From the NCBI RefSeq assembly GCF_023208195.1, contig NZ_CP060034.1, positions 3,100,001 through 3,164,000 on the forward strand: DNA of 64,000 bases, in the 5' to 3' direction. This DNA comes from Nocardioides sp. InS609-2 (GTDB lineage Bacteria; Actinomycetota; Actinomycetes; Propionibacteriales; Nocardioidaceae). Positions within the stretch are counted from its first letter, which is position 1. Each line of letters begins with the position of its first letter. Under the pieces are notes generated by a model that worked only from the letters and a program-made list of their open reading frames with translations, ran no database searches and had not been told where the DNA came from. Positions 1 to 64,000 of the stretch are shown piece by piece. A program made the position numbers and the translations under genes.

Positions 1-1
1 C

Positions 2-415
2 TGGTCGGACGCCTACTACACCGACTTCACGCAGGGCGGCGAGGGCGGCACCCGCCCGATCGTGCTGTCCTACGACTCCTCGCCGGCCTTCACGATCTCC
101 AAGGACAAGAAGAGCTCGACGACCGCCGCGCTGCTCGACACGTGCTTCCGCTCCGTCGAGTACGCCGGCGTGCTGGCCGGTGCCGAGAACCCCGACGGCG
201 CCGAGGCGCTGATCGACTTCCTGCTCACCGACGAGGTGCAGGCGGCGCTGCCCGAGAGCATGTACGTCTTCCCGGTCTCCTCGACCGTCGAGCTGCCCAA
301 GGACTGGGCCGCCTTCGCCGAGCAGCCCACCGCGCCGTACGACGTCGACCCGGCCGAGATCGCAGCCAACCGCGAGTCGTGGCTGACCGAGTGGACCGAC
401 GTCACCACTCGCTGA
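2..415 (+). CDS. thiB: Thiamine-type ABC transporter substrate-binding protein, C-terminal part
   Basis: The gene enters from the left edge, so only its last 137 codons are visible. The segment RPIVLSYDSSPAF followed by a Cys-containing stretch (DTCFRSVEYAG) and a PESMYVFPV block matches the C-terminal lobe of ThiB-like periplasmic binding proteins, which deliver thiamine or its phosphates to a membrane permease. The stop codon lies one base before the start of the permease gene, and the ATPase follows, giving the thiBPQ order. Signal peptide and lipobox, expected for an actinobacterial binding lipoprotein, lie outside the window. A related ABC substrate such as iron or another cation is possible, because ligand residues cannot be checked here. 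Confidence 0.82.
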   Translation, partial: WSDAYYTDFTQGGEGGTRPIVLSYDSSPAFTISKDKKSSTTAALLDTCFRSVEYAGVLAGAENPDGAEALIDFLLTDEVQAALPESMYVFPVSSTVELPKDWAAFAEQPTAPYDVDPAEIAANRESWLTEWTDVTTR

Positions 416-416
416 C

Positions 417-2054
417 GTGACCCGTCGGCTGCTCACCCTCGCCGGGCTGGCGGCCCTGCCGCTGGCCGTGCTCGGCGTGTTCTTCGCGCTGCCGGTGGGC
501 GGCATGGTGGCGCGGGGGCTCTGGCCCGACGGCAACTTCGACCCGCAAGGACTCGTCGAGGTGCTGGGGCGGCCGCGGGTTCACCGGGTGCTGGGGTTCA
601 CGCTCTGGTCGGCGACCCTCGGCACGGTCTTGTCGGTGGCGGTCGGGTTGCCCGCGGCGTACGTCCTGCACCGTCTGGACCTGCCCGGACGACGCACCGT
701 GCGAGCCGCGTTGCTGGTGCCGTTCGTGCTGCCGACCGTGGTCGTCGGTGTCGCCTTCCGGCAGCTGCTGGGGGAGGGCGGACCGCTCGCGTTCCTCGGC
801 CTCGACGGCACGCCCGCGGCCATCATCGCGGGGCTGGTGTTCTTCAACGCAGCCGTCGTGATCCGCGCCGTCGGCGCGGCCTGGGAGTCGCTCGACGCCC
901 GTCCCGGGGAGGCCGCGGCGGCGCTGGGGGCGACGCCGTTCCAGGTGCTGCGCACGGTCACGCTGCCGGCGCTGCGACCGGCGATCGTCTCGTCGGCGAG
1001 CGTCGTCTTCCTGTTCTGCGCCACGGCCTTCGGCATCGTGCTGACCCTCGGCGGGGTGCGCTACAGCACGGTGGAGACCGAGATCTACCTGCTGACCACG
1101 ACTCTCTTCGACCTCCAGTCGGCGGCTGCGTTGTCGGTGCTGCAGCTGGTCGTCGTCACGGGGTTGCTGATCGTGACCGGCCGGCTGCGCGCCGTACCCG
1201 ACCCGACCGTGTCGCGACAGGCCCCGCGGCCGGGGCGGGTCTCGCGCCGCGACGCACCCGCCCTGGTCGCGACGGCCGTGCTGCTTGCGCTGGTGGCCGC
1301 GCCACTCGCCACCCTGCTCGCCGGCTCGCTGCGCGTCGACGGCGCGTGGAGCGTCGACAACTACCGGGCGCTGAGCACCACCGGCGAGGATCCGACGGTG
1401 CTGGTCTCGGTCGGCGAGGCACTGCTCATCTCCTTGCGCACCGCCGTCGACGCCACCTGGATCGCCCTGCTGCTCGGCCTCAGCGTGGCCCTCGTGGTGA
1501 CCCGGCGATCCCGGTCGCGCGGAGAACGACGGGTCCGGTCGCTGCTCGACGGTGTCTTCATGCTGCCGCTCGGGGTGTCGGCGGTGACGCTCGGCTTCGG
1601 CTTCCTGATCACCCTCGACCGGCCGCCGCTCGACCTACGCGACTCGCCGTTCCTGGTGCCGATCGCGCAAGCGCTGGTGGCGTTGCCGCTGGTGGTGCGC
1701 ACTCTCGTGCCGGTGCTCGCCGGCATCGACGACCGGCAGCGCCAGGCGGCCGCGTCGCTGGGTGCCGGGCCGCTGCGTGCGCTCTGGACCGTCGACGTGC
1801 CCGTGATCTGGAAGCCGCTGCTGGCCGCGAGTGGTTTCGCGTTCGCGGCGTCGCTGGGGGAGTTCGGCGCCACCGCGTTCCTTGCCCGCGACGACCATCC
1901 GACGTTGCCCGTGGTGATCTTCAAGCTGATCGGCCGGCCGGGCGAGATGAACTACGGCATGGCGCTGGCCGCCTCGGTGGTCCTCGCGACGACCACCGCG
2001 GTCTTGATGCTGGCCGTCGAACGGCTGCGGGTGCCGTCGATGGGAGCCTTCTGA
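417..2054 (+). CDS. thiP: ABC transporter permease, two fused permease domains (ThiP-like)
   Basis: A 545-residue integral membrane protein with about twelve hydrophobic segments in two homologous halves, the length and organisation of ThiP (about 536 aa in E. coli). Each half carries an EAA-type cytoplasmic loop: EAAAALGATPFQVLRTVTLP near residues 165-185 and RQAAASLGAGPLRALWTV near 440-458, which dock on the ATPase. It starts with GTG one base after the upstream stop, so translation is probably coupled. It would form the channel that moves thiamine captured by the binding protein. Fused iron-type permeases share this architecture, so the substrate rests on the upstream gene. Confidence 0.85.
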   Translation: MTRRLLTLAGLAALPLAVLGVFFALPVGGMVARGLWPDGNFDPQGLVEVLGRPRVHRVLGFTLWSATLGTVLSVAVGLPAAYVLHRLDLPGRRTVRAALLVPFVLPTVVVGVAFRQLLGEGGPLAFLGLDGTPAAIIAGLVFFNAAVVIRAVGAAWESLDARPGEAAAALGATPFQVLRTVTLPALRPAIVSSASVVFLFCATAFGIVLTLGGVRYSTVETEIYLLTTTLFDLQSAAALSVLQLVVVTGLLIVTGRLRAVPDPTVSRQAPRPGRVSRRDAPALVATAVLLALVAAPLATLLAGSLRVDGAWSVDNYRALSTTGEDPTVLVSVGEALLISLRTAVDATWIALLLGLSVALVVTRRSRSRGERRVRSLLDGVFMLPLGVSAVTLGFGFLITLDRPPLDLRDSPFLVPIAQALVALPLVVRTLVPVLAGIDDRQRQAAASLGAGPLRALWTVDVPVIWKPLLAASGFAFAASLGEFGATAFLARDDHPTLPVVIFKLIGRPGEMNYGMALAASVVLATTTAVLMLAVERLRVPSMGAF

Positions 2055-2055
2055 C

Positions 2056-3087
2056 ATGAGTGGCCATCCCCTGCCCGGTCTGCAGCTGCGGAGCGTCACC
2101 GTGCGGTACGACGACCTCGTCGCCGTCAGCGACGTGAGCCTCGACCTCCCGGCCGGCGAGGTGCTGGCGGTGCTCGGCCCGTCGGGTTGCGGCAAGTCGA
2201 CGCTGCTGCGCGCGGTGGCCGGCCTCGAGCCGGTGGCAGGCGGCTCGATCGCGTACGACGGCGCCGACCTGGCCGGCGTACCGACTCATCGCCGGGGGTT
2301 CGCGCTGATGTTCCAGGACGGCCAGCTCTTCGGCCACCTCAGCGTGGCCCGCAACGTCGGCTACGCACTGCGGCTGCGCCGTACTCCTCGTCTCGAGCTG
2401 GCCGCCCGGGTCGACGAGCTGCTCGAGCTCGTGGGCCTGGCCGGGTACGCCGAGCGGTTGCCGGCCACCCTCTCGGGCGGTGAGCGGCAACGCGTGGCGC
2501 TGGCCCGGGCGCTGGCGGTCGACCCGCGGCTGATCCTGCTCGACGAGCCGCTGTCGGCGCTCGACGCGACGCTTCGCGAACGGCTCGCGGCCGACCTCCG
2601 CGAGATCCTGCGCAAGGCCGGCACGACCGCCCTGATGGTCACCCACGACCACGACGAGGCGTTCGCCGTGGCCGACCGGATCGCCGTCATGCGCGCGGGC
2701 CGGCTCATCCAGGATGGCCCGATCAGCGACGTGTGGCAGCACCCGACCGACACCGACACCGCCTACTTCCTCGGCTACGCGACCGTGCTGGCCGGCGAGC
2801 CGGCCGACCGGATGGCGGTGGCGGCCGGGCTGCCGCCGGGGCAGGACGTCGCGCTGCGCCGGTCGGCCCTGGTGTTCGACGAGGCCGGGCCGGTCGACGG
2901 CGTCGTACTGTCCGCGCACGCGACGCCCGAGCAGCTGCGGCTCGTCGTGGAGGTCCCCGATCTCGGCCCCCTGCACGGGGTCGCGTCCCTCGGCAGTCAC
3001 GTCGCTCCCGGCGACGCGGTGCACCTGCGCATCGACCGGTCGCGGACCGCACCGGTGCCCCGCACTCGCGCTTCCGCGGCCCCCTAG
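2056..3087 (+). CDS. thiQ: ABC transporter ATP-binding protein (ThiQ-like)
   Basis: A 343-residue ABC ATPase with all core motifs: Walker A GPSGCGKST (about residue 38), Q-loop MFQDGQLFG, signature LSGGERQR (about 142), Walker B LILLDEPLSALD and the switch His in MVTHDHDE. About 110 residues after the nucleotide-binding domain resemble the regulatory or TOBE-like tails of importer ATPases. The ATG follows the permease stop by one base, completing a binding protein-permease-ATPase operon. It would power uptake on the cytoplasmic face. Its TAG stop doubles as the first bases of the -10 box of the next gene. Confidence 0.86.
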   Translation: MSGHPLPGLQLRSVTVRYDDLVAVSDVSLDLPAGEVLAVLGPSGCGKSTLLRAVAGLEPVAGGSIAYDGADLAGVPTHRRGFALMFQDGQLFGHLSVARNVGYALRLRRTPRLELAARVDELLELVGLAGYAERLPATLSGGERQRVALARALAVDPRLILLDEPLSALDATLRERLAADLREILRKAGTTALMVTHDHDEAFAVADRIAVMRAGRLIQDGPISDVWQHPTDTDTAYFLGYATVLAGEPADRMAVAAGLPPGQDVALRRSALVFDEAGPVDGVVLSAHATPEQLRLVVEVPDLGPLHGVASLGSHVAPGDAVHLRIDRSRTAPVPRTRASAAP

Positions 3088-3090
3088 ACT
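3085..3090 (+). promoter_or_regulatory. Leaderless -10 box (TAGACT)
   Basis: TAGACT fits the actinobacterial -10 pattern TANNNT and lies exactly 7 nt before the GTG at 3098, so transcription would begin at or next to the start codon. No Shine-Dalgarno sequence is visible. The box overlaps the stop codon of the upstream ATPase gene. Confidence 0.55.
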
Positions 3091-3097
3091 GGCGCCC

Positions 3098-4144
3098 GTG
3101 TATCGCCGTGCCTATGTACTCCTCATCGGCATTGCCGCGACCATGGGCGCGCTCGCGGTCATCACCGCCGTCTCGATCGACCGGCCGCTGCTCGACCCGG
3201 AAGGCTTCCTGGGCCCGGCCTTCCTGAGGCTGCCGATGCTGCTGCTCGGCGCGTTCCTGCTCGACGTGCTGCCGCGCACCGTGTGGCTCTCGCGGATGAA
3301 CCCGACCGCGATCCCGGGCCTGGTCCGTGAGCGGGTGAGGTTCCACTGGACCCGTGAGCGGCTGACGCTGATGGTCCTGGGCGTCTCGTGCTTCTACGTC
3401 ACCTACGTCAGCTACCGCAACCTCAAGTCGTACCTGCCGTTCGTGATGGGCGAGAAGAAGTACGACCGCGAGCTCCACCTCGTCGACCGTGCGCTGTTCT
3501 TCGGGCACGAGCCGGCCGCTGTGCTGCACGCGATGTTCGGCGAGGGCTTCTCCGCGCACATCCTCTCGACCGTCTACCTGTGGTTCCTGCCGCTGGTGCC
3601 GCTGGCGCTCACGGCCTGGCTGATCTGGTCGCGCAACATCACGTTCGGCTACTGGTTCGCGACGTCGCAGTGCATCGCCTGGGCCCTCGGCACGGCGTCC
3701 TACTACGCACTGCCGACCCTCGGCCCGGGCTTCCGCTACCCGTGGCTCTACGGCGACCTTCCCGAGACCGGGTCGTCGACGTTGATGGAGGGTCTGTTCT
3801 ACGGGCGAAATGGCGTGATCCACGGCGACCTCGAGCGCGCCGTCCAGTCGGTGGCCGGCTTCGCCAGCCTGCACACGGCGATCACTCTGCTCGTCGCGCT
3901 GATGGTCCACTACACGCTGCGCAGCAAGGTGCTGAAGTGGATCTTCTGGGTGAACTTCGGCTTCACGGTTGTCGCCACCCTCTACTTCGGCTGGCACTAC
4001 GTCGCCGACGACATCGCGGGCCTAGTCATCGCCCTGATCGCGTTCTACGTCGGCGGCATCGCCTCCGGCCAGAAGTTCGACCGGCACGGGCTCGCGTCGC
4101 ATCCGACGTCGACCACCTCTGCCGTGCCCGTCGACGTCGACTGA
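3098..4144 (+). CDS. PAP2-family (phosphatidic acid phosphatase type 2) membrane protein
   Basis: A 348-residue polytopic protein. The C-terminal part has the PAP2 phosphatase signature: SLHTA (about residue 259) for the S-x-H motif and WHYVADDIAG (about 298) for the H-x-x-x-D motif, each in a membrane context. The spacing suits the Aur1/inositolphosphotransferase-like branch of PAP2, which acts on lipid phosphates or transfers phospho-head-groups at the membrane. The GTG start is chosen because the reading frame upstream is only read-through into the ATPase gene and because a TANNNT box sits 7 nt away. It appears monocistronic, with a hairpin just after the stop. The exact lipid substrate cannot be assigned. 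Confidence 0.75.
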   Translation: MYRRAYVLLIGIAATMGALAVITAVSIDRPLLDPEGFLGPAFLRLPMLLLGAFLLDVLPRTVWLSRMNPTAIPGLVRERVRFHWTRERLTLMVLGVSCFYVTYVSYRNLKSYLPFVMGEKKYDRELHLVDRALFFGHEPAAVLHAMFGEGFSAHILSTVYLWFLPLVPLALTAWLIWSRNITFGYWFATSQCIAWALGTASYYALPTLGPGFRYPWLYGDLPETGSSTLMEGLFYGRNGVIHGDLERAVQSVAGFASLHTAITLLVALMVHYTLRSKVLKWIFWVNFGFTVVATLYFGWHYVADDIAGLVIALIAFYVGGIASGQKFDRHGLASHPTSTTSAVPVDVD

Positions 4145-4166
4145 CGCGCCGTACTGGTCGCTCGCA

Positions 4167-4192
4167 GTGATACCCGGCTGACCGGGTGTCAC
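4167..4192 (+). terminator. Hairpin terminator after the PAP2 gene
   Basis: An 11-bp stem (GTGATACCCGG with CCGGGTGTCAC, one G-T wobble) closes a CTGA loop 22 bases after the stop codon. The T-rich tract after it is weak, as is common in high-GC actinobacteria. Confidence 0.55.
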
Positions 4193-4420
4193 GTCGGTTT
4201 GGCGTCGTTGCAACGCACTCGAGGCGTGAGAAACGACCCCGAAGCTCGGCGAACCAGCGAATTACAACGCTGTAGTTCGTCAAGTCGACACGCCGTGCAC
4301 AGGTGGGAAAATTGGGAAAGTTGTTTCTTTTGTGACTGGTGAGCACTAGCGTGCTCGAAGTGCCCTGGGGGATTGGGAAGTCCGCCGGGGCACGGTGATG
4401 ACTCGAACAAGGGGAAGAAC
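4193..4420 (+). promoter_or_regulatory. Long leader of the wall-hydrolase gene
   Basis: About 230 bases without a gene, locally AT-richer (around 4300-4335), ending in the AAGGGGAAG ribosome-binding site of the NlpC/P60 gene. A TAGCGT hexamer at 4347-4352 could be a -10 box, which would leave a 5' leader of about 65 nt. No recognised riboswitch consensus was found. Confidence 0.35.
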
Positions 4421-5929
4421 ATGCGACACGTCAGTGTCCGATCGTGGGGCGTCGCCGCCACACTGAGCCTGGTGCTCGTCGGCGGCGTCACCTCGGCCTC
4501 CGCGGCCGACGACTCCACGTCCGGCGACACATCGGGTGACAGCGCGGGTGACACCGTGCCCACCGAACAGGACATCGCCGACGCGCAGGCGGCGGCGAGC
4601 GACAAGGCTCGCGACGTCTCGTCCGTGCGCTCCGACCTCGTGCTCGCCAACCAGCGCCTCGACGACTCCGCGATCGAGGCCGCGATGGCCGCCGAGTCCT
4701 ACAACGGTGCCCTCTGGCGTCTCGACCAGGCCCGTGAGGCAGCCAGGGCCGCCGACCGGCACGCCGACGCCGCGAGCGCCGACGTACAACGTCAGCGTGA
4801 GGTGTACGGCGCCGCGCTGGTCCGCTCCTACGAGCTCGCCCCCGGCGTGACCGGCCTCTCGGCGATGGTCGGGGCCGACGGCATCCAGGGCGTCATCGAG
4901 CGCGGGGCCACGATGGCCAACGCCGAGGACGCGCTCGACGGGCGCTACGACCAGTTCCGTGCGGCAGCCACGCTCGCCGACGTCGCCAGGGACCAGGCCA
5001 CCGAGGCCCGTGCCGAAGCGGCCGACCTCGAACGCGAAGCCCGCGCGGCCCGCGACGCCGCCCAGTCGGCTGCCGACGCCGCGCTCGCGCAGTCGCAGTC
5101 GATCGCCGTTGAGAAGACCCAGCTCATCTCCGAGCTCGCCGACCTGCAGGGCATCAGCGTCGACCTGGCCCAGAAGCGGCAGACCGCTCTCGAGGAGGCC
5201 GCCGCTGAAGCCGCGGCTGCTGCCGCAGCAAAGGCGGCGGAGGAAGCGGCCGCGAAGGCCGCAGCCGAGGAAGCGGCCGCGAAGGCTGCTGCCGAGTCCG
5301 CCAAGAAGGCCGCGGACAAGCAGGCCGCCGACGCAGCGAAGAAGGCGGCCGACGAGGCCGCGAAGAAGGCCGCGGAGGACGCTGCCAAGAAGGCGGCGGA
5401 GGACGCTGCCAAGAAGACCCCCAAGCCGACGCCGACGCCGACCCCCAAGCCGACGCCGACGCCGACGCCTACGCCGACGCCGACGCCGACGCCTACGCCG
5501 ACTCCGACGCCGACCCCCACTCCCACGCCGACTCCGACTCCGACGCCCCCGCCTCCGGCAGCCACCGGCAACGCCGGTGCCGCCATCGCCTTCGCGGCCG
5601 CCCAGATCGGTGACCCCTACAAGTGGGGTGCGACCGGGCCGAACGCCTGGGACTGCTCGGGTCTCACGATGGGTGCGTGGCAGGCCGGCGGCATCTCGTT
5701 GCCGCACTACAGCGTCGCGCAGTACTCCGCCTCCTCGCCGGTCGCCTCAACCGGTCTGCAGGCGGGAGACCTGGTGTTCTGGGGCTCTTCGAGCAGCCCG
5801 TCGTCGATCTACCACGTCGCCCTCTACGTCGGTGGCGGCCAGATGATCCACGCACCGCGCACCGGCCGCCCGGTGGTCCAGGAGTCGATGTACTCCTGGC
5901 GGGCGCCGAACTTCTTCGCCCGTCCCTGA
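4421..5929 (+). CDS. Secreted NlpC/P60 peptidoglycan endopeptidase with coiled coil and Thr-Pro linker
   Basis: A 502-residue exported cell-wall hydrolase. Residues 1-28 form a signal peptide with an A-S-A type cleavage region. Residues about 45-330 are Ala/Glu/Lys-rich coiled coil, with repeated KAAEEAAAK-like blocks. Residues about 333-379 are a Thr-Pro linker, then an NlpC/P60 domain with Cys412 in WDCSGL, His465 in YHVALY and His477. Such enzymes cleave stem peptides of peptidoglycan during growth or division, and the coiled coil resembles the N-terminal part of RipA-type proteins. The ATG is preferred over a start 48 bases earlier because it directly follows an AAGGGGAAG site and begins the signal peptide. 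Confidence 0.85.
   Translation: MRHVSVRSWGVAATLSLVLVGGVTSASAADDSTSGDTSGDSAGDTVPTEQDIADAQAAASDKARDVSSVRSDLVLANQRLDDSAIEAAMAAESYNGALWRLDQAREAARAADRHADAASADVQRQREVYGAALVRSYELAPGVTGLSAMVGADGIQGVIERGATMANAEDALDGRYDQFRAAATLADVARDQATEARAEAADLEREARAARDAAQSAADAALAQSQSIAVEKTQLISELADLQGISVDLAQKRQTALEEAAAEAAAAAAAKAAEEAAAKAAAEEAAAKAAAESAKKAADKQAADAAKKAADEAAKKAAEDAAKKAAEDAAKKTPKPTPTPTPKPTPTPTPTPTPTPTPTPTPTPTPTPTPTPTPTPPPPAATGNAGAAIAFAAAQIGDPYKWGATGPNAWDCSGLTMGAWQAGGISLPHYSVAQYSASSPVASTGLQAGDLVFWGSSSSPSSIYHVALYVGGGQMIHAPRTGRPVVQESMYSWRAPNFFARP
5417..5557 (+). repeat. In-frame Thr-Pro (Lys-Pro) codon repeat
   Basis: About 47 codons, mostly alternating ACG/ACT/ACC and CCG/CCC, encode a (TP)n linker with a few KP units inside the wall hydrolase. 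The repeat is coding and low-complexity. It is a likely hotspot for length variation by slippage. Confidence 0.9.
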
Positions 5930-5946
5930 CGGCCGCCTTCTTCGTT

Positions 5947-6007
5947 GGTCGAGTAGCCGCGAGGAACGAGCGGCGTATCGAGACCTGATCGCTGGCGCTA
6001 CTCGACC
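5947..6007. repeat. Dispersed palindromic repeat GGTCGAGTAGC ... GCTACTCGACC
   Basis: Perfect 11-bp inverted arms (5947-5957 and 5997-6007) enclose a sequence ending AGCGGCGTATCGAGACC. This pattern is familiar from intergenic palindromic repeats scattered through Nocardioides genomes. It lies between two convergent genes, so it may serve as a two-way terminator. The right arm supplies the last codons and the TAG stop of the sulfotransferase gene. Confidence 0.65.
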
Positions 6008-6882
6008 GACGAGGAAGCGGGAGTGGGGGGCGCGACCTTGGTCGCGAACCGCTCGGCGAGTACGCCGGGCTCCAGGTCGCCGGCGAGGATCCGGCTCGTC
6101 GGCCAGGCCGACGTGTCGATGCCCGACAGCTTGCCGAAAAGCACCAGGTCCTCGGCGTACAACGACGCGAGTCCGCTGATCTCGTCAGCGGTGGGGGCGG
6201 TGCCGCTGACCAGCTCGGCGCCGGCGTAGCGGTTGCGCAGCGGCGGCCGCTGGTCGAAGCGCGGCAGGTCGAGGAAGTCGGTGACGCTGTCGACGGTGTC
6301 GTCGTACTCGCGCAGCAGGGTGCGGAACTCCAGCAGTAGCCACTGCTCTCGCGGGAAGATGCTGAACCCGCGCTCGAGCTGCGCGCCGTAGAAGCCGCGC
6401 GCGACGCCCGAGAGGTGCTTGTACCGCATCGCCGACACATCGTCCGGGATCGAGGAAGGCAGCGTGGTGGGCCGGAACTCGGTGATGAAGCCCGACCAGT
6501 CGGGCCAGTCGGGGTGCCGGGTGCGGAGCATCGTCCAGTGCGAGAAGAGCCGCTCGATCGGGTCGCGGAACACCGCGATCAGCGGCATGTCCGGCTTGTA
6601 GGCGCGCATCCGCTCGAGCGCGCCCGGCCACATGATGTAGACCGGCGTCGAGTCGCCGACCATCGAGTGCACTGCCGAGCGCTTCGGCGCGGTGTAGTCG
6701 GCCTCGTAGTCGGGGGCGGACCAGTCGTAGCCCTCGTCGTTGAAGAAGTGCGCTTCCTTGCGCGGCGGCCGGCACACCAGGCGGTGCTGGCTGATGGTTC
6801 CGGAGAGGGTGGAGGTGCCCGACTTCTGGCAGCCGACGATGGAGAAGTTGTAGCCGAGGCGGCCGTACGACGCGTCGTTCAC
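5998..6882 (-). CDS. Sulfotransferase-family protein
   Basis: A 294-residue protein with the two PAPS-binding elements of sulfotransferases: the 5'-phosphosulfate loop GCQKSGTSTL near residue 18 and the 3'-phosphate motif VFRDPIERLFSHW near residue 105. It would transfer sulfate from PAPS to a carbohydrate or lipid acceptor that cannot be named from sequence. It starts with GTG and has GGGAG close upstream. The C-terminal Ser-Val-Glu-stop is encoded by an arm of the dispersed palindrome at 5947-6007, suggesting that insertion of the repeat redefined the end. A second sulfotransferase-like gene lies at 25365. Confidence 0.75.
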   Translation of the reverse strand: MNDASYGRLGYNFSIVGCQKSGTSTLSGTISQHRLVCRPPRKEAHFFNDEGYDWSAPDYEADYTAPKRSAVHSMVGDSTPVYIMWPGALERMRAYKPDMPLIAVFRDPIERLFSHWTMLRTRHPDWPDWSGFITEFRPTTLPSSIPDDVSAMRYKHLSGVARGFYGAQLERGFSIFPREQWLLLEFRTLLREYDDTVDSVTDFLDLPRFDQRPPLRNRYAGAELVSGTAPTADEISGLASLYAEDLVLFGKLSGIDTSAWPTSRILAGDLEPGVLAERFATKVAPPTPASSSVE

Positions 6883-6946
6883 AGCTCCCGTTCACCCACT
6901 TCTCGATCGGTCTCTCCGGTCCCGTTCCGCGGAGTCGCGCCGAGAG

Positions 6947-6952
6947 TACCGT
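6947..6952 (+). promoter_or_regulatory. Leaderless -10 box (TACCGT)
   Basis: TACCGT sits 7 nt before the ATG at 6960. This spacing favours that ATG over the in-frame GTG at 6951, which overlaps the box itself. Confidence 0.55.
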
Positions 6953-6959
6953 GACCGCC

Positions 6960-9017
6960 ATGTCATCCCACGTCGACGCGAAGGACCTCCCCACCGAGCT
7001 CTCACCGTCACCCGCCGACGACCAGCCGGCCGAGACCAGCGACGAGACGACCCCCACCGAGAAGGGCTACCGCCAGCCCGAGATCGACGTGGTCGCGCTG
7101 ACCGGTGTGCTCGACGGGAAGTACGCCGAGGTGCGGGCGCTCGTGCGCGACAACCTCGTTGCCCACGCGGCGATCCTCGAGGACGCCGAGACGATGACCC
7201 GCGAGGACTTCCGTGACCGGGTGCGCGACGTCGTCGTCGAGATGGCCGGCACCGGCCAGACCGGCATGGGCTTCCCCGCGGAGTACGGCGGCGGCGCCGA
7301 CATCGGCGCGTCCGTGGCCGCCTTCGAGACCCTGGCGATGGGAGACCTCTCGGTGCTGGTCAAGGTGGGCGTGCAGTTCGGCCTCTTCGGCGGCGCGATC
7401 CTCCAGCTCGGCACGAAGCCGCACCACGACGCCTATCTCGAGGACCTGATCACCGGCCGCCTGATGGGCTGCTTCGCGATGACCGAGACCGGCCACGGCT
7501 CCAACGTGCAGGCCCTCGGCACCGTCGCGACGTACGACGCGGCGACACAGGAGTTCGTCATCACGACCTCCGACGACTCGGCCCGCAAGGACTACATCGG
7601 CAACGCCGCCCGGCACGCCGCTTCGGCCGTCGTCTTCGCGCAGCTCGACATCGAGGGTGAGGGCCGCGGCGTGCACGCGTTCGTCGTACCGATCCGCGTC
7701 GACGGCGAACCCGCTCCCGGCGTACGCATCGAGGACTGTGGCATCAAGTTGGGCCTCGGCGGAGTCGACAACGGCCGGCTCTGGTTCGACGGGGTGCGCG
7801 TCCCGCGCGGCAGCCTGCTCAACCGCTTCGCGGACGTCACGCCCGAAGGTCGCTACGAGTCGTCGATCGACAACCCCAACCGCCGCTTCTTCACGATGCT
7901 CGGCACCCTCGTGCAGGGCCGGGTGTGTGTCGGCGGCGCGGGCATCAACGCCTCAAAGGTAGCGCTGGCGATCGCCATCAAGTATGCCGTCCGGCGCCGG
8001 CAGTTCGAGGCGACCGACCCGCCCATGGAGGACCTCCTCCTCGACTACGGCATGCACCAGCGCCGGCTGTTCCCCCTGCTGGCCCGCACGTATGCCCTGC
8101 ACTTCGCGCAGGAGGTCGTCGCGTCCCAGCTGCACGACGTGCTCTCCGGCACCACCACGGAGGAGCACGCGAGGCGCGAGCTCGAGTCGCGCGCGGCAGG
8201 CACCAAGGCCCTCGGCACCTGGCACGCCACCCGCACGATCCAGGAGTGCCGCGAGGCCTGCGGCGGTGCGGGCTACCTCTCGATCAACCGGTTCGCCGCG
8301 CTCAAGGCCGACACCGACGTCTTCACGACGTTCGAGGGCGACAACCACGTGCTGCTGCAGCTGGTGGCGAAGGGCTTGCTCACCGACTACAGCAGCGACT
8401 TCTCCGACCTCGACCAGTTCGGCATGGTGCGCTTCGTCGCCGGCCTCGCGGTAGGGACGGTGCTGGAGAAGACGGCCGTGCACAAGCTGGTGGAGCGCAT
8501 CAAGGACGTGCTGCCCGGTGGCGACACCTGGGACCAGGAGGCCGGCCTGTTCGACCCCGACTACCAGCTGGCGATGCTGCGCTTCCGCGAGGAGCACATG
8601 CTCGGCGGCGTCGCCCGTCGCCTCAAGCGCGGCATCGACAACAACATGAACCCGGGCGAGGTCTTCTCACTCGTGCAGGACCACGTCATAGCCGCAGCCC
8701 GCGCCCACGTCGAACGGCTAGTGCTGGAGGCGTTCGTCGCAAAGGTCGGCACCCTCGATGACAATGACAACAAGGTCGCGCTCAACCTGCTGTGCGACCT
8801 GTTCGCACTGACCACGATCGAGGCCGACCGAGCGTGGTTCATGGAGCACGGCCGGCTCACGACCCAGCGGTCGAAGGCGATCAGCCGTGAGATCAACCGA
8901 CTCTGCCGGAAGGTCCGCCCGCTCGCCGTCGACCTCGTCGATGCGTTCGGTGTGCCCGAGGAGATGCTGCGCTCGCCCGAGCTGATGAGCTGGGGCTCTG
9001 GCTCGGCGGTCGAGTAG
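6960..9017 (+). CDS. Acyl-CoA dehydrogenase / oxidase family flavoprotein
   Basis: A 685-residue FAD enzyme of the acyl-CoA oxidase (ACOX)-like branch, longer than the roughly 380-aa mitochondrial-type dehydrogenases. After an acidic N-terminal tail (residues 1-40) come the helical and beta domains with CFAMTETGHGSNV near residue 178, then the C-terminal helical domain with CGGAGYL and TFEGDN, where the Glu corresponds to the catalytic base. It would introduce a trans-2 double bond into acyl-CoA in fatty-acid oxidation. Electron acceptor (oxygen or ETF) cannot be decided from sequence. The terminal Val-Glu-TAG comes from a GGTCGAGTAGCC repeat fragment. Confidence 0.82.
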   Translation: MSSHVDAKDLPTELSPSPADDQPAETSDETTPTEKGYRQPEIDVVALTGVLDGKYAEVRALVRDNLVAHAAILEDAETMTREDFRDRVRDVVVEMAGTGQTGMGFPAEYGGGADIGASVAAFETLAMGDLSVLVKVGVQFGLFGGAILQLGTKPHHDAYLEDLITGRLMGCFAMTETGHGSNVQALGTVATYDAATQEFVITTSDDSARKDYIGNAARHAASAVVFAQLDIEGEGRGVHAFVVPIRVDGEPAPGVRIEDCGIKLGLGGVDNGRLWFDGVRVPRGSLLNRFADVTPEGRYESSIDNPNRRFFTMLGTLVQGRVCVGGAGINASKVALAIAIKYAVRRRQFEATDPPMEDLLLDYGMHQRRLFPLLARTYALHFAQEVVASQLHDVLSGTTTEEHARRELESRAAGTKALGTWHATRTIQECREACGGAGYLSINRFAALKADTDVFTTFEGDNHVLLQLVAKGLLTDYSSDFSDLDQFGMVRFVAGLAVGTVLEKTAVHKLVERIKDVLPGGDTWDQEAGLFDPDYQLAMLRFREEHMLGGVARRLKRGIDNNMNPGEVFSLVQDHVIAAARAHVERLVLEAFVAKVGTLDDNDNKVALNLLCDLFALTTIEADRAWFMEHGRLTTQRSKAISREINRLCRKVRPLAVDLVDAFGVPEEMLRSPELMSWGSGSAVE

Positions 9018-9019
9018 CC
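9008..9019 (+). repeat. Fragment of the dispersed GGTCGAGTAGC repeat
   Basis: GGTCGAGTAGCC matches one arm of the palindrome at 5947-6007. It spans the stop codon of the acyl-CoA enzyme, so here too the repeat provides the final codons. Confidence 0.5.
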
Positions 9020-9029
9020 CCGAGCAGGG

Positions 9030-9569
9030 TCAGACCAACTTGCCGAGGCTGTCGTCGGCGAGGTTCTCGACGTCGTTGCCGTTGCCGATCTGCTTGAAGC
9101 GCTCGAACGAGGCGTGCACCTCGGCCTCGGCCTCGGTCCGGCCGACCCAGTCGGCGCCGTCGACGGACTTGCCCGGCTCGAGGTCCTTGTAGACCTCGAA
9201 GAAGTGCTGGATCTCGAGGCGGTCGTACTTGGAGACGTGGTTGATGTCGCGCAGGTGCTCCAGGCGCGGGTCGTGCGACGGGACGCACAGCACCTTGTCG
9301 TCGCCACCCGCCTCGTCGGTCATCCGGAACATGCCGATCGCGCGGCAGGCGATGAGGCAGCCCGGGAACGTCGGCTGCTGCAGGATCACCAGCGCGTCGA
9401 GGGGATCACCGTCTTGGCCGAGGGTGTTCTCGATGAAGCCGTAGTCGGCCGGGTAGGCGGTCGAGGTGAAGAGCATGCGGTCGAGGCGGAGGCGGCCACT
9501 CTCGTGGTCGACTTCGTACTTGTTGCGCTCGCCCTTGGGGATCTCCACCAGTACGTCGAACTCGAGCAC
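9030..9569 (-). CDS. ppa: Inorganic pyrophosphatase (family I)
   Basis: A 179-residue soluble enzyme that hydrolyses pyrophosphate to phosphate, pulling biosynthetic reactions forward. Family signatures are all present: [12 protein letters not shown] at the N-terminus, [11 protein letters not shown], and the metal-binding DGDPLDALV. Length is typical of the hexameric bacterial class (about 160-180 aa). The GTG is chosen because GGAGGA lies 5-6 bases upstream and the protein then begins directly at the conserved [12 protein letters not shown] strand. A longer reading frame upstream has no family similarity. It is convergent with the acyl-CoA gene and divergent from dacB. Confidence 0.93.
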
Positions 9570-9700
9570 GTCTTCCTCCACTGATATGTCGATGAGAGGC
9601 AGCGGGGCGCCGCGGGCAACGCCCGGCGGGGTCGCGCCCGCTGCTGACCACAGTGTCGCGCACAATGGCGCCACACACGTAGTCGAGAGGGGGCCCATTC

Positions 9701-11182
9701 GTGGCGCGACGTGACGGACACCATCCCAACGGTCAGGCGTACGCCGGCCCCGGGGCGCGCTCGCACTGGCTGGCGACCCTCCTCGTGCTGGTCCTCGTGG
9801 GCACCGCCGTGGCGGCGTACCGCCTCGACTGGGGTGACCGCTACCTCGGCTGGGGCGCCGATCCCGGCACCGATCCGGCCGCCGTCGCACCGCCCGCCGG
9901 GCTGACCCTCCCGGAGCTGCCGGCGTCCGAGCCGGTCGCCGAACCCGTGGTCAGCAGCACCATCGACCCGACCGAGGTCACGGCAGCCCTGACGGGACGG
10001 CTGGGCGACAAGGACCTCGGCAAGCACGTGGTCGCAATGGTCTCCGACCTGTCTGGCGGCGAGCCGGTGTTCACGTCGGGCGCCGGCCCGGTCACACCTG
10101 CCTCGATCACCAAGCTGCTCACCGCCACCGCCGCGCTGACCGCCTACGGTCCGAGCGCGACGTTCTCGACGCGCGTCGTGGCCGGCGCGAGTCCGCGCGA
10201 CATCGTGCTCGTGGGCGGTGGCGACCCCTTCCTCGCGAGCAGGCCGACCTCATCCAAGACCTACCCGCCACGCGCCGACGTGGTCACCCTCGCCCGCCAG
10301 GTCGCGGCAGGGCTGACGACGAAGAAGGTCCGGGTGACCTACGACAGCTCGCTCTTCAGCGGCCCGGCCGTCAACCCTGCGTGGGAGCCGAGCTACGTGC
10401 CCGAGGGCATCGTGTCGCCGATCTCGGCGCTGTGGGTCGACGAGGGCCGCGACCCCAGTGGCTACGGTCGCGTCGCCGACCCGGCTCGCACAGCAGCCGA
10501 CGTCTTCGCCAAGGCCCTGGCCGCTGAAGGCGTGCAGGTCGTCGGTACGCCGAAGCCCGTGGTCGCCGCCCAGGAAGCTGCCGTCCTCGGCACCGTCACC
10601 TCGGCGCCGCTGTCGGCGATCGTGCAGCGGGTGCTCGACGTCAGCGACAACGAGGCGGCCGAGGTGCTCGCCCACCATGTCGGGCTGTCCGTCTCGGGAG
10701 TCGGTTCGTTCGAGGCGGGCACGGCCGGCGTACTCCAGACCCTCACCGGGCTCGGCATCGACGTCACTGGTGACCAGGTCTTCGACGGCAGCGGGCTGTC
10801 GCGGGCCAACCTCGTCACGGCGTCGACGTTCACCCAGGTCCTCCAGGTCGCGTCGTCGTCGGCCCAGCCCGGACTGCGTGCGGTGATCGAGGGTCTGCCG
10901 GTTGCGGGCTTCACCGGCAGCCTCACCTACCGCTTCGACCGGGGTGCGCCCGAGGGTCGCGGCCGGGTGCGTGCCAAGACCGGCACCCTGGCGGCCGCGG
11001 GCGTCCACTCGCTCGCGGGGGTGGTCACGGATCTCGACGGCAACGCGATGACCTTCGTCGTCGCGGCGGACAAGGTGAAGCCCAACAAGAGCCTGGCGGC
11101 GCGGGTCGCCCTCGACGAGGTGGCTGCCGAGCTCGCAGCCTGCCACTGCTCGCCGGGAGCTCCAGTGGGAGGCACCGGCTAG
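9701..11182 (+). CDS. dacB: D-alanyl-D-alanine carboxypeptidase / endopeptidase (PBP4 type)
   Basis: A 493-residue exported class C low-molecular-mass penicillin-binding protein. An N-terminal membrane anchor (about residues 23-42) is followed by a variable spacer and the catalytic domain. It has the active-site triad of motifs: S135-x-x-K in [11 protein letters not shown] in VSDNEAAEV, and KTG in [11 protein letters not shown]. It trims the terminal D-Ala or cleaves D-Ala-meso-DAP cross-links in peptidoglycan. It starts with GTG and has GAGAGGGGG about 7-8 bases upstream. The dacB-DUF2342-tilS-hpt-ftsH order is conserved in actinobacteria. Confidence 0.92.
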
Positions 11183-11185
11183 CCT
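11180..11185 (+). promoter_or_regulatory. Leaderless -10 box (TAGCCT)
   Basis: TAGCCT lies exactly 7 nt before the ATG at 11193 and shares its TAG with the dacB stop codon. Confidence 0.55.
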
Positions 11186-11192
11186 CGCCTGC

Positions 11193-12227
11193 ATGAGCAG
11201 CATGGTCGACTGGGACTTCGCCGTGAACCTCGGCGCGAAGGTTGCGGGCGACGGTCCCGACATCGCGCCCGACGCAGCGGCCGCGGCCGTCGCCGAGCTG
11301 CGTGAGGGCGCCGAGAGGTCGAGCCCGCTCGTGCGCGAGTTCACCGGCCTGGTCGCCGACGAACGCACGGCGCCCGTGCTGGTGGTCGACCGACGCGGCT
11401 GGGTACAGGCCAATGCCGACGGCTTCGCGACGATCATCGGCCCGCTCGCCGAGAAGCTGGCAAGCAAGAAGGGGCCGCCGTCCGGCCTCTCGCTCGCCAT
11501 CGGCTCGCGCGTCACCGGCGCCGAGGTCGGGCTGCTGCTCGGCTTCCTCGGCACCAAGGTGCTGGGCCAGTTCGACCCGTTCTTCGACCCGACCGGACGG
11601 CTGCTGCTGGTCGCGCCGAACATCGTGCACGTCGAGCGCGAGCTCGGCGTCGACCCCCACGACTTCCGGCTCTGGGTCTGCCTCCACGAGGAGACCCACC
11701 GGGTGCAGTTCACGGCGGTGCCGTGGATGCGCGACCACCTCTTCTCCGAGATGAACGCGCTGCTCGAGTCGTTCGAGCCCGGTGACATGCTCGGTGACGG
11801 CCTGCGCCGGGCCTCCGAGGCGATCCGCGGCGGCATCAGCGGCAACGGCAACGTCGTCGAGATGATGAGCACCCCCGAGCAGCGGGCGATCATGGACCGG
11901 GTCACGGGCGTCATGTCGCTGCTTGAAGGCCATGCCGACGTGGTCATGGACGGCGTCGGCCCGACCATCATCCCGACCGTCGACCAGATCCGCGCCAAGT
12001 TCACCAAGCGTCGCCAGGGTGTCGGCACGCTCGACCGGATCCTGCGCCGCCTGCTCGGTCTCGACGCCAAGATGGCTCAGTACCGCGACGGCGCGATCTT
12101 CGTCCGCGGCGTCGTCGACAAGGTCGGCATGGAGGAGTTCAACGCCGTCTGGGCGGAGCCTGCGAATCTTCCCGACAAGTCGGAGATCAGCGACCCCGAC
12201 GCCTGGGTCGCCCGCGTCCTCGGATGA
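11193..12227 (+). CDS. Zinc-dependent metalloprotease-like protein (DUF2342 / F420-associated family)
   Basis: A 344-residue protein of the actinobacterial DUF2342 family, annotated elsewhere as zinc-dependent metalloprotease or coenzyme-F420-biosynthesis-associated protein. The HExxH-type site is CLHEETHRVQF (about residue 166), followed by a long helical segment with EGHADVVMD. A role is not established, and the family name reflects phylogenetic co-occurrence with F420 genes. It overlaps tilS by four bases (ATGA), so the two are co-translated. A TANNNT box 7 nt before the ATG suggests a leaderless mRNA. Confidence 0.8.
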   Translation: MSSMVDWDFAVNLGAKVAGDGPDIAPDAAAAAVAELREGAERSSPLVREFTGLVADERTAPVLVVDRRGWVQANADGFATIIGPLAEKLASKKGPPSGLSLAIGSRVTGAEVGLLLGFLGTKVLGQFDPFFDPTGRLLLVAPNIVHVERELGVDPHDFRLWVCLHEETHRVQFTAVPWMRDHLFSEMNALLESFEPGDMLGDGLRRASEAIRGGISGNGNVVEMMSTPEQRAIMDRVTGVMSLLEGHADVVMDGVGPTIIPTVDQIRAKFTKRRQGVGTLDRILRRLLGLDAKMAQYRDGAIFVRGVVDKVGMEEFNAVWAEPANLPDKSEISDPDAWVARVLG

Positions 12228-13189
12228 GCCTCGACCCCGCCGTCGCCGCAGTACGACGCGGCGTACGCGCCGTGCTCGAGCCGCTCGACCCCGGTGCCGG
12301 CGTGCTTGTCGCGTGCTCCGGCGGCGCCGACTCGTTGTCGTTGCTGGCCGCCACCGTCTTCGAGGGCCACGCCCGTGGCCTGCGCGTGCTCGGGGCCACC
12401 GTCGACCACGGCCTCCAGGACGGCTCGGCCGACCTCGCCCAGCGGGTCGTCGGGCAGATGGTGGCACTGGGAGCTGATGAGACGGTCTCCTCGCGGGTGA
12501 GCGTGGAGGCCGCCGGGCTGGGCGTCGAGGCCGCCGCCCGCGAGGCGCGTTACGCCGTGCTCGGGCAGATGGCCGACCACTTCGACACTCCGCTCGTGCT
12601 GCTCGGGCACACCCGCGACGACCAGGCTGAGACCGTGCTGATGGGCCTCGCGCGCGGCTCGGGCGGCCGCTCGATCGCCGGCATGCGGCGGGGGTTCGAC
12701 CGCTTCCGGCGGCCGCTGCTCGACGTCACGCGTGCCCAGACCGAGGCAGCCTGCGCGGCCGAGGGCATCGCACCCTGGCAGGACCCCTTCAACGACGACC
12801 CGCGGTTCACCCGTTCTCGCGTGCGTACGACGGTGCTGCCCATGCTGGAGCAGGAGCTCGGCCCCGGCGTCGGCGCCGCGCTGGCCCGCACGGCCGACCA
12901 GCTCCGCGTCGACATGGAGTACCTCGACACCGTCGCAGACCGTCATGCCTCGGACCTGTCCGTCGAGACCCTGATCGACCTCCCGGTCGCGATCCGGCGC
13001 CGGGTCCTGCACCGCGCGGCCCTCGCTGCCGGGGCTCCCGCCGCCGACCTGACCCACGAGCACGTGCTCGCCGTGGACTCGCTGCTCACGCACTGGCGGG
13101 GCCAGAAGTGGATCGACCTGCCCGGCCCGCTGCGCGCCGTACGTCGGGACGGAGTCGTGGTCTTCGAGCCGGCTCAGCTCCCCGGCTGA
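12224..13189 (+). CDS. tilS: tRNA(Ile)-lysidine synthetase
   Basis: A 321-residue N-type ATP pyrophosphatase. The PP-loop SGGADSLSL is at about residue 30, and GHTRDDQAETVLMGLARGSG carries the conserved HxxDDxxET motif. The enzyme attaches lysine to cytidine 34 of tRNA-Ile2, so that it reads AUA and is charged with isoleucine. The length matches the short actinobacterial form, which has a reduced C-terminal domain. Start overlaps the upstream stop as ATGA. Downstream hpt is the usual tilS neighbour in Gram-positive bacteria. Confidence 0.93.
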   Translation: MSLDPAVAAVRRGVRAVLEPLDPGAGVLVACSGGADSLSLLAATVFEGHARGLRVLGATVDHGLQDGSADLAQRVVGQMVALGADETVSSRVSVEAAGLGVEAAAREARYAVLGQMADHFDTPLVLLGHTRDDQAETVLMGLARGSGGRSIAGMRRGFDRFRRPLLDVTRAQTEAACAAEGIAPWQDPFNDDPRFTRSRVRTTVLPMLEQELGPGVGAALARTADQLRVDMEYLDTVADRHASDLSVETLIDLPVAIRRRVLHRAALAAGAPAADLTHEHVLAVDSLLTHWRGQKWIDLPGPLRAVRRDGVVVFEPAQLPG

Positions 13190-13230
13190 TCGGCTTCCTC
13201 GGGTCCGGCGGCGGGGGTTACCGAACCGTA

Positions 13231-13258
13231 CGCAGGAAATCGGCCGCGATTTCCTGCG
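13231..13258. terminator. Perfect 12-bp hairpin between tilS and hpt
   Basis: CGCAGGAAATCG pairs perfectly with CGATTTCCTGCG around a GCCG loop. It ends about 40 bases before the hpt -10 box. It most likely terminates the dacB/tilS transcript, although a regulator-binding palindrome is possible since no T tract follows. Confidence 0.5.
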
Positions 13259-13299
13259 GACTGTCCGGTAGCGCTGCCCGCAGCCCCAGCCGGGTCACA

Positions 13300-13305
13300 T
13301 AGGCT
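13300..13305 (+). promoter_or_regulatory. Leaderless -10 box (TAGGCT) of hpt
   Basis: TAGGCT is 7 nt before the ATG at 13313 and no ribosome-binding site is present. Confidence 0.55.
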
Positions 13306-13312
13306 GCGCCGC

Positions 13313-13864
13313 ATGGACGCGTCCCAAGCGGAGAACGAACTGGTCAACGTCCTCTTCACCGAGGCCCAGATCCAGGAACGGCTCGGCGAGATGGCCACCG
13401 CCATCGCGGCCGACTACGAGGGTCACGACCTGCTGATGGTCGGGATCCTGCGCGGCGCCGTCATGGTGATGGCCGACCTGGCGCGGGCGCTGCCGCGGCA
13501 CGTCGAGATGGACTGGATCGCCATCTCCTCCTACGGGTCCGGCACCAAGTCGAGCGGCGTCGTGCGCCTGCTCAAGGACCTCGACACCGACATCACCGAC
13601 AGGCACGTGCTGATCGTCGACGAGATCATCGACACCGGGCTCACCTTGTCGTGGCTGGTCAACAGCCTGGTCAGCCGCAACCCGGCGAGCGTCGAGATCG
13701 CCACACTGCTGCGCAAGCCGGAGGCGCTGACGATGCCGGTCGAGCCGAAGTACATCGGCTGGGACATCCCCAACGAGTTCGTCGTCGGTTACGGCCTCGA
13801 CTACCGCGAGAAGTACCGCAACCTGCGCGACATCGGCACGCTGGCACCGCACATCTACTCCTGA
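13313..13864 (+). CDS. hpt: Hypoxanthine phosphoribosyltransferase
   Basis: A 183-residue type I phosphoribosyltransferase that salvages hypoxanthine and guanine with PRPP to IMP and GMP. The PRPP-binding motif VLIVDEIIDTGLTL is near residue 100. The flexible-loop region ISSYGSGTKSSG and the C-terminal base pocket with VGYGLDYREKYRNL match HPRT and not the adenine or uracil enzymes. Length is normal for the family. It is placed between tilS and ftsH, as in many Gram-positive bacteria. The mRNA appears leaderless. Confidence 0.94.
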   Translation: MDASQAENELVNVLFTEAQIQERLGEMATAIAADYEGHDLLMVGILRGAVMVMADLARALPRHVEMDWIAISSYGSGTKSSGVVRLLKDLDTDITDRHVLIVDEIIDTGLTLSWLVNSLVSRNPASVEIATLLRKPEALTMPVEPKYIGWDIPNEFVVGYGLDYREKYRNLRDIGTLAPHIYS

Positions 13865-13970
13865 CTCGGTCCGGGACTCCCGCTCCCAGCCACCCTCCTG
13901 AGAGAATGGGGTTGGGTGCTGACAGGTACGGTCATCACTTCTCCCCGACTCGTCTGCTCGAAAGAAGCCT

Positions 13971-16024
<2,054 letters not shown>

Positions 16025-16025
<1 letters not shown>

Positions 16026-16642
16026 TGACCGACCCGGTCACCTGCCCCGATCGGGATCCGCACGACGTCCCCGAGTTCGACCACGAGCGCGCCGAGGCGG
16101 CTGTCCGTGAGCTGCTGGCGGCCATCGGCGAGGACCCCGAGCGGGAGGGGCTGCGCGAGACGCCCGCCCGCGTGGCCAAGGCGTACGCCGAGCTGACGGC
16201 GGGGCTGCGGCTGACCCCCGAGGACGTGCTGACCACGACGTTCGACCTCGGCCACGACGAGATGGTGCTGGTCAAGGACATCGAGCTCTGGTCGATGTGC
16301 GAGCACCACCTGGTGCCGTTCACCGGCGTCGCCCACGTCGGCTACATCCCCGCCGAGAGCGGCAAGATCACCGGACTGTCCAAGCTGGCCCGGCTCGTCG
16401 ACGTCTACGCCAAGCGCCCGCAGGTGCAGGAGCGGCTGACCACGCAGATCGCCGACGCGATGATGGATCTCCTCGACGCGCGCGGCGTCATCGTGGTGGT
16501 CGAGGCCGAGCACCTCTGCATGACCATGCGCGGGGTCAAGAAGGCCGGCGCCCGCACCATCACGTCCGCGGTCCGCGGCATCATGCACAACGCCGCCACC
16601 CGGTCGGAGGCGATGATGCTGATCCGGTCCGGGTCCAGGTGA
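16025..16642 (+). CDS. folE: GTP cyclohydrolase I
   Basis: A 205-residue enzyme making 7,8-dihydroneopterin triphosphate from GTP, the first committed step of folate synthesis. The zinc site is in [10 protein letters not shown] (about residue 92) with a second Cys in [11 protein letters not shown]. The [14 protein letters not shown] and [10 protein letters not shown] motifs are intact, so this is the canonical FolE type. It overlaps the ftsH stop by one base and overlaps folP by four bases. Confidence 0.96.
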
Positions 16643-17484
16643 CCGACCCGGTGGTCGCGCCGCTCGGGCGGCCCCGGGTGATGGGCGTCGTCAACGTCAC
16701 GCCCGACTCGTTCTCCGACGGCGGACGGTTCCACGAGACCGACGCCGCGATCGCCCACGGTCTTGCGCTGCACGCCGACGGTGCCGACATCCTCGACATC
16801 GGCGGTGAGTCCACCCGCCCCGGCGCGACCCGCCCGCTGGTCGAGGAGGAGCTGGCGCGGGTCATCCCGGTCATCACCGCACTCGCCGGCGCCGGTGCGG
16901 TCGTCAGCGTCGACACGATGCGCGCCGCGGTCGCCACCGCCGCGCTCGAGGCCGGCGCCACCATCGTCAACGACGTCTCCGGAGGGCTCGCCGACCCGGC
17001 CATGCTCGATCTCGTCGCCGCCCGCGGCACGACGTACGTCGCGATGCACTGGCGTGCCCACGCCGACGAGATGCGGGACTTCACGACGTACGACGACGGT
17101 GTGGTCACCGGGGTCCGCGACGAGCTGGCCCAGCGGGTCGCCGCGATGAGCGCAGCGGGCATCGAACCGGGTCAGGTCGTGCTCGACCCCGGTCTCGGCT
17201 TCGCCAAGCAGGGCGCCCAGAACTGGCGCCTCCTGAAGGGCCTCCACGCACTGACCGACCTCGGCTTCCCACTGCTCGTGGGAGCCAGCCGCAAGTCGTT
17301 CCTCGGCACCCTGCTCGCCGGCCCCGACGGCGCCGCCCGCCCGGTCGACGGTCGCGAGGCAGCGAACACCGCCCTCGGCGTACTCCTGGCCCAGCGTGGC
17401 GTCTGGGGCCTGCGGGTGCACGATGTGCGAGCCACCCGTGACGCCCTGGCCGTGTGGCAGGCAATGGAAGGAGAGACCACATGA
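16639..17484 (+). CDS. folP: Dihydropteroate synthase
   Basis: A 281-residue TIM-barrel enzyme that joins p-aminobenzoate to hydroxymethyl-dihydropterin diphosphate and is the sulfonamide target. Signature [15 protein letters not shown] is at about residue 14, [11 protein letters not shown] follows, and the pterin-site GASRKSF is near residue 215. The start is the GTG that overlaps the folE stop (GTGA). The frame extends further upstream but only inside folE. It ends overlapping folB by four bases. Confidence 0.95.
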
Positions 17485-17852
17485 CCGACGAGCTCAGCAT
17501 TTACGGAATCGAGTGCCGGGGACACCACGGGGTCTTCGACTTCGAGAAACGCGAGGGTCAGCCCTTCGTGATTGATCTGACACTGGGCGTCGACACCGCG
17601 CCTGCTGCCCGATCGGACGAGTTGCACGACACCGTGGACTACGGAAGTCTCGTCAGCGCGGTCAAGGACGCCGTCGAGCACGACCCGGTCGACCTGATCG
17701 AGACCCTGGCCCAGCGGATCGCGGACATCTGCCTCTTGGATGCTCGTGTTCAATGGACCCGGGTCACGGTTCACAAGCCGGACGCCCCGATTGACGCCAC
17801 GTTTCGGGATGTGGCGCTGACGATCACCAGAAACGCGAGGTCCGAGCAGTGA
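17481..17852 (+). CDS. folB: Dihydroneopterin aldolase
   Basis: A 123-residue enzyme cleaving dihydroneopterin to hydroxymethyl-dihydropterin and glycolaldehyde. Conserved features are YGIECRGHHGVFDFE at the N-terminus with the substrate Glu, a TVDYGSLV block, and VTVHKPDAPI near the C-terminus with the catalytic Lys. The ATG is selected because GGAAGGAGAG lies just upstream and because ATGA overlaps the folP stop. It overlaps folK by four bases. Confidence 0.95.
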   Translation: MTDELSIYGIECRGHHGVFDFEKREGQPFVIDLTLGVDTAPAARSDELHDTVDYGSLVSAVKDAVEHDPVDLIETLAQRIADICLLDARVQWTRVTVHKPDAPIDATFRDVALTITRNARSEQ

Positions 17853-18418
17853 CTGAGACCCCCAACCCGTACATCGCCGAGGCGGAAGCCCTCACCGGAG
17901 AGATGCACCCGATCCGTCGGGTCGTCATCGCCCTGGGCTCCAACCTCGGTGAACGGCTGGCCGCCCTCCAGGGCGCGGTGGATGCGCTGGCCGACACTCC
18001 TGACGTGTGGATCACCGGTGTCTCCTCGGTCTACGAGACCGAGCCGGTCGACGCGCCAGACGGCTCCAAGCCCTACCTGAACGCCGTACTCCTGATGGAC
18101 ACCACGCTGCCGGCCGCCCGGCTGATGGAGCGTGCGCTGGCCGTCGAGGACGCCTTCGACCGCGAGCGCAGCGAGATCCGCAACGCGCCGCGCACCCTCG
18201 ACGTCGACCTGATCGTGGTGGGCGACCGCCGCGCCGACGACGACTTCCTGCGCCTGCCGCACCCGCGCGCCCACGAGCGTGCGTTCGTGCTCCAGCCGTG
18301 GCACGACCTCGAGCCCGACGCCGAGATCCCCGACGCCGGACCCATCGAGGAGCTGCTGGCCAAGGCCGACACCTCGACCATCACCAAGCGCGAAGACCTG
18401 ACGCTCGAGGTCCAGTGA
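17849..18418 (+). CDS. folK: 2-amino-4-hydroxy-6-hydroxymethyldihydropteridine diphosphokinase
   Basis: A 189-residue HPPK that pyrophosphorylates hydroxymethyl-dihydropterin to give the FolP substrate. Family motifs are ALGSNLGERLAAL (about residue 30), YETEPVDAPDG, RTLDVDLIVVGD and LPHPRAHERAFVLQP. About 25 residues precede the usual start. The GTG overlaps the folB stop (GTGA) and is kept on that ground. With folE, folP and folB it completes four consecutive folate steps. The p-aminobenzoate genes are not in the window. Confidence 0.95.
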   Translation: MTETPNPYIAEAEALTGEMHPIRRVVIALGSNLGERLAALQGAVDALADTPDVWITGVSSVYETEPVDAPDGSKPYLNAVLLMDTTLPAARLMERALAVEDAFDRERSEIRNAPRTLDVDLIVVGDRRADDDFLRLPHPRAHERAFVLQPWHDLEPDAEIPDAGPIEELLAKADTSTITKREDLTLEVQ

Positions 18419-18422
18419 CCCG

Positions 18423-18925
18423 ATGACGGGCGCACCACCACTCGGCGCGGACCCCGAGCGGCCGGACCGCGACGACCGGCTCGCGCCCACCGCTGGTCGA
18501 CCCTCGCGGGCTGGGCGGCGGCCGGGCTCGTGCTCGGCCGGCTCTGGCACCCGGTCGCTGAGCGGTTCAACGGCACCGCGCCGACGGTCTCGCTGCTGCA
18601 GGGGCTGGTGCTGTTCTTCGTCGCGGCCATCCTCGGTGGCACCGCCTGGATCACCTGGCGTGCCGTGCACGTACGACGCGAGCGGCTCGAGCCGCAGCAG
18701 GCCGTCAACCGGCTGGTGCTGGCGCGGGCCTGCGCGCTGGTGGGCGCGCTGGTCGCCGGCGGGTACGCCGGATATGCGCTCAGCTGGCTCGGGAACGACG
18801 CCGAGCTGGCCGCGGAGCGGGTGTGGCGATCGGCCGTGGCCGCGCTCGGGGGTGTGGCGACCGCCTCGGCCGCGGTACTGCTGGAGCGTGCGTGTCGCGT
18901 CCGTTCAGAGGACAAGTCGCCCTAA
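18423..18925 (+). pseudogene. DUF3180 membrane protein with apparent one-base frameshift
   Basis: Reading from the ATG five bases after folK gives an acidic N-terminus ending DDRLAPT. The DUF3180-type continuation RWSTLAGWAAAGLVLG and the rest of the protein, with about four hydrophobic segments, then lie in another frame that runs to the TAA at 18923. Between CCCACC and GCTGG near 18486-18495 one extra C would restore a single ORF of about 168 residues. No start codon exists upstream of RWST in its own frame, and the first one (GTG 18530) falls inside the first membrane segment. It is either a sequencing error in a C run or a recent mutation. DUF3180 genes routinely close the folate operon in actinobacteria. 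Function unknown. Confidence 0.72.
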
Positions 18926-18928
18926 CCT
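18923..18928 (+). promoter_or_regulatory. Leaderless -10 box (TAACCT)
   Basis: TAACCT lies 6 nt before the ATG at 18935 and shares its TAA with the stop codon of the DUF3180 gene. Confidence 0.5.
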
Positions 18929-18934
18929 GCTGGC

Positions 18935-19525
18935 ATGGCTTCCCCCAACGCCCGGCGCCGTCAGCGCAGCACCCGCCTGACCGTGGCCGTTGTCCTGCTC
19001 GTCGTCGCTGCCGTCCTCGTGGTGGCCGCCTTTGTCGGCCCCCTCAGCACCGTGGCCGGCGTCCAGCTGTTCTCCGCGATTGGTGCGATCGTGCTGGGCG
19101 CCGCCGCCACTCGCATCACCCACTCCGAGCTCATGCAGACCCGTCGTGACGCCGCCCGTGACCGCGCCGAGCAGGCCCAGGCCTACCGTGCGATCACCGA
19201 GCAGCGCGTGGCCGAGAACGCCGCGTTCGCGGCCGACATGTCGGCCCGCATCACCGAGCGTGAGGGCACCATCTCCGACCTCGAGGGCGCGCTCGATACG
19301 GCCCAGAAGCACTCCGCCGAGGTGACGCGGAAGTTCAACGCCGAGGCCCGGCGTGCCGAGCTGGCCGAGAACCGCGGCACCGAGCTTTCTTCGTCGCTCG
19401 AGGCGTCGGAGTCCCGCGCGGCCGAGGCAATCGTGCGCGTGGCCGAGCTCGAGGGCGAGATCGACGCACTGCGTGCCGAGCTCGTCGCCTGGCAGCTCCA
19501 GGGCGAAGCCCGCAAGCACGGCTGA
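18935..19525 (+). CDS. Small membrane protein with C-terminal coiled coil
   Basis: A 196-residue protein that I do not recognise as a named family. Residues about 15-34 and 42-60 are hydrophobic and form a membrane hairpin after a basic N-terminus (NARRRQRSTR). Residues about 70-190 are a continuous charged coiled coil rich in Ala, Glu and Arg, which should lie in the cytoplasm. This organisation suits a scaffold or envelope-organising protein, but no catalytic motif is visible. It is flanked by the folate operon and a GNAT gene and is probably transcribed on its own as a leaderless mRNA. Confidence 0.6.
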   Translation: MASPNARRRQRSTRLTVAVVLLVVAAVLVVAAFVGPLSTVAGVQLFSAIGAIVLGAAATRITHSELMQTRRDAARDRAEQAQAYRAITEQRVAENAAFAADMSARITEREGTISDLEGALDTAQKHSAEVTRKFNAEARRAELAENRGTELSSSLEASESRAAEAIVRVAELEGEIDALRAELVAWQLQGEARKHG

Positions 19526-19557
19526 GACGGCGTTTCACCGCGTCGCTCGCGACGCGA

Positions 19558-19563
19558 CACAAT
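19558..19563 (+). promoter_or_regulatory. Leaderless -10-like box (CACAAT)
   Basis: CACAAT ends 6 nt before the GTG at 19570. It deviates from TANNNT at the first base but keeps the AAT ending, and no ribosome-binding site is seen. Confidence 0.4.
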
Positions 19564-19569
19564 GGGCCG

Positions 19570-20670
19570 GTGATCCCTGACGACAACCGGTTCGAGAGTG
19601 ATCCGGACCGCTTGTTCCCCTCGCCACTTCCCCTGCCGACCGGCTGGTCGCTGGCGGGGGTCGACGAGTCCGCCGTGTCCCGGCTCACCCAGCTGAAGCG
19701 CACCCATGAGGACGCCGGCCGTGGCTGGGCCGGGGCCAGCGAGGACGACCTGCGCACCGAGATCGCGGAGTCCGGCACCGCGATGCGCGAGAACGTCGTC
19801 GTGCGCGATGCCGACGGCCTGATCGTGGCGTGGGGCAGTGTGCACGACCGTGCCGAGGGCCGGATGCTGTTCGTGCACGTCGTCGAGCGCTCGATCGCCG
19901 ACGACGAGGCCGACCAGTGCGCGGCGGCCCTGTTCGCGTGGGCCGACGCCCAGGCCAGGCGCGTCGGCGCGGCCCGCGGGCTCGCCGTACAACAGATCGA
20001 CAGTGGCGCGTTCGCCGACGACAAGCGCCAGCAGGGCTGGCTGCGCAGCGCCGGGTTCGAGCAGGTGCGCACGTGGTGGCAGATGACTCGGCCGGTGCAG
20101 CCCGACGAGGTCGAGCTGGTGCCCGATCCGGAGCAGTGGAGCAACGGTGCGGTGTCGCTCCGGCAGGTGGGCCCGAGCGCTGACGGCATGCCCGACGAGG
20201 CCGACCTGCGGGCCATCCACGACGTGCTCGAAGGTGCGTTCACCGACCACTTCAACTCCAACGAGGAGACCTTCGAGGAGTTCTGCCACCGGCTGCGCGA
20301 GGACCCGGGCCACCGCTGGGACCACTGGTGGCTGGCCGAGCTGACCGATGCCGATGCTCCCGAGCCGTGTGGTGCGCTGGTTGGCACCGAGCTGTCGGCG
20401 GCACCGGATGGAGTGCCGGGTTCGTACGTCGACTACATCGGGGTCCTGGAGTCCGCTCGTGGTCGTGGGGTGGCCAAGGGGCTGCTGCACACGATCATCG
20501 CCGACGCCGCGTCCCGTGGCCGCGACCGCGTGGGGCTCGAGGTCGACGCCGACTCACCGACCGGCGCCGACGGCATCTACGTCTCCATGGGCTGGCGGAC
20601 GTCGTACGTCACTCAGTCATGGCATCGCGACGTCCCGGTCCCCGGCGGTGGCGACGGTCTCGGCCAGTGA
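19570..20670 (+). CDS. GNAT-family N-acetyltransferase, probably two GNAT domains
   Basis: A 366-residue protein whose C-terminal half has the acetyl-CoA motif A region of GNAT enzymes: DYIGVLESARGRGVAKGLL (R-G-x-G-x-A) near residue 292. The N-terminal half looks like a decayed GNAT fold. Two-domain GNATs of this length include mycothiol synthase-like proteins, but MshD itself is shorter (about 300 aa) and the acceptor cannot be inferred. The last 54 bases overlap the 3' end of the oppositely oriented ATPase gene. Confidence 0.72.
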   Translation: MIPDDNRFESDPDRLFPSPLPLPTGWSLAGVDESAVSRLTQLKRTHEDAGRGWAGASEDDLRTEIAESGTAMRENVVVRDADGLIVAWGSVHDRAEGRMLFVHVVERSIADDEADQCAAALFAWADAQARRVGAARGLAVQQIDSGAFADDKRQQGWLRSAGFEQVRTWWQMTRPVQPDEVELVPDPEQWSNGAVSLRQVGPSADGMPDEADLRAIHDVLEGAFTDHFNSNEETFEEFCHRLREDPGHRWDHWWLAELTDADAPEPCGALVGTELSAAPDGVPGSYVDYIGVLESARGRGVAKGLLHTIIADAASRGRDRVGLEVDADSPTGADGIYVSMGWRTSYVTQSWHRDVPVPGGGDGLGQ

Positions 20671-21672
20671 GGCACGCAGGGCGCGGTGGATCCCGTTGGG
20701 CGTGAGTACGCCGACGAAGGCCGCCCCGCGCTTGACCCCGACCATCGGCTTGTCGTCGCGCAGCAGCACGGCGAGCGCCTCCTCGAGCGTCGAGTCGATG
20801 TCGATCGCCGCGCCGAGCTGACCGGCGGTGACGCCGTCCATCGGCTCGAGGTGCGCCTCGTCGAGCTGGGTCACCGTCAGTCGGCGCAGGCCCTTGGTGG
20901 AGCCCACGAAGTCGGCCACGAAGTCGTCGGCCGGCCGGCCGAGGAGCTCGGCGGGGGTGGCGTACTGCGCGAGCCGGCCGCCCGTCTCGAACACCGCGAC
21001 CCGGTCGCCCATCCGCACCGCTTCGTCGATGTCGTGGGTCACCAGCACCACGGTCTTGTCGAGCTCGCGCTGGAGCCGGAGGAACTCGTCCTGCAGCCGC
21101 GCGCGCACCACCGGGTCGACCGCGCCGAAGGGCTCGTCCATCAACAGCACCGGCGGGTTGGCCGCGAGCGCGCGGGCCACACCGACGCGCTGACGCTGGC
21201 CGCCGGAGAGCTGGTGCGGGTAGCGATCGGCGTACGACGTCTCCAGCCCGACCGTCTCCATGAGCTCGAGGGCTCGCGCCTTCGCGGTGCTCCTGCTCTC
21301 GCCGTACAGCAGGGGCACGGTCATCACGTTGGTGAGGATCGTCTGGTGCGGGAACAGCCCGACCTGCTGGATGACGTAGCCGATGCCGCGCCGCAGCTTC
21401 ACCGGGTCGGACCCGGTGACGTCGGCGCCGTCGAGCATGATGCGGCCCGTGGTGGGCTCGATCAGCCGGTTGATCATCTTCAGCGTCGTCGACTTGCCGC
21501 AGCCGGACGGACCGACCAGGCAGGCGATCTCGCCACGGGCGACTTCGAGGTCGAGCTCGTGCACCGCGACCGTGCCGTCGTCGTAGGTCTTGCCCACGCC
21601 CTCGAGCCGGATCATGGGCTGGGACGAGGCTCTTGCAGTCTCTGATGCCCCTACCGATGGCGTAGCGTCCAT
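20617..21672 (-). CDS. opuCA: Osmoprotectant (glycine betaine/choline) ABC transporter ATP-binding protein
   Basis: A 351-residue ATPase of the ProV/OpuCA type: Walker A GPSGCGKSTTLK, signature LSGGQRQRVGV, Walker B LLMDEPFGAVDP and the switch His in VTHDIDE. The C-terminal region contains CBS-like sequence (DKPMVGVKRGAAFVGVLTP), which in OpuCA senses ionic strength. The ATG lies 3 bp from the divergent permease start, with a TANNNT box 6 nt upstream. A later ATG (residue 20, MIRLEGVGKTY) begins closer to the conserved domain and remains possible. The 3' end overlaps the GNAT gene tail to tail by 54 bp. Confidence 0.86.
   Translation of the reverse strand: MDATPSVGASETARASSQPMIRLEGVGKTYDDGTVAVHELDLEVARGEIACLVGPSGCGKSTTLKMINRLIEPTTGRIMLDGADVTGSDPVKLRRGIGYVIQQVGLFPHQTILTNVMTVPLLYGESRSTAKARALELMETVGLETSYADRYPHQLSGGQRQRVGVARALAANPPVLLMDEPFGAVDPVVRARLQDEFLRLQRELDKTVVLVTHDIDEAVRMGDRVAVFETGGRLAQYATPAELLGRPADDFVADFVGSTKGLRRLTVTQLDEAHLEPMDGVTAGQLGAAIDIDSTLEEALAVLLRDDKPMVGVKRGAAFVGVLTPNGIHRALRASLAETVATAGDRDVAMP
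21663..21668 (+). promoter_or_regulatory. Leaderless -10 box (TAGCGT) for the permease genes
   Basis: TAGCGT is 7 nt before the GTG at 21676 and lies inside the first codons of the divergent ATPase gene. Confidence 0.55.
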
Positions 21673-21675
21673 GCG

Positions 21676-22398
21676 GTGACCCTACTCGCGGAGGCCGGCA
21701 CTCAAGTGCTCACGAGCGCTGCCGGACCTTCGTGTTACAGCCGGCTCACCAACGAGTGGATCTGCGGGCAGTACCTCACCGATCGCAAGCAGGAGATCAT
21801 CGACGCCACGGTCCAGCACATCTGGATCACCGTCGTCTCGGTGCTGGTCGGCCTGGTGATCGCGTTCCCGCTCGCGCTGCTCGCGCGACGACTGCCGCGG
21901 CTCGAGTCGCTCATCCTCGGCATCACCACCGGCATCTACACGATCCCGTCGCTGGCGCTGTTCCCGCTGATGGTGCCGTTCACCGGCCTGACCTCGACGA
22001 CGGTGGTGCTGGGCCTCGCGCTCTATGCCCTCACGATCCTCGTGCGCAGCCTGCTCGAGGGCTTCCGTTCGGTGCCGGACGAGGTGGTGGAGTCGGCCAC
22101 CGGGCTGGGCTACAGCCGCAAGAAGCTGCTGTTCCGCATCGAGCTGCCGCTCGCCCTGCCCGTCGTGATGGCCGGCCTGCGCGTCGCCACCGTCTCGACG
22201 GTCGCGCTGACAACGGTCGGCTCCCTGGTGGCGTACGGCGGCCTCGGCAACCTGATCAAGGACGGCGTCAGCACCAACTTCCGCGCCGAGCTGCTCACCG
22301 CATCTGTCATCTGCGTGCTGCTCGCGGTCCTTCTCGACGTCGCACTCGTGGGCGCGCAGCGCGTCATGACGCCCTGGACGAGAAGAGTGCGTGCATGA
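21676..22398 (+). CDS. opuCB: Osmoprotectant ABC transporter permease (first)
   Basis: A 240-residue inner-membrane permease with five or six hydrophobic segments and the EAA-type loop ESATGLGYSRKKLLFRIELP near residue 140, characteristic of OpuCB/ProW-like subunits of osmoprotectant importers. It starts with GTG, preceded by a TANNNT box at leaderless spacing. It overlaps the next permease by four bases (ATGA). Together with the second permease, the binding lipoprotein and the divergent ATPase it forms a complete betaine/choline-type uptake system. Confidence 0.86.
   Translation: MTLLAEAGTQVLTSAAGPSCYSRLTNEWICGQYLTDRKQEIIDATVQHIWITVVSVLVGLVIAFPLALLARRLPRLESLILGITTGIYTIPSLALFPLMVPFTGLTSTTVVLGLALYALTILVRSLLEGFRSVPDEVVESATGLGYSRKKLLFRIELPLALPVVMAGLRVATVSTVALTTVGSLVAYGGLGNLIKDGVSTNFRAELLTASVICVLLAVLLDVALVGAQRVMTPWTRRVRA
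21679..21684 (-). promoter_or_regulatory. Leaderless -10 box (TAGGGT) for the ATPase gene
   Basis: On the minus strand TAGGGT ends 6 nt before the ATG at 21672. It lies inside the first codons of the divergent permease gene, mirroring the plus-strand box at 21663. Confidence 0.5.
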
Positions 22399-23159
22399 AC
22401 GTCCTGTCCGAGGCCTGGCGCTACCTGCGTGAGGGCGACAACTGGACCGGGGCGGGTGGCATGGCCAACCTGCTCAACCAGCAGCTCCTGCTGACCATCA
22501 CCGCACTCGCGATGGCGCTCGCCATCGGCCTGCCGATCGCGCTGTGGCTCGGGCACCTGGGCCGGGGCGGCTTCCTCGCCATCAACGTCTCCAACGTCGG
22601 CCGTGCCGTGCCGACGTTCGCCCTGCTGGCGCTGCTCGTCGTCGCCGAGTGGCCGGGCACCCAGTCGTTCGGCCCCTACGGCCGTGCCGGGCTGGCCACC
22701 CTGATCGCCCTCACGCTCTTCGCCCTGCCGCCGATCATCACCAACGCGTACGTCGCCGTCCGCGAGGTGCCGCCGGACGTGCGCGAGTCGGCCCGCGGCA
22801 TGGGCATGACCGGGCCTCAGCAGTTCTTCCGCGTCGAGCTGCCGTTGGCGATGCCGCTGGTGATGTCGGGCGTGCGGCTGGCGCTCGTCCAGGTCTGGGC
22901 CACGGCCACCATCGCCGCCCTCGTGGCCGGTCCGGGCCTCGGTCGCGTCATCACCGACGGCTTCTTCCGCTCCAACTACGGCAAGGGCATCGCCGGCGCG
23001 ATCGTGGTCGCGCTGGTCGCCCTCGTGCTCGAGCTGCTCGCCGCCGGGGTCCAGCGCCTCGTCGATCCCACCCGCAGGGGTGGTTCGTCACCGAATCGTG
23101 AGGTGGGAATGTCTGTAGGTACCCCTACGGTTGACCAACCAGCCGACGCCGTCGGCTGA
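22395..23159 (+). CDS. opuCD: Osmoprotectant ABC transporter permease (second)
   Basis: A 254-residue permease homologous to the first, with a core block RAVPTFALLALLVVA and the EAA-type loop ESARGMGMTGPQQFFRVELP. The ATG overlaps the upstream stop, so the two channel subunits are made together. About 25 residues after the last membrane segment are polar and poorly conserved in appearance. It pairs with the first permease as a heterodimeric channel. Confidence 0.85.
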   Translation: MNVLSEAWRYLREGDNWTGAGGMANLLNQQLLLTITALAMALAIGLPIALWLGHLGRGGFLAINVSNVGRAVPTFALLALLVVAEWPGTQSFGPYGRAGLATLIALTLFALPPIITNAYVAVREVPPDVRESARGMGMTGPQQFFRVELPLAMPLVMSGVRLALVQVWATATIAALVAGPGLGRVITDGFFRSNYGKGIAGAIVVALVALVLELLAAGVQRLVDPTRRGGSSPNREVGMSVGTPTVDQPADAVG

Positions 23160-23211
23160 CTGCTGCATCCGGACACGCGTGGCTACCGCCGCGGGACACA
23201 TAAGGAATCCC

Positions 23212-24165
23212 ATGCTCGTACGACGCACTCTCGCCGCGGTCTTGTCCGCCGGCGCCCTCTTCCTCGCCGCAGGCTGTGCCGGTGACGACGTCGCCTCCGA
23301 CGACGCGTCCGGCCCCGCCGAGTCGTCGGCCGCGGCCGACAAGGGCTCGGTGACCATCGCCGGCCAGAACTTCCCCGAGGCAACGCTCGTCGCCTCGATG
23401 TACCAGCAGCTCCTCGAGAAGGGCGGTTACACCGTCGAGACCAAGCTGGTCGACTCGCGAGACGCCTACATGCCGACCTTCCCCGACAGCGTCGACATCG
23501 TCCCCGAATACGTCGGTGGCATCGTCAACTTCCTCAACACCCAGGAGGCCGGCGGTGACGCCAAGCCGTTCGAGGCCGGTGACGGCGAGCAGCTCGCCTC
23601 CGACGGCGCCGAGCTGCTCGATGCCGCGGGCATCGAGCTGCTCGACATCTCTCCGGCGACCGACACCAACGCCTTCTTCGTGACGAAGGAGTACAGCGAG
23701 TCCGAGGGCGTCACGTCGCTCTCCGACCTCGAGGGCAAGTCCGTCACCCTGGCTGCCGCTCCCGACTGCGAGGGTCGCCTGGACTGCGAGGGCGGGCTCT
23801 CCGACGAGTACGGCATCGACGTCACCGAGGTGCTGCCCCTGGGCTACGCCAGCGACCAGACCTACCAGTCGGTGCTCGACGGCGAGTCCGAGCTCGGCGA
23901 GACCAGCACCACCGACGGCACGCTCGAGTCGCAGGGCCTGGTGGTCCTCGAGGACGACAAGCAGATCCAGCCCGCCCAGAACCTCGTCCCGGCCGTCGGC
24001 GCCGACTTCGTGGCCGAGCACGCCGACATCGCCGACATCCTCAACCCGCTGATGGCGGCCCTGACCACGGAGAAGCTGACGGAGCTCAACGGTCGCATCG
24101 CCGTCGACCGCGAGAAGCCCGAGGACGTTGCCTCTGACTTCCTCACGGAGGCCGGCCTGCTCTGA
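23212..24165 (+). CDS. opuCC: Osmoprotectant ABC transporter substrate-binding lipoprotein
   Basis: A 317-residue OpuAC-type binding protein. The N-terminus MLVRRTLAAVLSAGALFLAAG precedes a lipobox Cys (A-A-G-C), so it is a lipoprotein held on the outer face of the membrane. KGSVTIAGQNFPEATLVASM begins the mature binding domain, followed by the VDSRDAYMPTFPDSVDIVPEY region typical of glycine betaine/choline/carnitine binding proteins. AAGGAA lies upstream of the ATG. Only one base separates its stop from the convergent glycosyltransferase stop. Confidence 0.87.
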   Translation: MLVRRTLAAVLSAGALFLAAGCAGDDVASDDASGPAESSAAADKGSVTIAGQNFPEATLVASMYQQLLEKGGYTVETKLVDSRDAYMPTFPDSVDIVPEYVGGIVNFLNTQEAGGDAKPFEAGDGEQLASDGAELLDAAGIELLDISPATDTNAFFVTKEYSESEGVTSLSDLEGKSVTLAAAPDCEGRLDCEGGLSDEYGIDVTEVLPLGYASDQTYQSVLDGESELGETSTTDGTLESQGLVVLEDDKQIQPAQNLVPAVGADFVAEHADIADILNPLMAALTTEKLTELNGRIAVDREKPEDVASDFLTEAGLL

Positions 24166-24166
24166 C

Positions 24167-25309
24167 CTACGCCCGTTCGTGGGCCCGGATCGCCAAGGCG
24201 GCCGGGTCCACGCCGGTCGGGTCGAGCACCTCTGCAGGTACGTCGAGACACCGCACGCCGTCGCGGTCGGTCTGGGGCGCCGGGGCACCAACCCGGGCGA
24301 TCCAGTCCATCACCGCGGCGGCGTCTGCGCGTCTGTCCTGCTCGACCAGCCACCCGGTGAGCCGGTGCACGGGCGGCAGGCCGCTGAGCACGAGCGAGCG
24401 GTCACCCCAGAGCTCTCTCGCCCCCGACACGAGCAGCTCCCACCAGGCGTCATCACAGCCGGGGATGGCGGTGAAGTAACGGTGCAGGTCGCCCGCGAGG
24501 ACCCGGTCCAAGAACACCGCCGACACCGACGGGTCGTCGTACTCCCGGACGGCGGCGAGTGACATCCGCTTGGTCTCCCACCGGTCGGTGAGGTCCTGCA
24601 GTGAGCTGCGCTGCTGGGTGATCGAGGTCCCGTCGGTGCGGATCCGCCAGTGGTAGACGACGTTGGGCAGCACGTCGAAGCGGCCGGAGAGGTAGGCGCG
24701 GGTCGTGGTCGGCTGATCCTCGTAGCGCACGCCCTCGGGCCACGCCAGCCCGGCCTCGTCCCAGAAGGACCGCCGGAACACCTTGTTCCACGCGAACACG
24801 TCGCCCAGGATCTCGGGATGCTCGCGGGCGGTGATGCCCCGCCGCGCGGGGTTGTGCAGCCGGTGCATCCACGGCGGCTCGTGCAGGCCGGCGCCGGCGG
24901 GCGGCGGTGCCTCCCAGCGGAAGATGGAGCCGGTCGCGAAGTCCGAGCCGGTGTTCTCCAGCTCACCGACGAGTGTTGCGTACGCCGAAGCCGGCACCAC
25001 GTCGTCGGAGTCGAGGAACGTCAGGTAGTCGCCACGCACGTGCGCCGTACCGACGTTGCGGGCAGCGCCGAGACCACCGTTGTCGGTGTGTACGACGCGC
25101 ACGCGGGCATCGCGGGCGGCGTACTCCTCCGCGATCTCACCGGACGCGTCGGGCGAGCCATCGTCGACCACCACCACGTCGAGCTCGTGATGGCTCGAGG
25201 AGAGCAGGCTGTCGAGCGACTCGGGCAGCCAGTGCTCGACGCCGTAGGCGGGCACCACGACACCCAGCGTCGGCTCCCGCCGATGCCTGCGCCTGGCAGC
25301 CCACTTCAT
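24167..25309 (-). CDS. Glycosyltransferase family 2
   Basis: A 380-residue GT-A enzyme. The nucleotide-sugar fold starts at TLGVVVPAYGVEHWLPESLD (about residue 14), with DDGSPDASGEIAEEY and the metal-binding DSDD motif in YLTFLDSDDVVPASAY. The C-terminal part has the sequence RYEDQPTTTRAYL, which may carry the catalytic acid. It transfers a sugar to an unknown acceptor, probably a cell-surface glycan. The ATG is chosen because a TACGCT box stands 7 nt upstream and because the frame further upstream is antisense to the neighbour. Confidence 0.85.
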   Translation of the reverse strand: MKWAARRRHRREPTLGVVVPAYGVEHWLPESLDSLLSSSHHELDVVVVDDGSPDASGEIAEEYAARDARVRVVHTDNGGLGAARNVGTAHVRGDYLTFLDSDDVVPASAYATLVGELENTGSDFATGSIFRWEAPPPAGAGLHEPPWMHRLHNPARRGITAREHPEILGDVFAWNKVFRRSFWDEAGLAWPEGVRYEDQPTTTRAYLSGRFDVLPNVVYHWRIRTDGTSITQQRSSLQDLTDRWETKRMSLAAVREYDDPSVSAVFLDRVLAGDLHRYFTAIPGCDDAWWELLVSGARELWGDRSLVLSGLPPVHRLTGWLVEQDRRADAAAVMDWIARVGAPAPQTDRDGVRCLDVPAEVLDPTGVDPAALAIRAHERA

Positions 25310-25316
25310 GCGGGGG

Positions 25317-25322
25317 AGCGTA
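25317..25322 (-). promoter_or_regulatory. Leaderless -10 box (TACGCT)
   Basis: On the minus strand TACGCT ends 7 nt before the glycosyltransferase ATG at 25309. It forms a divergent pair with the box at 25351. Confidence 0.55.
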
Positions 25323-25350
25323 CCCAGCGGCAGGGGTGTCTCTGCTCTTG

Positions 25351-25356
25351 TAGGCT
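25351..25356 (+). promoter_or_regulatory. Leaderless -10 box (TAGGCT)
   Basis: TAGGCT ends 8 nt before the GTG at 25365 and supports that start over in-frame codons upstream. Confidence 0.5.
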
Positions 25357-25364
25357 CCCCACCC

Positions 25365-26441
25365 GTGAGAGCCATCGACGAGCTGAACCCCGAAGGCGTA
25401 CCGCGCAAGGTGCTCTTCGTCGCCGGCGCCGGACGCAGCGGCACCAGCACCCTCTCGGGGATCCTCAGCCTGCTGGGCATGCACGTGCCCAAGCCGGAGG
25501 TGATGGCCGACTCCTCCAACCCCAAGGGCTTCGGCGAGCCCCAGTGGGCCGTCGAGCTGCACGACCGGCTGCTGCGTGAGGCGGGTGTCCAGGTCAGCGA
25601 CAGCCGCCCGAGCGCGTGGTTCGAGACCGGTCGCATCGCCACCCGGGAGCCCGCCCGCATCCGGGTCGCCGACTGGCTCGAGGGCCACTTCGCCGAGCAC
25701 CCCGAGCTGGTCGTCAAGGACCCGCGGCTGAGCTGGTTCCTCGGCCTGTGGCGGGTGGCGGCGATCCGCACCGGCGCGACGCCGGTGTTCGCGACGATGC
25801 TGCGTCCGCCGGCCGAGGTCGTGGGCAGCAAGCAGAAGTACTACTCCAACAAGCTCGGCTCGGCCCACCTCACCGCCAGCTGGCTCAACATGCTGCTGCA
25901 CACCGAGCGCGCCACCCGCGACAACATCCTCGGCTCGGTCGAGGGCGGCGGTCGCGCGTTCGTGCGCTACTCCGACCTGCTCGACGACTGGGTCAAGACC
26001 ACGATGGCGCTGGGCCAGAAGCTCGACGTGCAGTCGGTGATCCACACCCGCAGCGACCAGATCCGCGAGGTGCACCGCTTCATCGACCCCAGCCTGCGCC
26101 GGGTCAACCTCAGCCTCTCCGACCTCGAGCTGCCGCCGCGCCTGCACGAGCTGACCGAGGAGACCTGGTCGGCGCTCAACCAGCTCGCCGACGACGGTGG
26201 CGACACCCCCGAGGTGCACACCACGCTCGACCAGCTGCGCGACGCCTACGTCGAGCTGTACGACGAGGCCGAGGCGATCTCGAAGTCCTCGGTCGTGGCA
26301 GCCCGGGTGGAGCAGGCCCGCGAGTCGGCCGAGGCCGACAAGCCGTCGCTCGCCGACAGGGTGCCGCACGAGTTGCGGGCCAAGATCCCGCCGTCCGTAC
26401 GCCGCGGCCTACGTCGCGCGATGGGCCGGGAGCGGGAGTGA
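25365..26441 (+). CDS. Sulfotransferase-like protein
   Basis: A 358-residue protein with a P-loop-like PAPS site VLFVAGAGRSGTSTLSG at about residue 14 and an arginine-containing TMLRPPAEVVGSK segment near residue 145 in the place of the 3'-phosphate-binding motif. The C-terminal 100 residues are helical and charged. Such proteins often modify surface polysaccharides. It is co-transcribed with the downstream glycosyltransferase (GTGA overlap) and divergent from another, so the three genes look like a small glycan-decorating group. The acceptor is unknown. Confidence 0.7.
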   Translation: MRAIDELNPEGVPRKVLFVAGAGRSGTSTLSGILSLLGMHVPKPEVMADSSNPKGFGEPQWAVELHDRLLREAGVQVSDSRPSAWFETGRIATREPARIRVADWLEGHFAEHPELVVKDPRLSWFLGLWRVAAIRTGATPVFATMLRPPAEVVGSKQKYYSNKLGSAHLTASWLNMLLHTERATRDNILGSVEGGGRAFVRYSDLLDDWVKTTMALGQKLDVQSVIHTRSDQIREVHRFIDPSLRRVNLSLSDLELPPRLHELTEETWSALNQLADDGGDTPEVHTTLDQLRDAYVELYDEAEAISKSSVVAARVEQARESAEADKPSLADRVPHELRAKIPPSVRRGLRRAMGRERE

Positions 26442-27385
26442 TCCCGCTCGGGTCCGGCCGGGGCCTCGAGAACATCGAGGGGCACACCGACTTCGACATC
26501 GTCTGGCCCTGGCACAAGCCCGGGGGGCTGCGGCGCGGAGCGACCGCCGTACTCCGGGTGAAGAACGAGGCGCCGTCGCTGCCGTTCGTGCTGCCGCCGC
26601 TGCTGCGGGCGTGTGACGCCGTGCTCGTGGTCGACAACGGTTCGACCGACGGCACCCGCGAGGTGGCCGTCGAGACCGCGGCCAGGGCCGGGCTGGCGCA
26701 CAAGTTCACGCTCGAGGACTACCCGTTCGACGTGGCCCGTGCGGGCGCCGAGCACCTGGCCCAGCACGAGCGGTCGGTGCACTCGCTGGCCTACTTCTAC
26801 AACTGGTGCTTCTCGCACGTCACCACCCGCTACACGTGGAAGTGGGACGGTGACATGGTGCTCTCGACCGAGGGCGAGGTGTCGATGGCCGACCTCTCGT
26901 GGCAGGTCGGCATGCAGGACGCCGTGATCCGGGTGCCGCGGCACGGGCTCTACCTCGAGAACGACCGGCACGCCTGGCTCGACCTCGGCCTGCGCAACAT
27001 CGAGGAGTGGGGCTTCCCGATGAGCCCGGACTTCATCTACACCAAGGCGCCGGAGTGGGAGATCCGTACGACGCCCGACCGGATCGAGATGTTCGCGCTG
27101 CCGCAGGGCCTGTGCGTGGAGCTGAAGTACCTCGACGGCGACGAGTTCGCGCACTGGACCGACCCGGAGTCGTTCGCCACCAGCATCCGCAACCGCCGCA
27201 AGCGGCGCGAGTGGCACGTGTTCAACAGCCTCAAGGAAGGCATCGTGCTCGACGGCGTCGTCGAGCTGACCGCCCCCGAGGGCGTGCACATCGTCGACTA
27301 CGTGACCCACGACTGGCTGCCCCGCGCCCCGCGCCCCTTCACCGTCGACGACCCCGAGCACGCCAAGCTGCACATGCGCGCCTGA
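26438..27385 (+). CDS. Glycosyltransferase family 2-like protein
   Basis: A 315-residue GT-A protein. After a short N-terminal extension it has ATAVLRVKNEAPSLPFVLP and VLVVDNGSTDGTREVA (about residue 65), then KWDGDMVLS as the D-x-D metal motif near residue 145. It resembles GT2 proteins that act on surface glycans. It starts with GTG overlapping the sulfotransferase stop. The reading frame continues upstream but only antisense or out of frame inside that gene, so the GTG is preferred. A palindromic repeat with hairpin potential follows the stop. Confidence 0.78.
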   Translation: MIPLGSGRGLENIEGHTDFDIVWPWHKPGGLRRGATAVLRVKNEAPSLPFVLPPLLRACDAVLVVDNGSTDGTREVAVETAARAGLAHKFTLEDYPFDVARAGAEHLAQHERSVHSLAYFYNWCFSHVTTRYTWKWDGDMVLSTEGEVSMADLSWQVGMQDAVIRVPRHGLYLENDRHAWLDLGLRNIEEWGFPMSPDFIYTKAPEWEIRTTPDRIEMFALPQGLCVELKYLDGDEFAHWTDPESFATSIRNRRKRREWHVFNSLKEGIVLDGVVELTAPEGVHIVDYVTHDWLPRAPRPFTVDDPEHAKLHMRA

Positions 27386-27389
27386 CGTA

Positions 27390-27434
27390 ACCGCTGGTTT
27401 CGAGACAGGACTTCGTCCTTCCTAAACCAACGGT
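27390..27434. repeat. Palindromic intergenic repeat with nested hairpin
   Basis: Arms ACCGCTGGTTT and AAACCAACGGT (11 bp, one G-T) enclose a smaller AGGAC-TTC-GTCCT hairpin. The layout GGTTTCGAGAC ... TTCCTNAACC recalls another family of dispersed Nocardioides repeats. It can act as a terminator for the glycosyltransferase transcript. Confidence 0.5.
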
Positions 27435-27474
27435 GTGGAGTGGGATGCGTCACTTGGACAGACGGTTCCCAGGC

Positions 27475-27502
27475 GGGAATGCGTCGGCGTAGTGTCGTGG
27501 TT
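27475..27502 (+). promoter_or_regulatory. Candidate SigR/SigH-type promoter (GGGAAT-N19-GTT)
   Basis: GGGAAT at 27475-27480, 19 bases, then GTTG at 27500 matches the thiol-stress sigma factor consensus GGGAAT-N18/19-GTT of Streptomyces SigR and mycobacterial SigH. It lies about 100 bases before the DUF2520 gene that heads the pantothenate-NAD operon. Confidence 0.45.
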
Positions 27503-27598
27503 GAAAAGTTTCGAGCACATCGTCTGGTACCCACACCGGCCCCATCCGTACGACGTACGGCGGGGGTGGTCGGCGGGACTGAAACGAGAGGTTCGTCC

Positions 27599-28513
27599 AT
27601 GGATGACCGCCTTCGGGTGGGCGTCGTCGGCGCAGGTCGCGTCGGTGCCGTCCTCGCCGCCGCCCTGCGCGCCGCCGGCCACGACATCGTCGCGGCTGCG
27701 GGTGAGTCCGACGCATCGCGTGACCGTATCGAGGCCCTGCTGCCCGGCGTCACCACCGACAAGCCCAGCACCGTCGCCCGTGCCTGCGACCTCCTGCTGC
27801 TGACCGTGCCCGACGACATGCTGCCCAACGTCGTCTCGATGCTGAGCGCGAGCGGGGCGATCCACGCCGGCCAGTACGTCGTACACACCTCCGGTGCGCA
27901 CGGCCTCGCCGTCCTCGATGACGCCGTGGCCGTGGGCGCCCGGCCGGTCGCGCTACACCCCGCGATGACCTTCACCGGCACGGCCATCGACCTGCCCCGC
28001 CTCGCCGGTTGCGTCTTCGGCGTGACCGCCGGCGACGCCGAGCGTGACGTCACCGAGATGCTCGTCGACGACCTCGGCGGCCGGGCGATGTGGGTGCCCG
28101 AGGACAAGCGCACGCTCTACCACGCGGCCCTCGCGCACGGCGCGAACCACCTCGTCACGCTGGTCACGCAGGCGATGGAGATGCTGACCGTGGCAGGTGG
28201 CGACCACCCCGCCGACACCCTGCGGCCGTTGCTCACCGCGGCCCTCGACAACGCACTCGAGCAGGGCGACTCCGCCCTCACCGGGCCGATCGTCCGCGGC
28301 GACCTCAACACCATCGCCGCCCACCTCGACGAGATCGCCGCCAATGCGCCGCACACGCTGCCGTCGTACGTCGCGATGGCCCGCGACACCCTCGACCGGG
28401 TCGTCACCGACGGGCGGCTGCTGCCGATCCGGGCGAACCGGATCCGGGCGTTGCTCGTTGCCACGAGCGCCGACGCCGGGCTGGCGGTCACCGAGGACGA
28501 GCTCCGGCGATGA
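27599..28513 (+). CDS. Rossmann-like and DUF2520 domain-containing oxidoreductase
   Basis: A 304-residue protein with an N-terminal dinucleotide-binding fold (RVGVVGAGRVGAVLAAAL, residues 5-22) and a C-terminal helical DUF2520 domain, an arrangement like ketopantoate reductase or pyrroline-carboxylate reductase. VHTSGAHGLAVLDD and ALHPAMTFTG (about residues 100 and 120) are typical of the family. It overlaps panC by four bases. Its constant position before panC suggests it supplies or protects a pantothenate intermediate, possibly as a ketopantoate reductase, but this is inference. The ATG follows GAGAGG. An upstream extension of the frame has no domain. Confidence 0.82.
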   Translation: MDDRLRVGVVGAGRVGAVLAAALRAAGHDIVAAAGESDASRDRIEALLPGVTTDKPSTVARACDLLLLTVPDDMLPNVVSMLSASGAIHAGQYVVHTSGAHGLAVLDDAVAVGARPVALHPAMTFTGTAIDLPRLAGCVFGVTAGDAERDVTEMLVDDLGGRAMWVPEDKRTLYHAALAHGANHLVTLVTQAMEMLTVAGGDHPADTLRPLLTAALDNALEQGDSALTGPIVRGDLNTIAAHLDEIAANAPHTLPSYVAMARDTLDRVVTDGRLLPIRANRIRALLVATSADAGLAVTEDELRR

Positions 28514-29424
28514 GTGCCGCGCCCACCCTCGCGGAGACCCGCGAGGAGCTCGCCCGCCTGCTGTCCGACGCACGTACGTCGGGGCGCAAGGTCGGCCTGG
28601 TGCCGACCATGGGCGCCCTGCACGACGGCCATGCCAGCCTGATGCGCGAGGCGCGTGCCCAGGTGGGCGATGGTCCGGTGGTGGTCAGCATCTTCGTCAA
28701 CCCGATGCAGTTCGCGCCGGGCGAGGATCTCGACCGCTACCCGCGCACTCTCGAGGCCGACCTGGAGCTCTGTGCGGCGCAGGGTGTCGACCTCGTGTTC
28801 GCGCCGGCCGTCGACGAGGTCTACCCGGGTGGTGAGCCCGATGTCACGATCCAGCCCGGGCCGCTTGCCACGATCCTCGAGGGGGCGACCAGGCCCACCC
28901 ACTTCCGCGGCGTACTCACCGTCGTCGCGAAGCTGTTCGGCCTGGTGCGGCCCGACGTGGCGGTGTTCGGGCAGAAGGACTACCAGCAGCTCACCCTGAT
29001 CCGCCGGATGGTTGCCGACCTCTGCATGGGCGTCGACGTCGTCGGCGCCGAGACGCTGCGAGAGCCCGACGGCCTGGCGATGAGCAGCCGCAACCGCTAC
29101 CTCGACACGGAGCAACGGCGCCGGGCGGGGGCTCTCAGCCAGGCACTCGTCGAGGCCCGCGACGCGTCGCTGTGGGGAGCCGACGTCGCGCTGGAGTCGG
29201 CCCGCGCCGAGATGCGCCAGGCCCACGGCGTCGATCTCGACTACCTCGTCATCCGGGCGGCCGATCTGGGCGAGCTGCCCTGCGCCGTACCCGACGCCAC
29301 CGAGGCACGGATCCTCGTCGCCGCACGCGTGGGGAGCACGCGCCTCATCGACAACATGCCCATCACCCTGGGGGCCACCAGCGCTTCCACACGACAAGGA
29401 GTCAGCGCATGCTGCGCACCATGA
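28510..29424 (+). CDS. panC: Pantothenate synthetase
   Basis: A 304-residue ligase that joins pantoate and beta-alanine with ATP. The nucleotidyltransferase HIGH-like motif is in [11 protein letters not shown] (about residue 35), with [19 protein letters not shown] and the KMSKS-like region [16 protein letters not shown] overlaps the upstream stop. The gene runs 16 bases into panD, a common actinobacterial arrangement that ties production of the ligase to that of beta-alanine. Confidence 0.95.
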
Positions 29425-29825
29425 TGAAGAGCAAGATCCACCGGGCCACCGTGACCCAGGCGGACCTGCACTACGTCGGGTCTGTCACCGTCGACGAGGA
29501 CCTGCTGGACGCCGCCGACCTGCTCTCCGGTGAGCTGGTCCACATCGTCGACGTGACCAACGGCGCCCGGCTCGAGACCTACACGATCGCCGGCGAGCGC
29601 GGCTCGGGCGTGATCGGCATCAACGGCGCCGCGGCCCGGCTCGTCCACCCCGGCGACGTGGTCATCCTCATCGCCTACGGCCAGCTGGAGGACGCGGAGG
29701 CCAAGGAGTTCCAGCCGCACGTGGTCTTCGTCGACAACGACAACATGATCATGGGCACCGGCTTCGATCCCGCCGAGACGTTCGGTGGAGCGGGCCTGGT
29801 CCGCGGCGACCTGCTCGATCGTTGA
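29409..29825 (+). CDS. panD: Aspartate 1-decarboxylase
   Basis: A 138-residue pyruvoyl enzyme that makes beta-alanine from aspartate. The self-processing Gly-Ser bond is in [19 protein letters not shown], and the N-terminus [15 protein letters not shown] is canonical. [13 protein letters not shown] in the beta subunit is intact. The ATG overlaps the end of panC. An ATG four codons later is also possible. The product feeds PanC directly. Confidence 0.95.
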
Positions 29826-31528
29826 CGCAGGTGACCGACACCACCGGCGTACGACGACCCGCGCCCGAGCTGGTCCCCGAGCGCCTCACCGCGCCCGACC
29901 CGGGCTGGACCACGCAGGCCGACGTGGTCGTCATCGGCTCCGGCATTGCCGGGTTGACCGCGGCTCTGGGGATCCACGCGGAGGACGGCGGGCTCAAGCT
30001 TCTGGTCGTCACCAAGGACGTGCTCAACGCCGGGTCGACGCAGTGGGCGCAGGGCGGCATCGCAGCAGCCCTCGGCCCGGGCGACACCCCCGACCAACAC
30101 GAGCGCGACACCCTGGTCGCGGGAGCGGGCGCCTGCGACATCGAAGCCGTGCGGGCACTGGTGACCGAGGGTCCCGACGCCGTGCGCGAGCTGATCGCAC
30201 TGGGCACCAACTTCGACCACCACCCCGACGGCGAGCTGTCGCTCACCCGCGAGGGCGGCCACCACCGCGACCGCATCGCGCACGCCGGTGGTGACGCCAC
30301 GGGTGCCGAGATCCAGCGGGCACTGATCGCCGCGGTCGAGCGCGCCCCCGAGATCGAGGTCATCCAGCACGCCCTGGCCGTCGACCTCTTGTTGGCTGCT
30401 GACGGCGGCGTTGCCGGGGTGACGCTGCACGTGCTCGGCGAGGGCCAGCGCGACGGCGTGGGTGCGGTGCACTGTCGTGCGGTCGTCCTCGCGAGCGGCG
30501 GCCTCGGCCAGGTGTTCTCCCAGTCGACCAACCCCACTGTCTCGACGGGCGACGGCATGGCGATCGCGCTTCGCGCCGGCGCCGTACTCCGCGATCTCGA
30601 GTTCGTGCAGTTCCACCCGACCGTGATGTACCTCGGCCCCGACTCCCAGGGCCAGCAGCCGCTCATCTCGGAGGCGGTGCGAGGCGAGGGCGCGTTCCTG
30701 GTGGACTTCGAAGGCGCTCGTTTCATGCAGGGGCAGCACGAGCTCGCCGACCTCGCTCCCCGCGACGTGGTGGCCAAGGCCATCACCCGGCGGATGATCG
30801 AGACCGGCCATCAGCACATGTGGCTCGACGCGACGCATCTCGGCCCCGAGTTCTGGGAGAAGCGCTTCCCGACCATCCTGGCGGTGTGCCGCGAGCACGG
30901 AGTCGACCCCGTCACCGAGCTGATCCCGGTGGCACCCGCCCAGCACTACGCGTCCGGCGGGGTGGCGACCGATCTCTACGGGCGTTCCAGCATTGCGGGG
31001 CTCTACGCCACCGGTGAGGTCGCCTGCTCCGGAGTCCACGGCGCCAACCGGCTGGCCTCCAACTCATTGCTCGAGGGGCTCGTCTTCTCGCGGCGGATCG
31101 CCGAGGTGCTTCCGGGTGAGCTGCGCGAGCGGGTGTCCGCCGCCAGCGACGATCGCTTGGCCTGGCTGGTCGCCGGCTCGCACCGCCGCGACCTGCAGGA
31201 CGTCATGACGCGCCAGGTCGGCGTACTCCGCAACGACGCCGGGCTGCAGCGGGCGATGACCTACCTTCACGAGCTGGAGGCCGGTGACGCCGTACCCGGC
31301 ACCGACGCCTGGGAGACCACGAACCTGCTGGCCATCAGCACCGCGCTTGCCCAGGCCGCGTTCATCCGCACGGAGACGAGGGGCTCGCACTGGCGCGAGG
31401 ACTTCCCCGACCGCGACGAGCGCGCCGGCCACATCGACAGCTGGCTCGAGGGTGGGCTGATCCGCTCCCGGTGGATCCCGTCGCCGTCGACCGACCCATC
31501 CGAGACACCAGCGGAAGTGATCGCATGA
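29822..31528 (+). CDS. nadB: L-aspartate oxidase
   Basis: A 568-residue flavoprotein that oxidises aspartate to iminoaspartate for NAD synthesis. FAD-binding [15 protein letters not shown] is near residue 37, then [29 protein letters not shown] and [15 protein letters not shown] with the active-site residues, and a succinate-dehydrogenase-like C-terminal domain. The TTG start overlaps the panD stop (TTGA). A GTG three codons later may be the real start. nadA, the usual partner, is not in this operon within the window. Confidence 0.94.
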
Positions 31529-32430
31529 ACCTCACGCCGTACGCCGCCCTGCCGGCGTCGCTGCTCGACGAGCTGCGCGCCGCAGCACTCGACCCCGATC
31601 GCATCTACTTCGACATCGTCACGGCTCTCCACGAAGACCTGCCCGCCGAGGCCGTCGACACCACCAGCGTCGCCACGATCTCTGCCGACGCGACGGGGCA
31701 AGCCGACTTCAACGCCCGCGAGGAGGGCGTGGTCGCCGGCCTCGGCGTCGCGGCGCTCGTCTTCCACGTCGTCATGGGCGACACCGTGACGATCACCGAC
31801 CGGGTTGCCGACGGCACGCATGTCACGCCCGGCGCGCGTGTGATGAGGGTGTCCGGGCCGACCCGCGGCCTGCTGACGGCCGAGCGCACCGCGCTCAACT
31901 ACGCCAGCCACCTCTCCGGCGTCGCCACCGCCACCTCCCACTGGGTCGCAGCCCTCGACGGCACGCGCGCCAAGGTGCTCGACACCCGCAAGACGCTGCC
32001 CAACTGGCGCGCCCTCCAGAAGTACGCCGTCCGCTGCGGCGGCGGCGTCAACCACCGCTTCGGCCTGGCCGACATGGCGATGGTGAAGGACAACCACGTC
32101 ATCGCCGCCGGGGGAGTCGTGCCCGCGCTCGAGGCCGTGCGAGCCGCGTTCCCCGGGCTCCCCGTCGAGGTCGAGGTCACCGACCTCGACCAGCTCCGCG
32201 AGCTGCTCGATGCCGGCTGCGACCGGATCCTGCTCGACAACATGGACAGCGCCACCATGGTCGAGGCGGTGCGCATCACCGCCGATCGCGCCAGCCTCGA
32301 GGCATCTGGCGGCCTGACGCTCGAGCGGGCCCGCGAGGTCGCCGAGACCGGGGTCGACTTCATCTCCGTCGGCGCACTGACGCACTCGGTCATCGTGTTC
32401 GACCTCGGCATGGACCTGTCGGACACATGA
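31525..32430 (+). CDS. nadC: Nicotinate-nucleotide pyrophosphorylase (carboxylating)
   Basis: A 301-residue type II phosphoribosyltransferase making nicotinate mononucleotide from quinolinate and PRPP. Signatures are LNYASHLSGVATAT, DTRKTLPNWRALQKYAV with Arg/Lys contacts to quinolinate, GGGVNHRFGL and MVKDNHV. ATGA overlap with nadB and with coaX shows co-translation. The C-terminal barrel ends with FISVGALTHS as in the family. Confidence 0.96.
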   Translation: MNLTPYAALPASLLDELRAAALDPDRIYFDIVTALHEDLPAEAVDTTSVATISADATGQADFNAREEGVVAGLGVAALVFHVVMGDTVTITDRVADGTHVTPGARVMRVSGPTRGLLTAERTALNYASHLSGVATATSHWVAALDGTRAKVLDTRKTLPNWRALQKYAVRCGGGVNHRFGLADMAMVKDNHVIAAGGVVPALEAVRAAFPGLPVEVEVTDLDQLRELLDAGCDRILLDNMDSATMVEAVRITADRASLEASGGLTLERAREVAETGVDFISVGALTHSVIVFDLGMDLSDT

Positions 32431-33203
32431 GCCTGCTGGCGGCCGACATCGGCAACAGCTACACCGTCTTGGGCCTCCTCGACGGTGACGAGGTCGCGTG
32501 CCACTGGCGGGTGGCGACCGACGAGCGTCGTACCTCCGACGAGTGGGCAGTCCTCGTGCGCAGCTTGCTGGCCGACTCCGACAAGCTGGATGCCGTCAGC
32601 GGCATCGCCGTCTGCGCGACGGTGCCGTCGGTGCTGCACGAGTGGCGCGAGATGCTCGGCCGCCACTTCGCTGACGTGCCCGCCGTCGTGGTCGAGCCGG
32701 GCGTGCGCACCGGAGTGCCCGTCCTGATGGACAACCCCCGCGAGGTCGGGGCTGACCGCATCATGAACGCCCTCGCCGCGCTGCGCCTCTACGGCGGCCC
32801 GGCGATCGTCGTCGACTTCGGCACCGCGACGACGTTCGACGTGGTGAGTGCTGCCGGACAGTACGTCGGCGGCGCCATCGCCCCGGGCATCGAGATCTCG
32901 CTCGAGGCACTGGGCAGACGGGGCGCGCAGCTGCGCAAGGTCGAGCTCGTGCGACCGCGCTCGGTGATAGCCAAGAACACCGTCGAGGCGCTGCAGTCGG
33001 GGATGCTCTTCGGCGTCGCGTCGCAGGTCGAGGGCATCGTGTCGCGGATGATCGCAGAGCTCGGCGTCGCCGCCGAAGCCGTGTCCATCATCGCCACCGG
33101 TCACCTAGCGCCGCTCGTGCAAGCCGAGTGCAGCTGCTTCACGGAGTACTCCCCGTGGTTGACCCTCCAGGGCCTGCGGCTTGTGTACGAACGCAACTCC
33201 TGA
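32427..33203 (+). CDS. coaX: Type III pantothenate kinase
   Basis: A 258-residue ASKHA-fold kinase that phosphorylates pantothenate, the entry step to CoA. The first motif is LLAADIGNSYTVLGL, followed by GADRIMNALAA, VVDFGTATTFDVV and GGAIAPGIEISLEAL. Coupled to nadC by ATGA, it links the panCD products to CoA. It is the last gene of the DUF2520-panCD-nadBC-coaX operon. Confidence 0.95.
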   Translation: MSLLAADIGNSYTVLGLLDGDEVACHWRVATDERRTSDEWAVLVRSLLADSDKLDAVSGIAVCATVPSVLHEWREMLGRHFADVPAVVVEPGVRTGVPVLMDNPREVGADRIMNALAALRLYGGPAIVVDFGTATTFDVVSAAGQYVGGAIAPGIEISLEALGRRGAQLRKVELVRPRSVIAKNTVEALQSGMLFGVASQVEGIVSRMIAELGVAAEAVSIIATGHLAPLVQAECSCFTEYSPWLTLQGLRLVYERNS

Positions 33204-33211
33204 CCGAGCCC

Positions 33212-33220
33212 TGTGGACAA
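33212..33220 (-). promoter_or_regulatory. Single perfect DnaA-box-like 9-mer
   Basis: TGTGGACAA is the complement of the consensus DnaA box TTGTCCACA. It is isolated and could be chance or a DnaA titration or control site. It does not mark an origin. Confidence 0.25.
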
Positions 33221-33252
33221 CGCCCGTCACCAACTGGCGATCCCGGGCAGCA

Positions 33253-33273
33253 TGGTTGACGTCAGATCAACCA
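33253..33273. promoter_or_regulatory. Inverted repeat TGGTTGA-N7-TCAACCA
   Basis: Perfect 7-bp arms spaced by 7 nt, starting 40 bases before the first gene of the secretion-like trio. It could be an operator or a small hairpin. No promoter hexamers are clear around it. Confidence 0.35.
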
Positions 33274-33292
33274 CAACGACTGCGGGGGCGTC

Positions 33293-33754
33293 GTGTACGG
33301 AGAGCCGAGGAAGATCAGGGAAGTGGCCGAGCGCCTGGCGGCGCGGGCCGAGGAGCTGAGAGCGCAGGCGCGCGAGCTGCATGCGCGCAGCGAGACCGTC
33401 GCGTGGGTGTCGGTCGCGGCCGACCGGATGCGGCAGCGAGCCTGCGACCGGCGCGATGAGCTGCACGCCGTCGCCGATGCGTACGACGAGGCCGCCCAGC
33501 GGGTGCGGGCACACGCCGACCGGGTGCAACACCTGCTCGATCTCATCGCCGACATAGAGAAGCAGGTGCACGCGATCATCGCGGGGGCTCTCGAGCGGGC
33601 CAACGCCGCTGTCGACGCGGTGGTCGGCGGCATCAAGGCCGCGCTGTCGTCGGGTGACGAGGCAGACCGGGCCATCGCGAAGACCCCGACACCGCCACCC
33701 GGTCATCGCGACTGGCTCGACATGCCCGACCTCCTGCCCGGGATCCGCACGTGA
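33293..33754 (+). CDS. Helical WXG100-like small protein
   Basis: A 153-residue all-helical protein. Residues about 5-95 form two long amphipathic helices around AWVSVAADRMRQRA, in the style of the helix-W-x-x-helix of WXG100/ESAT-6-like type VII secretion substrates, although the exact W-x-G is replaced by W-V-S. A third helix (about 85-110) and a short Pro-rich tail follow. It heads a three-gene set coupled by GTGA and ATGA overlaps with the EspG-like and lipase-like genes, the context on which the assignment leans. No signal peptide is seen. The GTG start has only a weak G-rich upstream site. Confidence 0.5.
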   Translation: MYGEPRKIREVAERLAARAEELRAQARELHARSETVAWVSVAADRMRQRACDRRDELHAVADAYDEAAQRVRAHADRVQHLLDLIADIEKQVHAIIAGALERANAAVDAVVGGIKAALSSGDEADRAIAKTPTPPPGHRDWLDMPDLLPGIRT

Positions 33755-34602
33755 GCGCCGGGCTGCGGGCGCCCGGGCTGCCGCGGCGGGTGCTGCTCCC
33801 GCTTGCCGAGCTGATCGCCGCTGCCCGGCTGGCCGGCGACGTACCCCTGCCACTTCGACTGGACGCCGCCCCGGCCCAGCTCGACGAGAGGCTGGGTGGG
33901 GTGGCTGCCTATGACGACGTACGACGAGCAGTCACGCGCGCCGACGACGAAGGTCCCGCCGGTCTCGCGGCCCTGGGTCTGCTCGATGACGGAAGGCTGG
34001 ACTCCGAGGCCGCGTTGGCGTTGCGGGTGCTGGCCGGCGGTGCGCTGCTCATCCAGCTCGACCTGTCGGCCGTTCGGAGAGGAGGTGTCGTGCCACTCCG
34101 GTCGTGGTTCGCCGCGGGTCACGGTGTGGTCGCCCAGCTCTCGACGTCGGGTGGCCGTGACTACGAGCTGGCGTGGTTCGCTCCCGCGGTCTGGGTCTCG
34201 CAGTTCGTCCGCGCTGCCTGCCTGCCCGGTGTCGCGACCGGTCAGTCCGTGGCGCCGGCATCCGTGTCGCTGCCGAGCGAGCTGCTGGTGGCGGGGTGCG
34301 CGGCCGTGCGCGAGGGCCGCACCGACGTGCTTGACTCGCTGGCGGCCGACCACGGCACAGCAGGCGTCGCCGAAGTGCTCACGGCTCTCGAGACCACGTG
34401 TCGCGGCCGGCTGCGCGTGCTGATGCGTCGCCGCGACGTCGATCATAAGCCGGCGATCACCACTTGGCTGCTGCTCGACGACGGCTGGCGAGAGCTGCGG
34501 CCGGGTCCGGGGGCGACCGCGCAGCTGCGGCGCCGCGCGCCTCGCGACCTGGCGCTCTGGCTGGCCCCGTCGGTGGCCCGCGCGGCGGGAGTCGCCCGAT
34601 GA
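33751..34602 (+). CDS. EspG-like protein (possible type VII secretion chaperone)
   Basis: A 283-residue soluble protein that I cannot place with certainty. The N-terminal PRRVLLPLAELIAAARLAGD with LPLRLD, a central strand-rich part (VPLRSWFAAGHGVVAQLS; ELAWFAPAVWV), and a C-terminal WLLLDDGWRELRPGPG strand pair are reminiscent of EspG proteins, which bind PE/PPE or LXG substrates before export. GTGA and ATGA overlaps tie it between a WXG-like gene and a lipase-like gene, which fits a substrate-chaperone pair. The family match is from memory of pattern and should be treated as a hypothesis. Confidence 0.42.
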   Translation: MSAGLRAPGLPRRVLLPLAELIAAARLAGDVPLPLRLDAAPAQLDERLGGVAAYDDVRRAVTRADDEGPAGLAALGLLDDGRLDSEAALALRVLAGGALLIQLDLSAVRRGGVVPLRSWFAAGHGVVAQLSTSGGRDYELAWFAPAVWVSQFVRAACLPGVATGQSVAPASVSLPSELLVAGCAAVREGRTDVLDSLAADHGTAGVAEVLTALETTCRGRLRVLMRRRDVDHKPAITTWLLLDDGWRELRPGPGATAQLRRRAPRDLALWLAPSVARAAGVAR

Positions 34603-36035
34603 GCGGGCATGTGCCCATCACGGTCACCGGGGGAGCGGGCGGGGTCGCCGCGTCGTACGACGACCTCCTGAGCCTCGGCCTGCTCTACCGCGCCCTGGGG
34701 GCCGAGCTGGCCGGAGCTGCGTGGCACGACAAGCTCGAGGCCGCTGACGGTGACCTGGTGCTGTCGTCGGTGCTCGCGCCACAGACCTTCGCGGCCGCGG
34801 AGTCGGCGATCCTGGCAGCGACCTACGGTCCGCACGGGCTCGTCTCCCGGGCGGCGCTCGTCGAGGCGCACAGTTTCGCGTTCGCGGCGGTTGTCGAGCT
34901 GTACCGCGCCGCCGACGCACTCCAGCACGCGGCGTACGAAGCGATGTCCTACGGCCTGGGCGTCACGATCGGCGCGGAGCTCGTGCCGATCGCGGTCACC
35001 GGCGGGCTGGCCTACCTCGTCGCGAGACGGGTCAGCCGGACGCTCGTGACCGACCTGGACGTCGTGGCCTGGGCGGAGGCCAACCCCGAGCTGGTGCAGG
35101 CCGTCGTCAACGGTGGCGGTGGGCTGCTCGACGGCCTCGCGCTCAACCCGGTGAGCGGTCCGCTCATGGGAGCGCTCGGGCTCGACGGCCTGCACCTGAC
35201 CACCGGGTCGGCTGCCGACGACCTCGGCGAGCTGCTGTTCGGCGACTACGCCGGCACGGCGGTGCCCACGACGGTCGACGAGCCGTACGACGTGCCCGCG
35301 AGTGTCGAAGACCTGATCCGCGACCTGGCGGCGACGGCCGGTGAAGGTGACGGTGAGATCACCATCCAGCGGCTGACGGGTCCTGATGGTGAGACCCGAT
35401 GGATCGTGCACCTGCCGGGCACCGACGACTTCGTCGACCAGCACGCCATTCGCAACCTGGGTTCCAACCTCAACCTCATCGCGGGCGACGACACGGCTTA
35501 CGGGCAGGCCATTTCCCTGGCAATGAAGCAGGCCGGTGTGCAATCCGACGATCCGGTGCTGATGGTGGGCCACTCCCAGGGCGGAATGCAGGCCGCCGCG
35601 TTGAGCGCCGATCCCGACTTTCGATATCACGTGACCCACGTGGTGACCGCGGGCGCCCCGGTGGGCACGTTCGGCATTCCCGACAATGTCTCGGTGCTCT
35701 CGCTCGAGAACTCCGCCGACCTGGTGCCTTCTCTCGATGGCGAGGACAACCGCGCCAGTGCCCGTCACACCACTGTGCGTGCCGACGTGCGCACCGGCAA
35801 CTTCGATGCCGGTGCGGGCAACCACGGGCTGGATCTGTATGCCGATCTGGCCGGCACGGTCGACGGCAGCGCCGATCCGTCCGTGCGCGCGGCGATCGCT
35901 GACCTGGAGCAGAGCGGATTCATCGGTTCGACGGATGCGGAGTCGCAGACCTTCGGCTATCGCACGGAGGTGGGAGACCTCGTCCGTCCGGCGGATATCG
36001 CCGATCGGTCCGGAAATGTCAAGACTGCGGCTTGA
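34599..36035 (+). CDS. Alpha/beta-hydrolase with N-terminal helical domain, possible exported lipase
   Basis: A 478-residue protein. Residues 1-190 are helical with no signal peptide, in the manner of WXG/LXG targeting domains. Residues about 230-460 form an alpha/beta-hydrolase: nucleophile elbow GHSQGG near residue 327, a candidate Asp in SADLVPSLDGED and the His in NHGLDLY. Lipase or esterase activity is likely, with substrate unknown. The ATG overlaps the upstream stop (ATGA). It is the last gene of the trio, followed by an AT-richer spacer and lsr2. Its place after WXG-like and EspG-like genes suggests it is the cargo. Confidence 0.65.
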   Translation: MSGHVPITVTGGAGGVAASYDDLLSLGLLYRALGAELAGAAWHDKLEAADGDLVLSSVLAPQTFAAAESAILAATYGPHGLVSRAALVEAHSFAFAAVVELYRAADALQHAAYEAMSYGLGVTIGAELVPIAVTGGLAYLVARRVSRTLVTDLDVVAWAEANPELVQAVVNGGGGLLDGLALNPVSGPLMGALGLDGLHLTTGSAADDLGELLFGDYAGTAVPTTVDEPYDVPASVEDLIRDLAATAGEGDGEITIQRLTGPDGETRWIVHLPGTDDFVDQHAIRNLGSNLNLIAGDDTAYGQAISLAMKQAGVQSDDPVLMVGHSQGGMQAAALSADPDFRYHVTHVVTAGAPVGTFGIPDNVSVLSLENSADLVPSLDGEDNRASARHTTVRADVRTGNFDAGAGNHGLDLYADLAGTVDGSADPSVRAAIADLEQSGFIGSTDAESQTFGYRTEVGDLVRPADIADRSGNVKTAA

Positions 36036-36140
36036 ACTGACGCGGCAACTTGCAATTCCTCGAATTGACGGCAGGATATGCGCACGGGGAAAATTATCCG
36101 TGCTCGCTCGAATAGAGCGCACCAAATTTGAGGGAGTGCC
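36036..36140 (+). promoter_or_regulatory. AT-richer promoter region of lsr2
   Basis: The spacer has a TTGACG hexamer at 36065, an AAAATTAT run and a small CGCTC-GAATA-GAGCG hairpin in the leader, then GAGGGAG before the ATG. Lsr2 binds AT-rich DNA, so autoregulation is plausible. Confidence 0.4.
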
Positions 36141-36467
36141 ATGTCGCAAAAGGTCAGCATCATCCTGGTCGATGACATCGATGGTGGGGATGCGAGCGAA
36201 ACCGTGCAGTTCGGCCTCGACGGCGCGTCGTACGAGATCGACCTGAGTGAAAGCAACGCCAGCGCATTGCGCGACGCGCTCAGCGGTTATGTCGGCCATG
36301 CCCGCAAGGTCGGGTCCGGTCGCCGTACCCGTCGTGCCGGTGCGGCCAGCACCTCGGGCGTCAACGCCAAGGAGGTGCGTGCTTGGGCGCGTGCCAACAA
36401 GCGCAGCGTGCCCGACCGCGGCCGCATCCCGGCCGACGTGCGTGAGGCGTACGACGCCGCGCACTGA
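36141..36467 (+). CDS. lsr2: Lsr2 nucleoid-associated protein
   Basis: A 108-residue xenogeneic silencer of actinobacteria. The N-terminal dimerisation domain begins MSQKVSIILVDDIDGGDA, a basic linker (RKVGSGRRTRRAG) follows, and the C-terminal DNA-binding domain has the AT-hook-like RGRIP motif in PDRGRIPADVREAY that inserts in the minor groove of AT-rich DNA. It silences foreign genes, which is notable because an accessory region with a less GC-biased operon begins right after it. GAGGGAG gives a good ribosome-binding site. Confidence 0.95.
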   Translation: MSQKVSIILVDDIDGGDASETVQFGLDGASYEIDLSESNASALRDALSGYVGHARKVGSGRRTRRAGAASTSGVNAKEVRAWARANKRSVPDRGRIPADVREAYDAAH

Positions 36468-36580
36468 CACCGCACCAGAGCGAGTTGTCACCTCGCCGTC
36501 ACCCGTGCGACACAGCTGGCTCGAGCGCTGTTCTCGCGCGTTTGACACGTTGCATGCATCAATCTCTGGAAAGGCCACGC

Positions 36581-38155
36581 ATGCGCGCGCCACTGAAGCA
36601 TCTGTTCCTCCTCGTGTCCCTAGGTCTCACATTGGCCTCAGGCGCCGCAGCCGCAGCCGCAGCCTCGGCTGCGGTCGTGACGACCGGCACGCTGACCGTC
36701 GACTCGGCGCGAGTCACCGTCGGTGAACCGGTGAGCTTCCAGTACGACGTCAGTCCGGCCGGTCCCAAGAACTGGGTGGGTCTGTACCGCGACCCGGGCA
36801 ACGGCCCCGTCCAGGAGGAGTACGTCGCGCCGTCGCTCACCTACCGCTACATCCCGGATGCCAGCGGGTCCGTGAGCTTCCCCACCACCGGTTTCGCGCC
36901 CGGCAACTACGTCGCCTACGCACTCGAGGACGACGGCTACGCCTGGTTGGCACAACCGGTCAGATTCACCGTGGTCGATGACGAGCCTCTGCACTTCGCG
37001 ACGTCGGTCGTCCCGCTGCGCAACGCGTGGGCCTACACCGGCTACCGCGCCGAAATCGACGGCATCGTCCAGGGCGATCAGGAGGGGCTGACCTTCCGCA
37101 AGGTGTCGGGCGCCGAGTGGTTGCGCGTGCATGCCGCTGGTGCCGTGCGCGGCACCCCGCTCGCCGGATCCGCCGGACGCCCTGCCGTCGCGACGGTCGA
37201 AGCGACGAACTCCGCGGGTGAGTCGACCCGCGCCACGATCACGGTGGACGTGCGGGGCCCGAATGCCGAGCTCGTGCCCGACGTCAAGGTGATGACGTGG
37301 AACATGTGGTACGGCGGCACCAACGTAAGTGACTACCGGGAGAAGCAGCTGCGGTTCCTGCTCGACCGCGACGTCGACGTCATCGGCGTCCAGGAAAGCT
37401 TCGGGACGTCTGCCAAGGAGCTGGGCGAGGCGCTCGGCTGGGACTACTACCAGGCCGGCTACGACCTGGGCATCCTGAGCCGTTACCCCATCGTGAAGCG
37501 CAGCCCGTTGCCCTCGGAGTCGGGCATGCCGGCCATCAGCGCAACGGTCCGCCTCGATGCCCGTCGCCGGACGGACGTGACTGTCTGGATCACCCACCTC
37601 GGCTACACGCCGTACGGTCCGTACGACGCCTGCTTCGGCCACCTGCCCATCGACCAGCTCTTCGCCAAGGAAGGGCAGTCCGGCCGGACCGGGCAGATCA
37701 CCGACATCGTTGCCGAGATGGGTCGAGACCTGCGCCGATCCGACGCGACGCCGGTGCTCCTCACCGGTGACTTCAACGCAGCCTCGCACCTGGACTGGAG
37801 CCCGCGTACCCAACGTTGCGGCTACGCCGCCGGGGTGCTGTGGCCCGCGTCGGTCATCCCCACGGACGCCGGACTGGTCGATACCTATCGCAGGATCCAC
37901 CGCGACCCGGTGGCCGAGCCGGGCATCACCTGGTCCCCGGTGTACAAGACGTTCACCGGGGGCTACGGCTACGACGAGTTCGTGGGGCAGCCAGAGCCGC
38001 AGGACCGGATCGACTTCGTGTACGCCAAGGGCGAGTGGCGCGTTACCGACTCGGACGCCGTGGTTGCCGGCACTCCGAGCCCCGAGCCCGACCACGCGCT
38101 GAACGAGTGGACCTCGGACCACGCGGCAGTGATCACGGAGTTCGCTGTCCGCTGA
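36581..38155 (+). CDS. Secreted endonuclease/exonuclease/phosphatase (EEP) family protein, full-length copy
   Basis: A 524-residue exported protein. Residues 1-30 form a signal peptide with a polyalanine end. Two beta-rich modules follow (about 35-130 and 135-220), the first like an Ig-type or calcineurin-associated domain (NWVGLYRDPGNGP). From residue 236 comes an EEP domain with MTWNMWYGG, QESFG, THLGY, GDFNAASH, DRIDFVYAK and the catalytic SDH. Activity may be sphingomyelinase, nuclease or phosphodiesterase, and the sequence does not separate them. The ATG at 36581 has GGAAAGG upstream and starts the signal peptide. Its last 985 bases are duplicated at 52671. Confidence 0.83.
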   Translation: MRAPLKHLFLLVSLGLTLASGAAAAAAASAAVVTTGTLTVDSARVTVGEPVSFQYDVSPAGPKNWVGLYRDPGNGPVQEEYVAPSLTYRYIPDASGSVSFPTTGFAPGNYVAYALEDDGYAWLAQPVRFTVVDDEPLHFATSVVPLRNAWAYTGYRAEIDGIVQGDQEGLTFRKVSGAEWLRVHAAGAVRGTPLAGSAGRPAVATVEATNSAGESTRATITVDVRGPNAELVPDVKVMTWNMWYGGTNVSDYREKQLRFLLDRDVDVIGVQESFGTSAKELGEALGWDYYQAGYDLGILSRYPIVKRSPLPSESGMPAISATVRLDARRRTDVTVWITHLGYTPYGPYDACFGHLPIDQLFAKEGQSGRTGQITDIVAEMGRDLRRSDATPVLLTGDFNAASHLDWSPRTQRCGYAAGVLWPASVIPTDAGLVDTYRRIHRDPVAEPGITWSPVYKTFTGGYGYDEFVGQPEPQDRIDFVYAKGEWRVTDSDAVVAGTPSPEPDHALNEWTSDHAAVITEFAVR

Positions 38156-38157
38156 CC
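37171..38157 (+). repeat. Long direct repeat, left copy (987 bp)
   Basis: Base-by-base reading shows identity with 52671-53657 except at one site (A at 37205, T at 52705). The offset is exactly 15,500 bp. The repeat covers the EEP catalytic domain and ends two bases after its stop codon. Confidence 0.97.
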
Positions 38158-38159
38158 CT

Positions 38160-38559
38160 CGAGTCCGCCACCACCGGCGACCTCAACTTCGTCCCCATGG
38201 TGACGGCCTCGCTCCCGCAGACCAAGAACCTCGTCTCCAACTACAACCTGCTGTCGCCGAGCCCGCAGGGAACCGATGTCGAGCAGACCTCGAGCTGATA
38301 CGTCTGGGCACGCAACCTGCCCCAGTGCCTCAACCGTTACTACTGCATCATCAACGACATCGAGTACCTCGGGCAGGAGCGCAAGGACATCGGAACGCCA
38401 CCGGCAGACCTGCCGAAGATTCTCAGCAACGTCCACCGTGTCCCTCCGTCGGAGAAGGGTGGCCAGGCGAAGATCACCGACACGTCGAGCATCGACTACA
38501 CGAAGGTGCGCATCGTGAAGGAGTGTCGACGCCACGCCTATGAAGCTGGCCTCGCGTGA
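38160..38559 (+). pseudogene. 3' fragment of an unrecognised secreted-type gene with in-frame TGA
   Basis: One frame reads as protein-like sequence (DLNFVPMVTASLPQTKNLVS, then CLNRYYCIINDIEYLGQERK and GGQAKITDTSSIDYTKVRIV) from the repeat edge to a TGA at 38557, broken by a TGA at 38296. No start codon and N-terminus are identifiable. The final stop overlaps the GTG of the transporter remnant, as in an operon, so this is probably the 3' end of a once functional gene. I do not recognise the family. Confidence 0.5.
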
Positions 38560-39727
38560 GCGACGGCGATCGTGATGGCGTCCGCTACACGGTCCTCCTG
38601 CGCAAGACGCCCGGAAGCTGGTTCCTGGTCGGCAACGTCGCCTCGGGCTTCGGCGACTCCCTGATCCCTCTCGCGCTGGCGTTCGCCGTCCTGGAGTACA
38701 CCGGGTCGGTCGCAGCGTTCGGTCTGGCCCTCGCGGCCTCGCGGCTTCCGCAGATCGTGGTGACGTTGGTCGGGGGTGTGCTCGGGGACCGTTTGCGGGC
38801 CCGGACGGTGGTGCTCTGGGCGAGCTGGTCGGACGACTGCTCCGCGAGATCTACTCGGACGCCGACGAGCTCCACTCGGCCACGGCGTTCCTCGGGACGT
38901 CCCGCGCGGTTTGCCACATCACGGCCCAGGGGGCGAGTGGTCTCCTGGTGTTCCTCGGTTCACCCGCCTGGTGCTTCGCCATCAACGGCGTCTCGTTCGC
39001 CGTGCTCGCTGTCTCGGTGCTGAGGTCGACACCGAGCCGGTTGCCCGTCGCGGCCGCCGGCGCCAAGGCGCAGGAGTCCTTCCTGACCCAGCTCGGCGAC
39101 GGCTTCAAGGCCGTGGCCGACCGACCGCAGTTCGCCTGGGCACTCAGCAACTACGCCGTGGCGTGGCTGATGATCGTGCAGCCGTTCCTGGTCCTGGCGC
39201 CCGCCGCGCTGCTCGTGGCCTCTCCCGACGGGGGCTCGCTGATCTGGGGCTTCCTGGGAGGCGCCATCGGCATCGGCGGCATCCTCGGAGGGGTGCTGAG
39301 CGGGCGCATCGGAACGCCAGACCGACTGACGTTCGTGGTCCTCCTCGGGCTGTTCGACGTGCCGATCTACATCCTGCTGGCCCTCGCGCCGACCAACATG
39401 CTCATCTATCCCCTGGCGGTGATCACGGGAGTCCAGAGCACCCTGGCACGGATCATCCTCAACCAGGAGCTCTACCGGCGGATCCCGGAGGAGCTCATCA
39501 GCCGGGTGCAGTCGCTGCTGCTGGCCGCCTGGCTGCTGCCCGCGTTCGTCGCCTCGATCGCGGCGCCGCTGCTCGCCGAGGCGATCGGCTTCCGTCCGGT
39601 GCTCCTCGGCGGCGCCGGGTCGTTCGTCGTCATCAACCTGTTCATGGCCCTCAATGTCTGGCGGCACGCTGAACACTCCGAAGAGGTGGCGAGCGACGTC
39701 GCTGCCGGTTCGGCCGAGGCACGCTAG
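38556..39727 (+). pseudogene. MFS transporter with internal deletion and frameshift
   Basis: The N-terminal part (GSWFLVGNVASGFGDSLIPL to GGVLGDRLRARTVVLWA, about residues 21-87) is in one frame. From about 38830 the continuation HSATAFLGTSRAVCHITAQG and the remaining membrane segments run in another frame to 39727. Compared with EntS-like MFS exporters, the stretch between helices 3 and 5 is missing (roughly 40-50 residues). The gene therefore looks inactivated by a deletion that also shifted frame. The downstream fragment is intact enough to show six or more helices. Confidence 0.72.
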
Positions 39728-39728
39728 C

Positions 39729-40639
39729 GTGCTCACCCCGTTGGCTACGGGAGCGTTCGAGAACGCCACCGTGTGGTTCGCCTCCGAGGGCGGCGACCCG
39801 CCCGCTGACCTCGGTCCGGTGCTCGTGGTCCAGGACCGGGCGGGGCTGACCTGGCTCGGGCGTGACGAGCTCCCAGTCGGTCACATATGCCGGTCGGTCG
39901 GCGCGACGTCGCACCTGGCCGTGGTCTCCCGTGCTCGAGGGATGTTCTGCGCCGCGGTGCCCGGTGGCGCGCTGGCCGACGGATGGCTCACGATCGGGAC
40001 CCACACGCTGCAGCACGGCGAGCAGGTCAGCCTGGGACCCGAGGGGCTCGCGACTCCGCGTGGCACCATCCCGGTCGCGCGTCCACGGTCCATGCAGGTC
40101 GCGAGCAGTGCCTGCATGGTGCGCGGCCTCGACCTCTACTGCACTGCTCCCAGCGTGGACGAGCTCGCCTCGTCGCACCATCGAGGTGCGTCGGTGTCGG
40201 CAGCATCCGCCTCGAGCACCTCGTGGTCGGGACGCCCGCCCAGAGGCTCGTCGCTCCGTTGCTCCAGGAGCTGTTCTTGCACGGCCGTGACGGCGAGGAC
40301 GCAGGCATGGACGCCGGGTGCCGGCTGGCTGACGTCTTGACGGCAGGTCTGGTGACGGTGCTTGAGGAGGCCGGACGCCTAGGCCTGCATGTGGTGGTGA
40401 GGTTGCCTGACCTCGATCTCCAGGAGCTGCTCGAGCCGACGGAGCTCAAAGCGGTGGCTGCAGGGCCGACCGGAGACCTGCTGGTCCTGGGCGGCGCCAA
40501 CCTGTGGTCGCAGGTGCCCGCCCTCTATCCGCCGATCCTGGCCCCATACACCGTGCGGCCGTGGCGGCACGCAGCGCGACGGGGCGCCGTGACCGCGGTG
40601 TTGCCCTACGTCTCGGAGGTCGCCCAGCCGATCCGGTAG
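39729..40639 (+). pseudogene. Frameshifted remnant of an unknown gene
   Basis: A GTG at 39729 opens a protein-like frame (LTPLATGAFENATVWFASEG onward) that loses coding character near 40175. Coding-like sequence resumes in other frames (GSIRLEHLVVGTPAQRLVAP, then GRLGLHVVVRLPDLDLQELL) until 40639. Two small shifts would join them. No conserved domain is recognised. The end coincides with the junction to the FG-GAP fragment on the other strand. Confidence 0.4.
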
Positions 40640-40890
40640 CCTCCGCCCGATTGGTTGTCGAGGTTGGCGAGGTCGACGGCGGTGCCGGTGGCTTTTCCCC
40701 AGACGACGTAGACGCTGCCCGCGTCGGTGCGCCCTCCGTAGTCGGACCAGGGCGCACCGACCAAGAGGTCGTCCTTGCCGTCGCCGTTGATGTCGCCGGC
40801 ACCCGCCACCGAGGTGCCTGCTTCGTCGTTGGTGACAGCGCCGATGATCTGGAAGCCCTGTCCCGCGGTCACCGGTGGCGCGCCAGCTAC
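40620..40890 (-). pseudogene. Internal fragment of an FG-GAP (integrin-like) repeat protein
   Basis: The minus strand encodes GFQIIGAVTNDEAGTSVAGA followed by GDINGDGKDDLLVGAPWSDY and AGSVYVVWGKATGTAVDLAN, a textbook FG-GAP repeat with a Ca-binding D-x-N-x-D-x-x-D loop. Similarity stops abruptly on both sides and there is no start codon or signal sequence, so about one and a half repeats of a larger surface protein remain here. It overlaps the remnant at 39729-40639. Confidence 0.65.
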
Positions 40891-40939
40891 TCGCGTCGCG
40901 CTGAACTGACGGCCAGGTCGTGTCCAATCAGAGCCGCAG

Positions 40940-41440
40940 TCAGTCGAATTCGTCGCCCTGTGAGAGCAGGAACTTGCGGAGCAGGTTTGCGAATGTCTGG
41001 ATCTCGGTCGCGTCCAGCGCAGCAAGCATCTTGTGCTGGTTGTCGACGTGGTGCCCGACCACGTCATCGACCAGGGTCGCGCCCCGCGATGTCAGCGAAA
41101 GGAGCAGCTGACGGCGGTTTGCCGGGTTGGTCTCCCGATGTACCAGCCCGCGTTCCACGAGACGGTCGATCCGGTGCGTCATCGCCGCCGATCCGACCAT
41201 CGTCATGCCCGCCAGCTGACCCGAGGTCAGCGGACCATCGGCGCGTGCGCGACGCAGCGTGGCGATCACGTCGAACTCCCAGGGCTCGAGCCCGAACTGG
41301 TTCATGAACTGTCGGAGGTCAGCATGCGCCATTCCGCTGGCCCGGTTGAGTCGACCCATCACGCCCATTGCGCTGACGTCTAGGTCGGGGCGCTCTCTGT
41401 TCCACTGCTCCAAGATGTTGTCGACTACGTCGCGTTTCAT
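40940..41440 (-). CDS. MarR-family transcriptional regulator
   Basis: A 166-residue winged-helix regulator. The DNA-binding region is LTSGQLAGMTMVGSAAMTHR (recognition helix, about residues 71-90), followed by the wing sequence REtNPANRRQLLLSLT and the C-terminal dimerisation helix. AAGGAA precedes the ATG. It is divergent from the biosynthetic operon, with a consensus-like promoter and a palindrome between them, so it most likely represses that operon and itself and is released by a small ligand, possibly the product. Confidence 0.9.
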   Translation of the reverse strand: MKRDVVDNILEQWNRERPDLDVSAMGVMGRLNRASGMAHADLRQFMNQFGLEPWEFDVIATLRRARADGPLTSGQLAGMTMVGSAAMTHRIDRLVERGLVHRETNPANRRQLLLSLTSRGATLVDDVVGHHVDNQHKMLAALDATEIQTFANLLRKFLLSQGDEFD

Positions 41441-41454
41441 TTGCCATTCCTTCG

Positions 41455-41483
41455 TTGACCCGTAACATTACAGCATGTACACT
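41455..41483 (+). promoter_or_regulatory. Sigma-70-type promoter of the biosynthetic operon
   Basis: TTGACC (41455-41460), a 17-base spacer and TACACT (41478-41483) form the best -35/-10 pair noticed in the window. It points to the nitroreductase gene 46 bases downstream. Confidence 0.65.
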
Positions 41484-41498
41484 ATTCACTATCGAACA

Positions 41499-41512
41499 GT
41501 TCGTTAGCGAAC
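41499..41512. promoter_or_regulatory. Candidate MarR operator
   Basis: GTTCG-TTAG-CGAAC is a perfect inverted repeat just downstream of the predicted transcription start. A related half-site TCGAAC lies 4 bases upstream of it. Binding here would block transcription. Confidence 0.55.
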
Positions 41513-41528
41513 ACTACGAGGTGAAACA

Positions 41529-42197
41529 GTGGTCATCATGAGTGTCGCCGAAGCGGTCGCCGCGCGTCGATCCGTCCGGGACCTGTCGGCACGACCTGTG
41601 CCCGCTGAGCTCTTTCACCGAGTGGCCACGCTGGCTATGGAGGCACCCTCAAGCTGGAACCACCAGTCGCGCTCGATGGTGATCGTCACCGACCCGACTG
41701 TTCGTGAAGACCTCATCCAGGCAACTGGAGGTCAGAGGGTTGCAGCCGCGGCGCCAGCTTTGTTTGTCTTCGTGGGCGAGTTTGACGACCCGAAGTTGGA
41801 CCGCTCGGCTGTGCACGACGCGGCCATCTCGCGGGGGGCGTGGACACCCGACTACTCCCGCGGCTCGGCCAGGGCCGCGGTGCGGTTCCAGCAGGACCTC
41901 AAGGACCGCGGCCTCCTTCGCGAGTACGCCGTTAAGGACGCGATGATCGTGGCGTCGTTCGCGATGCTCGTCGCCCAGGCCGAGGGGTTGGCCACCGCGC
42001 CCATGAACGGCTGGGACGAGGAGCAGGTCAAGAAGGCCATCGGCATCGACGACAGGGATGACCTCGTAATCGCCCTGGTGATGGCTGTCGGCTACGCCGA
42101 CCAGCTGCCTGCGCACCCGGGCCGCCTGAGCCACCAGCACATTTTCGACAGCACGTACGGGCGCCGGTTCGGCGTCTCCAAGCACATCGAGAACTAG
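41529..42197 (+). CDS. Nitroreductase-family FMN oxidoreductase
   Basis: A 222-residue member of the nitroreductase fold. RRSVRDLSARPVP near residue 13 is the FMN-phosphate Arg motif, APSSWNHQSRSMVIV follows as the second FMN contact, and the C-terminal GWDEEQVKKAIGI with VIALVMAVGYAD is the family end. Such enzymes reduce or dehydrogenate small molecules with flavin. As first gene of the operon it may act on the ring made by the NRPS. It starts with GTG and has GAGGTG 6 bases upstream. An ATG three codons later is less well placed. Confidence 0.85.
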   Translation: MVIMSVAEAVAARRSVRDLSARPVPAELFHRVATLAMEAPSSWNHQSRSMVIVTDPTVREDLIQATGGQRVAAAAPALFVFVGEFDDPKLDRSAVHDAAISRGAWTPDYSRGSARAAVRFQQDLKDRGLLREYAVKDAMIVASFAMLVAQAEGLATAPMNGWDEEQVKKAIGIDDRDDLVIALVMAVGYADQLPAHPGRLSHQHIFDSTYGRRFGVSKHIEN

Positions 42198-42205
42198 GGG
42201 AATCC

Positions 42206-42877
42206 ATGAAGAACCAGATCCAGGTAGCCGGAATCATCGACAAAGGCGAGGCCGACCTCTTGGTCGAGTGCGGTGTCGACTGGCTCGGCTTCCCGTTGCG
42301 CCTGCCGTCCGGCAAGAACGACATCAGCGAGGACGACGCGCGGGCCATCATCCGCAACCTGCCGACCGACCGAGCCGGCGTGCTGATCAGCTACCTCACC
42401 GTCGCGACCGAGGTGGCGGAGTTCTGCGATGAGCTGGGCTGCTCGATCGTGCAGCTGCACGGTGACGTGACCCCAGCCGAGCTCGCTACGCTGAAGCAGC
42501 TGCGCCCGAACCTGCAGGTGCTGAAGTCGCTGGTGGTCCGCGAGAACAACCTCGCGGAACTGCTGGCCCAGGTCGACGAGAGCCAGGAATTTGTCGACAT
42601 GTTCATCACCGACACGTTCGACCCTGCCACCGCGGCCAAGGGTGCCACGGGCAAGACCCACGATTGGTCGGTCAGTGCCGAGCTCGCAGCCAGGTCGGAC
42701 AAGCCGTTGATGCTGGCCGGTGGACTGACGCCCGAGAACGTGGCCGAAGCGGTCCGCGTCGTACGTCCCGCAGCGGTCGACGCGCACACCCTCCTCGAGG
42801 GCGCCGACGGTCGTAAGGACCGCGACAAGGTAGTCCGCTTCGTCCAGGAGGCTCGGAATGCCTTCGCTACGCTCTGA
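42206..42877 (+). CDS. TrpF-like (phosphoribosylanthranilate isomerase fold) protein lacking the catalytic Cys
   Basis: A 223-residue TIM barrel clearly related to TrpF: VQLHGDVTPAEL, ITDTFDPATAAKGATGKTHD with the acid Asp, AGGLTPENV and a G-R-K-D end. In TrpF the first strand reads K-I-C-G, with Cys as the general base. Here it is V-A8-G, and the phosphate/substrate Arg of the S-K-R-Y-I loop is replaced (G-K-N-D-I). It is therefore unlikely to be the tryptophan enzyme. It may carry out another aldose-ketose or ring reaction on a phosphoribosyl compound. It overlaps the next gene by 20 bases. No trp genes are nearby. Confidence 0.75.
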   Translation: MKNQIQVAGIIDKGEADLLVECGVDWLGFPLRLPSGKNDISEDDARAIIRNLPTDRAGVLISYLTVATEVAEFCDELGCSIVQLHGDVTPAELATLKQLRPNLQVLKSLVVRENNLAELLAQVDESQEFVDMFITDTFDPATAAKGATGKTHDWSVSAELAARSDKPLMLAGGLTPENVAEAVRVVRPAAVDAHTLLEGADGRKDRDKVVRFVQEARNAFATL

Positions 42878-43574
42878 GAGCGCTGGCGGCGCGGCACTGA
42901 GCGAGGTCAGCGAGTTTGTCGGCCACCCGCGAGTGCACGTGTTGCCGGCAACCCCTGCTCTCCTGGCAGCCCACACTCTCATCCGGGACCGGGAGGCCAG
43001 CCGCGAGGTGTTCACCACGCATTCGCGCCGCGTCTTCAGGATGCTGCTCGAGGCGGCGGTGGGGCTGCTGCCCAGCGAGCGGAACGCTGTCCTGACCCCG
43101 GCTGGACACGTGTTCGAGGGCTTGGTCGTCACCGAGAAGGCTTGTGCCGTCTCGGTCGTCCGTGCCGGTGAGAGTCTTGAGTCTGAGCTGTGGGCGGTTG
43201 TCCCAGGCATGCGGTTGGGCAAGATCTTGATCCAGCGCGACAAGTCGACCAAGCAACCCCGCCTCTACTACTTCCACCTCCCTCCGGACATGGAGCATCA
43301 GCACGTCTTGCTGCTCGAGCCTATGCTCGCCACCGGTGGTTCGCTCCTAGCCGCTCTCGATGTCCTCGCCGAGGCGGGCACCCCGAGTTCAAGCGTCATC
43401 GCGGTGAACGTGATGTCTTCCCCTCCGGGCCTGGAACGAGTCCTGGACGAGCACCCCGATCTGACCATCGTCACCTCATCGGTGGAACGCGACCTGGACG
43501 AAAACGCCTTCATGGTGCCTGGGATCGGCGACTTCGGTGACCGGTACTTCGGGACGGACGTCGCCAGGCCATGA
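42858..43574 (+). CDS. Uracil phosphoribosyltransferase-like protein
   Basis: A 238-residue homologue of Upp. The PRPP loop is LLLEPMLATGGSLLAAL (Glu in place of the usual first Asp) and the base-binding end is VPGIGDFGDRYFGT (Phe in place of Ala in G-D-A-G-D-R). The N-terminus HVLPATPALLAAHTLIRD corresponds to the HPLI-type start. Housekeeping Upp makes UMP from uracil and PRPP. The two substitutions and its place in a biosynthetic operon suggest a different base or a reversed or partner role with the PsuG homologue. GGAGG stands before the ATG. ATGA overlap with the exporter gene. Confidence 0.8.
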   Translation: MPSLRSESAGGAALSEVSEFVGHPRVHVLPATPALLAAHTLIRDREASREVFTTHSRRVFRMLLEAAVGLLPSERNAVLTPAGHVFEGLVVTEKACAVSVVRAGESLESELWAVVPGMRLGKILIQRDKSTKQPRLYYFHLPPDMEHQHVLLLEPMLATGGSLLAALDVLAEAGTPSSSVIAVNVMSSPPGLERVLDEHPDLTIVTSSVERDLDENAFMVPGIGDFGDRYFGTDVARP

Positions 43575-44488
43575 GCAAACTCTCACCCAGTGACCTGTCG
43601 CTCACCGCCTTCGCGCCAATCGTATGGGGCTCGACCTACCTGGTCACCACGCAGTTCCTCCCTGAGGACCGTCCCCTGCTCGCCGCGACGGTCCGAGCCC
43701 TGCCAGCCGGCCTGTTGCTGATGCTGGTGACACGCACGCTGCCACACGGGATCTGGTGGTTGAAGACCGCGGTGCTGGGCGCGCTGAACATCGGCTTGTT
43801 CTTCTTCCTGTTGTTCGTTGCCGCGTACGAGTTGCCCGGCGGGGTCGCCGCGCTTGTCATGTCGGTGCAGCCGTTGTTCGTGCTGCTGCTTGGTGCTGTC
43901 CTTCTCGGGGCGAGGATACGAACGGGGCATGTCATTGCATGCGCCATGGGTGCCCTGGGTGTGGGTCTTCTCGTTCTTCGCTCCGAAGCCACACTCACGA
44001 CTGTCGGTGTCCTTGCTGGCCTGGGCGGCGCATTGAGCATGGCCGCGGGAATTGTGCTCACCAAGCGGTGGGGACGCCCGCCCGGCACGGGTCTCTTGGG
44101 CTTCACCGGCGTTCAGCTTGCGTTGGGCGGCGCCCTGCTGCTGCCTGCCATGGTGTTCCTTGAGGGCCTGCCACCGAAGATCACCGGAACCAACGTCGCG
44201 GGCTTTTCGTATCTTGCCGTGATCGGCGCTCTCATCGCGTACACGGTGTGGTTCCGCGGGATTGAACGGCTGCCGGCGCTGGTGGTGTCGTTCCTGGGCT
44301 TCTTCAGTCCGCTGACCGCGGCCATCCTCGGCTTCGTCTTTCTCAGCCAGTCCCTGACCTTGGTCCAGGTCGCCGGCGCCGCGCTCATCGTTGCCTCCAT
44401 CGTGGTCACTCAGCGCACACCTTCCTTGTCGGGCCCGCAGCCTGGCCCGCCAGAACCGGCTGTGCCGGTCTCGGGCGCGGTCAGCTAG
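43571..44488 (+). CDS. EamA/DMT-family transporter
   Basis: A 305-residue protein with ten hydrophobic helices in two EamA repeats, beginning FAPIVWGSTYLVTTQFLP with the family's W-G-S-x-x motif and a second repeat around GFSYLAVIGALIAYTVWFRG. DMT exporters of this type pump out amino-acid derivatives and drug-like metabolites. It is embedded in the operon between the phosphoribosyltransferase-like gene (ATGA overlap) and the NRPS, so it is the likely exporter of the product or a self-resistance factor. The C-terminal tail is Pro-rich. Confidence 0.88.
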   Translation: MSKLSPSDLSLTAFAPIVWGSTYLVTTQFLPEDRPLLAATVRALPAGLLLMLVTRTLPHGIWWLKTAVLGALNIGLFFFLLFVAAYELPGGVAALVMSVQPLFVLLLGAVLLGARIRTGHVIACAMGALGVGLLVLRSEATLTTVGVLAGLGGALSMAAGIVLTKRWGRPPGTGLLGFTGVQLALGGALLLPAMVFLEGLPPKITGTNVAGFSYLAVIGALIAYTVWFRGIERLPALVVSFLGFFSPLTAAILGFVFLSQSLTLVQVAGAALIVASIVVTQRTPSLSGPQPGPPEPAVPVSGAVS

Positions 44489-44539
44489 CCGGTTCTTTTT
44501 CGTTCAATCATCGGAGAATCAACCGAAATCGGGGAAGAT

Positions 44540-47500
44540 ATGTCTACCAACAAACATGGCGTCGCCACTTTGATGGACATGCTGGATGAACACGCGCGTC
44601 ATTGTCCGGACGCGGTAGCCGTAACGCATGGCGATCAACAGTTGACCTTCCATGAGCTCAAGGTCCGCAGCACCGCCTTGGCGCTTGAGCTGATGCAGCG
44701 CCCTTCCTCGTCCACCATTGACGACCGCATCATCGGAGTGCTCCTTGAACACTCCATTGACTTGGTTGTAGCTGTCTGGGGGGTGCTGCGCTCGGGGGCC
44801 GCCTATCTGCCGCTCGAGCCTGAATACCCCGAAGACCGGCTGGCCTACATGGTCGCGGACTCCGGTGCATCTGTCGTGCTCACCAGTCCCGGCCTCTCGG
44901 ACAACCTGCGTGACGCCCTGCCACACAACATCCAGATTCGGGGCCTTGCGGGTGCGGCTGACCTGCCTGAACATGCCCGGGATCTGCCAGAGCCCCGGCC
45001 CCAAGACTTGGCGTACGTCATCTACACCTCCGGCAGCACTGGCCGTCCCAAGGGGGTGGCAATCTCGCACGAGGCCATCACGCACCAGATTCGCTGGCTG
45101 CAGGCCCAAGACCACCTGGGCGCGCGGACAACCATCCTCCACAAGACACCCATCAGCTTTGACGCCGCGCAGTGGGAGTTGCTGGCCAACGCCACCGGCG
45201 CTCGGATCGTGCTCGGCAAGTCGGGGCTCTACCGTGACCCCGGCGCGTTGATCGACGCCATGCGCGACAATGACGTCACAACTTTGCAGGCAGTGCCAAC
45301 TCTTCTCCGCGCCCTGGTCGAGACTGAACGCCTCGATACCGTGCCGAGCCTGAGGCGGGTTTACAGCGGTGGGGAGGCGCTCAGCGCGGTCCTGGCTCGC
45401 GACCTGCTGGCCGCGCTGCCGGGCATTGCGCTGACCAATCTGTACGGGCCCAGCGAGTGCACGATCAACGCGACCAGCCACACACTCACCCCGAGCGACA
45501 TTCCACTGAGTGGACCCACAGTGCCCATCGGCGTGCCAGTGGACGGCTGCGAGGTGCTGGTGGTAGGTCCGCACCTGGAGCCGCTGCCGGTTGACCAAGA
45601 GGGCGAGTTGTTGATCGCGGGTCCCCAGCTGGCGCGCGATTACCTTCACCGCCCCGACCTGACTCAGGAGAAGTTCGTTCCGGTGCCCGCTGCGGGCGGC
45701 AAGCGCTACTACCGCACTGGTGACATCGTCAGGCGGGACAGCGAAGGCGTCATGTACTTCGTCGGCCGCCGCGACAGCCAGGTCAAGCTGCACGGGCACC
45801 GGATCGAGCTCGACGAGGTCAGCCACCGGATCGAAGAACACCCTTGGGTGCGCAAGGCCGCCACGCTGGTGACCGAAGACGCCCGCACGGGGCGCGACGT
45901 CTTGGTCGCCTGCATCGAAATGGACCCCAAGCAGGCCGCCCTGATGGACCAGGGAAACCACGGGTCGCACCACCAATCCAAGGCAAGCCGGGTGCAGGTC
46001 CGTGCCCAGTTGTCCAACCCGGGCGTCCGCACGGACGATGAGCTGAGGGACCTACCTGTCTTGCCGCTGCTTCACCAGGCAGGCACACAGCATCAGCGTC
46101 GCACGGCCTTCTCCCGCAAGACCTACCGCAACTACAACGGTGGCGCCGTAACCCGCGACAACATCCTCGGTGCTCTCGTCGAGCCCCAGCGCCCCCACTA
46201 CCGTCGCGAGCTCTCAGACCTGACCTACGAAGGACTCAGCGAGCTGTTGCGCTGGTTCGGTCAGTTCCACAGCCAAGAGCGCCTCCTGCCCAAGCTCGCA
46301 TACGCCTCGCCCGGAGCCCTGTACGCCACCCAGCTCTTCGTCACCGTCCGCAACACCGCTGACGTAGCGGCGGGTACGTACTACTACCACCCGATCAACC
46401 ACCAGCTCCACCTGGTGGAGGGGGTCGACCCCGGTCATGCCGACTCCGGAGATCCGCCAGGGCTGACGTTCCACTTCCTGGGCCGGCAGGAGGCCATCGA
46501 GACGGTCTACAAGAACAACGTCCGCGAGGTGCTTGAGATCGAGGTAGGTCACATGCTCGGCACGCTTGAGGAAGCGCTTATCGATCAAGGTCTGTCACTG
46601 CGTCCGTTGGGTTTCGAGCAGTCCACGGCGGCGAGCCTTCAACCAGGGGTCTCGGACACGTATCTGGGCTCTTTCGAGGCTGTGCCCCAAGGCGAGGGCC
46701 ATTTCCCCGACATTGTCACCTACTACGTGCAGGCCCACGCAGAAGGCGTCGCAGAACTGCCGTCCGGCCTGTACCGGCTTGAGGACGGCGACCTGACCAG
46801 GCTCGGGCCGGACCTTATCGAGCCGCGCCACGTCATCGCCATCAACCAGGAGGCGTACAACCGGTCGCGATTCGGAATCTCCATCGTCACCCGCAGCCCA
46901 GGTCAGTGGCTCGAGTATGTGGCCCTTGGGCGTGCACTTCAGCGTGTGCAAAGCAACAAGCACGGCCTCGGTCTGATGGCGTCGGGATACAGCTCAAAGA
47001 CCGGCCACCCCCTTCCAGCCTCGCTGCGCCTGGACGCACTTCTCCGGGATGCAGGCGAGACTCCCGGGGCGTCCTACTTCGCAGTCGGAGGCAAGGTCTC
47101 CCAAAGCCAGATCGGCAGCGATGGCATGGACGAGGACGAGGTCCACATGCGCGGACCCGCCGAGATGATCAAGGACGACCTGAGGCGGGCCCTGCCGTAC
47201 TACATGGTCCCCGCCACGACCCTGGTCCTTGACCGGCTGCCACTGAGCCCGAACGGCAAGATCGATCTCCGCTCCCTGGCTGACACCGTCCAACTCAAAC
47301 AAGCAACATCGGGCAGGCAAATCGTCGAGCCCCACAACGACACCGAGCGGCGGCTCGCTGGCCTGTGGTCACGATTCCTCGGGTATGAAGATGTGTCCGC
47401 CGAGGACGACTTCTTCGCCATGGGCGGAGACTCGCTGACCGCGGTGAGCCTGGTCAACCGCATCAACCATGACCGCGATGCCGGCCTGAAGGTCCAAACC

Positions 47501-48514
47501 CTGTTTAGGTACCCGCGACTGCGGGACCTGGCCGCGCAGGTGGACGCGACCGGGCATGACGACTCCCGCCTGATTGTGCTGAACAGATGCACCACTGGCC
47601 GCGCGGCCTTCTGCTGGCCCGGCCTGGGTGGCTCACCCATGAATCTGACCGGGCTCGGCAAGTCCATGTCCGCCAGGCCGGTCTTCGGAGTTCAGGCTTG
47701 GGGTATCAATGCCGGCGAGGAGCCTATCGCCAGCATCGGCTCGATGGCGCGGGCCGACATCGACCAAATTCAGCGCGTGCAGCCGCAAGGCCCATACACG
47801 CTGATGGGATATTCCTTCGGAGCCCGAGTGGCGTTCGAGGCGGCGTGGCAGCTGGAGAAGGCAGGCCACGTCGTGGACAACCTGCTGCTGATCTGCCCCG
47901 GCAACCCTCAGGTGGAAGGCGACGGGCCCAGCGAGGGCCGCAGCGCCAGCTACGACGACGCCAAGTACGTGCGCATCCTATTCTCGGTGTTCGCCAGCAC
48001 GGTCCGCGGCCACCAGGTTGAGCAATGCCTGCGTGAGGTCCATGACGAGGAAACCTTCGTGGTCTTCATGGCCGCGACCATGCCTGGGCTCGAAGGCGAC
48101 GTGATCCGGCGAATCGTGCGGATCGTCGAGCGAACCTTCCAATTCGAGTACACCTTCGAGGAGCTCTCGGGGCGCCAGCTCAACGCGCGGGTCAGCGTTC
48201 TGAAGGCCACTGGGGACGACTACTCCTTCCTCGACGCCACCCCGGAGTACTCCGCGGCAGCACCGACCGTGCTGACTCTCGAAGGAGATCACTACTCCCT
48301 GCTGGGAGAAGACATCGACGAGCTCGCCGAGGCGGTCCGCGCACAGCTCGTTGAGCCACTGGGCGAAGCGCTCAGCACCGATGAGCTGCGGCACCTGGCT
48401 GCGGCACGAACTTCCGCGGTCTGCGAAGCACGCTCGGTGCCACGACCCGCCCCCCATCCGGGGCCACCAAGGAGCGAACGTGAGTACCAGCCCACCCATC
48501 GCCCTCAGTCCTGA
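44540..48514 (+). CDS. Indigoidine-synthetase-type NRPS (A with inserted Ox domain, T, TE)
   Basis: A 1324-residue single-module synthetase. The adenylation domain (A3 YVIYTSGSTGRPKGV near residue 157, A5 NLYGPSECTIN, A7 YRTGDIVRR) is interrupted after A8 by an FMN-dependent SagB/nitroreductase-like oxidase domain of about 330 residues starting near FSRKTYRNYNGGAV. A10 (LPLSPNGKIDLRSL) resumes near residue 900, then a carrier domain with Ser965 in MGGDSLTAV and a thioesterase with Ser1092 in GYSFG. This is the exact order of IndC/BpsA, which cyclises and oxidises L-glutamine to the monomer of the blue pigment indigoidine. My reading of the specificity code is D-A-W-Q-Y-G-L-I-N-K, close to that of Gln-activating homologues. 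GGGGAAG precedes the ATG. It overlaps the next gene by 35 bases. Confidence 0.92.
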   Translation: MSTNKHGVATLMDMLDEHARHCPDAVAVTHGDQQLTFHELKVRSTALALELMQRPSSSTIDDRIIGVLLEHSIDLVVAVWGVLRSGAAYLPLEPEYPEDRLAYMVADSGASVVLTSPGLSDNLRDALPHNIQIRGLAGAADLPEHARDLPEPRPQDLAYVIYTSGSTGRPKGVAISHEAITHQIRWLQAQDHLGARTTILHKTPISFDAAQWELLANATGARIVLGKSGLYRDPGALIDAMRDNDVTTLQAVPTLLRALVETERLDTVPSLRRVYSGGEALSAVLARDLLAALPGIALTNLYGPSECTINATSHTLTPSDIPLSGPTVPIGVPVDGCEVLVVGPHLEPLPVDQEGELLIAGPQLARDYLHRPDLTQEKFVPVPAAGGKRYYRTGDIVRRDSEGVMYFVGRRDSQVKLHGHRIELDEVSHRIEEHPWVRKAATLVTEDARTGRDVLVACIEMDPKQAALMDQGNHGSHHQSKASRVQVRAQLSNPGVRTDDELRDLPVLPLLHQAGTQHQRRTAFSRKTYRNYNGGAVTRDNILGALVEPQRPHYRRELSDLTYEGLSELLRWFGQFHSQERLLPKLAYASPGALYATQLFVTVRNTADVAAGTYYYHPINHQLHLVEGVDPGHADSGDPPGLTFHFLGRQEAIETVYKNNVREVLEIEVGHMLGTLEEALIDQGLSLRPLGFEQSTAASLQPGVSDTYLGSFEAVPQGEGHFPDIVTYYVQAHAEGVAELPSGLYRLEDGDLTRLGPDLIEPRHVIAINQEAYNRSRFGISIVTRSPGQWLEYVALGRALQRVQSNKHGLGLMASGYSSKTGHPLPASLRLDALLRDAGETPGASYFAVGGKVSQSQIGSDGMDEDEVHMRGPAEMIKDDLRRALPYYMVPATTLVLDRLPLSPNGKIDLRSLADTVQLKQATSGRQIVEPHNDTERRLAGLWSRFLGYEDVSAEDDFFAMGGDSLTAVSLVNRINHDRDAGLKVQTLFRYPRLRDLAAQVDATGHDDSRLIVLNRCTTGRAAFCWPGLGGSPMNLTGLGKSMSARPVFGVQAWGINAGEEPIASIGSMARADIDQIQRVQPQGPYTLMGYSFGARVAFEAAWQLEKAGHVVDNLLLICPGNPQVEGDGPSEGRSASYDDAKYVRILFSVFASTVRGHQVEQCLREVHDEETFVVFMAATMPGLEGDVIRRIVRIVERTFQFEYTFEELSGRQLNARVSVLKATGDDYSFLDATPEYSAAAPTVLTLEGDHYSLLGEDIDELAEAVRAQLVEPLGEALSTDELRHLAAARTSAVCEARSVPRPAPHPGPPRSEREYQPTHRPQS

Positions 48515-49448
48515 GGTTGCTGCGGCGTTACACGACGGCACTCCGGTGGTTGCGCTCGAGTCCAACGTGATCACCCACGGTCTTGAATACCCCCACAATG
48601 CCGAGGCCGCGATCAAGGTGCAGGCAGCGGTGCGTCTTGGCGGTGCGGTCCCGGCCACGATCGGCATCGACGCCGGCCGCGTTCTCATCGGCCTGGACGC
48701 CGAACAGATCGAGCGGTTCGCCACCAGCCAGAAGATCCCCAAGATCAGCAGCAGAGACATGGGCCACGCGCTGGCTGCCGGTGGCATGGGCGCGACCACG
48801 GTTGCGTCATCGGTTGTGGCCGCGCACGCCGCCGGCATCAAACACTTCTGCTCAGCCGGAATCGGCGGAGTTCACCACGGCGTGCAAGACACCATGGACA
48901 TCTCCTCAGACCTGATCCAGTTCACCCGAACTCCGGTGATGGTCGTCTGTGCGGGAGCAAAGAACATCCTCAACCTGCCGCTGACGTTGGAGTTCCTGGA
49001 GACCCACTGCGTCCCGGTCGTCTCTTATCGATCGGACGACTTTCCGGCGTTCTACTGCCGGTCCAGCGGCTCGCGCAGCCCCCAACGCGTTGACGACCCA
49101 GTGCTGCTGGCAAAGACGGCACAGCAGCACTGGTCGATGGGCAACGCGACAGCCGTCCTGGTCACGACCCCGCCGCGGGAAGAGGATGCCATCGACTTCG
49201 ACGAAGCCCAATGCGCAGTCGAGGACGCATTGCGTGAGGCCAGCACCATCGGTATCACCGGCAAGGACGTCACCAAGTTCCTCATGCGGTCCGTCGACCG
49301 CGCCACCGACGGACGCTCATCGAAAGCCAACATGGCCGTCCTGGTCAGCACCGCCGAAGTCGCCGGCCACCTCGCGGCGGCGCACGCAACACACCTCGCC
49401 GAATCTGCATCCATGCAAGACCGTGACAAGGAGATCTCCCATGCCTGA
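48480..49448 (+). CDS. Pseudouridine-5'-phosphate glycosidase family protein (C-glycosynthase candidate)
   Basis: A 322-residue PsuG/IndA/AlnA-type protein. PsuG reversibly makes a C-C bond between uracil and ribose 5-phosphate. Retained features are Glu in VALESNVITHG, Lys and Asp in PKISSRDMGHAL, the Schiff-base Lys161 in VCAGAKNILNL, the metal Asp in DTMDISSDL and Asn in SKANMAVLVS. Several neighbours differ from housekeeping PsuG (ESN for EST, VTK for VTP), as expected of a specialised homologue. The GTG has AAGGAG upstream and lies within the end of the NRPS gene. Pairing with an IndC-type NRPS is known from indigoidine and minimycin loci. It ends overlapping the ene-reductase gene by 8 bases. 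Confidence 0.88.
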   Translation: MSTSPPIALSPEVAAALHDGTPVVALESNVITHGLEYPHNAEAAIKVQAAVRLGGAVPATIGIDAGRVLIGLDAEQIERFATSQKIPKISSRDMGHALAAGGMGATTVASSVVAAHAAGIKHFCSAGIGGVHHGVQDTMDISSDLIQFTRTPVMVVCAGAKNILNLPLTLEFLETHCVPVVSYRSDDFPAFYCRSSGSRSPQRVDDPVLLAKTAQQHWSMGNATAVLVTTPPREEDAIDFDEAQCAVEDALREASTIGITGKDVTKFLMRSVDRATDGRSSKANMAVLVSTAEVAGHLAAAHATHLAESASMQDRDKEISHA

Positions 49449-50520
49449 TCTGTTCGAACCCACCACATTCGGTGCGCTACGCCCGGCAAACCGGCTCGTC
49501 ATGGCACCTATGTCGCGCAACCGGGCCAACGCCGACGGCACACCAACAGAGTTGATGGCTACCTATTACGCGCAGCGGGCCGACGCCGGTCTGATCATCA
49601 CCGAGGGCACCCAGCCCACGCAGGTCGGGCAGGGCTTCATGAATACCCCCGGCCTCCACAACCAAGCCCAAGCCGCGGCTTGGCGCGAAGTGACGGATGC
49701 AGTCCATGCGCGCGGCGGACTCATCGCAGTCCAGCTCATGCACGCCGGCCGCATCGGACACCCGTCCCTGTACCCCAGCGCTCACCAGTCCGTCGCCCCC
49801 TCATCCATCCCGGCGGCCGGTTCCTGCTTCACACCGGACGGGCTCATGGACTACCCCGAGCCGCGCGCGCTCACGCCGGAGGAGATCAACGAGGAGGTCA
49901 ACGACTTCGTCCGCGCGGCACGCCTGGCCATGGATGCCGGGTTCGACGCCGTCGAGATCCACGGCGGCAACGGGTTCCTGCTGCACCAGTTCCTGTCCGC
50001 CAACACGAACCACAGAGACGATGAGCACGGCGGCGACCCGAAGCGCCGCGCAAAGCTCACCGAACAGGTCGTGCACGCCGTGGCCGACGCCATCGGGCCG
50101 GACCGGGTGGGCCTGAGGATCTCTCCGGGAAACCCGTACAACGACATCGACGAAGGCGACGTGCAGCAGACCTATGCGGCTCTGCTGGAGGCTCTTCCGC
50201 CCATTGCATTCCTGCACGTACTGGAGACCGTTGACCCCGCGTACACGCGGATGGTGCGGTCGCTATGGGCAGGTCCGATGATCGTCAACCCCAGTCGCCA
50301 GGTTCCTGCCGGACAGTGGGACCCCGAGGTGGCGGAACTGCTCGACACGGGTCTGGCGCAAGCAGTGTGCGTCGGTTCGGCATTCTTGGCCAACCCGGAC
50401 CTGATCGAACGGATCCACAGCGGCGGCCCGTACAACGAGCCCGACGAGGCAACCTTCTACTCCGGTGGCGCCCAGGGATACACCGACTACCCCACGCTTC
50501 CGCGAGCCATGGCGACATGA
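49441..50520 (+). CDS. Old yellow enzyme-family flavoprotein with Phe at the proton-donor site
   Basis: A 359-residue FMN TIM barrel. LFEPTTFGALRPANRLVMAP is the usual start, with VQLMHAGRIGHPS, VEIHGGNGFLLHQFL and PDLIERI near the end. The substrate-anion pair is present (His174, Asn177), but residue 179 is Phe where ene-reductases of the OYE1 type have the Tyr that protonates the alkene. Classical alkene reduction should be weak, and dehydrogenation, aromatisation or reduction of another group is more likely. Its ATG overlaps the PsuG-type gene by 8 bases. Confidence 0.86.
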   Translation: MPDLFEPTTFGALRPANRLVMAPMSRNRANADGTPTELMATYYAQRADAGLIITEGTQPTQVGQGFMNTPGLHNQAQAAAWREVTDAVHARGGLIAVQLMHAGRIGHPSLYPSAHQSVAPSSIPAAGSCFTPDGLMDYPEPRALTPEEINEEVNDFVRAARLAMDAGFDAVEIHGGNGFLLHQFLSANTNHRDDEHGGDPKRRAKLTEQVVHAVADAIGPDRVGLRISPGNPYNDIDEGDVQQTYAALLEALPPIAFLHVLETVDPAYTRMVRSLWAGPMIVNPSRQVPAGQWDPEVAELLDTGLAQAVCVGSAFLANPDLIERIHSGGPYNEPDEATFYSGGAQGYTDYPTLPRAMAT

Positions 50521-50570
50521 TGGTCGCCCTCTTCGACCTTGAGGGAACACGGCTGGGCGCCCGCACATGA
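50517..50570 (+). pseudogene. Seventeen-codon ORF resembling the start of a HAD phosphatase
   Basis: An ATG overlapping the previous stop (ATGA) opens MMVALFDLEGTRLGART and then a TGA. The pattern A-L-F-D-L-D-G-T-L is the first catalytic motif of HAD phosphatases, here with Glu for the second Asp. A HAD phosphatase (IndB, AlnB) normally accompanies PsuG-type C-glycosynthases. The piece may be all that remains of that gene, but its short length makes chance possible. Confidence 0.4.
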
Positions 50571-50590
50571 TCATCACTGAGATGACTGGG

Positions 50591-50608
50591 GAGACCCGAG
50601 CCGGTCTC
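50591..50608 (+). terminator. Small hairpin before the PPTase gene
   Basis: GAGACC-CGAGCC-GGTCTC, a 6-bp stem within the 95-base gap that separates the last two genes of the operon. It may weaken transcription into the PPTase gene. Confidence 0.3.
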
Positions 50609-50639
50609 TCCCGGGGTGCATGACGGATGGCTTGAAGCG

Positions 50640-51353
50640 ATGTCTTTTCAGAGAGTCGACAAAGAGTCCACGGCTCAGCTGCGCATCATCAAGCCTTCGG
50701 CCTTGAGCCAGCTTGCTCTCGGCACTGCTCGCAGCTTCCTCAGCGGGCCCGAGCTGATCCGCTGCGACAACCTAGTCTCGGGCAAGGCGCGACGAAACTT
50801 CACCGTTGGCCACGCGCTGGCCCGCATTGTCGTGGCCGAGCAGTTGGCCCTCGAACTCGCCCAGGTGACCCTCGTCCAGACGTGCTCCACCTGCGGTGGC
50901 CCACACGGTCGTCCCCACGTCGTCGACCTGCCCGTCCACGTCTCGTTTGCCTACGCAACCGACGCCGTGGCGGTGGCAGCCAGTCGATGCGGGCCCATCG
51001 CCGTCGACTGTGCAGACTTCCCTCCGCAGCCGCACCACCGCGACGCCATGGTCCGACTTCTTCCCATCGGTGAGAACAACGGCGACGACAGAGAGGCCGT
51101 GAAGCTGTGGACCATCCACGAGTGCTTGGTGAAGCTGGGCGGGCGTGAATTGGATGATCAGAAGCCGGTGCACAGGTCGCCTCACCTCCAGCAACCGGAC
51201 ATTGTCCTCGTCGAGGGCAACTACTTCAGATCCATTGCTATGCCCGCTACCGTCGCAACAGTCGGGTCCCCAGACGCGTTCGACTTGACCATCAGCACGG
51301 AGGTGCCCCGATCCGCTGCATTCACCCCGGTGCCAACCGACGCACTGCCGTGA
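50640..51353 (+). CDS. 4'-Phosphopantetheinyl transferase (Sfp-like, divergent)
   Basis: A 237-residue protein with the two Sfp signatures in relaxed form: GPIAVDCADF for the metal-binding G-V-D region (about residue 120) and KLWTIHECLVKLGGREL for W-x-x-x-E-x-x-x-K (about 155). HVSFAYATDAVAVAASR replaces the N-x-S-H-S block. It would load phosphopantetheine from CoA onto Ser965 of the NRPS. The ATG is the likely start, and an in-frame GTG at 50616 would add eight residues. It closes the operon, and the IS element begins 60 bases after it. Confidence 0.72.
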   Translation: MSFQRVDKESTAQLRIIKPSALSQLALGTARSFLSGPELIRCDNLVSGKARRNFTVGHALARIVVAEQLALELAQVTLVQTCSTCGGPHGRPHVVDLPVHVSFAYATDAVAVAASRCGPIAVDCADFPPQPHHRDAMVRLLPIGENNGDDREAVKLWTIHECLVKLGGRELDDQKPVHRSPHLQQPDIVLVEGNYFRSIAMPATVATVGSPDAFDLTISTEVPRSAAFTPVPTDALP

Positions 51354-51410
51354 ATCGGCTGCGCGAGTGGCGGACATCTGCAGGTTCGGCACCTGCTGGA
51401 AAGCTCGGCT

Positions 51411-51421
51411 CTAGTGGTCCG
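51411..51421 (+). repeat. Left terminal inverted repeat of the IS630 element
   Basis: CTAGTGGTCCG here and its exact reverse complement at 52553-52563. The TA within each end is the duplicated target dinucleotide. The TAG of the transposase stop is read from this repeat. Confidence 0.8.
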
Positions 51422-52508
51422 GATTTGAAGTCTTCATCCGGTTGGCTTTGGTGAGGATCTCGTCGGCGGTCTTGGTCCAGACGAAGGGGTGGGAGCGTTC
51501 GTTCCAGCAGTCGATGTAGGTGCGGATCTTGGTGTTGAGGTCCTTGACCGAGGTGAACACGCCGCGGCGGATGGCTTGGCGTTCGATGAGGGAGAACCAG
51601 ACCTCGACGAGGTTCATCCAGGAGGCGTGGGTCGGGGTGAAGTGGATCTTGAAGCGCGGGTTCTCGATGAGCCAGTTCTTCACGTTGGTGTGTTTGTGGG
51701 CGGCGTAGTTGTCCATCACCAGGTGCAGATCGACGGGCTGGCCGGTCTCGTCGACGACGTCGCGGTAGGCGCGTTCGACCTGCTTGAGGAACGCGAGGAA
51801 CTCTTGGTTGCGGTGCCGCGGCTTGAGAGCGGCGGTGACCTTCCCGGTGGCGATCTCCAGCGCGGCGAACAAGGTGGTGGTGCCGTGGCGGACGTAGTCG
51901 TGAGAGCGGCGTTCGACGAGCCCGGGTTGCATCGGAAGGACCGGCATGGTGCGGTCCAGTGCCTGGATCTGGGACTTCTCGTCCACGCACAGCACGATCG
52001 CGTTCTCTGGCGGGTTCAGGTACAGCCCGACGATGTCGATGACCTTGGCCTCGAGTTCGGGATCGGTGGAGAACCGGAACGACTCCGAGCGCCACGGCTT
52101 GACCCCGTAGGAACGCCAAGCCTCCGCGACGGTGTAGGCGCTGACCTTCAACCGAGCCGCCAACAGCCGCGTGGACCAGTGCGTCACGCCGAGCTTCTTC
52201 GGCGGGGGCTTCAGTGTCTCGGCCACGATTTTGCGATGGTCGATCGTGCGCGGACGGCCCGGACGCTGCCGGTCGAGGAGCCCGGCCATGCCCTTGCCCT
52301 GGTAGCGGCCCCGCCACTGCAGCACCTTCTGACGGCCGCACCCGACGAGCTCGCAGATCTGGTCGTTCGGCACCCCGTCGGCTGCCAGCAACACGATCCG
52401 AGCCCGTTGAGCCGCACCAGCCGAGACCGTCGAGGAGCGAGTCAGTCGCTCGAGCTTGTCCCGGTCACCATCACGCAGCACCAGGGCCGGAGCAGGTCGA
52501 TTCGCCAT
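51411..52508 (-). CDS. IS630-family transposase
   Basis: A 365-residue DDE transposase without frameshift. The N-terminal helix-turn-helix region (AAQRARIVLLAADGVPNDQI; GLLDRQRPGRPRTID) is followed by the catalytic triad: Asp in IVLCVDEKSQIQALDR, Asp in LHLVMDNYAAHK and Glu in NLVEVWFSLIERQ. The D-E-K-S-Q-I-Q-A-L and D-N-Y-A-x-H-K blocks identify the actinobacterial IS630 type. It appears intact and possibly active. The stop codon lies in the left terminal repeat. Confidence 0.93.
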   Translation of the reverse strand: MANRPAPALVLRDGDRDKLERLTRSSTVSAGAAQRARIVLLAADGVPNDQICELVGCGRQKVLQWRGRYQGKGMAGLLDRQRPGRPRTIDHRKIVAETLKPPPKKLGVTHWSTRLLAARLKVSAYTVAEAWRSYGVKPWRSESFRFSTDPELEAKVIDIVGLYLNPPENAIVLCVDEKSQIQALDRTMPVLPMQPGLVERRSHDYVRHGTTTLFAALEIATGKVTAALKPRHRNQEFLAFLKQVERAYRDVVDETGQPVDLHLVMDNYAAHKHTNVKNWLIENPRFKIHFTPTHASWMNLVEVWFSLIERQAIRRGVFTSVKDLNTKIRTYIDCWNERSHPFVWTKTADEILTKANRMKTSNPDH

Positions 52509-52562
52509 GCGCCCATGATTTCACTTCATCAACCCGATGACTATTTCCCACGCGGACCACTA
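51412..52562. mobile_element. Complete IS630-family insertion sequence
   Basis: The element runs from GTGGTCCG at 51414 to CGGACCAC at 52560 and is flanked by TA at 51412-51413 and 52561-52562, the target duplication expected of IS630/Tc1-mariner transposition. It carries one transposase gene. It sits between the PPTase gene and the second EEP copy, at the right end of the accessory region. Confidence 0.87.
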
Positions 52563-52563
52563 G
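52553..52563 (-). repeat. Right terminal inverted repeat of the IS630 element
   Basis: CGGACCACTAG, exact reverse complement of 51411-51421. Confidence 0.8.
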
Positions 52564-52670
52564 GTACCCGCAGCCGTGGTGGGAGGGACCCACCAGGCAG
52601 CGGTCCAGGCCTCGATCGACGCTCAGGACCCAGTCTCAACGAACCTTCCCGGCGTGCCCCGGTGACCGGG
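52564..52670. other. Unique junction between the IS element and the right direct repeat
   Basis: A 107-base stretch with no gene. It holds a TGGTGGG-AGGGA-CCCACCA hairpin (52577-52595). No relation to the sequence left of the first EEP copy is visible, so the right repeat begins abruptly. Confidence 0.5.
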
Positions 52671-53657
52671 CGCCGGACGCCCTGCCGTCGCGACGGTCGA
52701 AGCGTCGAACTCCGCGGGTGAGTCGACCCGCGCCACGATCACGGTGGACGTGCGGGGCCCGAATGCCGAGCTCGTGCCCGACGTCAAGGTGATGACGTGG
52801 AACATGTGGTACGGCGGCACCAACGTAAGTGACTACCGGGAGAAGCAGCTGCGGTTCCTGCTCGACCGCGACGTCGACGTCATCGGCGTCCAGGAAAGCT
52901 TCGGGACGTCTGCCAAGGAGCTGGGCGAGGCGCTCGGCTGGGACTACTACCAGGCCGGCTACGACCTGGGCATCCTGAGCCGTTACCCCATCGTGAAGCG
53001 CAGCCCGTTGCCCTCGGAGTCGGGCATGCCGGCCATCAGCGCAACGGTCCGCCTCGATGCCCGTCGCCGGACGGACGTGACTGTCTGGATCACCCACCTC
53101 GGCTACACGCCGTACGGTCCGTACGACGCCTGCTTCGGCCACCTGCCCATCGACCAGCTCTTCGCCAAGGAAGGGCAGTCCGGCCGGACCGGGCAGATCA
53201 CCGACATCGTTGCCGAGATGGGTCGAGACCTGCGCCGATCCGACGCGACGCCGGTGCTCCTCACCGGTGACTTCAACGCAGCCTCGCACCTGGACTGGAG
53301 CCCGCGTACCCAACGTTGCGGCTACGCCGCCGGGGTGCTGTGGCCCGCGTCGGTCATCCCCACGGACGCCGGACTGGTCGATACCTATCGCAGGATCCAC
53401 CGCGACCCGGTGGCCGAGCCGGGCATCACCTGGTCCCCGGTGTACAAGACGTTCACCGGGGGCTACGGCTACGACGAGTTCGTGGGGCAGCCAGAGCCGC
53501 AGGACCGGATCGACTTCGTGTACGCCAAGGGCGAGTGGCGCGTTACCGACTCGGACGCCGTGGTTGCCGGCACTCCGAGCCCCGAGCCCGACCACGCGCT
53601 GAACGAGTGGACCTCGGACCACGCGGCAGTGATCACGGAGTTCGCTGTCCGCTGACC
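52671..53657 (+). repeat. Long direct repeat, right copy (987 bp)
   Basis: Matches 37171-38157 with a single mismatch (T at 52705). After 53657 the sequence diverges into the clpC promoter region. The left edge joins foreign sequence. Confidence 0.97.
52744..53655 (+). pseudogene. 5'-truncated EEP-family gene copy
   Basis: The copy lacks the signal peptide and about 197 N-terminal residues of the gene at 36581. The remaining frame can start at a GTG (52744) and encodes 303 residues identical to the full-length protein, including every EEP catalytic motif. If expressed, it would be a cytoplasmic version of the enzyme. No promoter or ribosome-binding site is evident, so it is best called a pseudogene. 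Confidence 0.8.
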
Positions 53658-53664
53658 GTCGGGC

Positions 53665-53681
53665 GTTCGCTCTCAGCGGAC
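53665..53681. promoter_or_regulatory. ClgR-type operator upstream of clpC
   Basis: GTTCGCT-CTC-AGCGGAC contains C-G-C-Y-N-x-N-R-G-C-G, the core of the ClgR box that activates clp genes in Streptomyces, Corynebacterium and Mycobacterium. One arm position is imperfect. Confidence 0.55.
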
Positions 53682-53699
53682 CACTCTGCTTTGCGAGGC

Positions 53700-53726
53700 G
53701 GGAACACGTAGGCTGGACCGCGAGTT
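53700..53726 (+). promoter_or_regulatory. Candidate SigR/SigH-type promoter of clpC
   Basis: GGGAAC, 18 bases, GTT resembles the thiol- and heat-stress promoter consensus. It lies 19 bases after the ClgR box and about 80 bases before the clpC ATG. A TAGGCT hexamer at 53709 is an alternative -10. Confidence 0.4.
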
Positions 53727-53806
53727 GGACTCAGTGACCCACAACTGACGAAGTCGCGGGTTCGACGAAGGTTTTTCCCACTGCCTCACGGAGGCGAGGA
53801 GCGCAC

Positions 53807-56398
<2,592 letters not shown>

Positions 56399-56412
56399 TC
56401 GCAAGCTGAAGG

Positions 56413-56442
56413 ACGGCCCATCCCCGCAGCGGGATGGGCCGT
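56413..56442. terminator. Bidirectional terminator between clpC and mutY
   Basis: ACGGCCCATCCC pairs perfectly with GGGATGGGCCGT (12 bp) around CGCAGC, between two convergent stops. T-containing sequence (TTCGTCATTTC) follows on the clpC side. Confidence 0.8.
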
Positions 56443-56450
56443 TCGTCATT

Positions 56451-57317
56451 TCAGGGCAGGGCGTAGCTTTCGGCCGCCGCCTCGACCACGAGCCCGTCGG
56501 TGATCAGGGACGCGAGGCAGCGGACCCGCTGGTCATCGTCGGCCCACACGACGTCGAGTCGCGAGCGGTGCACCGAGCCCTCGGTCTCGCGCAGCACGGC
56601 CATGATTCGGCCGCGGCACTGACGGTCCGTGCCGGCCCAGGCCTGCCCGCGACGCGGCGGGCCGTCGTACGCCGGGAAGCCGGCCGCGCGCCACGTGCAC
56701 TGGTCGGCGATCGGGCAGTCGCCGCATCGTGGACTGGCGGCTGTGCAGACGATGGCGCCGAGCTCCATGACCGCCACCGCCCAGGTCGCCGCGGTGGACT
56801 CATCGTCGGGCAGGAGGGTGGTCGCAAGGTCGCGCTCGGCCCGGGTCACCGACGCCGGCGGGAACTCGAGGCCACTTACCGAGCGGGCGAAGACCCGGCG
56901 GACGTTGGTGTCGAGCACTACGTGTCGCTGCCCGAACGCGAAACTGGCCACCGCGGCGGCGGTGTAGTCACCGACACCCGGCAGCGCCAGCAGATCGTCG
57001 TACGCCGCAGGCACGGCGCCGCCGTGTCGCTCGACGATCGCCTGGGCTGCTGCGTGCAGGCGCAGGGCGCGGCGTGGGTAGCCGAGGCGGCCCCACGCGC
57101 GCACGGCAACGCCTGCCGGCTCGGCGGCCAGGTCGGCGGGCTCGGGCCACCGCACCAGCCACGCGTCGTACACGGGGAGGACGCGGACGACGGGGGTCTG
57201 CTGGAGCATGAACTCGGAGACGAGCACCGACCAGGCACTCGCCTCGGGCCCCCGCCACGGGAGGTCGCGCTGGTGGTCGCCGTACCACCGCAGGATCGGC
57301 GCGTGCAGGTCGCTCAT
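56451..57317 (-). CDS. mutY: A/G-specific adenine glycosylase
   Basis: A 288-residue HhH-GPD base-excision enzyme removing adenine opposite 8-oxoguanine. Features are LVSEFMLQQTPV with the catalytic Glu, the helix-hairpin-helix LPGVGDYTAAAVASFAFG, the catalytic Asp in VLDTNVRRVFA, and the 4Fe-4S ligands spaced C-x6-C-x2-C-x5-C (CTAASPRCGDCPIADQC). The C-terminal recognition domain is short, as in other actinobacterial MutY. The ATG is chosen from domain length and a TACCAT box 8 nt upstream. Confidence 0.94.
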   Translation of the reverse strand: MSDLHAPILRWYGDHQRDLPWRGPEASAWSVLVSEFMLQQTPVVRVLPVYDAWLVRWPEPADLAAEPAGVAVRAWGRLGYPRRALRLHAAAQAIVERHGGAVPAAYDDLLALPGVGDYTAAAVASFAFGQRHVVLDTNVRRVFARSVSGLEFPPASVTRAERDLATTLLPDDESTAATWAVAVMELGAIVCTAASPRCGDCPIADQCTWRAAGFPAYDGPPRRGQAWAGTDRQCRGRIMAVLRETEGSVHRSRLDVVWADDDQRVRCLASLITDGLVVEAAAESYALP

Positions 57318-57325
57318 CGCGGCCG

Positions 57326-57331
57326 ATGGTA
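57326..57331 (-). promoter_or_regulatory. Leaderless -10 box (TACCAT) of mutY
   Basis: On the minus strand TACCAT ends 8 nt before the mutY ATG. No ribosome-binding site is seen. Confidence 0.45.
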
Positions 57332-57373
57332 CGGCCCCCGGAGTGGCAACCCGATCGCGAGCGCCCCGCTGGC

Positions 57374-57379
57374 TAGCGT
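57374..57379 (+). promoter_or_regulatory. Leaderless -10 box (TAGCGT)
   Basis: TAGCGT ends 6 nt before the ATG at 57386. Confidence 0.5.
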
Positions 57380-57385
57380 GACGGC

Positions 57386-58183
57386 ATGACCGCGTTGACC
57401 TCGCCGAAGGGTCCGTTGCCCCCTCGGGTCTACTGGACGCGGCGACTGCTGCTCCTCGGCGTCGTGTTCCTCCTCGTGTTCGGCATCGCGCGGGTGCTGG
57501 GCGGCGGCTCCGACGCGAAGTCCGAGACTCCGAAGGCAGAGCAGGCTGCGGCCGAGTTGCAGGACAGCGCTCCGGCACCGTCACAGACCGAGTCCACCAA
57601 CGAGACGCCGTCCGAGCCCGCCGGCAAGAAGAACGGCAAGAATGCGAAGCCGGTCGAAAAGACGCCCGAGGCGCCGGTGCTGCCGACCGCGACCGGTGTC
57701 TGCACCAACGAGGACGTCGTCGTCACGCCGACCGTCGCCGGTGCGCAAGGCGGTGGCCAGGTGCAGTTCGTGCTGAACTTCCGCACCAAGGTGACGCCCG
57801 CCTGCACCTGGCAGGTCTCGGCCGACACCGTCACCTTGAAGATCACCTCGGGCGACGACGACATCTGGGCCAGCCGCGAGTGCCCCAAGTCGATCCCAAC
57901 CCAGGACGTCACGCTCTACCGCGACTACGACACCTCGATCCCGGCGACCTGGAGCGGACGGCGTTCCGACGAGGACTGCTCGAAGGCCGACTGGGTCGAT
58001 GCCGGGTGGTACCACGTGCTCGCCGCGACGTACGCCGGTGAACCGGTCGACGTGCAGTTCGAGCTCGGCGTGCCGTCGCCGGTGACGGTCACCAAGACCG
58101 TCCAGCCGATGCCCGACGCGAAGGCCAAGAAGGGCGGCGCCTCCGGCGAGCCCTCGGGCGCGGTCGAGCCGAACGGCGAGTGA
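57386..58183 (+). CDS. Membrane-anchored or secreted protein of unknown function
   Basis: A 265-residue protein. Residues about 15-37 (YWTRRLLLLGVVFLLVFGIA) form a single transmembrane anchor. Residues 45-100 are a low-complexity Glu/Ser/Pro/Lys linker. Residues about 105-240 are a beta-rich outer domain with four Cys (in GVCTNEDVV, PACTWQV, SRECPKS and DEDCSKA) that could form two disulfides. The tail is charged. Similar proteins occur next to mutY or disA in related actinobacteria, but I know of no assigned role. Confidence 0.65.
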   Translation: MTALTSPKGPLPPRVYWTRRLLLLGVVFLLVFGIARVLGGGSDAKSETPKAEQAAAELQDSAPAPSQTESTNETPSEPAGKKNGKNAKPVEKTPEAPVLPTATGVCTNEDVVVTPTVAGAQGGGQVQFVLNFRTKVTPACTWQVSADTVTLKITSGDDDIWASRECPKSIPTQDVTLYRDYDTSIPATWSGRRSDEDCSKADWVDAGWYHVLAATYAGEPVDVQFELGVPSPVTVTKTVQPMPDAKAKKGGASGEPSGAVEPNGE

Positions 58184-58202
58184 CCGATATCGGAAGTCGG
58201 GA

Positions 58203-58260
58203 TAGTCCGGGGCAAACCGTGCGCTGTTGAGCCTGGGGACGTACATTTTGCCCCGGACTA
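58203..58260. terminator. Perfect 14-bp inverted repeat between convergent genes
   Basis: TAGTCCGGGGCAAA and TTTGCCCCGGACTA are separated by 30 bases, between the stop codons of the secreted protein and disA. The T run after the left-strand stem supports termination for both directions. The long loop is unusual. Confidence 0.6.
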
Positions 58261-58276
58261 CCGCCCGAGTACGACG

Positions 58277-59362
58277 TCAGACGTAGCGCTCGAGGATGCT
58301 CGACTCGGCCAGCCGGGAGAGTCCCTCGCGCACGCTGCGGGCCCGGAGCTCGCCCACGCCCTCGACTGCCTGGAGGTCGTCGATGCCGGCGGAGAGCAGC
58401 TGTTGGAGTCCGCCGAAGTGCTCGACCAGCCGGTCGACGACGGTGCTGGGGAGCCGCGGCACCTTGGCCAGCAGCCGGTAGCCGCGCGGGGCGGCGGCAC
58501 CGTCGAGGTGCTCGCCGCTGCCGAGCGTGAGCGCCCGGGCCACCGAGCCGGGGTCGACCAGGTCGGTGGGGGAGAGCGCCTCGAGCTGGGCCAGCAGCTC
58601 CTGGGGTGAGCGACCTCGTCGCCCGCCGGGCAGGTAGTCCCGGATCACCAGCTCGCGCTCGGCGTCGACGCCGGTCACCAGCTCCTCGAGCTGGAGCGAG
58701 AGCAGCCGGCCGTCGGTGCCGAGCTCGAGCACGTAGTCCTCGATCTCGCGCGCGATGCGGGTGACCATCTCGAGCCGCTGGGCGACCACGGCCACGTCGC
58801 GGACGGTGACGAGGTCCTCGATCTCCAGTGCCGACAGCGTCGAAGACACCTCGTCCAGGCGCAGCTTGTAGCGCTCGAGCGTCGCCAGAGCCTGGTTGGC
58901 GCGGGAGAGGATCTGGCCGGCCTCCTCGAGGACGTGCCGGGTGTCGCCGACGTACGCCGCGATGATCTGCATCGACTGGCTGACCGAGATGACCGGGTAC
59001 CCGGTCTGCTTGGCCACCCGCTCGGCGGTGCGGTGCCGGGTGCCGGTCTCCTCGGAGGGGATCGTGTGGTCGGGCATCAGGTGCACCGCCGCACGCTGGA
59101 TGCGGGTGATGTCGCGGTCGAGGATGATCGCGCCGTCCATCTTGGCCAGCTCTCGCAGGCCGGTGGCGGTGAAGGGCACGTCGAGCACGAAGCCGCCGGT
59201 GGCGATCGACTCGACCAGCTTGTCCTGGCCGATCACGATCAGCGCGCCGGTGCGGCCGCGCAGGATGCGCTCCAGGCCGTCCCGCAGCGGGGTGCCCGGC
59301 GCGATAGACGCCAGTGTCGCGCGCAGGCGCAGCGTCTCCTCCGAGCGTTCGGTGCCGACCAC
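58277..59362 (-). CDS. disA: DNA integrity scanning diadenylate cyclase DisA
   Basis: A 361-residue octameric protein that condenses two ATP to cyclic di-AMP and scans DNA. The cyclase domain has MDGAIILD (the DGA motif, about residue 74) and GTRHRTAERVA (the RHR motif, about 106). A helical spine and a C-terminal helix-hairpin-helix domain (LLSAGIDDLQAVEGVGELRA) follow. It starts with GTG and has GGGGAG upstream. It lies 62 bases after radA on the same strand, the usual radA-disA pair. Confidence 0.96.
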   Translation of the reverse strand: MVGTERSEETLRLRATLASIAPGTPLRDGLERILRGRTGALIVIGQDKLVESIATGGFVLDVPFTATGLRELAKMDGAIILDRDITRIQRAAVHLMPDHTIPSEETGTRHRTAERVAKQTGYPVISVSQSMQIIAAYVGDTRHVLEEAGQILSRANQALATLERYKLRLDEVSSTLSALEIEDLVTVRDVAVVAQRLEMVTRIAREIEDYVLELGTDGRLLSLQLEELVTGVDAERELVIRDYLPGGRRGRSPQELLAQLEALSPTDLVDPGSVARALTLGSGEHLDGAAAPRGYRLLAKVPRLPSTVVDRLVEHFGGLQQLLSAGIDDLQAVEGVGELRARSVREGLSRLAESSILERYV

Positions 59363-59424
59363 GGTGCTCCCCGTCCCACGTCGATGCGGCGCTTGGTGTT
59401 GCCCGGACCGGGCGCGTCGCGGCG

Positions 59425-60843
59425 TCAGTCTAGGGGACGCAGGTGGGCCTTCTCCGGCTTCGTCACCTGCAGCAGTCGCAACGCCGAGACGACGTCGGGG
59501 ACGTCGAGAACCCGCATGCCGTCGACGGTCCAGCTCTCGGGCGAGCGGGGCCCGGCTGCGCTCTTGCGCTCGCTGGGCACCACCGCGACCTTGAAGCCGA
59601 GCCTCGCTGCCTCGGCGACGCGCTGGGGCAGGTCGCGCACTCGCCGCAGCTCGCCGGCAAGCCCGATCTCACCCATCGCCACCACGCCGGTCGGCGCGGG
59701 CACACCGAACGTCGCGCTCGCCAGCGCCACCGCGACGGCGAGGTCGCTGGAGGGGTCGTGCAGCTTGGCGCCGCCGACGGTGGACACGAAGACGTCGTGG
59801 GCATGCAGGCGGATGCCGCCGTGCTGTTGCAGCACCGCGAGCACCATCGCGACGCGTGAGGAGTCGACGCCGGACGTCGTACGACGCGGGCGCTCGGCCG
59901 CACTCGGGGTGACCAAACCCTGCACCTCGGCCAGCATCGGCCGGCGACCCTCCATCGTCACCGCCACGCAGGTGCCGGGCACCTGCTGGTGGTGGTGCTC
60001 GACGAACAGGCCGGTCGGGTCGCTGACCGGGCGGATGCCCTCGGGGGAGAGGTCGAAGCAGCCGACCTCGTCGACGGGGCCGAACCGGTTCTTCATCGCG
60101 CGGACCATGCGGAAACGGGAGTTGCGGTCGCCCTCGAAGTGCAGCACCACGTCGACGACATGCTCGAGGACACGCGGGCCCGCGATGGTGCCGTCCTTGG
60201 TGACGTGGCCGACCAGGACCGTGGTGATGTTGCGGGTCTTGGCCACCCGGATCAGCGCCGCGGCGACCTCCTTGACCTGGGTCACGCCGCCCGGCGCGCC
60301 GTCGAGCCCGGAGGCGCCGATGGTCTGGATCGAGTCGACGACCAACAGTGTCGGCCGGACCTGCTCGATGTGGGAGAGCACGGCGCCGAGGTCGGTCTCG
60401 GCCGCGAGGTAGAGCTCGTCGTGCACGCCACCGGTGCGGTCGGCCCGCAGCCGGACCTGGGAGGCGGACTCCTCACCGGTGACATAGAGGACACGCTCCT
60501 TGGCGCGCGCGGTCTGGGCGGCCACCTCGAGCAGCAGCGTGCTCTTGCCGACGCCGGGCTCACCGGCCAGCAGGATCGCGGCGCCGGGCACCAGCCCGCC
60601 GCCGAGGACCCGGTCGAGCTCGGGCACCCCGCTGGTGCGGAAGGCGGACTCGCTGACCGACACCTGGCCGATCGGCACGGCCGGGGTCGTGACGGGCGTG
60701 GCGGCGGCCCGCATGGTCGGGGCGGCGGCCTCGGCGACCGAGCCCCACGCCTGGCACTCGCCGCAGCGGCCCACCCACTTGCCGGTCTCCCACCCGCACT
60801 CAGAGCAGCGGTAGGCGGCCCGGACCCGTGGCTGTTTGCTCAT
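59425..60843 (-). CDS. radA: DNA repair protein RadA
   Basis: A 472-residue RecA-like branch-migration helicase. The N-terminal C4 zinc finger is CSECGWETGKWVGRCGEC, then Walker A GEPGVGKSTLLLEV, the RadA-specific KNRFGPVDEVG and a C-terminal Lon-protease-like domain. It promotes branch migration in recombination and affects DisA in other bacteria. The ATG at 60843 is preferred over an earlier in-frame codon because a TACCGT box stands 7 nt upstream and the zinc finger then begins at the family's usual position. Confidence 0.95.
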   Translation of the reverse strand: MSKQPRVRAAYRCSECGWETGKWVGRCGECQAWGSVAEAAAPTMRAAATPVTTPAVPIGQVSVSESAFRTSGVPELDRVLGGGLVPGAAILLAGEPGVGKSTLLLEVAAQTARAKERVLYVTGEESASQVRLRADRTGGVHDELYLAAETDLGAVLSHIEQVRPTLLVVDSIQTIGASGLDGAPGGVTQVKEVAAALIRVAKTRNITTVLVGHVTKDGTIAGPRVLEHVVDVVLHFEGDRNSRFRMVRAMKNRFGPVDEVGCFDLSPEGIRPVSDPTGLFVEHHHQQVPGTCVAVTMEGRRPMLAEVQGLVTPSAAERPRRTTSGVDSSRVAMVLAVLQQHGGIRLHAHDVFVSTVGGAKLHDPSSDLAVAVALASATFGVPAPTGVVAMGEIGLAGELRRVRDLPQRVAEAARLGFKVAVVPSERKSAAGPRSPESWTVDGMRVLDVPDVVSALRLLQVTKPEKAHLRPLD

Positions 60844-60850
60844 GAACCGC

Positions 60851-60856
60851 ACGGTA
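60851..60856 (-). promoter_or_regulatory. Leaderless -10 box (TACCGT) of radA
   Basis: On the minus strand TACCGT ends exactly 7 nt before the radA ATG. Confidence 0.55.
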
Positions 60857-60895
60857 GGCGAGGCCACCGACACTCCCGATGAGGACGCGCAGGGT

Positions 60896-60934
60896 TATGC
60901 TGACGACGCTTTTGGAACGATCAAGGAGTCGGGG
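60896..60934 (+). promoter_or_regulatory. Promoter and leader of the LacI-type regulator gene
   Basis: TATGCT (60896-60901) is a plausible -10. The imperfect palindrome TTGGAACGATCAA (60912-60924) has a central CG as in LacI-family operators, so autoregulation is possible. AAGGAG precedes the ATG. Confidence 0.35.
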
Positions 60935-61987
60935 ATGTCGCATCCGGAGCTGAGGGCGAGCCGAGCCATCGGCAACCAACCGGTCGCCCCGACGACACTT
61001 GCTGACGTGGCCGAGCGCGCCGGCGTCTCGCGGCAGACGGTCTCCAACGCGGTGAACAACCCCGACCTCCTACGCCCCGACACCCTCGCGCGGGTGCGTG
61101 CGGCGATCGACGAGCTGGGCTACTCACCCAACCGCGCGGCCCGCAGCCTGCGCACTCGCTCCTCCCACCTGATCGGGCTCCGCTTCACGCCTGCTCAGGA
61201 GGGCACCGCCAACGCGCTGATGGACCGGTTCGTGCACTCGTTGGTCGAGGCGACGGCCGAGCGTGGCTACCACGTGCTGCTCTTCGCCGACGACGACACC
61301 GAGCCGCTGTCGGCCTACGACCACCTGCTGCGCTCGACCGCGGTCGACGCCTTCATCGTCACCGACACCTACCTGGGCGCGCCCCAAGCCGCGTGGCTCA
61401 CGGGGCAGCGGGCGCCGTTCGTCGCCTTCGGCCGCCCCTGGGAGGATCCGGACGCCACCCACGCCTGGGTCGACGTCGACGGCGCGGCCGGCGCCGCGAT
61501 GGCCACCGACCACCTGCTCGACAAGGGCCACACACGCATCGCCTGGATGGGCTGGAAGAAGGACTCCTTCATCGGTGAGGACCGGCGCGCCGGCTGGCTG
61601 CACGCCATGCACTCCCGCGGCCTGAGTACGACGGGGCTCGCGAGCCGGGTCGAGGACACCATCGGCAGCGGGCGTGGCGCCAGCGCCGTACTCCTCGACG
61701 AGGCCCAGCCGTCGGCGTTCGTGTGCGCCTCCGACACCCTCGCGATGGGCGTGCTGCACACCCTCACCGACCGCGGCCTGGTCGCCGGGCGCGACGTTGC
61801 CGTGGTCGGCTTCGACGACTCGCAGGTCGCCCAGGTCGTGCCACCGGGGCTCACCTCGGTGCGGCAGCCGCTCGAGGACGTCGCTGTCGAGATCGTGCAG
61901 GCCCTGCAAGGACTGCTTGCCACTCCGCCGGTCGCCCAGCCGGGAGTGCTGCTCACGCCGACGCTGACGGTGCGCGGCTCGAGCTGA
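60935..61987 (+). CDS. LacI-family transcriptional regulator
   Basis: A 350-residue regulator. The helix-turn-helix and hinge are TLADVAERAGVSRQTVSNAV (about residues 20-40) with NNPDLLRPDTLARV and SPNRAARSLRTRSS. A periplasmic-binding-protein-like effector domain follows, with AFVCASDTLAMGVLH and VAVVGFDDSQVAQ. It probably responds to a sugar, but no target operon is adjacent. The ATG with AAGGAG is chosen over in-frame upstream codons. Confidence 0.9.
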   Translation: MSHPELRASRAIGNQPVAPTTLADVAERAGVSRQTVSNAVNNPDLLRPDTLARVRAAIDELGYSPNRAARSLRTRSSHLIGLRFTPAQEGTANALMDRFVHSLVEATAERGYHVLLFADDDTEPLSAYDHLLRSTAVDAFIVTDTYLGAPQAAWLTGQRAPFVAFGRPWEDPDATHAWVDVDGAAGAAMATDHLLDKGHTRIAWMGWKKDSFIGEDRRAGWLHAMHSRGLSTTGLASRVEDTIGSGRGASAVLLDEAQPSAFVCASDTLAMGVLHTLTDRGLVAGRDVAVVGFDDSQVAQVVPPGLTSVRQPLEDVAVEIVQALQGLLATPPVAQPGVLLTPTLTVRGSS

Positions 61988-62054
61988 CCGTGCGGTGTCA
62001 ACCGCGCCGACCCCGCCGTCGTCTCTTCCACTGAGGACCAAGGAAAGGATCTCG

Positions 62055-62597
62055 GTGGACAAGGACGCAGACTTCGTCGAGTTCGTGCAGGCGCGCTCGT
62101 CGGCCCTGCTGCGGACCGCGACCCTGCTGACGGCCGGTGACCGGCATGCGGCAGAAGATCTCGTGCAGGGGGCCCTCGCCAAGGCGTACGTCGCGTGGTG
62201 GCGGATCCGCAGGCAAGGAGCGCAGGAGGCCTACGTCCGCACGACGATGACGCGGGCCGCGATCGACCGCACCCGTGGTCGGGCCCGCCGGCCCGAGGTG
62301 CTCGTCGACGAGGTGCCCGAGACGACGCATCGCCCAGCCGGCGCGGCAGATGTCGTTGGGGATCGCCAAGCCGTGTGGCAGCTGCTCGCCTCGCTGTCAC
62401 CACGGCAGCGGACGGTCTTGGTGCTGCGCTACTACGAGGACCTCTCCGAGGCCGAGATCGCCCGGACGCTCGGTTGCAGCCAGGGCTCGGTCAAGGCCCA
62501 TGCGTCGCGGGGCATCGCGGCGCTGCGCACGGCCATTCAGGCCGACGAGGACGTGAAGGAGGAGACACGATGGACACCCAGCTCGAGGAACGCATGA
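62055..62597 (+). CDS. SigE-family ECF RNA polymerase sigma factor
   Basis: A 180-residue two-domain sigma factor of the actinobacterial SigE family. Region 2 spans DFVEFVQARSSALLRTATLL to AYVRTTMTRAAIDRTRG, and region 4 is SLSPRQRTVLVLRYYEDLSE with the helix-turn-helix EIARTLGCSQGSVKAHASRG. The GTG has AAGGAAAGG upstream. An extension of the frame upstream lacks a ribosome-binding site. It overlaps the next gene by 28 bases, the usual tie between an ECF factor and its membrane partner. Confidence 0.9.
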   Translation: MDKDADFVEFVQARSSALLRTATLLTAGDRHAAEDLVQGALAKAYVAWWRIRRQGAQEAYVRTTMTRAAIDRTRGRARRPEVLVDEVPETTHRPAGAADVVGDRQAVWQLLASLSPRQRTVLVLRYYEDLSEAEIARTLGCSQGSVKAHASRGIAALRTAIQADEDVKEETRWTPSSRNA

Positions 62598-63829
62598 AGC
62601 GCGACCTCTTCAACGTGACCCGCGCGGTCGAGGCACCTGTCGGGTTCGCCCACGAGGCATTGCGGTTGGGGCGCCAACGGCGCCGGCGTCGTACCGGGAC
62701 GTTGATCGCCTGCGGCGCGGTCGCGGCGTTCACTGGTGCGATGCTCGTGCCGGCGCTCGGCTCCGAAGGTGGACGACGGATTGCCAGCGACCCGGCGTCG
62801 AAGGTGCCGTCCGCACAGCTGGAGTGGGCACGTTCCCTGCCGCAAGGGCCGATGCCTGCCCTGCCGATGTGGACCGACGACGGACTCAGGGACGGCGAGA
62901 CCCGGGTCGTCGTGGACGGCCGGGTCGACACGGCCCGCCCCGCACAGCGGGTGGTGGGTGGCTGGCTGGTCATGCTGCGCACCGATGCCCCCGAGCTGGC
63001 GCCTGCGGTTCTGTCCGCGGACGGAGCGCTACGCCCGCTCGCGCCGTACCCGGACGAGGTGAACGGCGGCACTGGCGTCGCCTTCGTCTCGCCAGACGGG
63101 CGGGAAGTGGCCTACGGCAATCGCGTCGTCGACGTCGTGACCGACGACCTCACCGATATCCCGCACGACCCCTTGCTGCTCGAACGCCCGAGTCTGAAGT
63201 ATGCGAACTCGCTGGTCATCGCCGGCTGGAGCGACGAGGGTCTCGTCTACTCAGGGGTTCCCACGAGTGAGGGGATGGGCACCGAGTGGCTGCTGCGCCC
63301 TGACGGCTCCACGGTCCGGCTCGGGGCTCCCGGCAGCGATGTGCGCTCTAGTGCCGGCGGCACGGCAGGTCTCGCGATGACCTACGACTATGGCGAGAAG
63401 CAGAACACGTGCACCACGTCGTACGCGTTGCGCGACGCGAAGTGGTTGAAGGGTGCGACCGGTTGCCTGGGGCGCTACCTGGGCGAGTCGCTGGACCTCT
63501 CGCCCGACGGTCGCTGGCTGTTGACCGACGACCTTCCGGAGCTCTGGGACGTCCAGAACGGCGAGTGGACGTCGTTCGACGCTCCGGGCGACGTGCTGGC
63601 CGATGACCACTTCGAGTGGCTGGGCGCCGCTGGCTGGGAGAGCGACGACGCGCTCCTCATTCCCCTGAACGACGGAGAGACCGCCGGGAAGCAGACCATC
63701 CAGGTCGTGCGGTGCACGGTCAGTACTGGTGCCTGCGAGAAGGCGGGCACCAAGGTCCAGCTGACCCTGGCCCCGGACGCGGATCCGATGTTCGGCCCCG
63801 CCCCCGTCATCAGCTTCGGGAACTACTGA
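62570..63829 (+). CDS. Membrane protein co-encoded with the ECF sigma factor (possible anti-sigma-type sensor)
   Basis: A 419-residue protein. The cytoplasmic N-terminus (residues 1-43, basic near the end: GRQRRRRR) precedes one transmembrane helix (about 45-63). The large outer part is beta-rich with repeated D-G-R/W-L units (VSPDGREVAYG; LSPDGRWLLT) that suggest a beta-propeller. No classical zinc anti-sigma motif H-x3-C-x2-C is present. Position and topology suggest it senses envelope conditions and restrains the sigma factor, by analogy only. AAGGAGGAG precedes the ATG. Confidence 0.68.
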   Translation: MDTQLEERMKRDLFNVTRAVEAPVGFAHEALRLGRQRRRRRTGTLIACGAVAAFTGAMLVPALGSEGGRRIASDPASKVPSAQLEWARSLPQGPMPALPMWTDDGLRDGETRVVVDGRVDTARPAQRVVGGWLVMLRTDAPELAPAVLSADGALRPLAPYPDEVNGGTGVAFVSPDGREVAYGNRVVDVVTDDLTDIPHDPLLLERPSLKYANSLVIAGWSDEGLVYSGVPTSEGMGTEWLLRPDGSTVRLGAPGSDVRSSAGGTAGLAMTYDYGEKQNTCTTSYALRDAKWLKGATGCLGRYLGESLDLSPDGRWLLTDDLPELWDVQNGEWTSFDAPGDVLADDHFEWLGAAGWESDDALLIPLNDGETAGKQTIQVVRCTVSTGACEKAGTKVQLTLAPDADPMFGPAPVISFGNY

Positions 63830-63835
63830 CTCAGC

Positions 63836-64000
63836 TCAGAAGCGGCGCCACCAGACGTTGACCGCGTAGTCGACGTCGGTGCCCTCGTGAGCGGCCAGGA
63901 GCTCGTCGGCCAGCGCGGGCGTGAACTCGATGCGTACGACGCTCTCGAGGTCGGCCCGGGTCTCGAACCGCCAGCCCATGTCGACGGCGAGGCGGGTCCA
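63836..64000 (-). CDS. C-terminal end of a probable SAM-dependent methyltransferase
   Basis: The final 54 codons of a minus-strand gene that continues beyond the right edge. The sequence MGWRFETRADLESVVRIEFT and the end VDYAVNVWWRRF are typical of the C-terminus of a class of actinobacterial class I methyltransferases. The SAM-binding motifs are outside the window, so the assignment is tentative. It is convergent with the preceding gene, with six bases between stops. Confidence 0.6.
   Translation of the reverse strand, partial: WTRLAVDMGWRFETRADLESVVRIEFTPALADELLAAHEGTDVDYAVNVWWRRF

Follow-up and report, generated by a model that had tools for sequence, protein, structure and literature searches.

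Reporter systems and dye production make wide use of indigoidine synthetases, and in a sizeable share of the loci examined here ribosylating partners accompany these enzymes. One such locus, in Nocardioides sp. InS609-2, combines an IndC-type synthetase with a PsuG-type C-glycosynthase, a uracil phosphoribosyltransferase (UPRT) and a TrpF-like protein, which raises the question of what product it directs and what a protein with a tryptophan-pathway annotation would do there. The window analysed is the whole stretch of 64,000 nucleotides at positions 3,100,001 to 3,164,000 of contig NZ_CP060034.1, and all coordinates refer to it. The reading preferred here, with a probability of about 50%, is that of a mobile IndC, PsuG and UPRT cluster that makes a C-ribosylated azaquinone, with the TrpF-like protein then acting on a phosphoribosyl conjugate.

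Eight open reading frames lie on the forward strand from 41529 to 51353, separated by small gaps or overlaps, as described in the initial annotation. Seven are backed by Pfam matches, and encode a nitroreductase-family flavoprotein (41529..42197; Nitroreductase, 2e-22), the TrpF-like barrel (42206..42877; PRAI, 2e-22), the UPRT (42858..43574; UPRTase, 3e-65), an EamA-family exporter (43571..44488; EamA, 3e-32), the IndC-type synthetase of 1324 aa (44540..48514; AMP-binding, PP-binding and Thioesterase), the PsuG/IndA C-glycosynthase-type enzyme (48480..49448; Indigoidine_A, 2e-105) and an ene-reductase of the Old Yellow Enzyme (OYE)/NemA-like type (49441..50520; Oxidored_FMN, 8e-67). The starts of the last two genes were corrected, to a GTG at 48480 that overlaps the synthetase stop for PsuG and to an ATG at 49441 for the OYE. 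The eighth protein (50616..51353) found no match in Pfam, NCBIfam or the PDB and is tied to the phosphopantetheinyl transferase (PPTase) family only via three distant PF01648 proteins (E 7e-14 to 8e-8); as judged by its sequence, it is a very divergent PPTase. Three near relatives of it are on contigs equal in size to those of near TrpF-like proteins, and no match to it was found in the other cluster loci scanned.

The operon is set in a low-GC patch, with a divergent MarR-family gene upstream (40940..41440, reverse strand; MarR, 5e-10) and an IS630-family element bordering it downstream (51411..52563, reverse strand; transpos_IS630, 4e-74). The imperfect terminal repeats of the latter have arms of 34 nt (51411-51444 and 52530-52563) that are 76% complementary. 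The MarR gene, missed by the initial annotation, probably belongs to the same unit, and the cluster would then probably be under MarR control. Of the 69 named loci with the TrpF-like gene, 32 also contain a MarR-family match, which in many of them adjoins the TrpF-like or nitroreductase gene on the opposite strand. A possible MarR operator, the inverted repeat GTTCG-TTAG-CGAAC at 41499..41512, was spotted by eye; a repeat finder returned no inverted repeat upstream of the operon, the 5-nt arms of this one falling under its set limit.

The named loci were obtained by a pattern-based scan, from which 80 of 96 matches were kept, several trimmed by contig ends. Left out of the cluster counts were L077-L079, which have no cluster, and L080-L087, which carry canonical TrpF as judged by residues; in six of the latter eight a TrpB-like frame, judged by eye, adjoins trpF. 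UPRT was found in all 69 named loci, PsuG in 63 and the NRPS (counted at ≥400 bits) in 63. As all three co-occur with the TrpF-like gene in 61 of the 69, the combination is not unique to this genome. The exporter is present in 51 and the nitroreductase in 13 of these loci, which belong to Actinomycetota and Pseudomonadota, and an Ox-domain synthetase was found in all eight searched genomes in which neighbours were missing, weak or cut off. Sequence distances of TrpF-like, UPRT, NRPS and PsuG are correlated between these four (Spearman 0.57-0.87 over 61 loci, window included), against a top value of 0.33 in a control of 500 permutations per pair. Given these correlations and the recurrence of the gene content in many genera, a chance grouping is excluded. 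The set occurs in scattered bacteria of several groups and was probably acquired horizontally. A tautomerase is encoded in 51 of 73 loci scanned and not in the window's cluster; a search for one elsewhere in the window's genome, run without a positive control, gave no match.

The synthetase is laid out as a single module, with an A domain carrying an inserted Ox region, then T and TE. The oxidase insert had no Pfam match; residues about 471-867 match the corresponding part of other synthetases of the IndC type, with which the Ox region can be aligned over its length. The best named relatives are from Aeromicrobium (83%), a Nocardioides MAG (67%), Paenarthrobacter (65%) and Millisia (61%). The best PDB match of the PsuG protein is AlnA (2e-72), followed by PsuG, and the active-site set Glu/Lys/Asp/Lys/Asn, which we take to be Glu31, Lys93, Asp149, Lys166 and Asn289 in E. 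coli numbering, is kept in 64 of 64 cluster PsuGs. The A-domain code was read by eye as DAWQYGLINK, compared with DAWQFGLINK printed for S. albus (PMC3992020). The pairing of an IndC-type synthetase with a PsuG that has its full active-site set suggests a C-ribosylated azaquinone rather than plain indigoidine, and in this respect the interpretation of the initial annotation holds up; the part of it that regarded the combination as unknown does not, as the published clusters considered at the end make clear.

The UPRT contains the PRPP loop EPMLATGGS and the C-terminal motif by which uracil phosphoribosyltransferases bind uracil, and its best PDB matches are enzymes of this kind. It is only 29% identical to the other strong UPRT match in the same genome. 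Of the cluster-bearing genomes checked, those of Pseudomonadota (7/7) have the TrpF-like gene in addition to another PRAI gene that scores higher, and 7/9 of those of actinobacteria, the window's genome included, have no PRAI gene but this one; because of this pattern the gene does not qualify as a recent paralogue of a housekeeping one. The possibility that both genes are such paralogues, raised at the outset as a check, was thus ruled out.

A sample of 392 genomes, assigned to Streptomyces by sequences identical to those of named Streptomyces loci, held the TrpF-like gene in 13, all among the 62 with an Ox-synthetase and in 12 within about 8 kb of it. Five of these 13 sequences also occur, unchanged, among the named loci, and since identical sequences form five pairs or sets, the counts for named loci and sampled genomes are not independent. 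Among 69 sampled IndC-type stretches, 47 had none of the four module genes, eight had UPRT, PsuG and a HAD phosphatase of the IndB/MinC type, and 12 had TrpF, UPRT and PsuG; one further TrpF genome was split over two contigs. PsuG and UPRT in this sample were accompanied by either the HAD phosphatase or the TrpF-like protein, never both and never neither. Three genes were confined to the TrpF side: that of a PRPP synthetase, in 10/12 loci, and those of the flavin-dependent nitroreductase and ene-reductase, in 7/12 and 9/12, with each at 0/8 in HAD-type and 0/45 in bare loci.

The Questin_oxidase (DUF4243) domain of MinC was absent from all TrpF-type loci; it does not serve to mark out the HAD branch, being present in only five of the eight HAD loci (in two fused to HAD) and also in one otherwise bare locus, L140. 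Neither a HAD match or motif nor a DUF4243 match was found in window positions 34001-58000, and none of the eight cluster proteins matches PF14027. The exclusion of HAD is not complete, as it is present in 3 of 71 TrpF-type loci (L008 Millisia, L039 and L070), with an extra weak match in L017. L008, with HAD and TrpF-like together, is close to the window by its synthetase (61%), and the TrpF-like gene of L070 is about 6 kb away. A single origin of the TrpF-type synthetases was rejected, as the Ox-domain tree needs at least three label changes on starred branches; six arise if HAD-bearing TrpF rows are labelled apart, and the label is clustered all the same. Independent TrpF/HAD switches number two on well-supported branches and four on all, so few that ancestry alone could produce the either/or pattern. 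Outside the trees are L009, L011, L015, L022, L034, L038, L045 and L070 and the sampled stretches L172, L177 and L188, and L122, whose branch in the first tree was very long, was omitted from the second.

The 47 stretches mentioned above are consistent with a different reading, in which the pathway ends in indigoidine, plain or alkylated, and PsuG, UPRT and the TrpF-like protein merely clear or salvage toxic ribosylated by-products of the uracil-like precursor and ribose donors. We regard this as rather unlikely. In its favour, four Rheinheimera loci hold the cluster, and on the formula that we presume for indigoidine, glaukothalin would have the composition of indigoidine with two dodecyl groups; its own formula is given for other Rheinheimera strains in an excerpt of PMC2775678. 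However, the PRPP synthetase, present in 22 of the 73 loci scanned, suggests consumption and not clearance.

The preferred reading turns on the TrpF-like protein. Its barrel fold (model pLDDT 92.7; nearest PDB folds TrpF) and the motifs of its phosphoribosyl-phosphate site are common to canonical TrpF, in which a Cys is the general base and an Asp the general acid, but the Cys base and the anthranilate-binding Arg are missing and new invariant residues are gained. Ala8 replaces the Cys, and Ala is found in 70/70 cluster-type sequences, against Cys in 7/7 alignable canonical rows (8 rows in all). The Arg is replaced by Asn38 in the window and Asp or Glu in relatives (Asp, Glu or Asn in 70/70). 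The acid Asp136 is kept in 70/70, as are His85 and the new polar residues Arg32, Asp39, His152 and His194. The presence of Ala-type TrpF proteins on three contigs without the cluster weighs against the preferred reading, as does the absence of a tautomerase from the window.

A copy of the TrpD-TrpF sequence, in which the UPRT transfers the phosphoribose of PRPP to the aminopyridinedione, either at its amino group or at the ring, and the resulting N-riboside is isomerised by the TrpF-like protein to a ribulose derivative, would fit the PRPP synthetase specific to the TrpF branch of the sample (10/12 versus 0/8), the UPRT beside or near the TrpF-like gene in 69/69 loci and an aglycone that would be an aromatic amine, like anthranilate. 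It is nevertheless improbable: the residue at the Amadori base is Ala in all 70 sequences, UPRT is also present in 8/8 HAD-type loci without a TrpF-like gene, and no UPRT column passed the 85% cut on both sides to mark the TrpF branch. Loss of the catalytic Cys would also suit a non-catalytic role, in which the protein binds a toxic C-nucleotide or confers immunity by sequestering it, as would its position in the place of a phosphatase that a review credits with self-resistance (PMC8724604). That role appears very improbable, as the invariant Asp136 and His85 together with the new invariant polar residues favour an active site.

The scheme that follows builds on what was observed, namely gene content, conservation, residue changes and, in the sample, the either/or relation with the phosphatase. 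The local PPTase would prime the synthetase, which, to judge from its family, would convert L-glutamine to an oxidised, cyclised 3-aminopyridine-2,6-dione. PsuG may then attach ribose 5-phosphate to a ring carbon, as its intact residues and the minimycin precedent suggest, while the UPRT could supply extra UMP, as proposed for MinD, or handle the uracil-like base itself. The TrpF-like protein would act on the phosphoribosyl conjugate at the point where sister clusters use the HAD phosphatase. Since the furanose-opening acid is kept and the Amadori base and anthranilate Arg are lost, the protein would more probably open the ring and anomerise the sugar, or catalyse some other isomerisation, than remove the phosphate or perform a classical Amadori reaction. 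Opening or isomerising the ribose of a C-nucleotide would be the carbon-linked counterpart of the tryptophan-pathway reaction. The nitroreductase and ene-reductase may maintain the azaquinone in its reduced form or introduce modifications, and EamA presumably exports the product, expected to be a ribose-derived azaquinone and perhaps a soluble pigment of the indochrome type. Indochrome is a ribosylated azaquinone; its structure was not found in a literature search of limited extent. If true, C-nucleoside biosynthesis would gain one more chemical step, and dozens of clusters in two phyla would be sources of new ribose-bearing azaquinones. A simple prediction that can be tested follows from the either/or pattern itself, for a protein that carries a tryptophan-enzyme annotation but lacks the catalytic Cys.

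S. lavendulae CCM 3239 reportedly has a published blue-pigment gene, and locus L088, its pSA3239 cluster, which holds the only Ox-synthetase of that genome, would correspond to it. L088 resembles the window in its TrpF-like, UPRT, EamA, PsuG and alkene reductase genes and a synthetase of 1283 aa, but has an extra PRPP synthetase, a separate tautomerase, the synthetase last and an adjoining SARP regulator. Likewise, L040 of Epibacterium ulvae U95 carries TrpF-like, UPRT, EamA, NRPS, PsuG and OYE genes in the order of the window, but with a tautomerase and no nitroreductase match. Judging by the strain and its single Ox-synthetase, we infer that L040 is the published indigoidine gene set. The indigoidine peaks reported for U95 by HPLC/MS (PMC7989816, in excerpt) favour plain indigoidine as the product, whereas E. 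ulvae fosmid 19F10 was antibacterial but not blue, its authors suspecting another product (PMC3564156, in excerpt). Membership of the Leisingera/Vogesella igi cluster was rejected, the Leisingera accessory genes in the part of PMC5014874 available being of other families.

The core gene set, with TrpF-like, phosphoribosyltransferase, NRPS, IndA and MarR genes, was already printed in 2010, for the black-pigment region of pET44827 (L122) of Corynebacterium aurimucosum (PMC2830990). This region has MarR, TrpF-like, UPRT, IndC-type NRPS, PsuG/IndA and EamA genes as in the window, together with a tautomerase, and is located on a plasmid typed as mobilizable; its black colour also argues against plain indigoidine. 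No nitroreductase or OYE was found in the stretch read, and identity with the window is 52.5% for the TrpF-like protein and only 35% for the Ox region. It is possible, though we offer it tentatively, that a TrpF-fold enzyme recruited to open or isomerise a C-nucleotide ribose defines a second, phosphatase-free IndC/PsuG branch. For a set of clusters filed under indigoidine, that of S. lavendulae CCM 3239 included, the actual product would then be a pigment or antibiotic derived from ribose, and indigoidine would be a shunt product.

The minimycin cluster (minA-D,T) likewise contains an IndC-type NRPS, PsuG, UPRT (MinD) and, family aside, an exporter; its PsuG homologue is biosynthetic, which again speaks against mere clearance, and MinD has a proposed role in self-resistance (PMC8724604). 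It differs in having the HAD-DUF4243 protein MinC where the window has the TrpF-like protein. A repurposed tryptophan-pathway enzyme thus seems to take the place held by a phosphatase in related antibiotic clusters, and it is this either/or wiring, in a gene set already known, that looks to be the new point.

The eight genes of the initial annotation's gene set are present at 41529-51353 on the + strand, with overlaps as usual for an operon, in the order nitroreductase, TrpF-like barrel, UPRT, EamA exporter, single-module synthetase, PsuG, Old Yellow Enzyme (OYE) and a divergent PPTase. A MarR gene (40940-41440) is divergent from the operon, and an IS630-type element starts 57 bases past the last operon stop codon. 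A short frame (40606-41067, - strand) that overlaps the MarR gene contains FG-GAP-like repeats (GAGDINGDGKDDLLVGAP), as judged by eye, and may be what is left of a gene at the island's left edge. Further out lie genes for a type III pantothenate kinase to the left (32427-33203), and for a ClpC-type ATPase (53807-56398) and DisA (58277-59362) to the right.

The GC content of the block is 65.0%, as compared with 70.3% on each flank, in a genome of 4.52 Mb assembled as a single contig. Ox-domain synthetases were found in only 3 of 149 sampled genomes of the host's family, the window's own counted, and the other two are both of the HAD type and 43-44% identical to that of the window. Among named sequences, the synthetase is closest to those of Aeromicrobium (83%), a Nocardioides MAG (67%), Paenarthrobacter nitroguajacolicus (65%) and Millisia (61%), and one metagenome synthetase is 87% identical; beyond these closest relatives (61-87%), identity falls to 54%. 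The low GC, the rarity in the host's family and the scattered synthetase relatives fit horizontal gain of the cluster, the host probably being a member of the Nocardioidaceae.

The TrpF-like protein has the TrpF fold (model pLDDT 92.7), and its top PDB matches are TrpF structures. In TrpF, the Cys is catalytic, the Arg holds anthranilate and the Asp is the general acid. The Cys position is Ala and the Arg position is Asp, Glu or Asn in 70/70 cluster-type sequences (69 named loci carrying a TrpF-like gene and the window), whereas Cys and Arg occupy these positions in all seven canonical rows that could be aligned (of 8). All 70 also retain the general acid Asp, and Arg32, Asp39, His152 and His194 are invariant in the cluster-type sequences but not in the canonical rows. 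The family is rare, being found at E 1e-40 or better in 1 of 396 genomes of a phylum sample, the window's own, and in 13 of 392 Streptomyces genomes. The gene is an additional copy beside a stronger-scoring TrpF in 7/7 cluster-bearing Pseudomonadota genomes checked, and the sole PRAI gene in 7/9 cluster-bearing actinobacteria checked, the window's genome counted. Three contigs labelled deltaproteobacteria or uncultured bacterium also carry Ala-type relatives (L077:416-1099, L078:7013-7690 and L079:564-1244) that are 47-53% identical to the window's protein, and no synthetase, UPRT or PsuG was found on these contigs; these free-standing proteins possibly represent the ancestral function.

The named loci, from Actinomycetota and Pseudomonadota, include UPRT in 69/69, PsuG in 63/69, an NRPS match of at least 400 bits in 63/69 and all three in 61/69 (NRPS 65/69 and all three 62/69 with two NRPS matches that are weak or cut included); five of the incomplete ones lie on contigs 3-16 kb long. 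An Ox-domain synthetase was present in 8/8 genomes searched, namely those of all loci in which the synthetase was missing or weak, plus two others. Two Kitasatospora loci, L034 and L038, have TrpF-like, UPRT, EamA, PsuG and OYE genes with no IndC-type synthetase within 10 kb, and an Ox-domain synthetase elsewhere in both genomes. Pairwise distances of TrpF-like, UPRT, NRPS and PsuG correlate over 61 loci at 0.57-0.87 (permutation maximum 0.33), and all 13 TrpF-like carriers among the 392 Streptomyces genomes fall among the 62 Ox-synthetase carriers. A conserved Cys-less TrpF family is tied to IndC, PsuG and UPRT, which looks new. A second accessory set, named by eye as DJ-1/PfpI-like, alpha/beta hydrolase and WrbA-like flavodoxin, was seen in 15-18 of 73 loci, most of which lack OYE (actinomycete loci L047-L073).

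The near exclusion of the phosphatase by this family looks new as well. The regions around the Ox-synthetases sampled in Streptomyces and around the two from the host's own family gave 69 stretches, of which 12 have TrpF-like, UPRT and PsuG with no HAD, 8 have UPRT, PsuG and HAD, and 47 have neither TrpF-like, UPRT, PsuG nor HAD phosphatase; the remaining two are contigs of one genome with a TrpF-type cluster split between them. One of the 47, Streptomyces L141, retains a UPRT remnant below the cut and is placed within a TrpF-type clade, so its ribosyl module was apparently lost as a whole; only the remnant, an exporter and the synthetase are seen there (L141:6182-7900). PRPP synthetase (10/12), OYE (9/12) and nitroreductase (7/12) accompany the TrpF-type loci and were absent from all 8 HAD-type loci and the 45 bare loci that the tree retained (PRPP synthetase, TrpF-type versus HAD-type, Fisher p = 0.0007, uncorrected for ancestry). 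The exclusion is not complete: HAD was present in 3 of 71 TrpF-type loci (69 named, the window and the C. aurimucosum locus L122), with one further weak match; in Millisia, one of the carriers, it directly follows OYE. The independent TrpF/HAD switches, 2 well supported and 4 over all tree branches, are too few for a test, and the samples overlap, as 5 of the 13 TrpF-like genes in the Streptomyces sample match a named one exactly. A Questin_oxidase/DUF4243 domain occurs in 5/8 HAD loci, fused to HAD in two as in MinC of the minimycin cluster, and the HAD branch therefore takes in minimycin-like clusters. No DUF4243 match was found in the other three HAD loci, the 12 TrpF-type stretches, the window, L122 or any of the 69 named loci; an otherwise bare synthetase stretch without PsuG, UPRT and HAD, L140, has a match of the MinC C-terminal type.

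The combination of genes, initially put down as an unfamiliar one, is already in print in the account of C. aurimucosum pET44827, which lists MarR, TrpF-like, phosphoribosyltransferase, NRPS and IndA, ties the region to black pigment and includes the guess that the two phosphoribosyl proteins aid synthetase activation (PMC2830990). In S. albus J1074, IndA, IndB, a tautomerase, a transporter and a phosphoribosyl transferase are described around the synthetase (PMC3992020), and expression of an Arthrobacter indigoidine-like synthetase reportedly turned E. coli blue (2026; PMC13405713). The single Ox-synthetase of E. ulvae U95 sits in a TrpF-type cluster, and indigoidine peaks are reported for this strain (PMC7989816). 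A fosmid with the E. ulvae synthetase was described as antibacterial with no blue colour, its authors supposing other indigoidine genes to be absent (PMC3564156). Against nematodes, fosmid 19F10 is inactive in Table 1 of PMC3564156 and cited as active by PMC7989816. In the open literature, to which the search extended, no publication was found that places the TrpF-like gene in a pigment-cluster family or gives it a chemical role.

TrpF binds a 5'-phosphoribosyl aromatic, an Asp acid opens the ring and a Cys base moves the proton. As the TrpF-like protein retains the acid but not the base, the simplest guess would be that it opens the ring, which then closes again or undergoes another shift. 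The presence of a PRPP synthetase in numerous TrpF-type clusters (22 of the 73 loci scanned) suggests that PRPP is of importance to this branch, and keeps alive an improbable TrpD-TrpF-like route, in which the UPRT-like enzyme adds phosphoribose from PRPP to the aminopyridinedione and the TrpF-like enzyme then isomerises the N-riboside. The window has no PRPP synthetase match.

In the minimycin pathway as set out in PMC8724604, glutamine is activated, oxidised, cyclised and released, and the free ring has two fates: dimerisation to indigoidine, or tautomerisation followed by C-ribosylation by a PsuG homologue. The HAD domain takes off the phosphate, MinT is the exporter, and the UPRT MinD is proposed to protect through raised UMP (PMC8724604). 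As the window PsuG has the complete set of active-site residues, a C-phosphoribosyl aminopyridinedione would be expected from C-ribosylation here. Where the minimycin cluster has HAD, the window, without HAD, has a TrpF-fold protein in that place.
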